From positions 1,302,001 to 1,366,000 of the forward strand of contig JAALGZ010000003.1 in assembly GCA_015227615.1 (NCBI GenBank): a stretch of 64,000 bases of DNA, given 5' to 3'. The position numbers and the translations under genes are program-made. This document shows positions 1 through 64,000 of this stretch, piece after piece. Source of the DNA: Labyrinthula sp. Ha. Taxonomy: Eukaryota; Sar; Bigyra; Labyrinthulida; Labyrinthulaceae. The notes under the pieces were generated by a model that saw only the letters and a list, made by a program, of their open reading frames with translations, made no database searches and had not been told where the DNA came from. The first letter of the stretch is position 1, and every line of letters starts with the position of its first letter.

Positions 1-3000
1 AACAGATAGTGGGAACTGTACGAAACATCTGGGCGGGAGATACCTGCAAAGTAGTTAATACTTCCTACTATTGATTGATACAGTTTTAGATCCGTAAGTT
101 TTCTTTCACCAATTTGACTTTAGTTCATTAGGAGATAATGGGGTTGATCTTTCTTTCATGTTTTCCAGTTTAAACTTTCTTGTAATCTTGTCAATTCTTT
201 CTTCTTGATTTATGGTTAACACGTTATCTTGTAACTTCTCAAACTTAAGTTCCACAAATATTTGAAGCTTTTCCATTGTTTTGAGTTTGAAGCTTTTATT
301 CATTTGTTTCTCAAATTCTTTTATTTCTTCAATTTGTCCTGAGTATAGTAAGTCATCCACATAAAGAAGAACTGACATAACTATTTTCCTTCCCTTCTTC
401 TTTATAAAAATACAGCTCTCGGTGAGTAATTTTTCAGTCAAAGTTGTTCAAACACTTTGGTAACTGTGTTGTACCATTTTCTGGGGTTTTCTTGAAGTCC
501 ATCTCTGCTTATGGTTATCATCCAAGCTTTCTTTCTTCCCTGTCTTTCTTTGTGACCCATCGGCAACTACAGAAACCCTCTTCTTGGTAGTTGATCGTAT
601 AAAAATGCAATAGTAACATCCAGTTGATGGATTCCTACTGGGAATGTTTGAGTGAGCATCGAGAATGTTCGTGTTTTTATTATAGACGTGACTTAGTAGT
701 GAACCACGGCGCTTCTCGATAAAATTATTTTACTATAATCTCCTCGAGCAACAATTCTGACTTTAGCTATATATATATTCACCTTGCATATTTGATCTCG
801 CTATGAACAGTTCTCTTATAGGTATAACAACTTCATCAGCTGAGCGCAAGACAACTTCAAAGTTTCCTACAGACTCTAGTACCAAGACTTCCTTATTGTA
901 TGCGTTTAACTACTGTGCTTTGTCAGACCGGTTTTGTATATGTCCATAGTTCTTCGGGGAAGTTGTTTCTTTGGCCACCGTAACTGAATACAAAACTTGG
1001 TTTCGTGTTCTGGGTTATGTTAAAATATTTCTTTTGCTTATATTATCATATACTACTGGATGGAACAGGGTCTGTTTTCTTCGTTTTCGATTTGAAATTT
1101 GCTTTTTTGTGTCCTGTCCTTCCCTGCTTCTGTATCATCATTCTCTTCTAATTTAACTACCTTTTCTGTTTCTGTATCACTTTCCGAGGACATGATATTT
1201 TCGGTCGATTCATTTCCTACTTTTTCATTTAAACGTTGAAAAACTTTATGAAACGATCGAGAGTTTTGAAGCAAGGTTCTTTCCTCATACAACGCTGTGT
1301 CTCTTATCTTGCTTAATCTTCTGTTGGATATAACATAAGCTAACATTATTTTTGATCTTGTGTCATAACCGAGGAAGATGGCTTTTTCATTTGCTTGGAA
1401 CTTGGATTTTCTAACTGATTTGACAAAACCCCTGGACCCGAATACAACAATCTTCTTCAGTTGTAGCTTGTTTTCAGTTATGAGCTCGTAAGCTGACTTT
1501 AGTTTGAGTCTCATTGTATAGTTTAGGATAAGTGTAGAATATAACGCGGCAAACGTCCAAAACTTCATGTTTAAGTTTGCCTGATGAAGTAACGCTTTTA
1601 GGCTGTGGAACACTGTGCGATTATACCTTTCAATTTTGCCCTTTTCACTTGGCATATAGTTTGAGGACATTTGCAGGTTTATTTCTTTGGAATATGCAAA
1701 CTTCTGCATCTTCATGAACTCACTTCCGTTGTCTGAAAAGAAACACTTAGCGTTTGTATTGTATCTTTTTTTAATTTTTAGGATCACGTTCTCAAGTTGT
1801 TTTGATATATTTTCTTTGGTTCTCGTATTTATCAGTATAATATAGTTTGTGAGCGAGTCTACTACTGTAACATTGTATTTGAAGCCACGTAAACTTGCTG
1901 GAAATGGACTCATGGTATCATAGTGTAACTTTTCAAACTTTTTTGGGAGGCAAAGAGGGTTGTGTTTTCAGTTGAAATACATGATCCTTTCTTTTTCTTC
2001 ACCAACCCTCCTACGCTGTACCCGATACAAAAACTATGTATACTAGTTTGCAAGTTATTCTTTCTCAGTATTTCATTAATTAGATGTACAAACCTAAAAT
2101 GGTTTAGGTCATTCCTGAATTCAGTTTCGTTTTCTATGCTTGCAGTTTCATTCATAGGTATCTCGACTGCCTGTTTTGGGGGTGAATTTTGATGTTCTAT
2201 GCAGAATGAAGTGACCTTGGTTTTGTTCAAGTTGAGCAATAACTCTTTCTTTTTGAGTAATGACAGATTCTTTCTGGGACTTATTAATAGCAAAACCTTG
2301 TTCAATTAATTTAGATTCGGAGATAAATATCTCTTTCTGAGGGGGAACTGTGATTACATCTTGAATTTGTAAGATAAAATTATTCTCAAGTAGGACATTC
2401 AATGTTCCAGTTACTTTGTTTCTCGATTTTGAAATCAATATAGTACTTACTTGCAAGTGTTTCTTAGTTCTTTCGTATTTTTTAATATATTCTTATCAAG
2501 TGTTTTGTGCTTAAAGGCTCATCCGTCTATGTTTATGTTTAAGCACCCGTTCTTGAATCTGCTGAATTGTCATTGTTTTGTTTTGTACTGACCTTCAAAA
2601 TCCTTTGAGCTATTTTATTTTTGTAGTATACAATAAAACCTCACTTATTCTGTTGTTAACATCGTCTTCATGGTTTTCAGTTGCACTTGATTCGTTCTCG
2701 TCTTCTTCCTGTATGTCAACTTTGTTAATTTTCAGAAGCTTGAACTTGCAGGCATTGTATTTATGGTCTGTGGATCCACATCCATAACATACTTCCTGTT
2801 TTGTTGGACACTGTGCTTTATAGTGACCCCATCCCGTACATCTCTTACATTTAATATTCTTCTGTTTTTTTCGACTTAAATTTATTTATTCTCACATCAT
2901 TGTCAAGCATAGTATTATTTTTTTCTTCGTAGTTATTGAACCTGAGCTCCATTTTGGCTTGAACTTTTGCAAAATATTTGATGGCATTATTTATATTATC

Positions 3001-3850
3001 TGCTGAGCACATAAACTTCATTGACGAGAACCTTTCATCAGGTATTTTTCTAATAAATCCTTCAACCAAACTTCTTGACGAATATCCTCCGTATATTTGA
3101 AACTGTGCAAATGTCTTTTTACATTTGTATAAGTAATGTTGCATGTTGCTAAACTTTACCTCTTCCAGTTTTTATTGGAATTTAACTAGTTGGTCATCTG
3201 AGCTTTTTTCAAAATGTGCATTCAAACTTTTATAACTTTGAAATGCATTTTTCTCTTCAGATATGTAGTGCATGAGAACCATAGTTACTGTGGCTCTTAA
3301 GATAGTTTTGACTTCTTCAGAGTTTGAGGCATATATCAGTTTAGCTACGATGTACTTCTTTCTATTTCGAAAAAACTGGAATACTTTCTTTTCACTTGTA
3401 CTTACAACTGTTGAACTAAGAGAAAGCTTTAGCAACAACATTGGAATATCAAAAGAGTCTGGTGTATAAACTTTGGTTCCTGATCTTTTAAATTCTTTAA
3501 TTTCTTTTCCTATTCGCTTCGTAATTTCTTCTACAGAAAACGGTTCATTTTCTGTATCTTTTGTTTTCGATAGAGGAGAAAGTGTTGGTTCTTTTATATA
3601 TGTTGGATTCCTAGCATTTCTCAGGACATAAACTTTTAAGTGTTTCTTTCCAAGGAATGATGCGATGGATTTCTTCCAATGGTGAAAAGAGGTTTCCTTT
3701 TCTCCTAGCTTTCATAAGTTTGTCGTTTTTATACTCTTGGTTTCCATTTGATATTTGGTTTGGTGTGTGTAGTAATACGCATTTAGGTGTGTACCGTCCT
3801 AAGAAAATATGATATTGTTTCAAGATAGGCTGTTAGCAGACAACATTTCT
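1..3850 (-). mobile_element. Broken Ty1/copia retrotransposon fossil A, cut by the window edge
   Basis: Pieces of a copia polyprotein lie in the expected order on the minus strand. A Gag-like segment lies at about 3441-2851. Two CCHC zinc knuckles lie at about 2870-2740. A GAG-pre-integrase/protease-side segment lies at 2456-1910. The integrase core is at 1913-1053, with the motifs SDNGSEF and EKGKIERYNRTV. A reverse transcriptase piece with YVDDLLYSG is at 441-106, and further RT sequence runs off the left edge. The Gag and knuckle region resembles the whole element at 6367-11390 (shared YGG, GFIRKIPDERF-like and CCHC patterns), so they belong to related families. The copy is broken in many places. 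No LTR pair can be seen because the 3' end is outside the window. It is clearly much older than the 6367 element. The right border is approximate. Confidence 0.85.
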
Positions 3851-4695
3851 CCTGGTGAGTTAAACTCTTTTCTCTTACAAACTCAGACTCAAGTTTACTT
3901 AAAGTTCTGTTTCAAATTTCCTTAAACCCTTTTGAATAGCTGCCTAGAAATCTGTTTCTTTAGTTCAGTAAAAATTGTCTCTTTAGGCTCATAACCTGTT
4001 GAGCGATACTTTATATTTATTTCCGTTTTTAATACTTAATGTCTGGTTGGTACCAGAATAAACCAATTACGCAATACTACCTTCAACAGTTTCCCTCTGC
4101 CCTGAAGAAATAAAATCTGTCAGGTGTTTTAGAACTTTAAATATGAGGAGTTGATAAAGAAGAATAAACTATGTTTTTCATAAATTCGTTTTAATAATTG
4201 TGCTATTTATTGATGCTCATGAGATACTTTGAGTATAGGTTTTGTCCAGATCCACCGAAAGTTCGATGTGACACTAGAACTGTTGAGAAAGCTAAGGCAT
4301 CACTTTGTTCACTTAAGCTTTTAAATTTTTCATTAAGCCAATGCTATCAACTTTAACATTCCCTATGCTGATAAGGAACACAGTAATTTTTGTCTAGTTC
4401 AGATGCTGCTAACACTGTGGTTGTCTCCTTATATTCAAGTGTATAAACCATTTCTTACTGTTTCATGCAAGAAGCTAAGTACAGTCTCATTAAATAAGCA
4501 GTGAGTAAGAAAATGTATTCTACAAAACTAGAGCTTGTGAGTTTAAATTTGTATATTGAATATCCAGCATCTAAGCATACTGTAAGTTTATAAAAATCAC
4601 ACTAGAAGCATTGGGAAAATATATTATTGTGGCAACAAGGTTGCATTACCGCAAATGGAATCTAAATTTCATGAAACAAAACACGTGCTGTCACG
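3851..4695. other. Gene-free spacer upstream of the MFS gene
   Basis: AT-rich spacer between the copia fossil and the transporter. It may hold the fossil's 5' LTR on the minus strand, but no second copy exists in the window to prove it. A CACGTG palindrome lies at 4682-4687, nine bases before the transporter's ATG. It is the only motif I noticed and its role is unknown. Confidence 0.4.
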
Positions 4696-6231
4696 ATGCT
4701 CAACACTTCGACAACACACTCCGGCAATAACAAAAACATCGACAATCAAGAAAGTAAAATGACTGAAACAGAAGGAACTACTGGGGTGGTTGAACAAAAT
4801 AAGCAACATAAACTCGTTGAACCTGAAGTAGGTGTTAAACAAGATGATCTTTCGTTAACCGCAGAGATCGAAGAGGAACTTAAAACTTATGCTTGTTGTG
4901 GACGCATTAAGCTAGCGAAGGGAGTTACATCAACTAATTTTTGGGGATTAATGTTCGTTGCATTTTCCACCATTGGATACTTGGTTTATCTCTCAGCCAT
5001 GCAAAGTTTTCTTCTTACTGCAGTCTACGATGTTGACACAGATAATCTAGGAAGAGTAACTGGAATACTTGGAGTAAGTGATGAAATTTGGTCTATAATA
5101 ACTTTGGGTTTTTGGGGTGCAGTCAGTGAGTATATTGGTAGAAGAAGTGTTGTAGTTGCTGGATTTGTTCATATTTTTATTGGTTGTCTTTTGATCCCAA
5201 ATGGAAATACTTTATATCCTGGATTACTCTTATCTAGATTAGTTTATGCTCAAGGTGCTTCTGCTTTGAGTAGTATGCTTTCAGCACTATTGGCAGATTA
5301 TATTGAAAAGTCAGATATGGGAAAAGCAACTGGAGTACTTGGATTATTTTCTGGATTTGGTGCACTATTTAGTGTATTTGTTTTAGTTACTGAACTTCCA
5401 CCAAATATTTGTATTGCAAATACATATTATGTAACTGGTTTAATAGCACTTGGATGTGCTATTTTCAGTTTTTTTTCTTTGCAGAAATTATCTGTTTTGA
5501 GAACAGAACAAAATATTCAAATTCCAGAAGAAAAAAATCCACTTATTCTTTTAATAGAAGGATATAAATTTGCAAGAAAAAATAGACATTTAGCTTTAGC
5601 TTATTTTGCTGGGTTTTTAGCAAGAGGTGATTCAATTGTAACTTCTGTTTTTGTACCTTTATGGGTGAATAAGTATTATGATGATAATGAACTTTGTTTT
5701 GAAGAAAATTCAACTGAATTTAGTACTTGTGATGAAAATCTTGCTAATGAAGATGAAGAAACTTGTCCAGATGCTTATACTTCGTTTAGAATAATATCTG
5801 GTGTTGCTCAAGTAGTTGCTTTAATTTGCACCCCTTTTTTTGGTATCTTTGCAGATAAAATATCTTCTGTGAATATGGTTATTTTTGTTGCTGCTTTAGG
5901 AGTTATAAGCTATTTTTTTTCTTTCTTTACTGAAGATCCAGATGCAGGTTTTTCTATTATAGTTGCTTGTTTATGGTATGTTTCTGGAAATGGTATGGTT
6001 ATTGCAGCACAAGTTCAGTTAGTTAAAAACTTAGGACCTGATTTAAGAGGTGTAGGTGCTGGTTTTTATTCATTAGTTGGCGCTTTAGGAGTTATGTTTT
6101 TTACATATGTTGGCGGATTAACTTTTGATTATTGGTTTAATACTGCACCTTTTGCGCTTGCTGGAATATTTAGTCTCTTAATTTGTATTGCAGGAATTTA
6201 TGTAAAAAAAAAAGATAGTGAAGAAGAATAA
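4696..6231 (+). CDS. Major facilitator superfamily transporter, 12 membrane segments
   Basis: A 511-residue integral membrane transporter, probably a proton- or gradient-driven solute carrier; the substrate cannot be read from the sequence. The first ~75 residues are hydrophilic and acidic (cytosolic). About twelve hydrophobic segments follow. The MFS signature between helices 2 and 3 is present (GFWGAVSEYIGRR, residues 138-150), and a related motif, FFGIFADKIS, lies before helix 9 in the second half. A loop at about residues 330-360 has four cysteines and many acidic residues, suggesting a disulfide-stabilised outer loop. The start is the first ATG of the open frame. The length is normal for the family and there is no intron. 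The gene ends 12 bp from the original stop of the convergent MenA-like gene. MFS membership is secure; the function is open. Confidence 0.85.
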   Translation: MLNTSTTHSGNNKNIDNQESKMTETEGTTGVVEQNKQHKLVEPEVGVKQDDLSLTAEIEEELKTYACCGRIKLAKGVTSTNFWGLMFVAFSTIGYLVYLSAMQSFLLTAVYDVDTDNLGRVTGILGVSDEIWSIITLGFWGAVSEYIGRRSVVVAGFVHIFIGCLLIPNGNTLYPGLLLSRLVYAQGASALSSMLSALLADYIEKSDMGKATGVLGLFSGFGALFSVFVLVTELPPNICIANTYYVTGLIALGCAIFSFFSLQKLSVLRTEQNIQIPEEKNPLILLIEGYKFARKNRHLALAYFAGFLARGDSIVTSVFVPLWVNKYYDDNELCFEENSTEFSTCDENLANEDEETCPDAYTSFRIISGVAQVVALICTPFFGIFADKISSVNMVIFVAALGVISYFFSFFTEDPDAGFSIIVACLWYVSGNGMVIAAQVQLVKNLGPDLRGVGAGFYSLVGALGVMFFTYVGGLTFDYWFNTAPFALAGIFSLLICIAGIYVKKKDSEEE

Positions 6232-6243
6232 GAACATTAAGCT

Positions 6244-6366
6244 TTAAAGGTATAATAAAAATAGTATAGTTAAAATAGAGTTTAAAATTATGAGTACAAT
6301 TAATTTTTCCAACTCTGTATTCAAAATTAGTGGATCTTTTGAAGAAACTTTTAATAAGTGAACTCC
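6244..6366 (-). pseudogene. menA: Displaced 3' end of the MenA-like gene, cut off by the copia insertion
   Basis: Read on the minus strand from the target-site copy at 6366, this stretch continues the frame of the MenA-like gene that stops abruptly at the element's far side (11391). It encodes about 40 residues: a short polar linker, then a hydrophobic helix (LEKLIVLIILNSILTILFLL), ending with TAA at 6246-6244. MenA-type proteins normally end in such a membrane helix. Counting one copy of the 5-bp duplication, the two host parts sum to 1101 nt, exactly 367 codons. This piece has no start and should not be translated on this allele unless the element is absent. Confidence 0.75.
6362..6366. repeat. 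Target site duplication, left copy (ACTCC)
   Basis: The five bases ACTCC lie immediately before the TG of the left LTR. The same five bases follow the CA of the right LTR at 11391-11395. A 5-bp duplication is the usual product of Ty1/copia integrase. Confidence 0.92.
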
Positions 6367-6489
6367 TGTTAAATAATATAAATATATTTATGGTAGTTGC
6401 TTTTTATAAGTAGTCGTTGCAAATAGTACATTGGTACTAAAGCAGACTTTAATTGGTTAATTGGTTTTTAAATATAAAACTGTTCAACA
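6367..6489 (+). repeat. 5' LTR of the copia element
   Basis: 123 bp, TGTT...AACA ends, AT-rich with a TATAAATATATTTA stretch near its start. It matches the copy at 11268-11390 base for base as far as I can read. Confidence 0.95.
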
Positions 6490-6513
6490 GGTTAAGAGCC
6501 TAACCTCTGCTAC
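6490..6513 (+). other. Probable primer-binding site, complementary to a tRNA-Lys(CUU) anticodon arm
   Basis: The bases directly after the left LTR begin GGTTAAGAGCCTAACC. Their complement contains TTAGG-CTCTTAA-CC, which has the form of an anticodon stem, a seven-base loop with anticodon CUU (lysine) and the start of the 3' stem. Further upstream it gives a partly matching D-arm sequence (GTAG...AG). Drosophila copia is primed by the 5' half of initiator tRNA, cut near base 39. The end of the match here falls at about base 40, so priming by a half-tRNA-Lys is a reasonable inference. The matching tRNA gene is not in the window. Confidence 0.55.
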
Positions 6514-6834
6514 TGATCCTATCTTTCTCGATTCACTTAAGTTTAGATTCTAAGAAGGTCTAGAAGAAAAAGACAAACTTCAAGAGAAAAACTACTTGAG
6601 TTCCTCAATATTCAGGTTAAGAAAGAAAAGAATTTATTTAACAAGTTGTCTTACTTCACAACTTGTACTTTTTCTTGAAAGACTGGTATCAACCAAAAGT
6701 TATAAATATTACAACATCACCTTATCTATATTCACGGATACCATATACAATACCACATTACTACGCAAACAAATACCGTACCAAAACAAATCAAAAACGA
6801 CAAAATAAGAAAACAAATTATAAAGTTAAAGACT

Positions 6835-9800
6835 ATGAACATTGGCAAAGAATCCAACAAATTTCCTAAGCTCGGAACCCCAAGAGTTCCATTTAGAGAC
6901 TGGGAAACAACTATTCTTGCATATCTTGGCAAAAAACACCTATCCATGTTCCTACAATATGAAATTACATCACCTAGACTGTTAAAAGAAGATTCCTCCG
7001 CTAGAGAAGGTCTCCAACAATATCTTAAAGAAATTAACAACGAAGAATTCTACGATGTAAAGAAAGTTAAAGTATATAACGATGAATCCATGGATACGCC
7101 TCTGGAACTTATGAACCTTTCTATGACAGCATCTGTAGTTGTATTGGATAAATTAGTTGTACCTTGCTACTATGATAAGAAAGTGTTTCTTAAGGATAAA
7201 ATGGAGCTAGCTTCGAAACAACTTGAGGTTATTCACACTCTAAGAAGATCTATGACTATAGAATTGGTTCACTACATTGACAATGGACCTACAATATTTC
7301 ATGGAATGATGCAAATTCGGATTCACTATATGAAGGACAAAGATACAGCTAGAATACAAGCAAAACGAAGACTTCAAAATATTCAATATCGGGATCTTAC
7401 TTCTTACATTAATATTTTTCGAAAAAGATTCTCTGAATACTGTCTATATGGAGGCCAAGAATCTAAAGATATTGCTGAAGACTTCATCCAAGGACTTCCT
7501 GATGATAGGTTCTATGTGCACAAATCCATGTGCAATGAGACCACGCTTGCAGGGACCATAAGTTTCTTCCTCAAAGTAAACGCCAACATTACTCTCCGAT
7601 GTCCTGAGCAAAAATCCAGATCCAACAACGTGAAAGTTAAAGTGGCCAATGTCCAAAACAATAAGTTTTCCTCTACCTCTACCAATCCCACAAGAAAGAA
7701 GATTTTCAAAGCAAAAAACAGATGCTTGAAATGTGGGGGTTTCGGCCACTACATAAAAATGTGTCCAAATAAAGAACACGTCTGCTTCTTGTGCGGATCC
7801 GGTTCTCACACATACAAAAACTGCACGATCCAAGTTATTAGAGTAAATACGGTCGATATTTTAGAAGATGAATACGCGTCAGAGGATGAAACGAGCCAAA
7901 ACGAGGAATGTAACGCAGAAGAAAACCAAGTAGAAGAAGAGTATGAACTGAATGAGTATCCGACGGACGTTGACTACTCTCTCATGACCCTAAACATTCA
8001 ACTGAAAGATGTATCTGTCTCAAAAGAAAAATGTACCCACAGGTTCAATGAACAGTGCTTATGCTGCCTAGTTGATTCTGGAGCAACGCAACACGTCACA
8101 GGAAATCGAAATCTTTTATCGAATCCTAAAGACATCTCTAACGTCAAAGTATCTGGAGCACTTCACACCAGAAACATCAACACTGTCCAAGGATCTTTGA
8201 AGCTACTTCTTAAAAACAACACAGCTATACATCTAAAAAACGTTGTGTACATACCTGGAATCAAACAAACCATTATCTCCGAACCTCAGCTGGTGGATGA
8301 CAACTTTGCTATTATTAAAGACAAGAAAGGAGCCAGAATAACAAAACATGATCTTACAGTTGCACACCTACACAGAAAAAACAACCATTATATTCTTCAT
8401 TGTATCAAAAATCCAAACAACAGAATTGCGTTGAACGAACTTAACGTATCCTCTTCTGATCTCTCCCACTACAGACTTGGTCATCTAAATAAAGAATACA
8501 TAAAAAGAAACGGATACCCTGAGATGAAACAAGATTTCTGCATTGGATGCTCAGCTGGAAAACTGGTTCAAAGTCGCAAACACAAAGCAGTTCAATACTC
8601 TAACAGCTCTCTCATGAAAGGAACGTATCCTTTTGAAAAGTTACACACAGATACTATGGGCCCGTTCCCCTTATCCTTCCAAAATTTCATCTGGATCAAC
8701 CTTTCAGTCTGCAACTACACTGGATATCTCATACCTATACTTACAAGAAAGAAAGATACAATATCAAACGAGCTGATAAAATGCATAAAAAAGCTTCAAA
8801 AACAATATGACAAACCTGTGAAGTGTATTTTCTCTGACAACGGAACTGAATTTAAAAACCTGGATCACTTCTGTTTAAAATCTGGAATAAAGCGGGAGTA
8901 TTCGAACGCATATCAACCTTCTGAAAATGGACGTATTGAAAGACAGAACAGAACTGTCGTATCCATGATGAGGGCCCTCTTATTCCAATCCAACTTATCC
9001 GAACGTTTTTGGTGCTTTGCAGCCAAACACTCCTGCTACATCCTCAAGCGAATATCAAAACAACTATCAAAGTCACCCTTCGAAATAATCTATAACATCC
9101 CTCCAAAGCTAGAGAACATAAAGTTATTTGGCGCAAAAGGCTTCGCACTCAAACCGAGGAAATCCAAACTATCAACTACGACTCCCATCATCTACTTAGG
9201 AAATGACGTCCAATCCAAAGCATATATCACACTCAACTTGAAGACCAACAAAATTCAACTATTTCGAACCATCCAACTCGACGAGATCGGCACCATACGT
9301 GCAACATACAATGAATTCATATCACTCTCACCAAAAGACTTAAAAAACAACATCCACAAAGACCGTATGAGAAAACTGATCAACAAAAACCTCCCACATC
9401 TTCAGATACAACAACCAGAGTACTACGAATTGTCAGATAACAGCTCCGATACGTCCGAATCTCCATCAATCGAGGAAATCAAACCAAACAGTTGTGTTTC
9501 ATCTCCAATTCAATTTAATTCTAAGGTGTCTCAAAAGGATCAAAATTTGGGCAATTCTACAAAGTGGGTGAATTCTGAAATTAGCACAGATAACATCATT
9601 CAAGGATGCAGAAATAGGAATCACACAGTTAAAAAATTAGGAGTAAAATCAGCCAATAAAATCAAAAGAAATCAAAATTCAGATGAAGAAGAGGTTTATT
9701 CATCCAATAAAATCACGAATAGCACAATACCACCGAGAACCTATTCACAAATACAATACAGAAACGACAAACAATACTGGTTAGAAGCATATGAGAAAGA

Positions 9801-11277
9801 ACTCAAAGCTCTCGAAGAAACAGGGATTTTTAAGGTCGTTGACAGACCAGAGCCTCCTAATAGGGTGATACCTATTGTTGAGCTGTTCAAAGTGAAAAAG
9901 GATTTCTATGGAAATATGATCGCAAAAGTCAGGATCTGTGCGAACGACAACAAGGCTAGAAGTCAGTTCAAGAAAAGAGATACAAGATTTTACGCTCCTG
10001 TTGCTCCAATAACTACAATAAGAATATTTCTATGTATTGCAATTGGATTTAAGATGTGGATTAGACAGATGGACATCACAGCTGCCTTCATCTATGGATC
10101 TCTTCCAAACGATATATTTTTAGAGCTTCCAAGAGGTCACCCAAAAAGAGACGGCAACAAAAAAGTATGGAAATCTTCAACATCAATATATGGACTCCGC
10201 CAAGCCCCGAAGATTTGGTATGAAACTTTGAGAAACACATTAGAGACGTTAAATTTAAAACCGGTGGTTGGAGAAAGCTGTCTGTTTTCTGACGGGGAAA
10301 GGAAAGAAATAGTCGTTTTAGTGTATGTGGACGATCTTTTATACTCTGGAACAGAGTTTAGAGTATCTGAATTCGAAGATCTTATGAAGAAAAGCTACAA
10401 GCTGAAGAGTAACGAAGTGGCTGACACGTATATTGGAATACGTCTTACCAAAGGTGCGAAAAATAGCTGTATTTGCAACATGTCTTCTCACATAGTAAAC
10501 GGATTCTACAAACACAAGCTCAACTTAGAACAAGTTCAAACTGCTCCTACTCCGATCAACACAGATCTTACGTCCGATGATACTCCTAAACTATCTGAAG
10601 AAAAAGAATATCAGCAAATGGTTGGATTAGCTAACTATATAGCTATAAACGGAAGACCAGACATATCTTTTGCTGTTCAAACTCTAGCTACTTCTATGTC
10701 TTGTCCAACTGAGCTGGGCCTTACGCAGGTAAAACGTTTATTTACGTATCTTAAAAATACGAAAGAATACAGTTTAGTTTATCGAAAACTGAAGGAAGTG
10801 AACACGCTGAATATGATGGTGGATAGTTCTCATGCTAATGGAAAAGAAGAAAAGACTGTATATGGAAACATCATTACGTTAAATAATAATGTTATCTCAT
10901 ATCGAAGCAAATTGGAACCTATTTACACTCGAAATTCTACGATAGCTGAGTTTATTGGAATTAGTTTATCTGTGAAGGAACTTAAAGCAATATATGAAAC
11001 TCTTAAGAACTTGAAGATAAAAGTTGCTACAAGAATATTTATTGATAATCAGGGAGCACTTCGTATGTGCAAAGGTGAATCTGCTCAACATGCTGTGAAG
11101 CATATTAGTTCAAAGTATAAATGTGCAAGTCAAGAAATTAAGGAAATGAATGCTGAACTTATTTACGTTCAGACTGCAGAAAATTTAGCTGACCCCTTTA
11201 CTAAACTTGTTGGTAAGAACAAACTGTTCAACTTATGTGAAAAAGTATTTCAAATGAAGGGGAAAGGTGTTAAATAA
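6835..11277 (+). CDS. Copia Gag-Pol polyprotein (1480 aa)
   Basis: One unbroken frame encodes all retrotransposon proteins. Gag occupies about residues 1-340. It ends in two CCHC knuckles (CLKCGGFGHYIKMC at 297-310; CFLCGSGSHTYKNC at 317-330). The aspartic protease has VDSGA with Asp414. The integrase has its zinc-binding His/Cys region from His545 (HYRLGHL ... CIGC), then catalytic Asp606 (HTDTMGPF), Asp668 (FSDNGTEF) and Glu702 (NGRIERQNR). The reverse transcriptase has YVDDLLYSG with Asp1166/1167. RNase H begins near Asp1330 (VDSSHANG). Gag and Pol are fused without a frameshift site, as in many copia elements. The last residues are encoded by the polypurine tract, and the stop codon lies inside the right LTR. 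Confidence 0.95.
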   Translation: MNIGKESNKFPKLGTPRVPFRDWETTILAYLGKKHLSMFLQYEITSPRLLKEDSSAREGLQQYLKEINNEEFYDVKKVKVYNDESMDTPLELMNLSMTASVVVLDKLVVPCYYDKKVFLKDKMELASKQLEVIHTLRRSMTIELVHYIDNGPTIFHGMMQIRIHYMKDKDTARIQAKRRLQNIQYRDLTSYINIFRKRFSEYCLYGGQESKDIAEDFIQGLPDDRFYVHKSMCNETTLAGTISFFLKVNANITLRCPEQKSRSNNVKVKVANVQNNKFSSTSTNPTRKKIFKAKNRCLKCGGFGHYIKMCPNKEHVCFLCGSGSHTYKNCTIQVIRVNTVDILEDEYASEDETSQNEECNAEENQVEEEYELNEYPTDVDYSLMTLNIQLKDVSVSKEKCTHRFNEQCLCCLVDSGATQHVTGNRNLLSNPKDISNVKVSGALHTRNINTVQGSLKLLLKNNTAIHLKNVVYIPGIKQTIISEPQLVDDNFAIIKDKKGARITKHDLTVAHLHRKNNHYILHCIKNPNNRIALNELNVSSSDLSHYRLGHLNKEYIKRNGYPEMKQDFCIGCSAGKLVQSRKHKAVQYSNSSLMKGTYPFEKLHTDTMGPFPLSFQNFIWINLSVCNYTGYLIPILTRKKDTISNELIKCIKKLQKQYDKPVKCIFSDNGTEFKNLDHFCLKSGIKREYSNAYQPSENGRIERQNRTVVSMMRALLFQSNLSERFWCFAAKHSCYILKRISKQLSKSPFEIIYNIPPKLENIKLFGAKGFALKPRKSKLSTTTPIIYLGNDVQSKAYITLNLKTNKIQLFRTIQLDEIGTIRATYNEFISLSPKDLKNNIHKDRMRKLINKNLPHLQIQQPEYYELSDNSSDTSESPSIEEIKPNSCVSSPIQFNSKVSQKDQNLGNSTKWVNSEISTDNIIQGCRNRNHTVKKLGVKSANKIKRNQNSDEEEVYSSNKITNSTIPPRTYSQIQYRNDKQYWLEAYEKELKALEETGIFKVVDRPEPPNRVIPIVELFKVKKDFYGNMIAKVRICANDNKARSQFKKRDTRFYAPVAPITTIRIFLCIAIGFKMWIRQMDITAAFIYGSLPNDIFLELPRGHPKRDGNKKVWKSSTSIYGLRQAPKIWYETLRNTLETLNLKPVVGESCLFSDGERKEIVVLVYVDDLLYSGTEFRVSEFEDLMKKSYKLKSNEVADTYIGIRLTKGAKNSCICNMSSHIVNGFYKHKLNLEQVQTAPTPINTDLTSDDTPKLSEEKEYQQMVGLANYIAINGRPDISFAVQTLATSMSCPTELGLTQVKRLFTYLKNTKEYSLVYRKLKEVNTLNMMVDSSHANGKEEKTVYGNIITLNNNVISYRSKLEPIYTRNSTIAEFIGISLSVKELKAIYETLKNLKIKVATRIFIDNQGALRMCKGESAQHAVKHISSKYKCASQEIKEMNAELIYVQTAENLADPFTKLVGKNKLFNLCEKVFQMKGKGVK
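11256..11267 (+). other. Polypurine tract
   Basis: Twelve purines (GAAGGGGAAAGG) directly before the right LTR, the usual primer for plus-strand DNA synthesis. The tract is also coding: it supplies the Lys-Gly-Lys-Gly end of the polyprotein. Confidence 0.85.
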
Positions 11278-11390
11278 TATAAATATATTTATGGTAGTTG
11301 CTTTTTATAAGTAGTCGTTGCAAATAGTACATTGGTACTAAAGCAGACTTTAATTGGTTAATTGGTTTTTAAATATAAAACTGTTCAACA
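11268..11390 (+). repeat. 3' LTR of the copia element
   Basis: 123 bp, identical in my reading to the left LTR. Its first ten bases hold the last codons and stop (TAA, 11275-11277) of the polyprotein. On the other strand it supplies the last codons and the stop of the interrupted MenA-like frame. Confidence 0.95.
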
Positions 11391-12373
11391 ACTCCATACA
11401 AAAAACATTTTCCTATATAGAGAAAAATAACATTTTGATTTGTAAAAATACTTTTAAAATGAAGAAAATCAAAAACCAGGGAGCCAAACATAAGTCCTCC
11501 GTGGTAATACACTGCATTTTCTTGTCCTAAATATACTACAATAGTATTTTTTCCAACTTTTTTATCTGGGAAATAATCTCTTATATTATTAACGTTTAAA
11601 ACACCAACAACCAAAAGACCATAATAAACGGATAAATAAATAGTAGAGGAAGAAGGGAAAGAAAGAGAAAGAAGAGAAAAAGAACCAGAGACTCCAACAA
11701 GACCAAAGAAAACAAATACAGCTAAGTCACCTAAACCAATATATCCATATGGTTTTAAGTTTACTTTACCAACAGAAAATCCAATGGTATAGTATATAGC
11801 AGAGAAAATTGAGGCAATTCCAAGACTTGTAAAGATCAGCAGTAACTGAAAGTTTTCGTTGTTGAAGAGATTCGTTAAGTAGAGCAAGAGCAGGCCAAAA
11901 AGAAGGCTGGAGGATGTGAAGAAGTAAATGGATTTTACAGCTTCTACTTTTGTCATAGTTTGTCTTTGCAGAAAAGATGCATCTTTTCCTACTTTGATAA
12001 TTTTGTTCTGTTCATCTGCACCAGAAATGAAGTCACCAAAGTCGTTGCAAATATTACATAGCAGCTGAAGAGAAATAGCAGTAAGAGAAGAGAGAATCAT
12101 GATTGGTGGATTAAACAGTTTAGTTTGATGATAGAATTGTGCGTTGCCAAGAAGAATAGAGAAAAGAGCGAGAACAGAGGTTTCAACCCTAGAAGCTTTC
12201 AACGATTTCACCAAAAAATTCATCCTCCCTTCTTGGCTAAAACTGGAACACAGTAATGCCAAACTGCTATTAAGAGGAATATTATATACTACGCAAAATA
12301 GGCATAAAGTTTGAGAAAGGCAAATGCAAGGGGGTCCTTTGAAAATAAAAACAAACTTAAGGAAATTATTCAT
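11369..12373 (-). CDS. menA: MenA-like 1,4-dihydroxy-2-naphthoate prenyltransferase, 3' end interrupted by a copia insertion
   Basis: UbiA-superfamily membrane enzyme that would attach an isoprenoid or phytyl chain to dihydroxynaphthoate in vitamin K (phylloquinone/menaquinone) synthesis. Both Asp-rich prenyl-diphosphate sites are present: NDFGDFISGADE, and NNIRDYFPDKKVGKNT with the MenA-like GKNTxxVxLG ending. Several hydrophobic helices lie between them. The present frame has 334 codons. The last few (after Gly-Val) come from the inserted LTR, which supplies the stop. Without the element the frame runs on to 6244, giving 366 aa. About 50 residues precede the usual family start at Met51, possibly a targeting leader. 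The form resembles bacterial MenA more than animal UBIAD1. The truncated protein lacks only its last helix, so loss of function is likely but not certain. Confidence 0.8.
   Translation of the reverse strand: MNNFLKFVFIFKGPPCICLSQTLCLFCVVYNIPLNSSLALLCSSFSQEGRMNFLVKSLKASRVETSVLALFSILLGNAQFYHQTKLFNPPIMILSSLTAISLQLLCNICNDFGDFISGADEQNKIIKVGKDASFLQRQTMTKVEAVKSIYFFTSSSLLFGLLLLYLTNLFNNENFQLLLIFTSLGIASIFSAIYYTIGFSVGKVNLKPYGYIGLGDLAVFVFFGLVGVSGSFSLLSLSFPSSSTIYLSVYYGLLVVGVLNVNNIRDYFPDKKVGKNTIVVYLGQENAVYYHGGLMFGSLVFDFLHFKSIFTNQNVIFLYIGKCFLYGVVEQFYI
11391..11395. repeat. Target site duplication, right copy (ACTCC)
   Basis: Matches 6362-6366 and lies within the MenA-like reading frame (tyrosine-glycine-valine codons). 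Confidence 0.92.
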
Positions 12374-13728
12374 ATTCTTCTGAAATTTTATATATTTAAA
12401 AGGTAGTTCAACAATTTAAATCAACTAGCTTGTGTATATAAGTCCTGTCTATGGTCAGAGAAAGGAGTAAGAAAGCCTGTAGACATGGAACGTTTCAACG
12501 ATTAAGAATTAACGGGAGCTCCGTGACTTATGGTGTATCGATATGGGGGTTTAAGTTTATGGATATTTATATATAAGTAGTTTTGAAAATATGATTAGTT
12601 AGAATAGAGGAATCTGATTGGATAGATTAGATTTTAAGGGAATTCCGTGGCCGTGCCAATTGAGTCCGAGGACCTAATCCTCAGGAGCCTGCGGCATTGC
12701 CCATACTCTCTACAGTAAAACTATTATTATAATTATGTTACTTTCATTATCACGTGTTCCTGAGTGGCAGGATCCCTCTTGTTCCAATAACATCTTGAAT
12801 CTTATGCTTAATTTCCCAAAATGTAATCCAAAAATTAAAGAAAACAACAATCCAAGTCGTGGTGTCGATTAGACTCCGGCCCAGACGTTGTAGTGATCTA
12901 ATTTTAGTTTGGTGCAGCTCCAGGTGGTTTTTGAGGTTTAGTTAGATGTTCCCAGCGATGTTTGACCAAGGTTTACATTTCTAGCTATGTACTTCTCTCT
13001 TGACGTGCTTCTATCTACATCCAACCTCTAGAAGGCCGATTATGAACCTCACGGAGTATTTCTATGTTGTTTATTGATCTTTAAGCTACTTAGTCTTATC
13101 TGGCAGATACTTTTTGTTGAGTTTTTGACGCAGTTTGACCAAGATTTCATGATCCAGACGGTTTCTACTTTTCCTATATTGCATCTAGGTTCAAGAAGAT
13201 GATATATTCTTAAGTTGTGGTGATTCCAGGTTCCAAGTTAGTGTTGAAGTAGCTTCTCTTTCTACTATTATGTTTTGGTTTTTTCTTCTAAGTGCCTGGT
13301 GCTTTTCTTTGGCGTGTAGATAATTCCAAGCCAGTCCAGCGTGTTTCAAGTTAGTAGGGAGCATGCAGCTCTTATCCTGGGCGCTGTGAGTGGGCGGGTG
13401 AGAGGTTCACAGACCTGTTTACTAGGCTATGTTCAGGTTTTTGTGAAGTTGAAGTTGCAGGTTCATGGTGAGAAGGCACCGGTTCGCCATTTGTTACAGA
13501 TATTCTGCGACCATGTTTTACAGCAGTGCCTGTTCCAGAGATATTCTTTCATTGAGATTTATGGTGTTCCAGATTCCAAGACAGTTTTTTCACATGTTGC
13601 GTCCAGTTGAGCATCCACAGTTTCTTGTTCACTGAAGACCTGGACTCTTTGTCCTACAAGTTCACAGATGTTTATATCTCCATCCTGCAAGTTGAAGGTC
13701 ATACTCTCCAGGTTATCTATTTTCTTTT

Positions 13729-14103
13729 TTATATTTTTTGAAAGTTCGTTGAGTCTCTTCTTGATGGTGACGGTGACGTTCCAGTTCTGGCAGTTATATA
13801 ATAGAGGTAAGAGTGGTAGTGACAAGACGATCCTCGTTCAGTTTTTTTGTTCCAGATGGTTGATTTTAGAAGGTAGCTTAGTTGGTTCAGGTCTTTTTCT
13901 GCCTTTTTTATCTTGTCCGAGACTGCTTCTTCATCCAGCTCCGAAGTGTTAAGGGCTGCTCCCAGATATTTCATCTTGGTTGTTCCCTGTATTGTTTGGC
14001 CATTTACTTCGATATTTGGAAATTTCTTCTTGAGTAAACTGGTCAATATATCTTGTGTGTGAAACTGCAAGGGTTTTTGTTCTTGGACGGTTATTTGTCC
14101 CAT
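13729..14103 (-). pseudogene. LINE post-RT (thumb) region
   Basis: A short frame containing VNGQTIQGTTKMKYLGAAL, matching the conserved segment after the RT palm where LINEs have a K-YLG-x-L motif. An amphipathic helical stretch rich in Asp, Glu and Lys follows (DEEAVSDKIKKAEKDLNQL). The frame overlaps the preceding RT piece in a different phase, so at least one frameshift separates them. Confidence 0.6.
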
Positions 14104-14407
14104 CGCAGTATCTAGAAGCGCGGTAACAGCTCAAGGATCTTTCAGTTTGGAAAAAGCGGTCGCATCTTTCACAATGAAACTTCCACAGAAATCTATTGAT
14201 CAAAGCGTCCGGTATTTTTTCTTGTATTTTAGGTACTTTCTCCATGTACATGACCTTCATTTGGTTGATATTTATTCCCAGACCAGTGCTGTGTTCAAGT
14301 TTTGCAAGCTGTTGGACAAGATCTGTAACTTGAGAGTCATCTTTAACAAATGCAACTACATCATCTGTGAAAGCCATGAGTTGTACTTGGTCAGTTCCTA
14401 GGTTCAC
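13949..14407 (-). pseudogene. LINE reverse transcriptase, catalytic palm piece with a zinc-finger-like insert
   Basis: Contains the RT active-site box as MAFTDDVV (usual F/YADD; Ala is Thr here), followed by helix residues and GLGININQMKVMYME, the normal next RT motif. A cysteine-rich segment then follows: FHCERCDRFFQTERSLSCYR...C. It looks like a C2HC finger whose His has become Tyr. A finger at this place, before the K-YLG motif, is unusual. The frame then runs out and the protein continues in another phase (14103-13729). Confidence 0.6.
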
Positions 14408-14559
14408 TTTTTCACATGTATTATCTTTTAGATGTATTAAGCTGTCCAGTGCTAGAATAAAAAAGTTTATGATAATCTATCAACCTGCATGACGTCATTT
14501 AGAATTCTTGTTTTGTTCGTTTATTTTTCTCCTTCAACTACTTTGACTTTTGTTAAACT

Positions 14560-14976
14560 CTAGAGGTACATAATCTTTCTTATTAATGATTTAGGTACTC
14601 CATGTTCCCTAAGCGAAAGGCGGAAAAAACTGTGTGAAACTGAGTCGAAGGCTTTCTTGAAGTTAATAAAAAGCATCTTGAGTTCAAGATTCTTCGTTAC
14701 ACTTTTCGCAATTATTCGTTTAAGTATTGCAATCTTGTGGGTTGTTGCACGATATTTACGAAAACCTGCTTGATATGAAAATATTTTTTCAACTGCGTTT
14801 TCTAACCGGCTATTGATGATTTTCGTTAACACTTTGAAAGATGTTTGGAGCAACGTTATTGGCCTGTATGATGAAGGGTTCTGTTTCTCACCTTTGCCTT
14901 TGTACAAGAATATTACTTTGCCTTGAGAAGATGCTGCTTCTTCATTCTCTTTAAGTTTCCCTTCTCTAAAAATCAT
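14560..14976 (-). pseudogene. LINE reverse transcriptase, fingers and palm
   Basis: Typical non-LTR RT sequence in one piece of 138 residues: a KGKGEKQNPSSYRPITLL motif (RT motif 1), LENAVEKIFSYQAGFRKYRATTHKI (motif 2), then LKMLFINFKKAFDSVSH, the motif that carries the first catalytic Asp; the usual 'DFxKAFD' reads 'NFKKAFD', so that first Asp is Asn here. It ends just before the expected PxGxxxSP motif. The 14408-14559 gap between it and the next piece is decayed. Confidence 0.8.
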
Positions 14977-15494
14977 CGGATGATTCTTATTAGGTGTTCT
15001 TGAAACTGGTTAGAATATTTGAGAACTTCATTTACAACTCCATCATCTCAACTAGCTTTGTTGTTCTTGATTGATTTTAGGTTGTTCATAATTTCTTCTT
15101 TACATGTAACGTTGCATGAAACTGTGGAGCAGGTTTGAGAATTTAGGTTGAGTTGTCTGTGGTAATGTTGTATTTCTTCTGCAGTTATGTCCTCTGGTCG
15201 TTGAGTTGGATGTTTTTGGGTCTCACGAATATGTTACCACAATATTTTCAGTATCTTTTAAACAGATATGGCATTACCTTATCCGTCTTTAGTTATTCTC
15301 CCGAAGTTGCTTTTCTTCTTCTGGAACATTCTCATTATTCTATAGGCTTGACGAGAGTTATTGGTATTGAAGTTTGTGTCAATTGCTGTGCAGATCTCGT
15401 CCAAGTACACGTTCCTGTCTGCAACTGCAGCGTTCCTGACTTCTCTGGACATCCTCTTCCTTTCCTCCTTCGATGCTGTGCTCCACCTTTGTCG

Positions 15495-15773
15495 TTATAG
15501 TTTGATGAGTTCAAAAGTGCCTGGAGAGTTCTTTCGATGAAAGCCTTTACGTTTCTTAGACGTAATCAGTTCTTCTACTACTTCCCTTATTGCCTTTGTG
15601 AGTTGAATGTAATCCATCTCTTCGGTTTCAAGTTCAGTATCTTGAAATTTACGTCGGAGGGATTCGTCAAACTGCTTGCTGTACATTTTTAGATAGGTTG
15701 ATAGGTCTTTTTCTGTGTTGTCATTAGGTTTGGTGTTGTGGGGTGTGAGGTTGATGGAGATTTGTATTCCCAT
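15495..15773 (-). pseudogene. LINE linker between endonuclease and reverse transcriptase
   Basis: A helical, charged frame (YLKMYSKQFDESLRRKFQD ... YIQLTKAIREVVEELITSKKRK) of the type found between the two enzymatic domains of LINE ORF2. It is placed by position and composition. No catalytic motif is expected here. Confidence 0.45.
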
Positions 15774-16155
15774 GTGGTCTTTTAGTTCATGTTGCCAAAT
15801 GCCTTTGCTGATCTTTCTATTTACTTTAAAGGGTATGATCGCTGTGGGTTTGTTGGTGATGAAGATATTTATTTCTGATGGTTTTATATGCTTATTCCAT
15901 GATCTGAAGGTTGCATGTCTTCTGGATCCTTTCTTCCCTGTCCTGTGCCTGTGATTTATGATTTCAATTGTATTCTAGAGCAAGAACTCTTGTATCATCT
16001 TTCTGTTCCTGATGATTCTTGAGGACAGTTTGTATTTGTTTGTGGCATCACTCCATGTTCTTTTGACCTGATCGTTCCAACCACCTCCAACAACTATTAA
16101 CCTCCTCTTCTTCACTCTTTTCATTACGTTTACTTGTAACGTGTTTAAGAATTTT

Positions 16156-16701
16156 TCATAATCCCGGGTGGTTAGTACACTGTGGGGTGCCTACACGTTT
16201 ACTAAAATAAGCTTGTTTGTTTTTACTTGACATGATCTTAATCGCTAGGATTCTGCCGCTCACTCTGTAGGTGTCAGTTACATCCAGAAGGAGTTCCTGA
16301 TACACAAAGATCGCTACGCCAGTGGAATTGGAGTCGGCTTGTGAGACAAACCATCTTTCTTTTCCGTTCTGGCTAGCGCTTTTGTTCGCTTTCTCAAGTT
16401 TTTCAACACCGTTCTGTTCAAATTCTTGGGGCAAGATCAGTAGGGACCGAAGTTCGTAACTGAGTTTTACTATTGTAGAGAGTTTGTATTGAGCAAGACC
16501 ACCAACGTTGAGTGAAAGTACTTGGACGTTCACTTTTCGTCGGCTGGTGAAGTTTGGGATCTCCTGGAGGTGCTGAGCTGACGTAGGCTCAGTTTCAGAA
16601 GCAACTTGTGTCATTTCTTCTCTACCCAAAAATTTTCTGGTTGGATGGTATATTATGGCAAGAATAGTCATAGCAGCGAGAAACCAACAGAAATGAAACA
16701 T
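16156..16701 (-). pseudogene. LINE endonuclease N-terminal part (exonuclease-endonuclease-phosphatase fold)
   Basis: After a hydrophobic, unrelated leader, the frame contains VNVQVLSLNVGGLAQYKLS, matching the first strand and conserved Asn of APE-like LINE endonucleases. Next come LRSLLILPQEF, the region of the catalytic Glu, and a later GVAIFVYQELL strand, as in the family. The rest of the domain, toward 15.8 kb, is broken. Confidence 0.6.
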
Positions 16702-18118
16702 ATTGGGCTTGAGAAAACAACGTCAAGGATGAAGAAAAAGTGCAATGTTTTCAGAGTGGCGACCTTTCTACTCCTTCGAAAGAGACCTCAGGGACAACGA
16801 GCCGAACCAAACACTCACCCAAGTGGGTGTGTGTGAACTTTTGTGGTCTAACTGCCGTTAAATACGGCTACGTACAACAACTTAAAATTACAGCGAATGG
16901 TGAACGTCAGTCCGGCTTCAGGAAGGTGGTTTTCAAAACTGCCTGAAAAAGTGGCGGGCGTAGCGACTTTGCTGTGTAATGGACTCGCTAGTCGAGTCAT
17001 GAACACAGACGGAAGAAGCGTCAGGATCCTGAAACTGGTTGTCTGGAAAATGGTGTTGTACACAAATTGGCCGGAATGAAAATACAGAAAACTATTATTG
17101 ATTAGGAAAGAAACGACAATTAACAAGGTAACCATAGAAAATACAGAGAAACGCTGCTTGTGCAAAAAAACGAGACTTGCCAGAGGATACAGGTCGTTCA
17201 ACATCAAATCCAGAAATGCCAGCAACAAACCAAGGGAGTAACCAAAATCCAAACAGGACAGAAAAAAGAACACCAGACAGCAACACCATGAAACCAACAG
17301 ACCACATAGTTCAAGAAAAGCTCCAGAGAAAAGGTCAAGGAACGATGCCAGAGCTAGAACACTGAAAAGAAAATGAAATGCTCCTTCAAATCCGTAGAAC
17401 CACCATCAAATTAAATGCTCAAACTTTTCAGAGAACTCAAAAAGACAGCAGCAGAATATAACACAGCTTCTTCCAAGCGTCTCCCCAACAAAGCCAAGAT
17501 TGGACCACAAATTCCTACCTTCAACAGAGCTCCTCAAAACGTCAGATTTCACTCAAAAAACAGAACAATATCACTGCAGTAGACACCAAGACCACGACAA
17601 AGCAAGGAATACATAGTAGAAAAAACCGATGATGCAGAACAATCTGATCAAGCTTTTTCTCCCTCGATTTGCACAATTTTCTCAACTTTTGTTTCTGCAT
17701 TTTGCGTAATTTAGCAACGACCAAATCCAGGCAACCAAGTTCAAGGATCCTGACGTTCTACCAATATAATTACAAACAATATTGAAAGCTAACAGTAGAA
17801 TCAATAACGAACAGTTAGGAGAGATTAATACATATAGTACGTAGCTCTTATTGGTAGTTAGATCCCCGCCGTAGGGTTAGTCCAGTAAGCCCAATTAACT
17901 CCCTTAAAACCTAGACTTAACAGAAATCAGAACAAGAATAAAAGAGACTTACAAAAGAAGAAGAATAAGACTCTAAGTAGACAGAACCAGTAGAACCTTA
18001 ACATAATAAGCTAGGAGACTTTAAATACACGTGTTGAACCTAATCAGTCCGAAGTTTTTAGTACCGTACTGATCCAGTGTAATTTCAAGACAAAAAGGTT
18101 AAGAAATTTAAAGCAAGT

Positions 18119-18379
18119 ATGAAAACAGCATCCGAGAGGGATGAAAGACGAAGGGAGCGCGAGGAGAAGAAGAAGTGCATAGAAGCAGAAGAGGAAGAAA
18201 GAAGAAGGAGAAAAGAGGAGGAAGAACTGAAATTCTTTGACTCGAACTCCTTTCTTGAGGAGAGCGAAGCTATGAAATATCGGTATGACGAAGAAGAACG
18301 GAATGAGAAAGAGCTAAGCGACACGGAACGTGAGACGCTGCGGGAGTCGCTTAATTTGACGCAAAACGACAAGGTATAG
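18119..18379 (+). CDS. Short, highly charged coiled-coil frame, unassigned
   Basis: An 86-residue ATG-started frame, about half Glu, Arg and Lys, with ERDERRREREEKKK and EEEERRRRKEEEE runs that would form a long charged helix. I do not recognise it. It lies between the LINE and a copia fossil. It could be a remnant of either element's first protein, or chance low-complexity purine-rich DNA: the whole stretch is GAA/AGA-rich. No neighbouring exon could be tied to it. Confidence 0.25.
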   Translation: MKTASERDERRREREEKKKCIEAEEEERRRRKEEEELKFFDSNSFLEESEAMKYRYDEEERNEKELSDTERETLRESLNLTQNDKV

Positions 18380-18405
18380 AATCAAAAAAAATTCCAAGTA
18401 AGCCA

Positions 18406-19490
18406 ATGATTGAAAATAATAAGTGGTATGAAAATTCTGTAGCTTTCGATAAAGTCAAAACTCTTCAGAGGTTGTTTGGTGAGCTAAATTACCTGAGTAC
18501 AATTTCAAAACCTAAAATTAGTTACTCAGTTAACAGAATTGGAAAAAAACTTCATGATGGCACTAAAGAGATTTACATAAGAGCAAAGTCAATTCTTTTT
18601 TGCTCTTGTGATTCAAGTGACTTGAGTTTCATGTTGAAATTTTTCTCAGGTGCTTCAAAGTTGGAGCTTTATTGTGTTGCTAGTCTTGCTGATGATAAAC
18701 TTGAGAAATTTAATACTGGAGGTTTTCTAATCTTTTTGAATGGCGGATTGATTCATTGAAAATCTAAGAAAATCAAGATGGTTTGTACTTCAACGCCACA
18801 AAATGGGTTTCTGTCATTTTACACTGGTGTAAAGGAAGTCTTGTTTGTTGAAAGGGTGGTTCATGATCTGTTTGGAATAAGCGTTTGGCCGATTAAAGTT
18901 TACGTTGACAATCAAGCTGTTCTTAATGTTCTTGAACGTGCAGCTCCAAGTGATATGAATAAGCACATGGCAACGAAGTATTACGCGCTTCAAGAATGGG
19001 TTCATGAAGGATTATTGGAGCTTGATTATGTGGTTTCGAAGTTGAACTTATCAGATATTTTGACCAAGGTAAGTGGGATCTTCGTTCCTATGAGAAATCA
19101 ACTTCTTCATCCAAGGGGAGTGTTGGAAACTAACACATACGTTAGTTTTCTGATTTTCCATATATCATTTTTTTGTATATTTTGGGTATAGTCTCAGCTG
19201 GTTCAGCTTGGCACTTTAGTTAATTCTTGTGGAGATCTTCACCTAGAAGTTGTTTTTGTTTGATTTGTGTTTCGTCCTGCCCGGTAGCCATCTTAGCATA
19301 TAGTTTTTGTGGAACTTTTTTCTTGCCTTAGTGTGCAATTTGTGTTGCTATAAGAACTTCGAGTTGATACAGGTAGCAGAATAGCTTCTGTTGTTACTTG
19401 TGACTACAGTTAGGGTTTGTGAAACTGGTTACTCTGTCTGATAGGTTTCCGACTATGAATGCATCTGACAGAAGCATCACTTCAGCCATG
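18406..19490 (+). mobile_element. Broken Ty1/copia fossil C (3' end of RT, RNase H, start of 3' LTR)
   Basis: Two plus-strand pieces cover the end of copia reverse transcriptase (LQRLFGELNYLSTISKPKISYSVNR) and RNase H (KVYVDNQAVLNVLE ... MATKYYALQEWVHEGLLELDYV, ending LSDILTK). A purine run AAGGGGAG at 19113-19120 is followed by TGTTGGAAAC at 19121, the expected polypurine-tract/LTR junction. An 8-bp inverted repeat (AAACTAAC/GTTAGTTT) lies just inside. The far end of the LTR is uncertain. The sequence differs clearly from the 6367 element, so it is another copia family. It is broken and 5'-truncated. Confidence 0.8.
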
Positions 19491-22400
19491 AATAGTACGA
19501 TTTGAGTTTCATGTTTAATTCTTCATTGTGAAAAAAAGGACCTTTCGGGAAAACAATACGAACTGTCCATGCTTTTCAACGAGGAAGAAAGATATCGTAT
19601 TTTGCAGATTTTTTCGTAATAACGGTATAGTTTCTTCATGGTAATGCAATATTCAAGTTCTGTATGGCTGTTTGTTCGATAGTTTAGTTGGACGAAAAAA
19701 ACAACAAAAAAGTACCAATGAAAGATTTTGAACTAAATTTTAGCAAGCTTACTTATAGGATGGTATGAAAAAATATTTTTTTTCCTCTGAAGTTATGGAA
19801 TACGTTGTAACTAGAGGAAAGAACTGTATATAAAACGCATCACAAATTGAATCCGTATAGCTTTGATGACTTCGCATGAAAGATACAGAGACATTAATAG
19901 TAGTTTAAGATAAATATTAATTCAGTGTTGATTCTTACAGTTATTACTCTTTTCTACGCTGAATTTAGCTTTTGTTCTCATTAAGTTGTCTGTTTCTCAA
20001 CAAAACGAAGGGAAAAAAGAAGAACTAAGAATTACCTACGGGAGCCCAAATTTGGCGATGAGCACAAGATTTGTTAATCAAGTTTTTCTCTTGTTTTTGT
20101 GAAAATATTTAATTCTATAATATATAGTCAAACTTTCCCCATGACTTTTTCACATTAGTAAATAACATTTTCTTGAATAGACACTAGCAACGATATGATA
20201 GTTTCTTTAGTATACGTTTTGTATTTCATAGACAACTCGGTAAATATTGAACTATATCTAAGCTTTTACTCAGGTTGACCGTCAAAATAACACCTTTTTT
20301 AGAGCCAGTTGTATTTTGAATTTTTCTTTCATACAAGTTCATTTCGTAAAACTTCGGTCATTTTGCGAAAATAAAATTGCTCAAAAGATAATTAGATCTT
20401 ATTGGGAAAATACTTAAACTAAAATCTAGATATTTTAATCCATAAGAGAATAATCAAAATTTATATGAGTGACGAGACTTAAACGTGTATTGCATTAATT
20501 CATCATAGCAACCCTTAATCTAGGAAAGAAGACAGAAGGGTGCAGCAAAGTGAACAAGTATATTTAACTCAATCGTTCTTACAGAGTTTTGCGAGTTTGT
20601 CAGGGTTTTACACTGAGGTAGCCACAAATGAATGTAGATGATAAATAAGCACTTGAATAAGAACAGCTTCCTGTACTATGATATCTATTTTCTTTCTTAC
20701 AATAAGTGGATTAAGAGGATGGAATCTTTGACTCCTAAAAGAAAAAGTAGAGATAATAGCTAAATTGAGGAAACCAGAATATTGAAAAAACCTAATATTT
20801 GATGAGACATATTTCCTTTTTACAATTCAAGGTTGAGCTAAAAAGTAATAGGCTGTTAATTAGACTTTTGATTACTGAGTTATCAGTAACAGTTCGAGAA
20901 AAATAAAAGCTTTTTTCCAGAGAGACTTCTCTATATTGTCCTTCTCTGCAGATTTGTTGCAAATGAAACCAAAGACACAAAAATACAAGCTAACAAATCT
21001 TTCTTGTTGAATTAGATAAAGAGTAGTCACCGTTTAAATTGTTGGTGACATTTGCTTTTACAGAAAATGAACATACTAAACGATGATACTAAATTATGAT
21101 CTAAATGTCTACCTGTGAGCTTAAATATTCTTTCTCTAAAGAGAAAACTAATTGTTGAAAATAATGTTTCTCATTCTATGCCTACAATCAGCATCTCTGT
21201 TTCTAGAATGTGTTTTGTAATAAGCTGATTTGAACTGATTTTTTAACATTATTCGTTTATTTTAGAATAAAAGTTCTAAGGATAATACTCTAGTACAGTG
21301 TCCAAAAAGATATTATCAAACAATTTCTTCCTATTCTGAGTTAAAAGAATTTTTTGAGCTTGTTCTTTTTTCTTATGTAAAATCTTCAGGTATTAACAGA
21401 CTGATATACTTATTTCACGATCTAATCATAGAGACGCGTATTATGAAAAACTGACCTGAACTATTATTATTGGGTAGAGTCTTCTTTCATGATGAAAGAA
21501 TCAATTGAGATTCTCAGAGAGGTTTTTTTCAGTGAATAAAATTAAGTAAAGCATAATGATCTTTCAACTCCGTCAGAAAAATCTCAAAGAGAAGTTGTTA
21601 AAAAAGGTTTGAAATGAAGCTATATTTCTAGGAGCAGTTTCTATTGTTTCTAATGCGTTCTTATAGTAGCTTGGTAGATTTTGCTCAATTTTTTTTTACA
21701 AATACCCACTTATTTTATGAGATACCAGCATACATAGTCTAGGACACGAGGGTTTTTAGAAGTTTGAATAAAAGCAAGGGATATTGTTCAAGGGCTTCTA
21801 AGCTCGCAGTTTAATCACTTAGGAACAATAGTTCCTCGAGATTATAATGCTAGATAGATACTTGAAAGAGTTTATATACTTTCATTTAACTTTTCAGGTT
21901 TTTTCCTACTTAGAATTAGTGCTAAAGATTGCTCAATATTTATGCCTTCTGACAACCCTTTGTTATCCTGTTATGGACATTTGTACACACAATATGTTTA
22001 CTTAGCTGTAATATAGTCGTTTTTATCTGAAACAAAATATATTCACTAAACACTGCTATACTTAACCGTTAATAACCTAATTTTAAAAAGCCAGAAGAAT
22101 AGTAGTCTAGACACTTGAAAATATCCTTTTACTTCATAATTTTATGTTATCCATGGATAAATTCTATCTTAAAGCGTGCTCTGGCAGATCTTTTTATACA
22201 TTGTCAACAAGGCAGAACACTTCATTTTTCTTTTGTTTTTGTTTCTCCTATTGCCAAAAATAATTTGTATTTTCTGCCTCGGCAAGTGAATATTTTTATT
22301 TCGGAAAGATGAATTTCATATTAAAATCTTGGAATCAAAGCAAATTAAAAAAATATAAAAGAAAAAAATGTAACCGACAAATAAATAAAAAGCGTTGCTC

Positions 22401-22599
22401 TCAACACACATTGAATAAAAACAAATAGATTTTTTTTGTAAAATAAAAGAGAACATTCATATTTTAGTTTTCCGTCGTGTCTGCATAAAAAAAATAATAA
22501 GGAAAAAATTTCTTAGGGTTTATAATTTAATTCAACTTTATAAGTCATAAAATACAGATAACAGATGGACCTATATTTGAAATCATTATTCGTCTTGTT
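19491..22599. other. AT-rich stretch without recognisable genes
   Basis: About 3.1 kb between two retrotransposon fossils. I see no frame longer than 65 codons, no tRNA-like boxes and no tandem repeat. It is probably decayed transposon DNA or spacer. Confidence 0.5.
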
Positions 22600-25500
22600 A
22601 GGTTTTTGGTATCGGATGAACTCGATTTACGAAGCATCATGAAGCAGTCATCGAAGGGTTGATGAGACCACAACGTAGGAACGCCACGCGTAGTAATAGA
22701 CGATCGGTTGGAACACCAGCACGAGTGTAAGGGTCAGAGCTAAGGCCACGCATTTTCAATTTAATAGCACCGTGGACAGTTTGAAATGTGTTTTTGTTTC
22801 CATAAACGGAATAGAAGCTTATGCTATTCTGGATAATAAATCCGGATCATCCGTCTTGGTCTTACAGCTCTTTAATAATCTGTATCCGGCGCCACAAAAA
22901 AAACTTGCAACCAGAAAAGATCAGTACAGTTATACCAACCATGGTCTCCAGAGAGGGTGATGCATTGGAGGATATGAAAAAAAAAGCTAGAGGCCCTATG
23001 CTTAGAATATGGTGATGTGTTCATGACTGATCGCTCCAACACCCGCATTAGTGAGCTAGAGCCTATGCCAATATTCCTGTTACAGAAATACAAGTCCAAG
23101 TACACAAAGGCTAGATCGACTTCTGCTGAGAAGAAAGGATTTATTAAGGGAAAATTTATCAGCATGGCAAAAAGAAGGCTCTTTAAATTGGTACCGGCTG
23201 TTGAAATTGGCTCACTAGTGTTTGAGTTTCTAAGAAAGTTAAAAAAATTAGGATAGTAGTTGATTTAGTAGACGCCAACAATATGTTGCTCCGGTATGTT
23301 CACCAGCTACCCCTTTTCGAAGAGCTTCGAGAATCTCGTAAAAAGTAAGATTCACGCCTCGTTTGATTCGGTATCTAGGTTTCATCATCTAGGCCTCACA
23401 GAAAAGACTAAATAGTATTCTAACATAGTTTACGAACATAGGGATTACCTATTAAACTATACCCTATTGGGATACCATTCGACCCCAGTCTTCTTCCATC
23501 GACTGATGGTGAAGCAAGTAGTGGGTAGAGAAGTAAAAGGAAGGAAAGGTCATGGCTTCATTCAGTGGATTGATGACAGCTTCATCTATTCCGACACCTT
23601 CGACAATTTTCTTAAGGAACTCAGAGGATTCTTCGATAACCAAAGAAAGGCAAGGGTAAGAATCGGTCCCAAGAGTTAACCATATTCTCAATCAAGATAA
23701 GTTATTGTGGTTGAGAAGGACAAGGGAGAAGATTGAACTTTAACAAGGAATATTATGAGAAGATACTTGATGTTCTTAGGTAGGAATTTGTATGCCAAAT
23801 TGCGACAGTGTTAAATTTAGCGCAATAGCTTTCGTTAGCAGTTCTTAAGCTGGTTGAGTTTAGAGGCAACGTGATGGCTAAATACCCACAAATGAACAAA
23901 GTACTCCGACCTAAAAAGAAAAGGGAACAAATCGGGTGGTCATATGAGCTTCATAAAGACTTTGAGGAGTTAAAAAAACTCGTGTCAGCTGTAGCTAAGC
24001 AGAAGATACAGACTTATACCCGTGACAGGGTATAATTTTGGTAACTACTGTGAGCAATAAATACTACTGTGCCATAGTATTTCAAGCGGAGTCAGTAGGA
24101 ATGAACAACCCCTTGCTCAAGAAAATGTATCCTATGATGTTCTTCTCCGGCAATTTTTCCGTGGATCATCAGAGAAAAGAAATCTTTCACAGGTGGCAAT
24201 ACCTCGGAGTGAAAACATTTAGAAGGTTTTCATACTTGCTGCCGTACCATCCTTCTCCGATTACAGCATATAGGGATCACATGAACCTCAGAGTGGTTAT
24301 AGAAGGAGGTTCTAGGATTACCCATGGACACCTTAATAGGCCCCAGAGGTTGCTTCTGACGTTTCAACTGGCTCAGGCGGAACTCTAACATGTCGACGAT
24401 GAGAGCAATAACTTTGCTGATATGTTGTCGAGGTGGGAAGCCCATGCGAAGAATGAGGATGAAGAAATAAGGGTTGCAAGGGTAGAAAGGAGAGAGGTCT
24501 CTACCGAGTCATTGAACATGGGAGATAGAAGCTTCTATAGGGTAATGTTAATAGCTCCCGTTGACCTTGAGATGCAACAACTAATAGAAATAGCGCCCGT
24601 TGTACCAATGACATCAGAGTCAAATCTTCAGAGCAACCTAGCTTTGACACCTAGTTACTCGATGACGACCTTAAGAATAGGATTCAAAAGGACAGGAGGC
24701 TTGATCATTGCTCAAAGGAAAAGGCGAGGAAGGCAAGAAAATTCTTATTAAAAGTTTTTCCATCTGGGTCATGAAATTCGAGAAATTTCTGAATTGGATT
24801 ATTGTTCAACATGAATACGAAGAGTCATCGGGTCTAACAATAGAGGACATATGGACCGTCGAGGATGATGATGATGAAATTCTAGGCATAACAGTTAATG
24901 CTTTAAGACTAGACCTAATAAGCAAAGGAATAAGATGAAATTCGAGCTGATGAGAGCCTTCGATAAGGATCGAGTTTCCACTTTCAACCCTTACTATGAA
25001 GGGGAATGGAAACGAGTTTCAGAAGCAGAACTCATAGAGCATCAAAAACTTGAAGGACTTGGCTATGGTATCCAATTTGGGAAAGCTGATGGGAAGGTAG
25101 TCATTCCCGAAGCCTTACTTCAGAGGCACATGTTTTACATACATCTTACAGGCGACCATGGTCCTATGGGAGTTGCTGTAGCAGATGCATCTAACTACGC
25201 TTGGAGGATTCCGGAAAGTTACGATGAGGGTGTCAAGATTCAAAGTATTTTTAAGGAGCTCAAGGTGATTTGCACTTACTGTAGGAAAGGACCGGGGCTG
25301 CTTAAAATGGCACTAAGTATGGTGACGGAGGAGAGCAGGCCCAGGGAAGTCCTGGTATCCGACTTCCTACATATCAATCCGAAGGGATACATCCTGGTTT
25401 TGACGGATACCTTCTCGAGTTTTACGCATTTGAAGTATACCCCTAAGGCCAAAGTAGAAGCGATTGTTATTGTGTTCAAGGACTTCGATAAGAGTTGGAA

Positions 25501-27300
25501 GTTAGAATCCAAATCACACTCATAACGGATCTAGGTTCACATTTTTCCACAAACGTGACGGAGTTGCTGAGTCGTGACTTAGGTTCCCCCCCCCCCAAAC
25601 TTTGCAGCTAGCTATGCAAGTTGGACAAATGGTAAAATCAAAGTAGTTCACAAAATGCTTCTCAACAATCTAAAGACACTGATATATGAGAGAAGGTACC
25701 AGCGGGATCAGTGGCCCTAGGTTCTGGATATAGTGCAAACAAAAATCAATGAATTGCCACTTGTGACTAGGAGATCTCCAGAAGAAGATAAGACACCGTG
25801 TGCTAATCAACTATTTCTGTTCATAAAATCTGATAAGGAGTATATTGAGATCACCGACTTTCCGAGGATGATCTCGATGAGGGCAGGTGGGGAAGTTAAG
25901 GTAATACGCACCGAAATGGATACACTATTCCAACCCTCGAGAGAGTTTTGAAATCAAATGGAGGTATACCATGAACAGGTAGATAAGTATGTATCTCTGT
26001 TGCAGTAAAAGCGAAATACCTATTGGAATAAAAGGAGAAGGCGCTCTGATAAGATATAGCTTCAACTCCAAGTTGGTGAATGGTGCTTAACTAGCACAGC
26101 TATAACTCCAGGCGAGACCAACAAGATATAATTGGAGTGGTCCGGTCCCGTGCAGGTTATCGAAATTCTTTCAAATAATGTATATCGGGTGCAGTTAATC
26201 AAATGCATGCTGCTGAAAGCTCATGCATCTAGATTATATTTCTAGGAGCCGTCAGGTTATGTTCCTGATGATGCCTCCAGGAAGATCTTTATTAATAACT
26301 GGGGTGAGCCTGAGGTGGATAAATTCCACGGCATCCGCTACTAAAAGGGATAGTGTTGACTCCTGGTACATTGGAGATGATTCGAGACCAAGGATGATAC
26401 GTTTGAACCTCTTAGGACAATATATCGAGACGTGAATACTTAGGTGATAAAATACTTAAAAAACCAAAGGAAATCTGCCAGAAATAAGAGTTACTCTAGA
26501 GTGGTTCTGGTGTGGATTGATCGCCACATACTGGGTGATATAAATGTTAGGTGCGTTGGCAAGATGAGACTCAACCTTCGAAAACATCTTCTAAATGAAA
26601 GTAACATATGGGAGAACAGGGATGCTACTCCTCATTATGTGAAAAGTAGAACCGATTTGCAAAGATCGGTAAGAGGAGTCTTGCAAAAATGCTTTGGCAT
26701 TATATACTTTGAATCTTTTTTAAGATATATACCGCAAAAGTCTGAGGCGATGATGTATTCGTACATGCAACGCTCGATGGGCATCATGAGCATGGGGCAG
26801 TTTAATGGGATACGTATAGACATTGAATCAGCTGTGCTAGGCGAGGAGTAATTCTGCCCTATAGGGGATTCGGAATGTACACGGAGATTTCACTCGTTCG
26901 AAACAGCAAAGCTTCAAAAGAATTACCAAGGTTTGGAATAAGGCAAGTTCTCTATTCAGAAATATGACACGGACAGTGCAAGCGGAGGCTAGAAGCATCG
27001 TGGAGTCTTCAATAGAATGCCTCGAGGAGCTGGTCACATATGTGGGTTCATGGAAGAGTATATCAAGATTCATCTATGAGGGAACACCTCTACAAACCCG
27101 AACAGAGATTTATGTATTAAATGATTACGAGGGTACTGTGTTGGTTGAGAATACTGATGGCCAAGCAATACGTCCGCTAAACCTGGAAGTTACTTCAGAT
27201 TTGGAGATAAAATTGAACATTAAATATATTGGGAGTATATCCTAACGAGATTATATGGCAACATACTTCACTTAACTTGTGAACATTGGCCATAGGGCAC
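22600..27300 (+). mobile_element. Broken Ty3/gypsy retrotransposon fossil
   Basis: Plus-strand pieces in gypsy order. A possible protease start has INGIEAYAILDNKSGSSVL (about 22.8 kb). Reverse transcriptase has HGFIQWIDDSFIYSDTFDNF at about 23.55 kb (the Y/F-x-DD box and IYSDT are typical of Ty3/gypsy). An RNase H-like segment lies near 24.05 kb. The integrase runs from about 25.0 to 25.9 kb, with VLVSDFLHINPKGYILVLTD, a second Asp segment, and VQTKINELPLVTRRSPEE. The integrase style resembles a gypsy lineage I know from oomycetes. It is broken in many places. No LTRs could be matched, so the ends are approximate. It is old. Confidence 0.8.
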
Positions 27301-28711
27301 GAAAATGTGCATCTTTCCGGTGGAAAGAACGTGATATTATTCCAATATATATGAGGTAGATACGTTGGCTCTGTGGCCTGGTGGCCAGGTAGATCTTCTC
27401 CTAGTCAATTCTCCATGGGTCTCGGGCACGTTCTACACGGTTAGAGGTATTCGACCTTGCTAGCCTAAGTGCAAGGATTCTGAGGTCCTGGAAATTCCCT
27501 TTGAAAATATTAGGCAAATATCTCAGGCGGTCTGAGCAATTGAAAGGAATCTGCTCAGGATACTAGAACACTTTGATAAGAACCAGCATGATTTAGTCAA
27601 CAAAATCTACTGAGTCAAATGTTCTAAGCCGGGTAGCCTACGTATATCTTTGAGTTAATAATTCCAGTTTGCCATAGAAATGTTGTTTTTATTTATGTGT
27701 AAAGCGATGAGTAACGAGTGTCTGGATCAGATGTGATGTGATTTATCGTGACTACCAATCTATTTTATGCTGACAGGACAAAAGTTAGAGCCAACCCAAT
27801 TTGATCCTATTAACATTTTGAATCTGTGTCTGGAAGGAGCATTTTTAAGGCAGAGCCTTTCATAAGGTGTTGCAACTTACGTAAAGACTGGGTTCAATTT
27901 GGGTTAGAGGTGGATCTTCGATCTGGTGAAGCGGTTTTTGGTTTTGGGATGACGATCAATAGAAAAGAGGTACACCTCCTTAAAAGTTGGAGATGGGAGA
28001 TATGTATATTAATTAGTTTTGTAGATTTATCGGTTATTGTGAAAAAGTTATAATTGAAAATAGCAGTATCAAATAGTTTGTATAGTATTAGCAAATAAAG
28101 GTATAACGAATCTAACAAAAGAAAAATCTAAATACAGAATTCAACAAAGAGAAACCTAACAGCAAATATTAGTCTTACAATAGTACGATTAATTTGAGTA
28201 ATAAGACTTAATTTAAAGTTTGCCTAAGTGATAGAAAACTTACAAAGTACCGAGGAACCTTTTTGCGTTCTTTCTTTCGCCTCAAATGAATTACCACCTT
28301 CAGATTGACTTGCTGCTCACCGGAAATAGCTTGAATAATACTATTTTAGATACATATTGCTCTGATTAATACCTACACCTTGATATAGACTATCAGGCTA
28401 TTTCAAGGCTCATCCTGAGTAAGTAATTACTTGCTGCTTAACTATGTATGCCTATACATTGGACTCTTGAGGAAATTTTCGTGTGAGGTATGAGGGAAAA
28501 ATTGAGAATTTTTTGATTGATGATTTCATTGGTGAAATATTTTATAAGTATTTGAGAACTTTTTGATAAATCAAGTTAAGAAATATTTTTTTTAGGTTTT
28601 TTGAGGTTCCTCAATTTCTCACACTGTACCATTAGCCACTATATCTTGCGATACAATATTACATTACCACATATTTATTATTCCGTAACTTTTGACTCAG
28701 CAGACAATAGC
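27301..28711. other. Spacer between the gypsy fossil and the C2-REEP gene
   Basis: May hold the gypsy element's 3' end. The reading frame of the next gene extends upstream to about 28601 without an ATG and is preceded by a run of T and AGG. An unseen upstream exon is therefore possible but unsupported. Confidence 0.35.
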
Positions 28712-31078
28712 ATGTTTTCCCCTTTTACAGTTCGTATAAATCCGCGTTTAGTTGTACTCCAAAATGATGATCCTGAAGCTCAGATGCCAAGTAACAGCGA
28801 AGAATTAATTCTGGTTGGTCAAATTAAGCCTTGGAGGAAGTCGAAAAAAACAAAACCATTTACAGTCGAAGGGTTGAATCAAAGTTCCGAAGACGCTTCT
28901 CAAGAACCTTTTTTTCTTGATCTACCTTTTTTTGGACGACCAGTAAATAAGTCTGAACAAATAATAATAACTCTTCTTCTTCTGACAAATACAACTGATC
29001 CCTCCTTGATTGCAACTTGTGAATTTTCTTTGGAAAACTTCTTACTAACAAGAAGATCTGCTAAAACAAACTTTTCACAAACTCTTGCACTTGTTGATGT
29101 AAATAAATTTTTCATCGGAAGAATAGCTTTTTCGTTTTGTTTTTTGTCCGTTGGAACTTTTAGAGTTCGTGTTTTAAACGGCTCAAATGTTAAAACCGCA
29201 GCTAGCCGTTTGAATGAAGATCAGGAAGTTTATGTTGAAGGAAATTTGAATGAGAATCTTCATAAGAAAAAACGGACTGGTGTGTCACAGAATGAAGATG
29301 GAACTAATCCAGAGTGGTCAGGGCAAAAGAGGCAGTTAGCGAGAAAGAATACTTTGAGTCGTATTCACACATTATACAACTTGGGAGCAAGTATGACACA
29401 ATCAAATTTTGGTTTGCCAAAGGTTGGAGCAGAAAATGTTCTGGAGTTTAAGTTTAGAAATAAGTATTGGAATAGAGATGATAAGTTTGTGCCAAGGATT
29501 GAGTTGGCTTTATTTGATAAGATGAACACTCCGAGAAAGAAACAAGCTTTAATAGCTGCTGAAAATGCAAGGATGAGAGCAGTCAAGAAGAAAGTTGCTA
29601 CAGTAAGAGGAGAAAAGCATGATGTTTCTCAAGTCAAGCAGACAGATAAACCGAGAGGAGGATTCTTGGGTTTATTTTCTTCTAAACCAAAGAAACGGAA
29701 TGCATCATTTCAAGAAGTTGATATTACAACACTTTCAAAGGAAGAAAAGGAAATGATGGAAAACTTAGATGAGGCAACAAAGCACTTAACAAAAAATAGT
29801 GAACAAGAACTGCTTGAGGATAGATATCTATGCTCAGCCAGTTTAGACATTCGACCTTTCTTATTGGAGAAACCCGAATTCTCAGCCAAAATCTTTTCAC
29901 TTGATTTGCAAGATAAGAATGGTCTATCTTCTGGATCACTTTTATGTCAAGTTGAATTTGTAAATTCCATTAAGGAACAACTCGACAAGTCAAGATCCTT
30001 GAGAGAAAGTGTTATAACGCCACCTTCGCTTGAAAAGATATTAAACACACCTCCACCAAGGAATATTACTCAGGCTTTCAATATTTTGAAAGATGTTGTT
30101 CTTTTAGGGGAGGTCTGGATTAATGAACAAGGTTTGGTTCCACAATTTATTACGCAGACAGCTAATGAAACAGGAGTTTCAAGGTTGAATCTCTTTCTTG
30201 CGTCTTCCCTTTTTACTGTGAATCTAATGACAGGTTTTTGGTACGGACTAGGGTTGACTTTCACACTACAAGCGTTGAATCAAGTCTTGGGAATTGTTTT
30301 CCCTGGTTACCAAACATTTAAGCTCTTGGAAGATGGCAGAAATACACAATTTGGTGATGTGAATAGTGAGAAACAGTGGTTAAGCTACTGGGTTATATTT
30401 GTTATTATGTATATTGCAGAAGTTGGTTTAAAAATATTGAACAGGGGAAATAGTCTTGGTGTGGGATATCTTTTAGGAAAATTATTATTGACTTATTGGT
30501 TGGTGATGCCAAAGTTTCAAGGTGCTAATCTTGCTTATTTTGTTCTTGTTGGCCCTTGGTTAAGAAGCTATAGAATGGACATTGATAGATATATGTCTGT
30601 TGTTGGTGTCACAGGAGATAATTTAGTATCTCAAGTAGCTCAGGTGTATGATAATATTCAACATCAGCAACAACTTGGTTTATTAGAGTTAAACACTTCA
30701 AGAAAGACACAAGGAAAAGGATTAGGTGATGAGATCGCGGGCATTCAAGTTTATATAGTAAAGGAAAGTGATTACAAATTGAACAGGCTTGGAAAAAAGA
30801 AGAAAATGATGATTAAGAAAGGGATGAGTTATGATGATGTTTTGCTACTTGGAAGCACAATTGTTGGGTTTTCAAACCAGGACTCTGAACTTGATGAAGA
30901 ATTTGTTTCTGAAGCGCTGGAGTTATTATTGATAAATAAGGAGAGCGGACTTCTCGAAGTATTGAATAATAGAAGTATAGATGGAATAAAAGAGCAAGAT
31001 ATTGTAGTGCTAAAAGAAACTGACGTTACAAAGTTAACGAAGCGAAGATTTAGTGCTGGAAGATATAAATCCATCTAA
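28712..31078 (+). CDS. C2-domain protein with a C-terminal TB2/DP1/HVA22 (REEP) membrane domain
   Basis: A 788-residue protein. About residues 1-210 look like one or two C2-type beta-sandwich regions, for example GTFRVRVLNGSNVKTAA ... NPEWSG near 146-208, with the 'NPxW' turn common in C2 domains. A long basic linker follows. At about residues 490-640 comes a set of hydrophobic segments matching the REEP/HVA22 family: IVFPGYQTFKLLEDG (family: YPAYxSxKAIE), EKQWLSYWVIFVIMYIAE (TQWLTYWVVYxxFxxxE), LLLTYWLVMPKFQGANLAY (LWxxxPxxxGAxxxY). Such domains form hairpins that curve the ER membrane. C2 domains bind lipids. The start is the first ATG in frame. The fusion is unusual, since REEP proteins are normally about 200 aa. 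A role at ER contact sites or in tubule shaping is inferred. Confidence 0.65.
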   Translation: MFSPFTVRINPRLVVLQNDDPEAQMPSNSEELILVGQIKPWRKSKKTKPFTVEGLNQSSEDASQEPFFLDLPFFGRPVNKSEQIIITLLLLTNTTDPSLIATCEFSLENFLLTRRSAKTNFSQTLALVDVNKFFIGRIAFSFCFLSVGTFRVRVLNGSNVKTAASRLNEDQEVYVEGNLNENLHKKKRTGVSQNEDGTNPEWSGQKRQLARKNTLSRIHTLYNLGASMTQSNFGLPKVGAENVLEFKFRNKYWNRDDKFVPRIELALFDKMNTPRKKQALIAAENARMRAVKKKVATVRGEKHDVSQVKQTDKPRGGFLGLFSSKPKKRNASFQEVDITTLSKEEKEMMENLDEATKHLTKNSEQELLEDRYLCSASLDIRPFLLEKPEFSAKIFSLDLQDKNGLSSGSLLCQVEFVNSIKEQLDKSRSLRESVITPPSLEKILNTPPPRNITQAFNILKDVVLLGEVWINEQGLVPQFITQTANETGVSRLNLFLASSLFTVNLMTGFWYGLGLTFTLQALNQVLGIVFPGYQTFKLLEDGRNTQFGDVNSEKQWLSYWVIFVIMYIAEVGLKILNRGNSLGVGYLLGKLLLTYWLVMPKFQGANLAYFVLVGPWLRSYRMDIDRYMSVVGVTGDNLVSQVAQVYDNIQHQQQLGLLELNTSRKTQGKGLGDEIAGIQVYIVKESDYKLNRLGKKKKMMIKKGMSYDDVLLLGSTIVGFSNQDSELDEEFVSEALELLLINKESGLLEVLNNRSIDGIKEQDIVVLKETDVTKLTKRRFSAGRYKSI

Positions 31079-31132
31079 TTATTAAATATTTGGTTTGAAT
31101 TGTGTATATCAGCGAACTAGCCGTTATTTAAA

Positions 31133-32899
31133 ATGAAACACTTGTTTAAGGGAAGAAAAAGAAGAAGTTCAGATTATGTTTCTGATTTGTCACCAATAAG
31201 AGAAAATGAGGAAGAAAATATGACACTGACAAAAGTTAGTGTGTGTAGGGAGTTAGGGAATACAAAGTTATTGACCTTGTTCAGCAGAATAAGTTTACTT
31301 ACAGGGTTGATTTTAATCAATTTTATTCTCTTGGGAAGAGGAAAAGCAAATTTTCAAAACACAAAGATAGTTACAGATGAAAAATGGAATAAATTTGAAA
31401 CCAGCTTTTGTAAGGTATGGCTTGAAGGCTGTCGATATTTTTTTTCTAGAGATGAAAATGATCAATATTTGGTCTACACTTTTCAAAACTCTTCTCTTCC
31501 AAAAAAAGTTGCTCTTTATATGTTGCAAAATGAAGTTCTTCCTGAATTCTTACTTCCAAAAAAAGACTCCTATATAAATAAACTATACAAAATAAAAACG
31601 AAACAAAAATATCATAAAAAGAAAGACGTAAAATTGTTAAAGCTTATTGATTGTATAACATTTTATTTTTATAAAAGATACTATTACGTTCCTCAAACGA
31701 AATATGATAAACTAAGTTTGAAGTTACAAACAACCCTGATTACGAAACAGCTATGTCTCTCTAATAAACTTATTCCTATGAAATATCTTACACACCTTAA
31801 TTTAACTAAACCAAAGGCACTTGAAAGTTATTATTTCAAATATAATTATTCTGAGACTGAATATTTTTCTGCGAGCAGGCTAAAGAAATTTTGTACATCT
31901 ACAAGGACAATTTTTTTTCCATTTGATTATAGAACAGGTACTGGATTAGGATCAAAAATACACAATATTGCTGCAAGTCTACATTTACTTAATTTTCATA
32001 ATGAGGTTTATTTGAACCTGGAAAAGGATTCATGGAATTTCGCTCAATCCGGGAAATGTGACTACAAGGATTACAGATGTTATTTTCAACCAATTTCACA
32101 ATGCCATAACTCTCTTGAGGAGTTAACTTCAAATAGAAACTTTCTTAAAACTAGCATTACACGAAAAATATTCAATAACGCGTTTTTTTTGGATGAGTTT
32201 AAGCCACGGAAACATAGTATGAAACAGGATTTACTTCATTTCTGGGATAAATCAACCCTATTTCTAACCCTTAGTAATAAAATACACAAACACGAGCCTT
32301 ATAATCGCTTCATACCACAAGAGTATATGAAAAAGGGATGGTTATGGTATTACTCGCAACTATTCTATTTTATTCTACAACCCTCAGACTCCTTCTCAAC
32401 TACTCTGCTCTCTCATGAATGGCTTAACTCTCACGAAGGTAATTGCCTAACTCTACATATAAGACGAGGAGATAAATCAAGAGAAACAAAAACTTTTAGT
32501 GTAGAAAGTTACTTGAGAGTTGTTGAGGTAGCGAATGAAGTACTTCCTGCTAGGAACATTCTGTTCCTAACTGATGATCCTCAATTACGCAATGAAATGC
32601 AGAATTTTGAGTTAAATTATACAGTAAGGTCACTGGAACAACCATTTCCATCCGTCGCTAATGCTATGAGTGACATTTCATTTGGAAAAATTAGTGGGCT
32701 ACTTGCTAGCCTTTATGGATCTACCAAATGTGGGTGTTTTGTAGGAACATTTTCTTCTGGTTGGAGTAGAACTCTGTTAAAATTTCTTACAGGAGTTTTT
32801 GGATCTCCTCCAGAGTCCTGGTCATTGGATACTTGGGCATATGATATTAATGGACATGGAGATCCTTTGGTGGGTATTAACTTGGAAGGATTAGAATAA
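31133..32899 (+). CDS. GT23-like alpha-1,6-fucosyltransferase family protein, type II membrane
   Basis: 588 residues. A basic N-terminus and one hydrophobic segment (about 44-68) give the type II layout of Golgi glycosyltransferases. A Lys/Tyr-rich stem follows. The catalytic part begins around GTGLGSKIHNIAASLHLLNF and WNFAQSGKCDYKDY, which match the start of the FUT8/NodZ fold. It continues with CLTLHIRRGDK (about 437-447; family HxRRxDK, binding GDP-fucose), ILFLTDDP (about 478) and CFVGTFSSGWSRTLLKF (about 538; family CTFSSxxxR). It probably adds fucose to N-glycans or related glycans in the Golgi; the acceptor is not known. The start ATG lies only 54 bp after the stop of the upstream gene on the same strand. 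No intron. Confidence 0.7.
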   Translation: MKHLFKGRKRRSSDYVSDLSPIRENEEENMTLTKVSVCRELGNTKLLTLFSRISLLTGLILINFILLGRGKANFQNTKIVTDEKWNKFETSFCKVWLEGCRYFFSRDENDQYLVYTFQNSSLPKKVALYMLQNEVLPEFLLPKKDSYINKLYKIKTKQKYHKKKDVKLLKLIDCITFYFYKRYYYVPQTKYDKLSLKLQTTLITKQLCLSNKLIPMKYLTHLNLTKPKALESYYFKYNYSETEYFSASRLKKFCTSTRTIFFPFDYRTGTGLGSKIHNIAASLHLLNFHNEVYLNLEKDSWNFAQSGKCDYKDYRCYFQPISQCHNSLEELTSNRNFLKTSITRKIFNNAFFLDEFKPRKHSMKQDLLHFWDKSTLFLTLSNKIHKHEPYNRFIPQEYMKKGWLWYYSQLFYFILQPSDSFSTTLLSHEWLNSHEGNCLTLHIRRGDKSRETKTFSVESYLRVVEVANEVLPARNILFLTDDPQLRNEMQNFELNYTVRSLEQPFPSVANAMSDISFGKISGLLASLYGSTKCGCFVGTFSSGWSRTLLKFLTGVFGSPPESWSLDTWAYDINGHGDPLVGINLEGLE

Positions 32900-35800
32900 T
32901 AAATAAGAGTAGCTTGGTAGCTTTAGGAAGCTAATCTTCGATTATAGGCGTAATCTTTATGTTGAGTTTGGTCACGATATTACTTAGTTCGTTCATGCCC
33001 TTCAAAACCATTATTAACTTTACCTACTTTTCCTACTAATCATAGACACTTGAATGAGGCTTGAAATAATATTGTAACCACAAAAAAACTGCGAGTAGAA
33101 GAAACTAAAATCTAAATTCAACGGCTTTAAGCACTTAATCTTTTATGAAATTGAGAAGTGCTATAGTTAATGAACAAGAAGAGTGAAATTCCCTAAAGGC
33201 GTAATAGCTTTGATAGTTCGCTGTTTCTAAGCTGAATTAAAATGACAATAATTTAGCAACCAGTCTATAAGACTAAGTTATACACCCTTTGGATTCTATA
33301 TGCCACTTTTTCTAATTGTTTTACGCAAAATTTCGCCTCACATTGAATCAATACATTCAGTATAACCTACAAGGGTTATGGTCTTTATTCGTGCCTTATT
33401 ATATTCCCAGCTATTAATACGACTGAGAGAGAAATAGCAGTTTTTGCTACAGTAACAGCGAATGAGAACTATTTAAGAGTAGTGAGTAGACTTAGCTTGC
33501 CAGAAATTAAGATGCACATTTATAGTGGTTAACCATTACACAAAGGCATTTCCCATCCCAAGAGTCAACACATTCTAAATAGTCCAGTTAAATGCAATAA
33601 TATAACAGCATAACAAAACATTTAGAATCAAATATGCAAAAGGCATTAATACACAAAAATATGGGTATTATAATTATTGATTCTTAAAAACCTTACCTAC
33701 ATAAATTAAGGAGTCACATAAAGGAGACCTAACTGAGTGCAACTAATTCCCCTCATGGATTTTAATTATATTTGCAGTTATTGATCCTGAAAGCGAGTTC
33801 TATAGTACAGAGGTTTTACCTGCTGAATCTAATAAAGAAGAATGGGACGCTGGAAAAGAAGATATTTCCAGGCCTCCGGACAATAGTATGATAGCAAAGA
33901 TTTTCCAGAAAGTTGGATACGAGTAGGATACGACAGACGGTGAGAAGGCAGGTAAGGGTGGTATGGGGATAAAGGTCGTTGAAAGATTCAGCAAGGTAAC
34001 ACGTCTTAGGAGTGATGGAAGCAGACTCAATAGTAACAAGAGAAGAACAGAAAAGAAGCTATATACAATAAGTTAGATTATGGATTCGTGTAACTAATAA
34101 GAAGCAAGAGTTATATTTCCACAAGTTTAAGAAGTAGAGCATTTACCGTGGTAAGGTTAAATCAGCTCAGAAAATATTTTACTTAGTAAGTGGATTATTT
34201 TGGAATATCAATAACATTTAAATTGAAGACCTTGAAGAAAGTTTATCAAATATTTAACATTATAAAAGATAGTTTGGGACAATTCCTGCAAGAGATCTTA
34301 AATCAATAAATTATAATCTTTATACTAGAGCTTAAGTGCTTATCTGAGCCATCTTAACTTAATTAAAGATCAGTAGAGCCGAATTGGAATTTCAAAATTT
34401 ACTGCAGAATATATCATTTGACAAATGAAAGGGTTTTGCACATAAGTATTTTGCAAGTTAATGAAGCTTGAATTTATTTAATAAGTATCGTGATCTGTTG
34501 TTGATAAAGACCCGAGATCTTTCTCCAGCTGCAAAAATAAGTTTATTAGACTTTTTCACTTTAATTTTCCTCTTCCTACATGAACGATGGATTAGCATTC
34601 ATAATTTAGAAAAATAGCGCTAATGAAGTGAATTTTGATCTGACTATGAATAAGAGGTTCGGGAGATTCATTCACATCGAATTGATATATTCTTGTTCTA
34701 GTGCTCAATAGATTATAACTAATGAAATGAACCCCAGCGGTTTTTTACAGGAGGTCTGAAATGTTCTATTCATTCTTTTCACCCTGTGAAAACCTCCATA
34801 AAATGATTATATGATCCGGAAAAAATTCAGAATAAGAATGGGTTGAACTCCTTTAGATCATTGTTTGAATGTATTCACATGCTGTAAGATTCAATTCTTG
34901 CTTAGGCTATTCTGTGAAGGGTTATATGGCTCAGTTTATCATTTGATTAAAAGCCATTATCAATAAGGATGATATGTTTAATAGAACATCTTTAAACTCT
35001 CGGTTTAGATGCATTCTTAATTATTATTGGTTAATTTTTAGGAACTTGCTGGGCCAGAGTCTTTGGTAGGAAAGCTAACCCTGGCCCCATGGGATTACAT
35101 ATTCATCATGCCCTTGAATAAGAAAATGCATAAATAAATTCAGTTATGCTGCACTTAGAACAATATTTAGTTGCAAAGGTAACAGCTGTTGGTACCAATT
35201 CCATTTCTGTAAAAATTCTAATGTTCTTAAACTATTTTTTCTATAGCTTCATTGAATTCAAACTGCCAAAAATTAATGTTCGAACTTAGCTTGACTATTG
35301 CTGAATTAAGGGAAGAAAAAATTATGTTAAATAACATTAATTAATAGCTAATATTGATTTAAGCAATTAAGCTTCAGCTTACTGCTACGTACACATCAGA
35401 ACAAGACTTTATTTGGAAGAACTTTCGCTCATTAAGATCCCTCTAAAGGAAGGCTCAGAAGCGACCGTTCTGCAGAGTCTTAGTTTCTGCAAGTAAAAAA
35501 AAAAAGTCAATAAAAATTAAAAAGCCTGATAGTCATAATTTTACTCTGCGCTAATTATGTGTTGGAAATCCAGTTTAGTTTCATAATAAAATGGGGTATC
35601 AGTTGTTCCTGTTGTGGATTATCCATGAGACTTTGAAGAAACCTCTTTGGCCTGATTTCAGGAATCCTAAATTTCACTTAGCTGTGTAGACCTACTTACC
35701 TTGCTTAAAGCAAATTTTTTCAAAGCGTCTTCTATTCTCATTGAAAGTTGATCCATACCCACGACGAGGGTGTAGTTCAATAAAAGTGTACCGGGGGAAA

Positions 35801-36213
35801 ACAGTATTGCACGTTAGACAGTACTATGATTTTCCTAGATTAGTATAGAATTGAAAATTGGGTAGCACTTAGTGCTAAACTGCGTTTAGATGCTTTGAAA
35901 TGGTCTTTATTTAACAATTCCTCTCTCCGTACAGTTTGAAAATACGATACAAAGAAAGGGCACAATAAATTAAATATATAGTTTCTATTGTAAAAACCAC
36001 CAATTCCCACAAAATCCATTGAATGCGTCACCTTAAAATATCTCTTCAAAAAGCAAGGGCTAATAATCGGTTATTAACATAGAGATAACAGATTCTTTAT
36101 TGTGGCATTATAAAATACAGAAAAAAGAGGATACTGAAACCCGTGCCAATTGTTACTGAATGCAATAACAAGAAACAACACGATATACTAATTTTGCCCA
36201 TGAACTACGATAT
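32900..36213. other. Gene-free AT-rich spacer
   Basis: About 3.3 kb without a convincing gene. It contains a short GC-richer patch at about 35045-35095 with a 7-bp inverted repeat, and a short open stretch near 33.79-33.93 kb that ends in a stop and matches nothing I know. Confidence 0.5.
35051..35087. repeat. GC-rich hairpin-capable patch in an AT-rich spacer
   Basis: GGGCCAG (35051-35057) and CTGGCCC (35081-35087) form a perfect 7-bp stem around a 23-nt loop, which has weaker pairing of its own (GGTAG with CTAACC). The base content stands out from its surroundings. It may be an RNA element or an eroded exon. Confidence 0.3.
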
Positions 36214-39200
36214 TCACTGAGAAATGGCTTCCAATAACTCCAAGTGCAACGTGTAAGCAGGCGTCATTCTCAAGCTTAGTCCTTTAGCACCAAATTCCTC
36301 AGTTTCGGTCACAACACCATATTTCGTCGTCAACATTTGTAAGAGTTCCATAGTGTCAATTGGAGCTAAGAGTTTTGAAACTCGTTCACATAGTACATCA
36401 GGGGATATCCCAGTCATAATGTTTGTAAGCACAAGATTCAAGAATAAATTATATATAGAAGAGTTTTCTGTTCCATCATTCAACTGCCATCGCCGTGGTA
36501 TAGCGTATTCTAGCTTAGTTAAGTCGAATTTACTAGCATCATAAACCAACTCGTCAAAAAGTAAATTTACCTTCGCCAACTTCGAACTCAACGCTGCTGG
36601 GATAGATTTCACTATGACCCATCTCAATCCATATTTTATATGCACAAGTCTATAGTGATTGATAAAAGGAACGCGCAGAACTTCTTTCAGCTTCAAGAAT
36701 CTCTTGAAGAGAGCCTCATTACCATGAAAATACTCTAATACCCGAGTTTCTTCAAGTCCTTGTTCTTTACATGCCTTAAGTCTTCGAAGTTCCTTTTCAA
36801 GCGACACAGCTCTTGTTTCATCTAGAAACTCCTTAAGTTTATGGGTAAATCCTGATTTTTCCCCTTTATCTTCAACGTCCATTACTTCTTTTTTTTTACA
36901 TTTTTCCAAGATGAAGCCGTGATTTTGATCATATTTATATAACTCAGTAGTTGATATAATTGGAGCCTGCTTATCTTCACCATCATGCTCACTGAACAAC
37001 TTCAACTTCTCACTGTGTTCTAACTTTTTGACCCCCTTTAAGCTGATCCTAACATTTCCTTCATAACTTTCAACAAGTCCTCTGAGCAACTCACCACCAA
37101 AGACTTGATGATCATCAAATTTACTCTTTTCAAAATCAGTAAAGTCGAAAGGCTCTGTTTTTGGAATTTCGGTTTTCTTATTAAGTTTGTCAAACTGATT
37201 TGTTGCAAAATAAGTTTTTAGTACATCAGCACCAAACTCTGCTTTTGAACTCTCACGAATTCTTTGAAAGAACTTTTCTCGAAGACATCCCTCGTGTAGC
37301 AGTGTTTCAACACTATTGCGCTTTACATGAAGACAGTCCGCAAGTTTTAGTTCTCTCATTCTCATTATCTCATTCTTAACCTGAGCTTTTTCAAAACCAA
37401 CTAATGCTAATTTGACTTCAGGAAGCGTGGGTTTATTTTTTCCACAAGCCAGCAAGGAAAAAACTCGTTCAAATACAAGATGTTTCCCAATATCTTTTCC
37501 ATCTCTATACATCCTCCTTTCTGACTGGTCACTGCGCTGCATCAGAAACCTTAGCTTATTTAGATTAGATTGGCCATATTTCTTCTTAAATTCTGTTGGA
37601 TCAGCAGATGAGAAGTACAACTGGATTAACTCTTCATTTTTCAATGCCATATTCAGTTCTGAAGATAAATCAACTTCATTCTGTTCAGAAGATATTTTCC
37701 TCTTTTTTAGTGAGCTTTGTTCATCCAGGGCATTAACTTCAGAAATACCCGAGAGCCGTGAAAGAGACCTACTTCTTGAGTGTTCCAGCAACATACCCCA
37801 TTGATTAGGATGAAAATGGGAGCCCCTTCCTTGAACAGCAAAAAATCTTTTATGGGCATAAAGTTTTCGAAACCTACGACTCGAATTAAGCTCAATCACA
37901 AGCAGTTTTATCCTTCTATAATACTCTATTATTTCTGTCTCTGTTCCAATATTCATTGAAGAAGTTTTCAAAATTTCACCTTTTTTAGGATCAATAGTTA
38001 GTGGCAGTAGAGCGCTTTTTTTGAGTTGATGAATATATATTAGTGCTGAGCTCTTATCACTCTCGACAGCAGTTACTTCCTCTAATATTCCCATATTTTT
38101 TAGTGTATTAACCATTCGTGAAACTGGTGCAGAAGGAGAAAGGACTTTTATAAAATCTTTGTTTGCTGCTAAGTAATCAACCACTTTAACCTTTTCTTCT
38201 GATAACTTAATTAGCTCTTGAAAATCATCCGCATGTAACTCATTTGCATGTTTAATTCCGAATATCCGAAAATATGTACTTAAGTCCAGTTGATTCCAAC
38301 TATTATGCAAATCCACTGCAACATTTTCTGAGGTGTTAGCTGTTTCATTTTCCAAGCTGTTAGACAATAGCGCACAATGAAACATACAAACCCTTTCCAT
38401 GAAACTCTTCATTTTAAAAGTAGCCTGAAATTTTGCTAACCAAGTATTAGCTAAGATATTATCAGCAGTACTCATTCTTGAGAACTCATCTATAGTCTGG
38501 ACAACTATACTACCAAATTTTATATCAGCCATTTCTTTAATTTCTTCCCATGAACTAAATCTCTTTACAATATTTTTCTGATCAATACTATTTTTTTTTT
38601 GGCCACTATTCAAAATAATATTTTCTCTACTGTATAAATTGTTTGAAAATTTTTCACTATTTTTGAATCTTTTACTCGTTCGTTGCTCCTTGAAAGCAAC
38701 ATATTTTTCTTGCTGCGAAGGATTTATATCTTCTGGATTCCACCAAACATCTATTACTTTAACTCCCCCAGTATCCGCCTTTGGTCCTTTCAGTTCTTCT
38801 CTGTTATAACCAAATTCACTCAAAAAAGAATATATTGTTCGTCTATCTTTTTTCTCTTGATAACCACTTTCTTTTTCAAACTGTCGTACAAAGGACAACA
38901 AATTGACTGAGTTAATTATATGAAACTCTTCAAAACAACTTTTCAAGTAATCTTTGTAACTTTTGATTCTTGGTGTTATAAACACTTCAGCATCATTATT
39001 CTGTTCTTTGAACATGTATTTTTTCCCCATTTGTGCTTTTTCACCAGGTTGTTTCATACTTATAACAGGCGATCCTTTTTTATCACTAAAGGCTGATATA
39101 TATTTATAAACAAACTTATAATGCAAACAAAACATGTGAGAAATTTCTTTCAGGGAGATTCCTTTCTTCTCAGGATCTAAACTTGCTGCTTTGATAACCT

Positions 39201-40443
39201 TCAAAAGCTGGTCATGGAAACTTTCTTCAATAATACTACCTCTTATTCTTTGATTTTTATACTTGAGCAGACAATCTTTGATCCCTTTATTCCATTCTCT
39301 TCTTTCTTTTATTTCAGCAAAATGAGAAGATGCTTCAATAGGTATATAATCCTTTCTTAGGGATATACAATAAACCACTTGAATATTCTTTTGCCTTTTC
39401 CTTTTTTTAGTGGGACTTTTTTTTAATTTTGCTACCTCTTCAACTTCAAAAAACTCTTCTGCTTCTTCTTTCAACTTTTTACTTGATGGCTTTTTGTAAT
39501 CAGCAGGAAGCAAGTTTATTTCCAATAAACTTTTTCTCTCCAACCAACGCTTCTCCAAATAAACTCTTAAACTACTTATCTTAACAACTCCAAATCTTTT
39601 TCCCAATCTAGCAGTCAGCAACCGAAACGCATCTGTAAAAACCAACGTATCAACCTCCAACTTATCCCAAAGAAATTTCATCATTTTAGTTAGCTCTTCC
39701 TTCAAAACAGGATAATGTTTAGAGCTTTTTGACCTAAAAAAATCAGATTCCTTATTTTCTGGTAAATAAGAACCAACTTTATTTTGTTTTAATTTTTGTT
39801 TTTCTTCATTTGTAAATAAACGGCTTAGGAAAACACGATTTTCATTTGCGTTAATCTTGTTTTTTTGTATTTGTTGAATTACTTTCACAACTAAATTTTG
39901 CTTTGCTAATCTTTTTACAACATAATTCGCAGTTATAGAATTTGCTTTTATTTTTGTATGCTTTAGATGATCCACAATTTCGTTCATTAAAACACCTTGT
40001 CTTCCAAAGGTTGCTACAAATTTAAGGATAGTCAAAGAACTGTCTGGAATAAAAGGAACATTTGCCAAACCTAAATAATAAGCGCGTGTTTCTTTGCAAA
40101 CATCAAGAAATATATTATTTGAACCCAGTACTTTCTCCAGTGGCGTTGAAGTTATGTCATGAAAAGAAATTTCTTTAATCTGCTCCTTTTCAACTCGATC
40201 GAAAAGTTTGAAATTTTTTGTCTTTATCGCTTCCACCAAGAATAATTTCCAAGAAAGATTTATAATTTTGTGATCCTTAAAATGAAAAGATTGTAAAGCA
40301 AGTTTTTCATAGAGTTGTTTTGGAGTAATTAGAGAGGTTTGACTTGTATAATGTAAGGAAAGAACTTCAACTACCTTGTCCAAAAGAAATAAAGTAATAG
40401 GTTTCCCATCTTGATCTTCTGGCCAAGGATGGTTATCTTTCAT
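36214..40443 (-). CDS. TFIIIC largest-subunit-like protein (B-block binding, tau138/GTF3C1 type)
   Basis: 1409 residues, intronless. The first true ATG is at 40443. The N-terminal third has a winged-helix segment, LTILKFVATFGRQGVLMNEI ... KANSITANYVVKRLAKQNLVVKV, which fits the B-block-binding TFIIIC domain. More helix-rich wings follow. Near the C-terminus, VPFINHYRLVHIKYGLRWVI resembles the conserved 'LRxVxxxYxxxW' stretch of GTF3C1/tau138 proteins. Nuclear localisation is supported by basic clusters (SPTKKRKRQK near residue 350; LKKRKISSE in the middle). TFIIIC binds the internal B box of tRNA genes and recruits TFIIIB and RNA polymerase III. The family is poorly conserved, so the assignment rests on fold pattern, length and these two segments. 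Other large winged-helix nuclear proteins are possible. Confidence 0.55.
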   Translation of the reverse strand: MKDNHPWPEDQDGKPITLFLLDKVVEVLSLHYTSQTSLITPKQLYEKLALQSFHFKDHKIINLSWKLFLVEAIKTKNFKLFDRVEKEQIKEISFHDITSTPLEKVLGSNNIFLDVCKETRAYYLGLANVPFIPDSSLTILKFVATFGRQGVLMNEIVDHLKHTKIKANSITANYVVKRLAKQNLVVKVIQQIQKNKINANENRVFLSRLFTNEEKQKLKQNKVGSYLPENKESDFFRSKSSKHYPVLKEELTKMMKFLWDKLEVDTLVFTDAFRLLTARLGKRFGVVKISSLRVYLEKRWLERKSLLEINLLPADYKKPSSKKLKEEAEEFFEVEEVAKLKKSPTKKRKRQKNIQVVYCISLRKDYIPIEASSHFAEIKERREWNKGIKDCLLKYKNQRIRGSIIEESFHDQLLKVIKAASLDPEKKGISLKEISHMFCLHYKFVYKYISAFSDKKGSPVISMKQPGEKAQMGKKYMFKEQNNDAEVFITPRIKSYKDYLKSCFEEFHIINSVNLLSFVRQFEKESGYQEKKDRRTIYSFLSEFGYNREELKGPKADTGGVKVIDVWWNPEDINPSQQEKYVAFKEQRTSKRFKNSEKFSNNLYSRENIILNSGQKKNSIDQKNIVKRFSSWEEIKEMADIKFGSIVVQTIDEFSRMSTADNILANTWLAKFQATFKMKSFMERVCMFHCALLSNSLENETANTSENVAVDLHNSWNQLDLSTYFRIFGIKHANELHADDFQELIKLSEEKVKVVDYLAANKDFIKVLSPSAPVSRMVNTLKNMGILEEVTAVESDKSSALIYIHQLKKSALLPLTIDPKKGEILKTSSMNIGTETEIIEYYRRIKLLVIELNSSRRFRKLYAHKRFFAVQGRGSHFHPNQWGMLLEHSRSRSLSRLSGISEVNALDEQSSLKKRKISSEQNEVDLSSELNMALKNEELIQLYFSSADPTEFKKKYGQSNLNKLRFLMQRSDQSERRMYRDGKDIGKHLVFERVFSLLACGKNKPTLPEVKLALVGFEKAQVKNEIMRMRELKLADCLHVKRNSVETLLHEGCLREKFFQRIRESSKAEFGADVLKTYFATNQFDKLNKKTEIPKTEPFDFTDFEKSKFDDHQVFGGELLRGLVESYEGNVRISLKGVKKLEHSEKLKLFSEHDGEDKQAPIISTTELYKYDQNHGFILEKCKKKEVMDVEDKGEKSGFTHKLKEFLDETRAVSLEKELRRLKACKEQGLEETRVLEYFHGNEALFKRFLKLKEVLRVPFINHYRLVHIKYGLRWVIVKSIPAALSSKLAKVNLLFDELVYDASKFDLTKLEYAIPRRWQLNDGTENSSIYNLFLNLVLTNIMTGISPDVLCERVSKLLAPIDTMELLQMLTTKYGVVTETEEFGAKGLSLRMTPAYTLHLELLEAISQ

Positions 40444-43400
40444 CTCCAAATATTTTTCTTATAATATCTAACAGCTGGGCAGAATATCAAATAGTTTGAA
40501 TATATCAGAATTGAACACAGGCTCTTTCAGTTTTCTTGGCGGAAAATAAAAACGACTTCAATTCGATGGAGGTGTGGTAATGCACCACTCGAATGTACGT
40601 TTCATCGTTTGTGAATTGTACGAAAGGCAGCTCGAACAATCTGTAGATATGTGATACTTAATATAGATAACAAGTGAATTGGTTATGTCAAAAATAACTA
40701 TTTTGGGAAAGAAACAATGTTTAACTAGAATGGCTAATAACAAGAGGTCCAAATTTCACAATTTCGTCTACTTAGAGTTCTCTATAGGAAAACACCAAAT
40801 CACTAGAGACCTAAGTATAGTCAACTAGTAACAAAAGCAATCATATAAGAGTTAAAACTTAAAAATTGGATACTAGAGGTTAACAATTTTATTCTCTTAA
40901 GCTAAAGTACATTAATTAGGCGACTGAAGCATTAGTAAGAACGAATTTTGAGCTTAGAAACCTCAATAGCTAGCGCTAATTAGCTCAGTTACAAACAACA
41001 AGACTAAACCCATTTGTTTCTTCATAAATTATGTACACACCAGGAAATTCATTATACATCAGCTAGTAAGCAGCTAACAAAGGAGGTACTTGAGCAGTTA
41101 AAGAGACTAAAATGAATCCAATTAAATAAGTAAAACAACATCTGTGAAGCTAAGTGCATTTATTGCATTTCTTAACCTTTCATATTTTTTAAGATTCAGA
41201 AGAGAATAGTGCTGTGGAGATAAACTATTTCCAGTTAAGATCAACTACCACTAAAATAAAGCTGCAAGTAAATAAAAGGCAGCAGACACTATAGCCACAA
41301 TATTCTATATTCGTTCTATACTCTACCTTCGCTCATTTTTTTGTGTATCAAGAAATTTTTCATTCGTGAGTTCACTTATAATACGTATTCCTAAGGACAA
41401 CTGAGATTTTTGACATCGGTTTTTTTCTATGCCAAATGTACTAAACCTCTTGAGGAATTCTTAGACTAAAAACACTTGTAGAAGAATAATAGTCAGTCCA
41501 TCATGCACATAGAAACCTTCGTCTTTCTATTCTTTGTAAATTTTATTTTCACCCAGATAATAATGTCATATATCTCTTAGAATATAAGTACAAGATTAAA
41601 CTAACTTAGAAAAAATGTACGTAACAGTTTCATACAAAGACACCGCTGATTAATTTGTCAACTGTATTGTAACAACCGTATGAATGATGCTTACTCATTT
41701 TCTCATTAATTATTCGCACATGTCTATTTAGTATTTCCCAAGTAAAAATTTTTCCTTTCAAGTAGTCACAGGTAAAGCTCGACTACTTGTATAATATCTT
41801 TTCCTGAAGGTGGTAAAGTTCAGAAAAGCTTAATACCTAAACTTTCCTTCAATCTTAATCCCTTTTTAACGAGAAGTAAATAACATTTTTGCCAGATTCT
41901 TACTACTGCTCAACTTACTAAAACCATGAGAGTCATCAGATGACCTCCCATATTATTGTTCTGAATCATTTTTCAATGAGTAAACTTGAGTTACGAACAT
42001 AAATATTTATTTTTAACTTTTTATTGAAGGTGTTTTAGATAATTTGGTTAAATAAAACCAAAGTATAGTCAATGCTTAAGAAAACTTATATGAAGAATCA
42101 TCTAGATGCCCTTCGTGTTATCCAAAATATATATTCCTAGAAACATACTTAAGTCTGTTCTTTCATCGTGAGGTTCTTATGAACCTGTATAAGCCATGTA
42201 TTGCTGTGTTGTATTGCACCAGTTTTGCTTTTAAATTACGAGGTTTACACTTTAGTAAATTACTGTACATATATAATTTATATCTATTTAATCTTTGAGC
42301 TTGTTTCTGTCAAATTCATTTGTCTATCAATTCACAAGACAGACGAGTTATGCAAGTGTATAGTCGAACGGCATTTCCCTCTTGATGACTCCTTACACCA
42401 CCATACAAATTTAACAGAAGCCTACTTGATTTTTAGTAGGGGCCTAAAAACTAAATCGATTATTTTTGCCGATTACAGCGGTATTAAGGCTCCGATCATA
42501 CAAGATTTAGAAACCAGTTTAATCAAATGAAAATATTACCTTGATCTCATAAATTTTGTGCCATGAACAAATACCGAAAGCTATTGCTATTATAGATGCT
42601 ATCTACTTCTCGACAAAGAATTTCTGAAGAAAACACGTGCAAGATAGACTTTTCTTTTCTCGGATATTCGAATTCTATTTTTCTGTTCAAGGAGTATATC
42701 TACATGAAACCAACAAAAAGGATTTATGGTTCTTGTTTTAAAATCATGTTGCTTCGCTAAGGACGTTCATCGTTTTCCCCTTATTTCAGTCCTTAGATTC
42801 ATGAATGTTTGGATATCCATCTCAACAAAACTCCTTCTAAAATTCATTATAGAGGTTTTGAATTACATTGCTTTGAATTCTTTAGTTGTACTATCAATTT
42901 TGTTTGGCAATAGAATTTACTGCACGCAACAGATCTGGGAATATATATATATTAAGGTAAATTTCTGGTTTGATTTCAGACTCAGAATATTTGGAATCTT
43001 TTGATCACACGAATGAACTTCGTTGTGTCTGTAAACAACTGTTTTATGAAGACAAAAAAACATGATCTGGTATCATAGATATCCCAGCTAAACAAACCTA
43101 AATAATTTATAAAGTGCGTTTAACCGCGCTAAGGAGAAGACAAATTGGCAGATATTTGGGAAGCATCACTTTCAACCAGAATTTCAACTAGGTAACTGTT
43201 GAAAAAATACAAGCACTATCAGCATTAACGAGCCCGTAGGATTTATATCTTAAGGGGAATGTAACAGTACTACATTCAGCCCAGATCAAGGATATTAACG
43301 AAAAAGATACCTTGTAGCGCCAATCCCTATAAGAATAAGTTATTTCTAGGATTGAGAAAACCTTATTGGTAGTTTTGCTTAATTGCGAGCCGTTATTCCC

Positions 43401-45507
43401 TTTTCCTCTGTATATTCTCCTACATCTAAGACTAGACTCTTACTATACTGAGCTTGCATAGCTCCCTGTTAATCAAATGGTGAATTTGTATCCTTTGTAG
43501 GTAACTGAAATAATATGTTGTAAGCTATGAGCTGAGCATGTTCCTAAAATGTTATATTTCAGTGACACAGCTCCAAAACTAAGCTATTGTTAATTATGCT
43601 TAGCTTGTCACCATGGTACTGTAATTATACTTGTCATTGAGTTACCAAAGTCAATGTGGTGGCTCTACTAACTCCTATGATTAAACCAGGAATAACATTA
43701 AACACAAATGGATAGGGAAAATAATTCTACCCAGTCAAAGTAGATCGTGCTTATGAATCTCAAAGATTTTGTACCTAAGGAATTCATAGCGAACTGGCCT
43801 CAACATTTGGCTTCCTTGGCAGATCTTAAAGTAGACAAATAAGAGCGAACATTAGTATGCAAACAACCTGAATGTAAAGTATATGAAACGAGAAAATAAG
43901 GGTAGAGTTCAAATTTGGAATTTAAGTATGGTTGTGTACTAGCTATTACCTTTTCATAACATGTGTCACGGAATTTATATTTCCTAACAAACTTTAAAGA
44001 GCGCTAACATGCCAATAAGGTCATTCAAATAGCTAAGTTTATTTTCTTTGATAATTTAATAATTTGATAGAAAACGTGTTGAAATAAAATAGAAACTTTC
44101 CAACATATGAGTTCCTATTCTTAGCAGAAGGACAGGGTAATCTAATAAGCGATATTGATGAAGTAATTGCTCAGAGTAAATACTATTCTTTCATGAATCC
44201 TGGATAATGTGACTGTGTTGGTTTTATAATTAATAAGCAATATAATCACAATAATACTAGGGAAAATAAGAAATAGTTCCAAATGTGAACATAGAAAAAT
44301 GTAAAAGGCGTTGGGTTCGCCATGGCGATTCTCTTTGAAGCAAGCTTTACTTGATATTTGCGTCGTTCTTCCTTTATGCTCTAGCTTAACAAAATAAAAG
44401 CTTTGTGACATGAAAACTACAATTTTAATGAATACAAAAACTGCTTATAAAACAAATTTCTTGGAAACAGCTTCAATGGAATATTCGTTACCCTTAGCCT
44501 ATCTTTCACTCTTAACTTCAAGGAGAATTGCCCGGATTTAATGGAACTGGAAACCCTAAGAACTCAGAACTTGTTTCCATACTATTAAAATGGTTATAAA
44601 TACTTGTTACCAACTATACTTGTATACTCTCAAGGAGCAAATTCATTGGATACTTGTAGTTTCTGTTTCTACAAAAACCAGTCTCGGTGGATACACAAAA
44701 TAAGGAAATGAAATTTACCCAAAATTTTGCTCATATGGAAAGTCAATAATCTACAAATGCAACAAGACTCAGATAATTAAGAATAATGCAAAAGCAAAGG
44801 GTATATCTATTGTTAAATGGTGATGAAGATGATCATTATCAACTCTTGAATCGAAGTTTTTTACTCTAACCCTAATCTTTATTGAATTTTATTCAATTCT
44901 TTATTTCTATCACCTTTTCTCTTTGTAGTTTGATGATAACTTCAAACAAACCCACTTCGAAAACCATGTTTGTTAGATGGTATGATATTAAGTAGCGACT
45001 GCGCTACTGGTTTATCAAGTGTTTTCTCACAAACCATCTTTTTTTCTGAGCCATTATTTTTTAGGCAATTATAAATCCCAGAAAAAACTCTTGTGATCAA
45101 CAAACGATTACTAACTTGAACCAAGATTTTGTTTTTAGTTCATTGCTGCCACGAATAATATTTTTTGTCATTTTATGATCTTTCTAAGCATATATCCTGA
45201 GAAAGAAATCAGACCCGTATGCTATTGAACTCTAGTCACTGCCCATCAAAGTTTATTAAACAAGTACTGGATTTGAAAAATAACATCCGGGATGTATAAA
45301 AATTAATTCCTCTGCTCTTTCCTCATTTCCTTTCTATATTTATCTAAGTTTATCATTATGCTGCTTAATAAGTATATTTCTGAGTTCAGATAGTTTTGAA
45401 GTGTATTCTTGTCTTTGGCCATATGGCCCTATTGTAGTCACAGTCAAAACACTCCAAGATAAGTTTGAAAAAGTATCCTGAAAAAGAAGAACGCGATATA
45501 AAGAAAA
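40444..45507. other. 5-kb AT-rich gene desert
   Basis: No supported gene. The longest frame (42201-42530) has no ATG at its start and matches nothing. I see no tRNA boxes, tandem repeats or transposon protein remains. It must contain the promoters of the divergently placed TFIIIC-like and SCOT genes. Confidence 0.5.
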
Positions 45508-47114
45508 ATGCAATTGTTAAATCAAAAAAAGAATTTATTGTTAAATTCATTTAATTTGTATAAAATATCTGTGTTAAGTAACTCAACTGCGAATATATCT
45601 AAAGTTGTAAACTCGCCAGAAGAAGCGATAAATGATATTCAAGATAACTCGACTATACTTGTAGGTGGATTTGGACTCTGTGGAATACCAGAAAACTTGA
45701 TCAAGGCACTTAGAAATAAGGTAAATTCTATAATTTATAACTTTTAGGGCACAAAAAATATAACAGCTGTTTCAAATAATGCAGGAGTAGATGATTTTGG
45801 TTTGGGGCTTCTTCTTCAAACAGGTCAAATCAAGAGAATGATATCTAGCTATGTTGGAGAGAATAAGCTTTTTGAAAGTTTATACCTTAATGGAGAACTT
45901 GAAGTAGAACTAACCCCACAAGGAACTTTAGCAGAGAGATTAAGGGCAGGGGGAGCTGGAATTCCCGCATTTTATACTCCTACTGGCGCTGGCACAGTTA
46001 TTCAACACGGAGGATTTCCTATTAAATATCATAACGGAAGTTCAAACGGTATTTCTAGTTTTCTTTTACTTATCCAGATGTGGAAATTGGTTCTGAACCG
46101 AGAGAATCCAGAAGGTTTGCCCCTCCTTTAACCCCAGAAAAAGGAGAAAAAGCATATTTATTGGAGAAAGCAATTTGTGGAGATTTTTCGTTTGTGAAAG
46201 CATGGAAGGCCGATACTTCTGGGAATCTGTTGTTCAGAAGAACAGCTATGAATTTTAATCCTGAAGTTGCTAAAGCAGGTAGGACTACTATAGCAGAGGT
46301 TGAAGAAATTGTCGAAGTTGGTGAAATCCCAGCTGAAGAAATACATGTTTCGGGAGTGTATATTGATAGACTTATTCAAGGTAACAGTTATGAAAAGAGA
46401 ATAGAAAAAGTTACTACAAGAAAGGAGAATGGAGATGACAGTTTGAGCAGAGTGGGTGAAAAAAGGTTGCGAATTATTAGGAGAGCAGCAAAGGAGTTAA
46501 AAGATGGCATGTATGTTAATTTAGGGATTGGTCTGCCAACTTTAGCATCAAATTTTGTTCCTAAAGAGTACAAGATTGCTTTGCAGAGTGAGAATGGGTT
46601 GATGGCTATGGGACCTTACCCAGTGGAAGGTGAAGTAGATCCTGATTTGATAAACGCGGGAAAAGAAACCGTCACTTTGTTGCCCGGTAGTTCATTGTTT
46701 TCTAGTTCCGAGAGTTTTGGGATGATAAGAGGTGCACACGTTGACCTTACTATTCTAGGTGGACTTCAAGTGGCAAGCAATGGAGATCTTGCAAACTGGA
46801 TTATCCCTGGAGCTATGGTTAAAGGTATGGGAGGTGCCATGGATTTAGTATCTTCTGGAACAAAGGTAGTTGTTACAATGGAACACGCGACAAAAAAGGG
46901 TGGAGCTAAGATTATGGATAGATGTACTCTGCCTCTTACAGGAGAAAAAGTAGTAGATAGAATAATTACTGAGTATGCTGTTTTTGACGTTGATAAGAAC
47001 AACGAAAAACTTATTTTGTTAGAGAAGACTTCAGACATAACTTTGGATGGGTTGAAGGAAATAACAGGTTGCGACTTCCAAGTTAGCGAATACTTAAAGG
47101 AGTATCAGCAGTAG
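45508..47114 (+). CDS. OXCT1: Succinyl-CoA:3-ketoacid CoA-transferase, mitochondrial, three exons
   Basis: Transfers CoA from succinyl-CoA to acetoacetate (ketone body use) in the mitochondrion. Exons 45508-45720, 45748-46048 and 46078-47114 sum to 1551 nt, 516 aa, the normal SCOT length. The joined protein follows the family closely: [62 protein letters not shown], then in the second half [10 protein letters not shown] and [13 protein letters not shown], whose Glu is the catalytic residue that carries CoA. Residues 1-25, rich in Asn, Lys and Leu, look like a mitochondrial leader. The two introns are 27 and 29 nt. They are required because the frame otherwise stops (intron 1) or shifts (intron 2). 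The POR-like gene follows on the same strand 202 bp later. Confidence 0.95.
45721..45747 (+). other. 27-nt intron 1 of the SCOT gene
   Basis: Starts GTAAAT and ends CTTTTAG. It lies between the Lys and Gly codons of [14 protein letters not shown]. It has an in-frame TAG, so read-through would end the protein. Removing it restores a contiguous SCOT match. Confidence 0.9.
46049..46077 (+). other. 29-nt intron 2 of the SCOT gene
   Basis: Starts GTATTT and ends TATCCAG. It interrupts an Asp codon (G/AT). Its removal joins KYHNGSSN to [14 protein letters not shown], matching the family's 'SKPREVREF' region. The length is not a multiple of three, so the frame requires removal. Confidence 0.9.
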
Positions 47115-47316
47115 TATGTGGTTATTTATTTGAATGACTTGTTCTCGATTCGTATCTTTAATAAGATGGAAACCATTCTTATTGTATCAGATTCGTTTTA
47201 CTATTTTTTTACATACGACATAATTTTGGGCTTATTTTCAGTGAAATATTCCCAAAGGTACAACATAAAATAGAAAGTTATCCGTTACTCCTAAATTGAA
47301 CAAGAAAAGGAAAATT

Positions 47317-48552
47317 ATGCTCAGGAAGAAGAAGTCGAAAAATTGGTCAGGAGCATCCACTACGCCAAAGGATTGGCTACATTCGAATAATACCAAGAGT
47401 TCTTTGTTGTTTTCGAAATTTTTAAATGAGCACGGGAAGGTTATTAACCTGTACAAGGACTCAACGTTTATTATAACTGGCGGAACTTCGAAATTGGTTA
47501 CGGAAGTGATTTATTACTTGACTTGTTTGGTTTCAACTGGAAAGGGCTACATTGTTCTTGGCTGTAGAGATTTGAAGGCCGGAATGAGACTGAAGCAGAA
47601 AGTCTTGTCTGATATTTTAAATCAACCAGTTGTCCCAGATCAACATTTTATTCTTGCCGAGAAGGTCAGGGAAAATGAACAGATGATAGAGTTATTTTCG
47701 GGAAAAGGTGGAAGGGCAAATATGAGCTCCCCCTTTGGTGTGTCATATAAAGATCCTAACATTCTAAGGAATAGAATTATTGTGCTACATTTGGACCTGG
47801 CGTCTTTAAGAAGTGTGAAATCTTTTGTATCGCATTATAGAGATAGAGCGCGGCTTAGAAATTTACCAAAACTAAGATGTCTTCTTTTAGGTGCTAGCAC
47901 GTTTAATAATAAGGGGTTAACAACTGAGAGTAACTATGAGCTAAGTTTTGGAGTTAATCACTTAGCCCATTTTCAATTGACAAAACTCCTACTTCCTGAT
48001 ATGGAATATGAAGCAGATTTACTACCTGAAGAAGAAGTGAGGGCACGAGTTATATTGTTTTCTACTTCTTTGTGCTTTCGACGGGGTTTGGTTTCAAGAA
48101 AGGAGTTTGAGAACCAAGAGTTCATTTTGGATAAGTTTGTGCACTGTGATAATCAGAAGCCTTCAAAACTTAATGCCTTGCGTCAAAGAGCATCGAGCAT
48201 GTTGTTTAATATATTATTTTCACGATATGTAAATGATAACTACAGAAGAAAAGGAATAATCAGCACTTGTTTTTGCCCAAAACGAGGGGCCGTTAGTAAC
48301 GCGAAAGATACTTCAATAATTGTATTGGGAAAAACTCCCTATTTGCCATTCTCCAAAGCAACGAAAACAGAGGTTGATTTAAACACGTGCGCACTTATTG
48401 AAAAGATGTTTGGCGAAGAAATTCAAATAAGCGGAAAGCTATTTGTTGGCTCTGTGGAACATGACTTGCCGAGGACAATAAATACAAATACTGAAAAAGA
48501 ACTGCAGGAAATGGTGTGGGAACTTTCTTCAAGCTTATGCCAATTTGGATAG
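47317..48552 (+). CDS. Protochlorophyllide-reductase-like SDR lacking the usual catalytic residues
   Basis: 411 residues from the first ATG (an open TTG-led extension upstream is ignored). The layout is that of light-dependent protochlorophyllide oxidoreductase or a close SDR: TFIITGGTSKLVTEV (cofactor loop), VLGCRDLKAG, LHLDLASLRSVKSFVSHYRD, YELSFGVNHLAHFQLTKLLL (about 207-226) and ISTCFCPKRGAVSNA. Two key sites are changed. The TGxxxGxG loop reads TGGTSKLV. The YxxxK pair, expected where ALRQRASSML stands (287-296), reads Leu288 and Ala292. The fold should persist, but ordinary SDR catalysis is unlikely. It may be a pseudoenzyme or regulator. The gene is intronless, with intact length and clean coding, so it is not a plain pseudogene. 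Its 3' end faces the epimerase gene 67 bp away. Confidence 0.6.
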   Translation: MLRKKKSKNWSGASTTPKDWLHSNNTKSSLLFSKFLNEHGKVINLYKDSTFIITGGTSKLVTEVIYYLTCLVSTGKGYIVLGCRDLKAGMRLKQKVLSDILNQPVVPDQHFILAEKVRENEQMIELFSGKGGRANMSSPFGVSYKDPNILRNRIIVLHLDLASLRSVKSFVSHYRDRARLRNLPKLRCLLLGASTFNNKGLTTESNYELSFGVNHLAHFQLTKLLLPDMEYEADLLPEEEVRARVILFSTSLCFRRGLVSRKEFENQEFILDKFVHCDNQKPSKLNALRQRASSMLFNILFSRYVNDNYRRKGIISTCFCPKRGAVSNAKDTSIIVLGKTPYLPFSKATKTEVDLNTCALIEKMFGEEIQISGKLFVGSVEHDLPRTINTNTEKELQEMVWELSSSLCQFG

Positions 48553-48619
48553 TTGTGCTATCAGGCTAGAAAATAGAACAAGTGGAAATTATTTTTTTTT
48601 GTATAGTACGCTATTACTC

Positions 48620-49674
48620 TTAGAGAATTGCACAGAACTGGAAAAGAGAAGCTGTACTACTATTATCTATTGTGTTTTCTTCTTCAACCTGAGCTTTAAA
48701 TCCTTCTTTGTATGTTGGATACTTCAAAACGTATCCCAATTCGCTCTTCAATCTATCATTTTTTACTCTCCTGGATTGAGTATAAAAAGATCTAGCCATT
48801 GGACTCATTTCATTCTTAATGTCATCAAAATGTCTTGGAGTTGGAGATGTGACTCCCAAAAGCTCAGCAGCGTATGCAACAGCTTGTGCATTATCAGAAG
48901 GTTTATCATCACAAACTATAATAAACAAAACCAAAAAAACCGTACTATTATAAGTAGCTTTGAACTCAAAACCTTGTTCAAACTTTTTAAATGCAAGTAG
49001 AAGTGATCCGACAATATCATCAACATGGATTCTAGAAAAATATTGGTCTTTCTTTATAATAGCTCGAGCCTGTCCCCTAAGCTTTTAAAATAAATAACAA
49101 AACTACTTTCTCAATCGCGCAATAGTTCCTCTTCCAGGGCCATAAATTCCTGGTAATCTGAAACTTGTCGCTTGTAAATTATGGTTCTCTCTTGCAACAG
49201 ATTGCCAAAATAATTCCGCAGCAACTCTTCCTTTTCCTCTCTCAGTAGTTGCTAAACGTAAAACCTTAAAAAATATGTACGTTCTACTTTTGTATCTTCA
49301 TCCACCTCTCCTCCGTCATGATTTCCATAAACACCTGTTGTGGACAGATACACAGCAAATTTCTTCTGATCGCTTTTCAAAAGGAAGTCATGGATTTCAG
49401 AGACTTCTAGAACTGGGTCTTTCTTGGTTTCTTTATTTACAGGGCAACTGTTCACAATATATGTTGCTTTTTTTAAATGATTTAAAATGTCGTGGTTGTC
49501 CTCCGTAGGAAAAGTAAAAAGCTTTACCTTACTCGAAGAGTAAGTTTCTCTTAACTCTTTAAGTTTTTCTTCGGATCGGATGGTTCCATAAATTTCGTAT
49601 CCATCAGCCAATGCTTCTTTGGTTAACCGCTGGCCGGTAAACCCTAACCCAAATACAAATATCGCTTTTGTCAT
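48620..49674 (-). CDS. YeeZ-like NAD(P)-binding epimerase/dehydratase, four exons
   Basis: Atypical short-chain dehydrogenase of the NAD-dependent epimerase family; the substrate is unknown. Exons on the minus strand are 49674-49281, 49251-49107, 49076-48946 and 48915-48620, together 966 nt or 321 aa. The joined protein has the cofactor loop VFGLGFTGQRL (YeeZ-style GxGxxG), YLSTTGVYG, FRLPGIYGPGR, YFSRIHVDDIV and YNICDDKPSDNAQAVAYAAELLG, in family order. The YxxxK site of classical epimerases is not evident, as is common in this subgroup. The introns are 29, 30 and 30 nt. The start is the first ATG (49674). The GTG-led extension upstream is ignored. Confidence 0.85.
48916..48945 (-). other. 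30-nt intron 3 of the epimerase gene
   Basis: Minus strand, starts GTACGG and ends ATTATAG. Its removal makes YN-ICDDKPSDN, the family's YNVCDDEP motif. The first base of the Ile codon is upstream of the intron. Confidence 0.88.
49077..49106 (-). other. 30-nt intron 2 of the epimerase gene
   Basis: Minus strand, starts GTAGTT and ends GCTTAG. It joins ARLRK to GQARAIIKKDQYFSRIHVDD. Without removal the frame meets a stop at once. Confidence 0.88.
49252..49280 (-). other. 29-nt intron 1 of the epimerase gene
   Basis: Minus strand, starts GTACAT and ends CGTTTAG. It joins DTKVE to PTTERGKGRVAAELFWQ within a split Pro codon. The length is not a multiple of three, so removal is needed to stay in frame. 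Confidence 0.88.
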
Positions 49675-49706
49675 GGTCTGTTGCCCCAACTTTATATTCC
49701 GCACTT

Positions 49707-49982
49707 TTAGAAAGAATCAAGGGTAATGGTATATTGTGATATATTTAATATGAGACAAACTTGAGAGAGAAAATAACTCTTTGGCTTCGTCCTTGAATTT
49801 TTATACCATTTCCAAGTTTTATCTACAGATTTAGCAAATAGAATTAATAGACCTAATATTTTAAAATATTTTTGAGAGATATTGAAGATACCTTTATAGT
49901 TTTCCCCCAAGTTTACCAAATAATATAAGAAGAAGGTTAAGAAAATAGCCAAAGCGTATCTAGGTTTTTCTGTAAGATTCAA
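49707..49982 (-). other. Possible exon or remnant of a small membrane protein
   Basis: An open frame of 91 codons without any ATG, opening right after TTCTAG, which looks like a splice acceptor. The peptide has two hydrophobic stretches (ALAIFLTFFLYYLV and FKILGLLILFA) and a Trp/Lys-rich tail (KTWKWYKNSRTKPK). It is on the same strand as the epimerase and ends 32 bp before that gene's ATG. No GT lies 20-45 nt upstream, so no tiny intron fits. It could be the last exon of an unrecognised gene, a remnant, or chance. I do not recognise the family. Confidence 0.3.
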
Positions 49983-52900
49983 CTAGAAGTCCGAGGTTAT
50001 TTTTAAGGTTCTTTGGATTTCAAAATGATTTCATAAATTATATTAAACTCGCGTGGTGGTGCTAGTAATAGTTTCGACGGTCTGTGAATATTTCAAGTGC
50101 GATACACCCTCTAAGAGTATTTGATTTTGTCACCACATACAGAGCGTCTTTAAAGTACGGAAAGAAGAAAATAAAATATATAAGTTTTTTTGATAATATT
50201 TTAGCTCATACACAACTAATCTCAATGTTTGTAATATGTAGATGGTTCTGGTACTGGGCGAGAGCGCCATTCAGCCGTATACCACGTGTACCCCTCAATT
50301 TACTATGCATAGTATACAATACACAGTCAATCAATATTTCTCGAGAAGCTGAATAGTACAACTACTGCAAAGGGGAAATAATTTTGCATATGAAGCTTAA
50401 AACCGCTTTATCTGATACAATGATGAAATATGAAGAGTTTTTATCCTTGCAGTAGCTTGAAGAAACTGTTGTGTGCCAACAAAAGTTTTCAAATAATCAA
50501 CAGTAGCATTATAACCTATACAATAGCTTAACAGATATATATTCCCCCTAACTGTGAGTGTAGAGACAATAGCTATAGTATGTCTTGACCTTTCAGTTCG
50601 GCTCTACCCAAATAAAGAGTTAAATAAATTCCTATATTATTCTCCCATTCATTACTGGGTGAATGAATCATTCAATGGAAATTAACATTTTTCCCGTCTC
50701 TCCTAAGAAGCTTAATGCTGTCATTGTTTTAAATATAAGAATGAAAGCAAAATGAAAAATGAGAAGACGGTGCGACTGAATTTCCTCCGAGGTTATAACA
50801 ACGAAAATGAGATTGCATTGGAATCTCTTTTACTGTCTTGATGTTAATAATCATTAACCTTAAAAGATTTCAAATTTCGTACTTACTACTCGAAAGTTTA
50901 TCAACTCTATTTCACCTGATAATTTAATGGCCATATATCCTTGTAAGATTTAGCAAATTAAGCCTAAGTTGTTGAAAATCTTAAACAGAGTTTGACTCTC
51001 TCATTCCTAACAGTATTAGGATCTTACCTAATCAATTTATTCATTAAACTTCACAAAAAAAATATTACACTTTCTTTATTTCCAAACTACTTCAATATAC
51101 CTTTTATTGTATATTTCTTAACTAACCTGTTGATAGTTTAGACCAATTGAAAATAAGCTAGATTCTAAAATAACAGCTTTGGATTTTTCATACAGATCCC
51201 AAGACATATCCCTGTCTTATGTTTTACATGAACTTTGATAAGCTAAAGTTTCCTGTAAGTATTTTCCCATGAAAATTCTATGGTAATAATCAAAATAACT
51301 TTTGTTCTCATGAAATATTCTATGAACATCTTACATTAACCATTGGATTCTTTGGTCATCATTGATATCAAGATATGTTGAAGGAGTGATACGCTATAGC
51401 TTCTATTGCTACTTTATTTTGCTGAAACTAAGATAACATTACAGATAACCTTATTGCATTCAAAAATGTTGAAATTAATTATTTTGGGTTTTGGCTTTTT
51501 TCTCTTTTATTCACAAATCTGAAACCATGGTTAAAGATTCAGCAATATTTCCCTGGACTAACTGGACTGAAAATTTGTATTCCATGTCAAAGCATATAAA
51601 AACCTAAACAAGATATATTCTCTAACCTGGTGAAAACTATGATTAACCGGGGTATGATGTATGTTAAATAGAAATTGAGAGAGCACTGATAAGTGAATAT
51701 ATACATTTAATGAAGATAGTCATGAAAATGAAATCATAATGACAATATGAGAAGACCCAACACATAAAGGATATTTACATCAGTATATATGTGTTTTACA
51801 ATATTCTTCGGGCGTGATTTCAACTAACAAAAGTAGTAATGTGAACTGTTTCTTGACTACATGGATTCAAGATCTATACATAGCCTAGAAATATTTTCCT
51901 TTGTTATGACATTAGCTATCAACTTCCTTGAATAATATCATTTTCTGGTTTAAGGCATATTAGTACCTAGAAAGTAAAATGATAAAAACGATTCTAATAT
52001 CGCTGTTTACAAACAGATATTCATCTTCGAATCATGAAGACATAGTTTCCCATAAGTGTGAAGTGTTCAATATTGACTAAGGTTGATGTACGTTCTCTTA
52101 TATGAGTAAAAAGACCAGGGCAATAGAATTTCAGCTCCATATTTTTTTAATGGAATAATTTCACATATCACTTAAAATGCGCTCCAATGATAAGATAAAT
52201 TTTCTGGTTTTCTCTTGTATTGTAAACTATAATCTGGAAGCTTTTTTTGAAGTATTTTATCTATAACTGTTTTTGTGTACAGAGAAATAAAGTTTAAACT
52301 TTATCATTTGCGACTTATTTCCATCAATAGAAGAGAATCCTACATTTTTAAATATACCCGGTTATGAAGTGTGCCTAAAGTGACTCTAATCGTAGTAGCT
52401 CTATTGGTGATCATAATTTCTCCCAAAAAGTACTATATGCTGTTATCCAGTTGAGGGAGTTTATATGCCACAGAGAAACTGTATACTTTTTTGGAATCAA
52501 CGTTCGTTTTGAAATAACTATTAATTATCCATAAAGCACGAAATATAAATTTTCAAATAGAAAAAAAAGAGAAGTAAGAAATGAATATCTGCTACTTTTG
52601 GTACGCTTACCTCATTAGAAACATGGTAGTTGGCGTTATAAATTTCTGTGATGTACATCAAAAACATCATTAGTAACGGCTTTGCCTTTCTTATCTACTT
52701 GTTGGCTACTACTATGATAGTATATCAAATGCAGCTTTAAATAGGTATTTCAACTTATCAAGGGATACCATCTATTACAGTGTAATATATGTTCCCTTAG
52801 TCTGAACCTTATGGTAGATGTACGTTGCTGTTTACTTAATTGCGTAGGTAAACGGCTGTAACGCGCGTTAGATTCTTTATGTTATCATAAAAAGAGCCAC

Positions 52901-55900
52901 AAGTTAGTATGAAATGGGTTCATAAAATTTGGATTACCACAAATATCTCCTTTTTGTACAGTTAAACCATGTCATGTATTTGCTCCACAGATCTAGACAA
53001 ATAAATGAAAACCGAACATTTCTAGTTACTTAGAGGCTACTGCCGCATGAAAATGAGCTAATGTGTCAATCTCATGCATAGAGCTTACCGATATCTCATT
53101 TAATAAGGTTCGGCGCATTGTTAACTATTTTGAATAAAAAATCTATTTTTTTTACTGTATTCTAACAACCTAGGTAGATTTTGGGTTATACTACTTCTCT
53201 GATTCATATCCTCCCTATTTCCGTTATACGGTCGACTTAGATTTACGGCTAGTTATGTTTGATTTGGGTGATGGTTGTATAGGGTAGTATAGTTTTGGCT
53301 ACTACTTTGAGATGTTAGTTTATACCAAGTTAATCCTAAGAAACTTCCATACTCAGTTAGCAGTAATATCCTCAGAACATCGAGGCCTTAACCACATGAA
53401 CTGACTTATTGTCATGGTTTTAGCAAAAGTTCTTTTCATGCTTAAGTGTTAGCTTATGTAGTCACACACATGGCATTACTAGACTACTAAAACTATAATT
53501 AGTGAGTAGCCATTTGGTTGCTTTGTCTTAGAAATATTTCTTGTGTATATAGTTTTGCTTAAGGATTAACTACAAAGAGTACCACTGAACAATTCAGTAT
53601 TTAACCGTAGCTATAACACGTTTGTTGTGGGATATGATTCTGGAGCCAAACGTAGATGTCGCTTATGTATCACCAAAAACAAAAACCCCGGGGTCATGCC
53701 TTTGCTTTCTTATTAACATACCAACTAGTCATTCTTTACTATTAAAATACAAGTCAATAAAGCTATGGTATTATTTGGGCAGTTCCAAGTAATTATGTAT
53801 ATGTACATGAACAAGGCAGTGATGGTGCAATATCAGAAATAGGTTTCTGGTAACTTCATGCATCAAAAAGCAAGATATACCTATAAATCTTGGGAATTAG
53901 TTAAAGGAGTAAGGCGTATCCCCAAACGCAAGCGTTACTAGCGCAAAGCACTATCTTCGCCTTGAGCCTTGGATAGAATACTCAAACATTTTTTTTGCCT
54001 CTTTGAGACTTATCAGGGTTTGTTGCTGTTACAGTATTATGTTTCTAGTTCTAAGGAAATTGGTGTCGAATAATGTACTATAGCCAAACTTTAATTGCTT
54101 TTTGATCGACTGCAGCACCAGAAGTTAATTATATTGTAGCCAACGCATTTTTTTTAATTCAAATGGTTAGTTTTGCACTAGAAATAATATTTGTAGCTTT
54201 GGATCTTACTAAAGTCTAAAATATTTAGGATACAGAGTGATATTAGAAATATTAATTATATTTAGTGTTACCCGCATACTGTTATCCAAAATAAGTAGTT
54301 ATTTGGTTGCCAAGTTTTCTTGAGGCAGTCCAATTCTATTTTTCTTGCTGCATATTTTTAAACCGGATTCTTGGAGTAAAGTGAGTCGTATGCTAACCTG
54401 AAGCACCTGCTTACTAGTATAGATTATTCTAGGGGTGAAATGTGTTAGCCAGGATGTCTCTATCGATTTTCCTCACCAACCAACTCTGAGAAGTCTTAAT
54501 TTCACTTCACAATAGATTAATATTCTCTTTGAAGAAAAGTATATTATAATATTTTAATCTAGCTAGTCCGTCGTCCTGTTAGTTTAATATTTGCTACTCC
54601 TATTAACAGTTTGAGCAAACAGAAATCTATGTACGAGAGGCAATTCAACCCCCGGTAGATATGTAATGTTTATTGAAAGAATTCTACAAAGCTGGTTTAG
54701 CATTTAAATCTCCCATAATTACCATTTGCAAATTTATTTGTAGTAATTACGTTATCTAATAAAAATGCTTAGAATTTACATTTTGTAATCATAACCTTTC
54801 TCTATGAAATAACAATACTGTTTAGAAACTGATTAATGAGAATACAAAGGTAATTATGAATATATTCGTGAAAAAATTCAAACCTCAGGAGCATAGGAAA
54901 ACGTAAATTCAGTTTTAACTTGAGGCTAATTAGCTGGAGTACATTAGTTACTCTCCTAATTTCATTAAAATGAACAAGTTATAAGCTTCAAGAGCTTCTT
55001 AGTAAAATTAAACATACTATAAGTAAGCGCAAGGTTCATTTCCTATTTGTCTCACAGGGAATTCTAAGTAAAGGAACATAGTGTTCATCAGCTAGACAGC
55101 GGCTGACAAACCTACAGGGATGGAATTAGTGTCACTATATCCAAATGCCAAAGCACTGTTGTTAGAATAACTATTAGACTAGAAAATTTTCTTCAACATG
55201 CGAAGTGTTGCAACCCATCATCTTTACTCTAACATTAGCAAAATTTTTTCTTTTTTGGCTTGATTTTATATCCTTGAAAGACCCAGAGCTTGACCTCTCA
55301 TACTCATTTGTCGCACTAAAACGAAAGTTTTAATTAAAAATGTACAATTTGAGACTTCTCATTTTGACATGAAACATGCACTGTACGCAATGCAATTTGC
55401 AGTCTCTTGTTACTTCTATCACGTGTAACATAAATATGTTTGTTTACAAATAGGAAAAGTTAGGCTCGCTTAATTGTATTTTCACTGATATTTGTTCTGA
55501 TGAAAGATTTCTCTTGGAACTGTTTTCATAGTGAATAAGCTTTAAGAAGGACGAGAGAGATTTATTTTTCCAAGTCACGATATTGTGCTAAATATTGCAT
55601 CTTCCTTTCATGCAAGTTTGCACAAAGGTTCATATCTCACAGTAATTAAGATAACAATGAATTTCTTAGTCAGGTTGATTCTTTACTTCTTATTTACTCT
55701 GTTTAAGCCTTGAAACTAAATTATTTTGAGAAACATCGATAATTGCTACAATTCTCATTATCCTGTAAAGAGTTCTTACAGAAACCAATCATTATTTCTT
55801 AAAGTATTTTTTTTCTTTACTAGGAATATCCAACAGAACCGGTCTGTTCACTGAATTCTATGAAATGCAATTGGTTATTCTTGTGATAATTTCATTATTG

Positions 55901-56131
55901 CTCGTGTAATAATTAGTAAACGGCATTATTTCATTTACTTTATATTGAACCAAATGCAAACGCAGTCAGAAATTACACGAACGGAAAAAGCGTTTCTAGA
56001 ATGACGAGATGCAAGTGACGCGTCTATAGCCGTTAAACGAAACATAAAAAAAAACACAACAAAAAACAAAAAAAGAAAATCAAAATTTGTATTCGAATAA
56101 CGGTTGGAAGAGGAAAGTGTACATATTAGAG
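49983..56131. other. 6-kb AT-rich gene desert
   Basis: No frame above 90 codons starts with ATG, and no transposon proteins, tRNA boxes or tandem repeats are visible. Short self-complementary spots (for example AACGCGCGTT near 52.86 kb and AACGCAAGCGTT near 53.93 kb) are the only local structure I noticed. Confidence 0.5.
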
Positions 56132-56743
56132 ATGATATTAACCTTGAAGCAGAGAAAAAGCACCGAGTTAAATGGGTTTGGGCGTTGCCCAACTGTTCGA
56201 AAGAGACAGCTACTGGTCAAAGAAAATGGCCAACGTAAGAAAGTGAAAGTTGAGATTCCGAAGGAGTATGATGAAAAAGATAGGAGTATATTAGTTGATG
56301 GCATCACTTTCTTCTATCACGAGTTTAAAAAATCTGCGCAAAATGTGGCGAAGAAACTTCCCGAATTTATGTTCAAATCAGGGAAAAGGCCAAGTATTTC
56401 CCTTGTCTCGTACATCAAGAGATTAATTGTATACTCAAACAAACGAATGAAACAAAGAAAGTTAGAAAGATCGGTATTAACGGAAGAAAAAGTACATGTA
56501 GGTGAAACTTTTTTCAAACTAGGCATCAGCTATTTACGAAAGCTTAGTGAAAAATACGGGTACGTGATTAAGAAGGAAAATTCACACAAATTAATTTTAA
56601 CTGCTATGATGGTTGCGCATAAAGTAGCGGAAGATAACTGTTTTAGGAATATATTTTGGTCCAAAATTGGTGGTGTTAGCTTAGACGAGTTAAACAAATT
56701 AGAGCGAATATTTTGTATGGCAATGGAATTTGATTTCTATTAG
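56132..56743 (+). CDS. Pho80/P-type cyclin
   Basis: A 203-residue single-domain cyclin that should bind and activate a Pho85/CDK5-like kinase. After a basic N-terminus come RPSISLVSYIKRLIVYS (first cyclin helix; the family has 'PxIxxxxYxxRI'), FFKLGISYLRKLSEKYG, LILTAMMVAHKVAEDNCFRN (the conserved 'RLLxTxxMVAxKxxDD' segment), WSKIGGVSLDELNKLERIF ('KVGGIxxxEMNxLE') and a final AMEFDFY. All five helices of the box are present and the length is usual. The start is the first ATG; an open TTG-led extension exists upstream. It converges with the p24 gene, with three bases between the stop codons, so their transcripts must overlap at the 3' ends. The process it controls (phosphate, growth or cell cycle) cannot be told. 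Confidence 0.85.
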   Translation: MILTLKQRKSTELNGFGRCPTVRKRQLLVKENGQRKKVKVEIPKEYDEKDRSILVDGITFFYHEFKKSAQNVAKKLPEFMFKSGKRPSISLVSYIKRLIVYSNKRMKQRKLERSVLTEEKVHVGETFFKLGISYLRKLSEKYGYVIKKENSHKLILTAMMVAHKVAEDNCFRNIFWSKIGGVSLDELNKLERIFCMAMEFDFY

Positions 56744-56746
56744 TAT

Positions 56747-57358
56747 TTAAATTAGCTTTTTGTTCAGGAAATAATTTTTTAGGTTATAAACTTGCCATAA
56801 GCCTAAAGTTAATGAAACCAGGATAGTGAAAATAGTATAAAAGGATATTGAAGAATTTATATCTTCATTTGTCTTTTTCATTTTTTTCTCTTCTTCTTTC
56901 CAAAAATCTAAATCTTTCTTAATAAAGGTCATTTTTTTCTGGAGGTCAGAAAGTTTTTTATCTAGATTTGTTACCTCTTCAGCATCTTTGCTGAGTAAGA
57001 CAGAGGTATCTTTTGCTTGAACGCCAAAATTAAGCTCAAAGTGAACTTGGTTTTTAATAGCTGACAAATTTTCAAAACAGAACTCATACTCGCCTTCTGC
57101 CTCAGTAATAAAATAGAAATTGTTTTCATTGATATCAATGTTCTCCAGGACATTGTTTTGGTTTAAAGAAACCCGAAGGTTGATCCGTGATTTGCCAAAG
57201 TTTGAGTTTTCCACCTTAGTGTTCCCCGATATCATTGAATTTTTGTCAATTTGTTTTAGAAAGCAAGTCACTTCAGAAGATGATATATCAAAAGATAGCG
57301 CATCAGTATTCTCCAGAAACATTATTAGTGAGGTTACCACATGAATGACATTTTTCAT
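56747..57358 (-). CDS. p24/EMP24/TMED family cargo receptor
   Basis: A 203-residue type I membrane protein of the early secretory pathway that packs cargo into COPII and COPI vesicles. Layout: signal peptide (about 1-20), GOLD domain (about 21-115) with the two conserved cysteines Cys32 (SEVTCF) and Cys94 (YEFCFEN) that form a disulfide, a coiled coil (about 125-165, LDKKLSDLQKKMTFIKKDLDFWKEEEKKMKK), one membrane helix (about 170-192) and a short tail ending KKLI. The tail is a KKxx dilysine signal for COPI retrieval. Length and order are those of the family. The start is the first ATG. No intron. Confidence 0.9.
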   Translation of the reverse strand: MKNVIHVVTSLIMFLENTDALSFDISSSEVTCFLKQIDKNSMISGNTKVENSNFGKSRINLRVSLNQNNVLENIDINENNFYFITEAEGEYEFCFENLSAIKNQVHFELNFGVQAKDTSVLLSKDAEEVTNLDKKLSDLQKKMTFIKKDLDFWKEEEKKMKKTNEDINSSISFYTIFTILVSLTLGLWQVYNLKNYFLNKKLI

Positions 57359-60300
57359 TTAGAAACAGATTTTTCCTTAAACTGGGGTAATGCCATATCA
57401 CTGTTTAGTAATGCTTAAATGCTTTTCCTATTTCTGAAATAGAATCCACTACAACAGAAACTGCAGAGTACTTATTCCATAGTATTCAAGGTTAGAATAC
57501 CAGAACTAGATAATTAAGTCTTATTCTGTTATATTTAAATATGATAGAGGAAACCAAGAGCTAAGTTTGAAGTATGACTGTTCGGTGGATGAACCTCCGA
57601 CATATTACAAGTAGTGAACAGAGTTTTAGCATCTCATGATGTGGAGCCAAGTATATTATGGTTAAAATATATTTCAATTGAATTCCTAATGCTAATTTCA
57701 TTTTAATATACCTGTTCATTTTCACTTTACATAGATACCAAATTCCTACTATCTTTGCACCATTATTCACTTCCCTGACAGCACTAACTCTAAAATTAGT
57801 GTGAACTTGATTTAATTTATTTCTCGCCATCTACATATGCACTGTGTACAAGTTTTTATGTTCTTCTTCTTTTACATATTGTGTGTTTGGTACTTACATA
57901 ATTAATCATATCAAAGTTTGTGTTCATTTGTGTATCTAGACTCATGGTGTTTGATCTTGGTTTAACACTTCTTGCATTTTCGTTATAATAGCAACCAGTA
58001 TGAATTTGTCGACCTTGATATCACACTCCTTTTAATTTTCATTTCCAAACAGGCGGTATCCCGGAAATCGTCATGAGTCATATAATAGTTAGAGCTTAAA
58101 GCCCACCAAATATCTGAGCAATATTTCAATGGCAATAATAATGCTACACACATGGATCTACAGTAATGAGGCATGGTTGTATTATTCGAATGCAAATTTT
58201 TAGTTTTATTGTTCATCAACTTTTGTAGTAACTGATTTTGCTAGCGATGCCATTCACCTAAACAATAGTTACCTTAGGTATATGAAGTTAAGGTATATAG
58301 TGGTTTAAACGAAATGAAAGCTGTAATGAAATATAGAAATAAATATAGGAAATAGGCGGGTTAGACATAAATTTTAACCATATCTACAAATAGACTATAT
58401 TTTATTTAATTAATATTGTTATGTCCCGGAGGAATACCAACTTGAAGTAAGGGGTCAAGTTCAATAAGTTCCTTAATGCACGCAGACAAATCAATATGAA
58501 CAGTACCGGGTTTTGTTAACAAAAATAAATGATTATTTGAAAAACCAAGTTACCCACATAGGAAAACCGCAAAAATTGCTGCGATTTGTACACAAAGAAT
58601 TTGTTGAGAACATGGAATGCACTGCAGCCAGAATGAAATTAGCACACATATATTCTCTTAATTAATATTTTGAGAATACTACGCATTAAACACATTTCTA
58701 AAAGATGTGACTAGAACAGACAATATGAGGCAACAAAGCATTGTGTACTGAATATTACACAAGGTTTTTTAGTATTTATTAAGGATTATAGCTTTTCTGA
58801 GGTGCAGTTAGAATATACTTCTTCCAAATGGCTAGAGCAATGGAGACTTTAAGAATGTGTGGCATTTAGATTGATTTCTAATTTATAATTTATTTTTATT
58901 TTCATATAGCACAACCAAATGATATCATAAGAAGACTATACTTTCATTGTGTTAAGAAACACAATTTGGCATAGCGGTTTGGCCTCTATGACCATAATAA
59001 GTAGCTGCATAAGGTATATACATTAGCAGTAAGGTACAAGAGCAAGCAATGCATACCTTACAGTGGAACAATGACAATATAGCAGCTTGAATTGCACGCA
59101 GCTTACTTAATACAATGTTCGATTTAATATTTTACATAAACCTGAATCTGATTAAGTAACACAGAACATTTCCTTGTTTTTTCGATTTTCTCCCATCTTA
59201 CCGAACTAACACACATACTAATATGTTAAAACCTTTGACGAGAGATACTAAATAAATTAATTGCAAAGATGGAATCCTGTGTTTAATATGCAAATTCTTT
59301 GTATTTTTAAAGTACAATAACGTATTTGACGACACTCAATTTGGTTAAGATCAAAAGGAAAATTAGTATTCTTCCATCCCTCAGCCTCTGCTCTAATTTA
59401 TTGGATAAACGTATAAACAATACCCGCGATACTCGGTATTTCATTTTCTTTAAAGGAATGATACGTTATATTTTTCCAGGAACATCTTTTGGTATCTTTT
59501 TTGTAGTTCTAACTACTTTCTTAACTTCTCTGAATTTCCTTGGGATACCACGTTGGTGACTCTGTGCAAAACACGACACAAAACTCTCTCTTGCTTTTTG
59601 CAGCGTCTAATTAACTTTAAGACTTAATTAATAAGCTCTAAATATCATTATTCAAATTCCTTTGGCTATGCATCGATTATTAATACTCTCTTATTAGAAT
59701 GAACACATTAGAGATGATAATACTTCGTTAATGACAAAATAATCCGTTTAAAGGAAGTCGAAAGAAAATTATCTTTCGCCAGATTAGTTATAGCTTTTAA
59801 TAAAAGGGGAAACCGTGTACAAATGGTAGTATAAATACTTTGCACAGCTCATTTTTAGAAATTTACTAGTATTGAGCATATTCATTGTACTCATATTTGT
59901 AGCAGATGTAGATTTCACAAATCTTAGCCTATTCAAATCAATATTTTTTTCAAGGGACTAGGAGAATCCCACTATCTCGGACTAAGCAAAAAGGAACTTT
60001 GAGTTACAATAGGAACGGTTCTTAGTTGTCGTGTGAGTGTTAAGTATTTTCCATATAAGGAGTCTCTGACAACGTTAGATACCGTTGCGAACTTAGGTAC
60101 CAACAAGAATGAGATGTTTATTCTGGCTCTGCATCAAGAAACTCTCGAGATGGAAATTTTCATTTAACTACTCATAATCGGTATATTCTGAGAAACATAT
60201 TAAGCCATTCAAACCAAGCTTACTTCAATACATAAAACAAATAGAGTTATTTGACATGTATTTGCGGTTAGCAACGCTTTCTATAATTGTAACAACCTAA

Positions 60301-63017
60301 TCCTCAATTTACTTCAAATGTTCTAATATGTTTGAGTTTATACCTGTCATTAATTACGAAAGTTTTTTTCAACTTTGTATCACAGGATAAGACCTAGGAC
60401 CACCAACGGTGGTATCTCATTAGAATATCGAGGTTGAATAGAACCAACCCAACGAATGAACAAATCCATTACAGTTCTTTTTCTGGGGATTATTAATGAC
60501 CACAATACAGTGTTTTCTTTGAATATTCTCATTTGATTCATTTTGTCCTGAATTAGTTTGTCTAATGAAATAAAAGAAGTTGTCCTCACTCTAGCATGTC
60601 CCCATTATTAATTGAAATACAAACCTTTGCTAGTACAGGGGTTTAATTTGAATATACTATACGTTGAATTCAATCACATGATTAATCCCCACTTAGCAAA
60701 GCAACAAAAAAGATGAGCTAACACAGTAAATATACTAATTCTGAAGAGAAAAGAATACTATCGATTCTTATAATATATCAAGGCATTTAGCTTGTCTAAT
60801 ATATTGAAACCGTAGATCAAAAAGTAATTTAGACAGCACTTTATACAGGTTAATAGGGTTTTAGAATCCAGAAAAATAAGTGAAAGTTGTATAAGAATAT
60901 GAATAATACGAAAGATGAAGGGCTCGTCGATTTTATTACGCTTAGACTTTGTTACTATCCTTTTTATGTTTCTAACTGAAAAAATGCCAGTTTTTGAAAA
61001 GTATTGCTACAGGAAAATGAAAAGGGATTTTCCCTCATTCCAAATTCAACATTGTGGTTGTATGAATAGATATACAACCACACCCTATAGGTTTAGAAGC
61101 TTAATCCCACAAGTAGAACCACTGGGAAAATATATTCTTACCGAAATTGAGGAGCATACATATAGAAAGAAGAAAATGTAGCACTCTAAACAGTATTGGG
61201 TGTTTAACTAAGCTTGTTGAGCTAGAACATTGAGGATTAAAAGCTGCTATTGAAAAAGAATTATCATTAAGTGCGTTGGGCTGTATTTTAGGGTTTGCAA
61301 TGGGGTATAAATATATAAATGCCCTGACACAGGTACGAGACGTTCTTCATGCATTTGGTGGATGTTATCTTGAGATGTAATATTTTCAGTATCGGCTGAA
61401 AATCTCTTAGAATCACTAAGTATAACAATTTCAGCAATAGTGGAGTGGGCACAGCGATTAAACTAGAAGCTTAAAATGCAAGGTGGTCAGGACTTGTTTA
61501 TCTTCCATAACCAGCATTACTTGCTGTGAAGCATATTCTTACCTCATCTTAAGCTGTCATGAAAGTGACATTGCACATCGAAAACACTGTCAATAAACAC
61601 AGATAAATATTTTTTTCAAACTAAGCAAAACTATTGTTGAGCCCGAGATACTAGGTTCAAGATATTTAGTAGAAGTCTATATTCTGCTTAAAATTCTTAA
61701 GTGCTGTGATATTTGAAGGCGGGTTTCGCCTGCTTTAGAGTTTAAATGTTTTCATCTTCTGGATTGCAGTAGCAAAAAGGTCGAGAAAACAAAGAATGTA
61801 GACATTTGAAGATGCAACAAGATTAACCTTCATTACATCACATGCTCGATTCCGCCCTCCAGTTGAAACTTTGTGGACATAAATATAGTACCGAACAATG
61901 TTTTTTTTGCTGTTTCTGGTTGGTTATAGAGCCTACAGGAGAGACCTCAAGGAATTCAGCAGGCCTGAAATGTAGGAAATAATATAAATCAGTACTATAC
62001 TAATAATATCCGATCTATTAGGAAAGTGAGAGGTAAGAGCCCCTAAAGACATATGTAAGAATGACTTGATGAGAAGAATCCCATTAGTGTAATGGCTATA
62101 ATACATTTTGTGTTAGAGCTTCGCAGGTATACTTATATCTTCTTTCTGTAGTCGATTTCTCTTGAAGAAATATATGTAAAGTTATTTATCTCGATAAAGA
62201 AACTGAGATTACTTACTTCTCTGAGTTCTTCTTTCGAGCACACATCCTGGCTCAGCATCCCTTACGAGTCTCCTTGCTACTAAAAACAGTTCATAGTTGT
62301 TACCGTTAGATGAACTAATCATTCTCCATTACAGTGTCCGTTGTTTTAAATTTGCCGTGTGATTTAACTTTGAGAGTTATTTACTATATTTATGTCAAGG
62401 ACTTTGATGAATGCTTACAAATGGTTTCTCAATTCTAACTGTAGCACTGTGGTTTAAATCACTAATACTGCTAGAGCTTTGCCAGTTTGTTTTTGTTGCT
62501 CATTTTTCTGGTAGATGGATAGGACAGATACCGTCGACAAGCAAGGTATCCAGCATAAAATTAAATGTTTGTGGGTTCACCATGCGGTAAAGCATAGCTT
62601 AGAGAGTTTTAAATTATGCCAGATTTTGTTTCAGGTATTGTGGTGCTCTTTCACTGCCACAAAAACCTGTGATGAACACTGATTATCATTCTGTAAATAC
62701 GGAGTAGAAATTGAAATAACATCTGTGAACTGCTTTTTCAGGTGATAAAACTAATATTGTTCAGAAGAAAAGTTAATAAACTAGATAATAGAAAACCAGT
62801 GTTCTGAGCTAACTGCCAACAAGCTGACAGGCGAGAGCTTATATAACAGATGTGCAGTTATTAGGCGTCCGATTTGAGAAAAATCCTCAATGATTCTTTG
62901 ATTATTGTTCTGATTCTCGTCATCAATAAGAGAATTGGGATTTTTGATTTTTTTCAACTGATTCTGATTTTATTCTGAATATCTGTTTATTATCAAAACT
63001 AAATTGGGCCACACCAA

Positions 63018-63037
63018 CTTGGGCCAAACGGCCCAAG
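63018..63037. repeat. GC-rich perfect hairpin (8-bp stem, 4-nt loop)
   Basis: CTTGGGCC at 63018-63025 pairs fully with GGCCCAAG at 63030-63037 around AAAC. Related TTGGGCC and TTGGCC motifs occur nearby (63004-63010 and about 63190). It is GC-rich in otherwise AT-rich DNA. Confidence 0.6.
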
Positions 63038-63300
63038 AGAATAATTTTTTTTCATTCACCGTTTGAAAATTCATATAAAAGGACATATGGCTTGGGAATA
63101 ATCTGGTAATGGGATGCAGTAGGTCCATATTCTCCGTATTTTGAACAATTTCATACGATGGAAAAATGAAATATTCATTTTGGTCGCTTGGCCAAAGGGC
63201 GTGTGACACAATTTATTATGGAAAATCAGTTGATCATCTCCAATCAATCAAAATGGTTGGGAAACTATTAGAATCAATCAATAGGAAAAATATTGGCAGC

Positions 63301-63327
63301 ATTTTATTGATAAATTATCAATAAAAT
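63301..63327. repeat. AT-rich perfect hairpin (12-bp stem, 3-nt loop)
   Basis: ATTTTATTGATA at 63301-63312 is followed by AAT and by its exact reverse complement at 63316-63327. It lies about 270 bp from the GC-rich hairpin. Both could belong to one small palindromic repeat or MITE-like unit, but terminal repeats were not found. Confidence 0.6.
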
Positions 63328-64000
63328 AAGTTCGATCCGTAAGAGTTACAGGTGAAGTAACTGGAAACATTCAAGACTTGTATCTAAACTGGAGTCCCCC
63401 TTTCTGGTAATCTACCTGCTAAGGTTACCTTGTTTCTCACAACCTAATGAAACTTAGAATGTGCTTCTCACAAACTGTTTATCCCAATCCTAAACTTCTC
63501 TGTTTTATGAACAAACTCTAGTTTTATTCACCATTTGGTATTACTCTTAGACATGTAAACAATAAACAGGAAATTGTTTTCTTGATATTTCCTTTGTCCT
63601 ATCACAACTAGGACCGAGGATTGTGCTTGAATACCGAAGGATGATCATACATTATGCAGAGTTCTCAGAAACCTCTTTTTCCATTAATTGTCTCCATAAG
63701 TCATGTTATCAGTTCAGTAATGTCCTTTTACAGTAAAATAATGTCCACAGAAACTGATCTATAAAACTTAATAATATGATTGGAAGATTTGACGAATCAT
63801 ATCACATATATTTGAATCCTTGTCCACAGAAAACATTTAAAGTGACAGTATCAGACATAACACTGTCTATTATAGCCAACACAAAGAAAATTGGAAATTT
63901 CTTCGAGTAAAATAAAATTGACTAGATTCTCCTTTCGATTGGTACAGTTAGTATAAACAAAATATAAACAAAAAAATGATGAACGACGATATTATCCGAG

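What the first reader, a model, noticed from the sequence alone, without database searches (positions are those of the whole stretch)
6244..12373. Fresh copia insertion splits a MenA-like gene; the host frame is continuous across the empty site
The element has identical LTRs and the target duplication ACTCC. On the minus strand, the MenA-like frame left of the insertion and the stretch on the other side (6366-6244) fit together: one copy of ACTCC plus both parts gives exactly 367 codons, ending in a hydrophobic helix as expected for this family. The gene would then have met the MFS gene tail-to-tail 12 bp apart. Vitamin K quinone synthesis could be lost on this allele, or the truncated protein may still work. 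In a diploid or mixed culture the other allele may be empty.
Basis: partly seen in the sequence, partly recalled or inferred. Interest (0 to 1): 0.8.

Follow-up and report, generated by a model that had tools for sequence, protein, structure and literature searches.

The report
Young copia insertion truncating a MenA-like gene
A recent retrotransposon insertion has cut the last membrane helix off the one intact-looking MenA-type prenyltransferase gene found in this eukaryote's assembly, and a decayed second copy of the locus in the same genome still shows the uninterrupted arrangement; it is a well-supported but ordinary kind of gene disruption.

Summary
A 5,024-bp copia-type element (6367-11390; identical 123-bp LTRs; target duplication ACTCC) interrupts a UbiA/MenA-family gene. 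Joined flanks give 366 aa plus stop, ending 12 bp from the convergent MFS stop. Two independent lines support 6244-6366 as the true C-terminus: all 118 homologues examined have 38-63 residues beyond the junction, the joined protein 39; and a decayed duplicate of the MFS-MenA block aligns across the insertion point without the element. Profile scores of the tail itself are weak or mixed. The element is young: three LTR-bounded copies of equal length, each with its own TSD, differ by 3-7 of 1561 bp. The allele now encodes 328 native residues plus six from the LTR, keeping both aspartate motifs but losing the end of helix 8 and helix 9. 'Vitamin K synthesis lost' needs correction: no MenB, MenD, MenE, isochorismate synthase or MqnC match reaches its cut-off, so this was more likely a lone UBIAD1-like prenyltransferase. 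No empty second allele was found in the assembly; reads are not held.

The parts
4696..6231 (+). MFS transporter gene, convergent with MenA (stop 6229-6231)
   Evidence: PF07690 110.6 bits on 4699-6228; single place in the assembly; decayed copy of its 3' part on C66
6244..6366 (-). Detached 3' end of the MenA-like gene (residues 328-366 and stop), including the left TSD copy
   Evidence: Joined frame; homologue tail length; DNA alignment to the C66 duplicate; shuffle control
6362..6366 (.). Target-site duplication ACTCC, left copy
6367..6489 (+). 5' LTR, 123 bp, TG...CA
6835..11277 (+). Single gag-pol frame of the copia-type element (integrase before reverse transcriptase); its stop lies within the first 10 bp of the 3' LTR
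   Evidence: On 6832-11274: RVT_2 120.2 bits and Pol_BBD 49.2 above gathering; rve, gag_pre-integrs and SH3_retrovirus found below gathering
11268..11390 (+). 3' LTR, identical to the 5' LTR; supplies the last residues and the stop of the truncated MenA frame
   Evidence: public model P0001 ends VVEQFYI
11391..11395 (.). Target-site duplication ACTCC, right copy
11369..12373 (-). Interrupted MenA-like gene as it now reads: 334 aa (328 native + VEQFYI from the LTR)
   Evidence: TIGR00751 menA 150.8 bits, cut-off 102.15; only TIGR00751 match in the assembly

Best explanation
A Ty1/copia-type retrotransposon integrated recently, through a 5-bp staggered cut at ACTCC, into the 3' end of a bacterial-type MenA/UbiA prenyltransferase gene of a eukaryote; it is the only intact-looking MenA gene found in the assembly. 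Shown: LTRs, TSD, the frame across the empty site, homologue C-termini of matching length, an element-free decayed duplicate, low divergence among three element copies. Shown for this assembly: the frame now runs into the LTR and stops after six foreign residues. Inferred from homologues and a model: this removes the end of TM8 and TM9. Inferred: the product is inactive or impaired, because TM9 walls the substrate tunnel in a solved UbiA protein. Inferred: before the insertion the enzyme prenylated an acquired naphthoquinone, as UBIAD1 does, because the upstream men genes tested were not found above cut-off.
For: Identical LTRs and TSD. 366-aa joined frame. Best NCBIfam match NF004750 rises from 178.4 bits (to profile position 254 of 301) to 184.2 (to 295) with the tail, though its cut-off of 346 is not reached either way. 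118 of 118 homologues examined carry 38-63 residues where the joined protein has 39. C66 duplicate: MFS part 70% identical over 545 columns, MenA part 67% over 522, no match to the element; the stretch 6232-6366 aligns to it with score 60, reached by 2 of 500 shuffles; anchored extension into the right flank scores 32 (0 of 200 shuffles, maximum 29), into the LTR 5 (144 of 200). Two other copies of the same length (5,024 bp from the LTR places) with TSDs GTAAA and CTTAG; 3, 6 and 7 mismatches of 1561 bp between copies. Structure model of the truncated protein has eight long helices in the homologous part, the last at 313-326; best fold match UBIAD1 8djk. TM9 forms a wall of the tunnel and its removal exposes the cavity (PMC4106721, passages).
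Against: The tail's own profile signal is weak: 7 of 2000 shuffled tails do as well; TIGR00751 gains only 0.1 bit, and of 10 NCBIfam models matching both versions 6 score lower with the tail. The LTRs are only 123 bp, so zero differences dates the insertion poorly. Codon-position mismatches between this locus and the decayed copy are flat (MenA 0.276/0.256/0.267), so that comparison gives no sign of purifying selection. No reads, so heterozygosity is open. The model is low in confidence past residue 300 (block means 62-72). Impairment is not measured; helices 1-7, most of 8 and both catalytic motifs remain.
Confidence: 0.93

Rival explanations
1. The 6244-6366 continuation is chance: the gene naturally ended near the insertion, or the open frame is an accident of AT-rich DNA.
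For: An in-phase tail of at least 38 aa arises in 191 of 5000 shuffles; the tail-only profile is beaten or tied by 7 of 2000 shuffled tails; 6 of 10 NCBIfam models score lower with the tail.
Against: 0 of 5000 shuffles match both length and hydrophobicity; 118 of 118 homologues examined have a tail of this length; the C66 duplicate aligns across the junction.
Confidence: 0.02
2. The truncated, LTR-capped protein still works (eight-helix enzyme), so the insertion is nearly neutral.
For: Both aspartate-rich motifs lie upstream and are intact (N110, D111, D114 and N263, R265, D266, D270 invariant in 40 aligned rows); UbiA proteins are typically predicted to have eight or nine helices, and TM9 has no counterpart in soluble prenyl synthases (PMC4106721, passages).
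Against: TM9 forms one wall of the tunnel; 118 of 118 homologues examined keep the C-terminal region; the public gene model of this locus carries AED 1.00 and zero quality-index fields, while a neighbour, P0125, has AED 0.09, which by recall of MAKER means no transcript or protein support.
Confidence: 0.15
3. The locus was already a dispensable relic being lost, and the insertion merely landed in it.
For: A duplicate of the block is decayed on C66; no upstream men gene above cut-off; flat codon-position pattern.
Against: Apart from the insertion the 366-codon frame has no stop or frameshift, and 38 columns are identical in this protein and all 39 homologues aligned.
Confidence: 0.3

Closest known systems
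Ty1/copia LTR retrotransposons
   Same: Integrase before RVT_2 reverse transcriptase in one frame, TG...CA LTRs, 5-bp TSD
   Different: Short LTRs (123 bp); only three LTR-bounded copies and no further LTR match at E 0.001 in this assembly
Bacterial MenA (1,4-dihydroxy-2-naphthoate polyprenyltransferase; TIGR00751)
   Same: Above the TIGR00751 cut-off; 34-42% identical to the 39 homologues aligned, the named hits being Bacteroidota; catalytic motifs kept
   Different: In a eukaryotic contig, without MenB/D/E/F or MqnC above cut-off; long branch (2.83) in the tree, so donor not fixed; now truncated
UBIAD1 (eukaryotic MK-4 synthase)
   Same: Lone MenA-family enzyme in a genome without the upstream pathway; best PDB match by profile and by fold
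   Different: Sequence closer to bacterial MenA: a single-sequence search of the PDB did not list UBIAD1 at E up to 1

Membership tests
Ty1/copia retrotransposon | Identical or near-identical LTRs with TG...CA ends and 5-bp TSD | tested here: met
   two further copies with own TSDs
Ty1/copia retrotransposon | Integrase ahead of an RVT_2-type reverse transcriptase | tested here: met
   gag_pre-integrs 520-577, rve 600-696, RVT_2 999-1241 of the frame; rve and gag_pre-integrs score below gathering
Ty1/copia retrotransposon | Protease and RNase H domains | tested here: inconclusive
   not detected as separate Pfam matches
MenA (TIGR00751) | Score above the curated cut-off | tested here: met
   150.9 bits joined, 150.8 truncated, cut-off 102.15; the finer models such as NF004750 are not reached (184.2 of 346)
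MenA (TIGR00751) | Both aspartate-rich motifs | tested here: met
   N107, N110, D111, D114, D120 and N262, N263, R265, D266, D270 invariant in 40 rows including this one
MenA (TIGR00751) | Complete C-terminus with last transmembrane helix, as the locus stands | tested here: not met
   lost on this allele; present only across the element
MenA (TIGR00751) | Accepts 1,4-dihydroxy-2-naphthoate | not testable with these tools
   no assay; enzymes making it not found above cut-off
UBIAD1 | Closest relatives are eukaryotic UBIAD1 proteins | tested here: not met
   of the 120 proteins listed (of 1631 hits), apart from its own model P0001 none carries a eukaryotic source or name; those named with an organism are Bacteroidota, many have no name

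The most novel reading that the evidence does not exclude
A eukaryote acquired a lone bacterial-type MenA that took the place of UBIAD1 (no other MenA/UBIAD1-type gene found), duplicated it with its MFS neighbour, and is now caught losing it: one copy decayed, the other freshly cut by a copia element whose LTR supplies a new C-terminus.
Probability: 0.3. Interest if true: 0.5.

Novelty: new member of a known kind. Interest (0 to 1): 0.27.

Why it matters
It is a clean example of a recent retrotransposon knocking the end off a gene, with the empty site preserved in a decayed duplicate of the same genome. If the lone-MenA reading holds, comparing strains could show directly whether a eukaryote without a de novo pathway needs a MenA-type prenyltransferase.

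Tried and rejected
Second allele with an empty site: both flanks searched in the whole assembly; each has only its own full-length place. Solo LTRs: the six LTR matches are the ends of three copies.

C66 match (L008) as an intact paralogue: rejected. It has in-frame stops, gaps and no long open frame.

The other two insertions as gene disruptions: the longest frame across either empty site is 104 aa, not identified.

Men-pathway candidates: the isochorismate-synthase-like match on C110 was read by eye as a glutamine-amidotransferase / chorismate-enzyme fusion of the folate type, not scanned against families. The best MenD match is an oxalyl-CoA decarboxylase-like protein and the best MenB match an enoyl-CoA hydratase-like one; the other 14 MenB, 1 MenD and the C99 isochorismate matches were not examined. 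Of 28 MenE candidates 10 were scored; the 12 matches listed (best 168.7 of 330.15 bits) were not examined one by one.

Codon-position test against the duplicate: flat, so uninformative or against constraint. MFS homologues: only four proteins, one of them the window's own, the rest 44-47% identical, no organism named. Organism: a 3-oxoacid CoA-transferase search gave 58-67% matches (120 listed of 7995) spread over dictyostelids, a labyrinthulid, heteroloboseans, oomycetes, chytrids, animals and others, so not identified. Tree of 118 homologues plus the joined protein: long branch, donor unresolved. Searches use 118 of the 119 listed non-self proteins; one shorter than 280 aa (P0095) was dropped. 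and the structure model use 39 of them. Rfam and tRNA scans of the window: nothing.

Full report
What is there. The window is G000:C77:1302001-1366000, part of a 50.84-Mb assembly in 153 contigs; that it is a eukaryote is an inference from its size and gene content. A 5,024-bp element lies at 6367-11390 with identical 123-bp LTRs and the duplication ACTCC. It carries one frame with integrase (weak match) before an RVT_2 reverse transcriptase, the copia order, and a purine-rich stretch just before the 3' LTR (sequence). On the minus strand to its right is a UbiA/MenA gene (TIGR00751 150.8 bits against a cut-off of 102.15). To its left is an MFS gene on the plus strand.

The empty site. Joining the flanks with one ACTCC gives 366 aa and a stop, 12 bp from the MFS stop. 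The upstream ATG may not be the real start: the public gene model P0001 begins at Met51 and the homologues listed are mostly near 300 aa.

Is the tail real? Tests for: (1) of 5000 shuffles 191 give an in-phase tail of at least 38 aa, 0 with the same hydrophobicity. (2) All 118 homologues examined have 38-63 residues past the junction column, median 40, against 39 here. (3) A decayed copy of the MFS-MenA pair on contig C66: 70% identity over the MFS end, 67% over MenA, no match to the element. The stretch 6232-6366 aligns to it with score 60 (2 of 500 shuffles reach it). The alignment continues across the junction into the right flank; anchored extension scores 32 for the right flank (0 of 200 shuffles as high, maximum 29) and 5 for the LTR (144 of 200). 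That copy is a pseudogene with in-frame stops, and a repeat of about 310 bp lies between its two parts, but it keeps the arrangement without the copia element. Tests that help little or go against: a profile of the tail alone is matched by 7 of 2000 shuffled tails, though by none of the other frames or MFS pieces. Of 10 NCBIfam models matching both versions, 4 score higher with the tail (best NF004750, 178.4 to 184.2) and 6 lower.

Age. Six LTR matches form three copies of equal length, with TSDs ACTCC, GTAAA and CTTAG. LTR pairs differ by 0, 0 and 1 base. Over 1561 bp of the RT region the copies differ by 3, 6 and 7 bases. 'Fresh' is fair; the copy-to-copy figure is a better measure than the 123-bp LTRs.

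Effect on the protein. The frame now gives 328 native residues and VEQFYI from the LTR, losing 38 residues. P0001, evidently a model from the same assembly (scaffold_3 gene 13.31, which fits 1.31 Mb on C77), ends in the same LTR letters. Its AED of 1.00 and zero quality-index fields, against 0.09 for its neighbour P0125, suggest no transcript or protein support; the meaning of these MAKER fields is recalled. A structure model of the truncated protein (mean pLDDT 80.7, lower past residue 300) ends in a helix at 313-326 that corresponds to TM8. UBIAD1 8djk and archaeal UbiA structures are the best fold matches, at modest TM-scores of about 0.5. In the AfUbiA paper (PMC4106721, passages read) TM9 forms a wall of the substrate tunnel and its removal exposes the cavity, while helices 1-8 form the two bundles. 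Impairment is likely, total loss not proven.

Vitamin K. No match to MenB (best 90.7 of 342.7 bits), MenD (33.3 of 244.2), isochorismate synthase (67.7 of 224.75), MenE (168.7 of 330.15; 10 of 28 candidates scored) or MqnC (none) reaches its cut-off. The cut-offs were set for bacterial proteins, the searches are exon by exon, and plastid DNA was not tested. PMC6189191 (passages) says heterotrophic eukaryotes not derived from Archaeplastida lack the men genes except UBIAD1. Besides this locus the UbiA matches are a COQ2-like gene, a COX10-like gene (two exon matches) and a homogentisate phytyltransferase-like protein, named by best NCBIfam match, each below its cut-off. So this was a lone MenA-type gene, closer to Bacteroidota MenA than to UBIAD1, and probably prenylated an acquired naphthoquinone. 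That function is inference.

Against this reading. The codon-position mismatches with the decayed copy are flat for MenA (0.276, 0.256, 0.267) and nearly so for MFS (0.277, 0.224, 0.229), which gives no sign of selection on either gene. The tree places the protein on a very long branch (2.83), so a bacterial donor is not established. The organism is not identified.

Verdict. The finding is real, correctly read in structure, and ordinary in kind: a young copia insertion truncating a gene. Literature searches were seen as listings only, apart from passages of two papers; I make no claim that this case is unpublished.

Noticed in passing
L020 (G000:C66:2582000-2591900), about 4440-6540: Decayed duplicate of the MFS-MenA convergent pair; mismatches to the intact locus are about equally frequent at all codon positions, which is odd if the intact copies were under constraint.
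   Followed up: partly
L033 1351-3192 (minus), G000:C78: 613-aa frame whose C-terminal half matches homogentisate phytyltransferase (NF009525, 210.5 bits, just under the cut-off of 226); the N-terminal half has no Pfam match and by eye recalls a phytol/dolichol kinase, a possible fusion in tocopherol synthesis.
   Followed up: no
window 12533-12728: Two adjacent repeat units (about 90 and 110 bp); 38 other places in the assembly match this stretch at 76-92% (40 of 45 candidates scored for the whole flank query, so a lower bound); no Rfam match; SINE- or MITE-like.
   Followed up: partly
window 106-3711 (minus): By eye a broken, older copia-like element, its frames interrupted by stops, close to the young one.
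   Followed up: no
window 13949-16722 (minus): Fragments that look by eye like a decayed non-LTR retrotransposon (reverse transcriptase and endonuclease pieces).
   Followed up: no
window 19215-19523: About 310 bp 68% similar, inverted, to a stretch inside the C66 pseudogene block (L020 5201-5512), apparently a dispersed repeat that landed in the decayed MenA copy.
   Followed up: no
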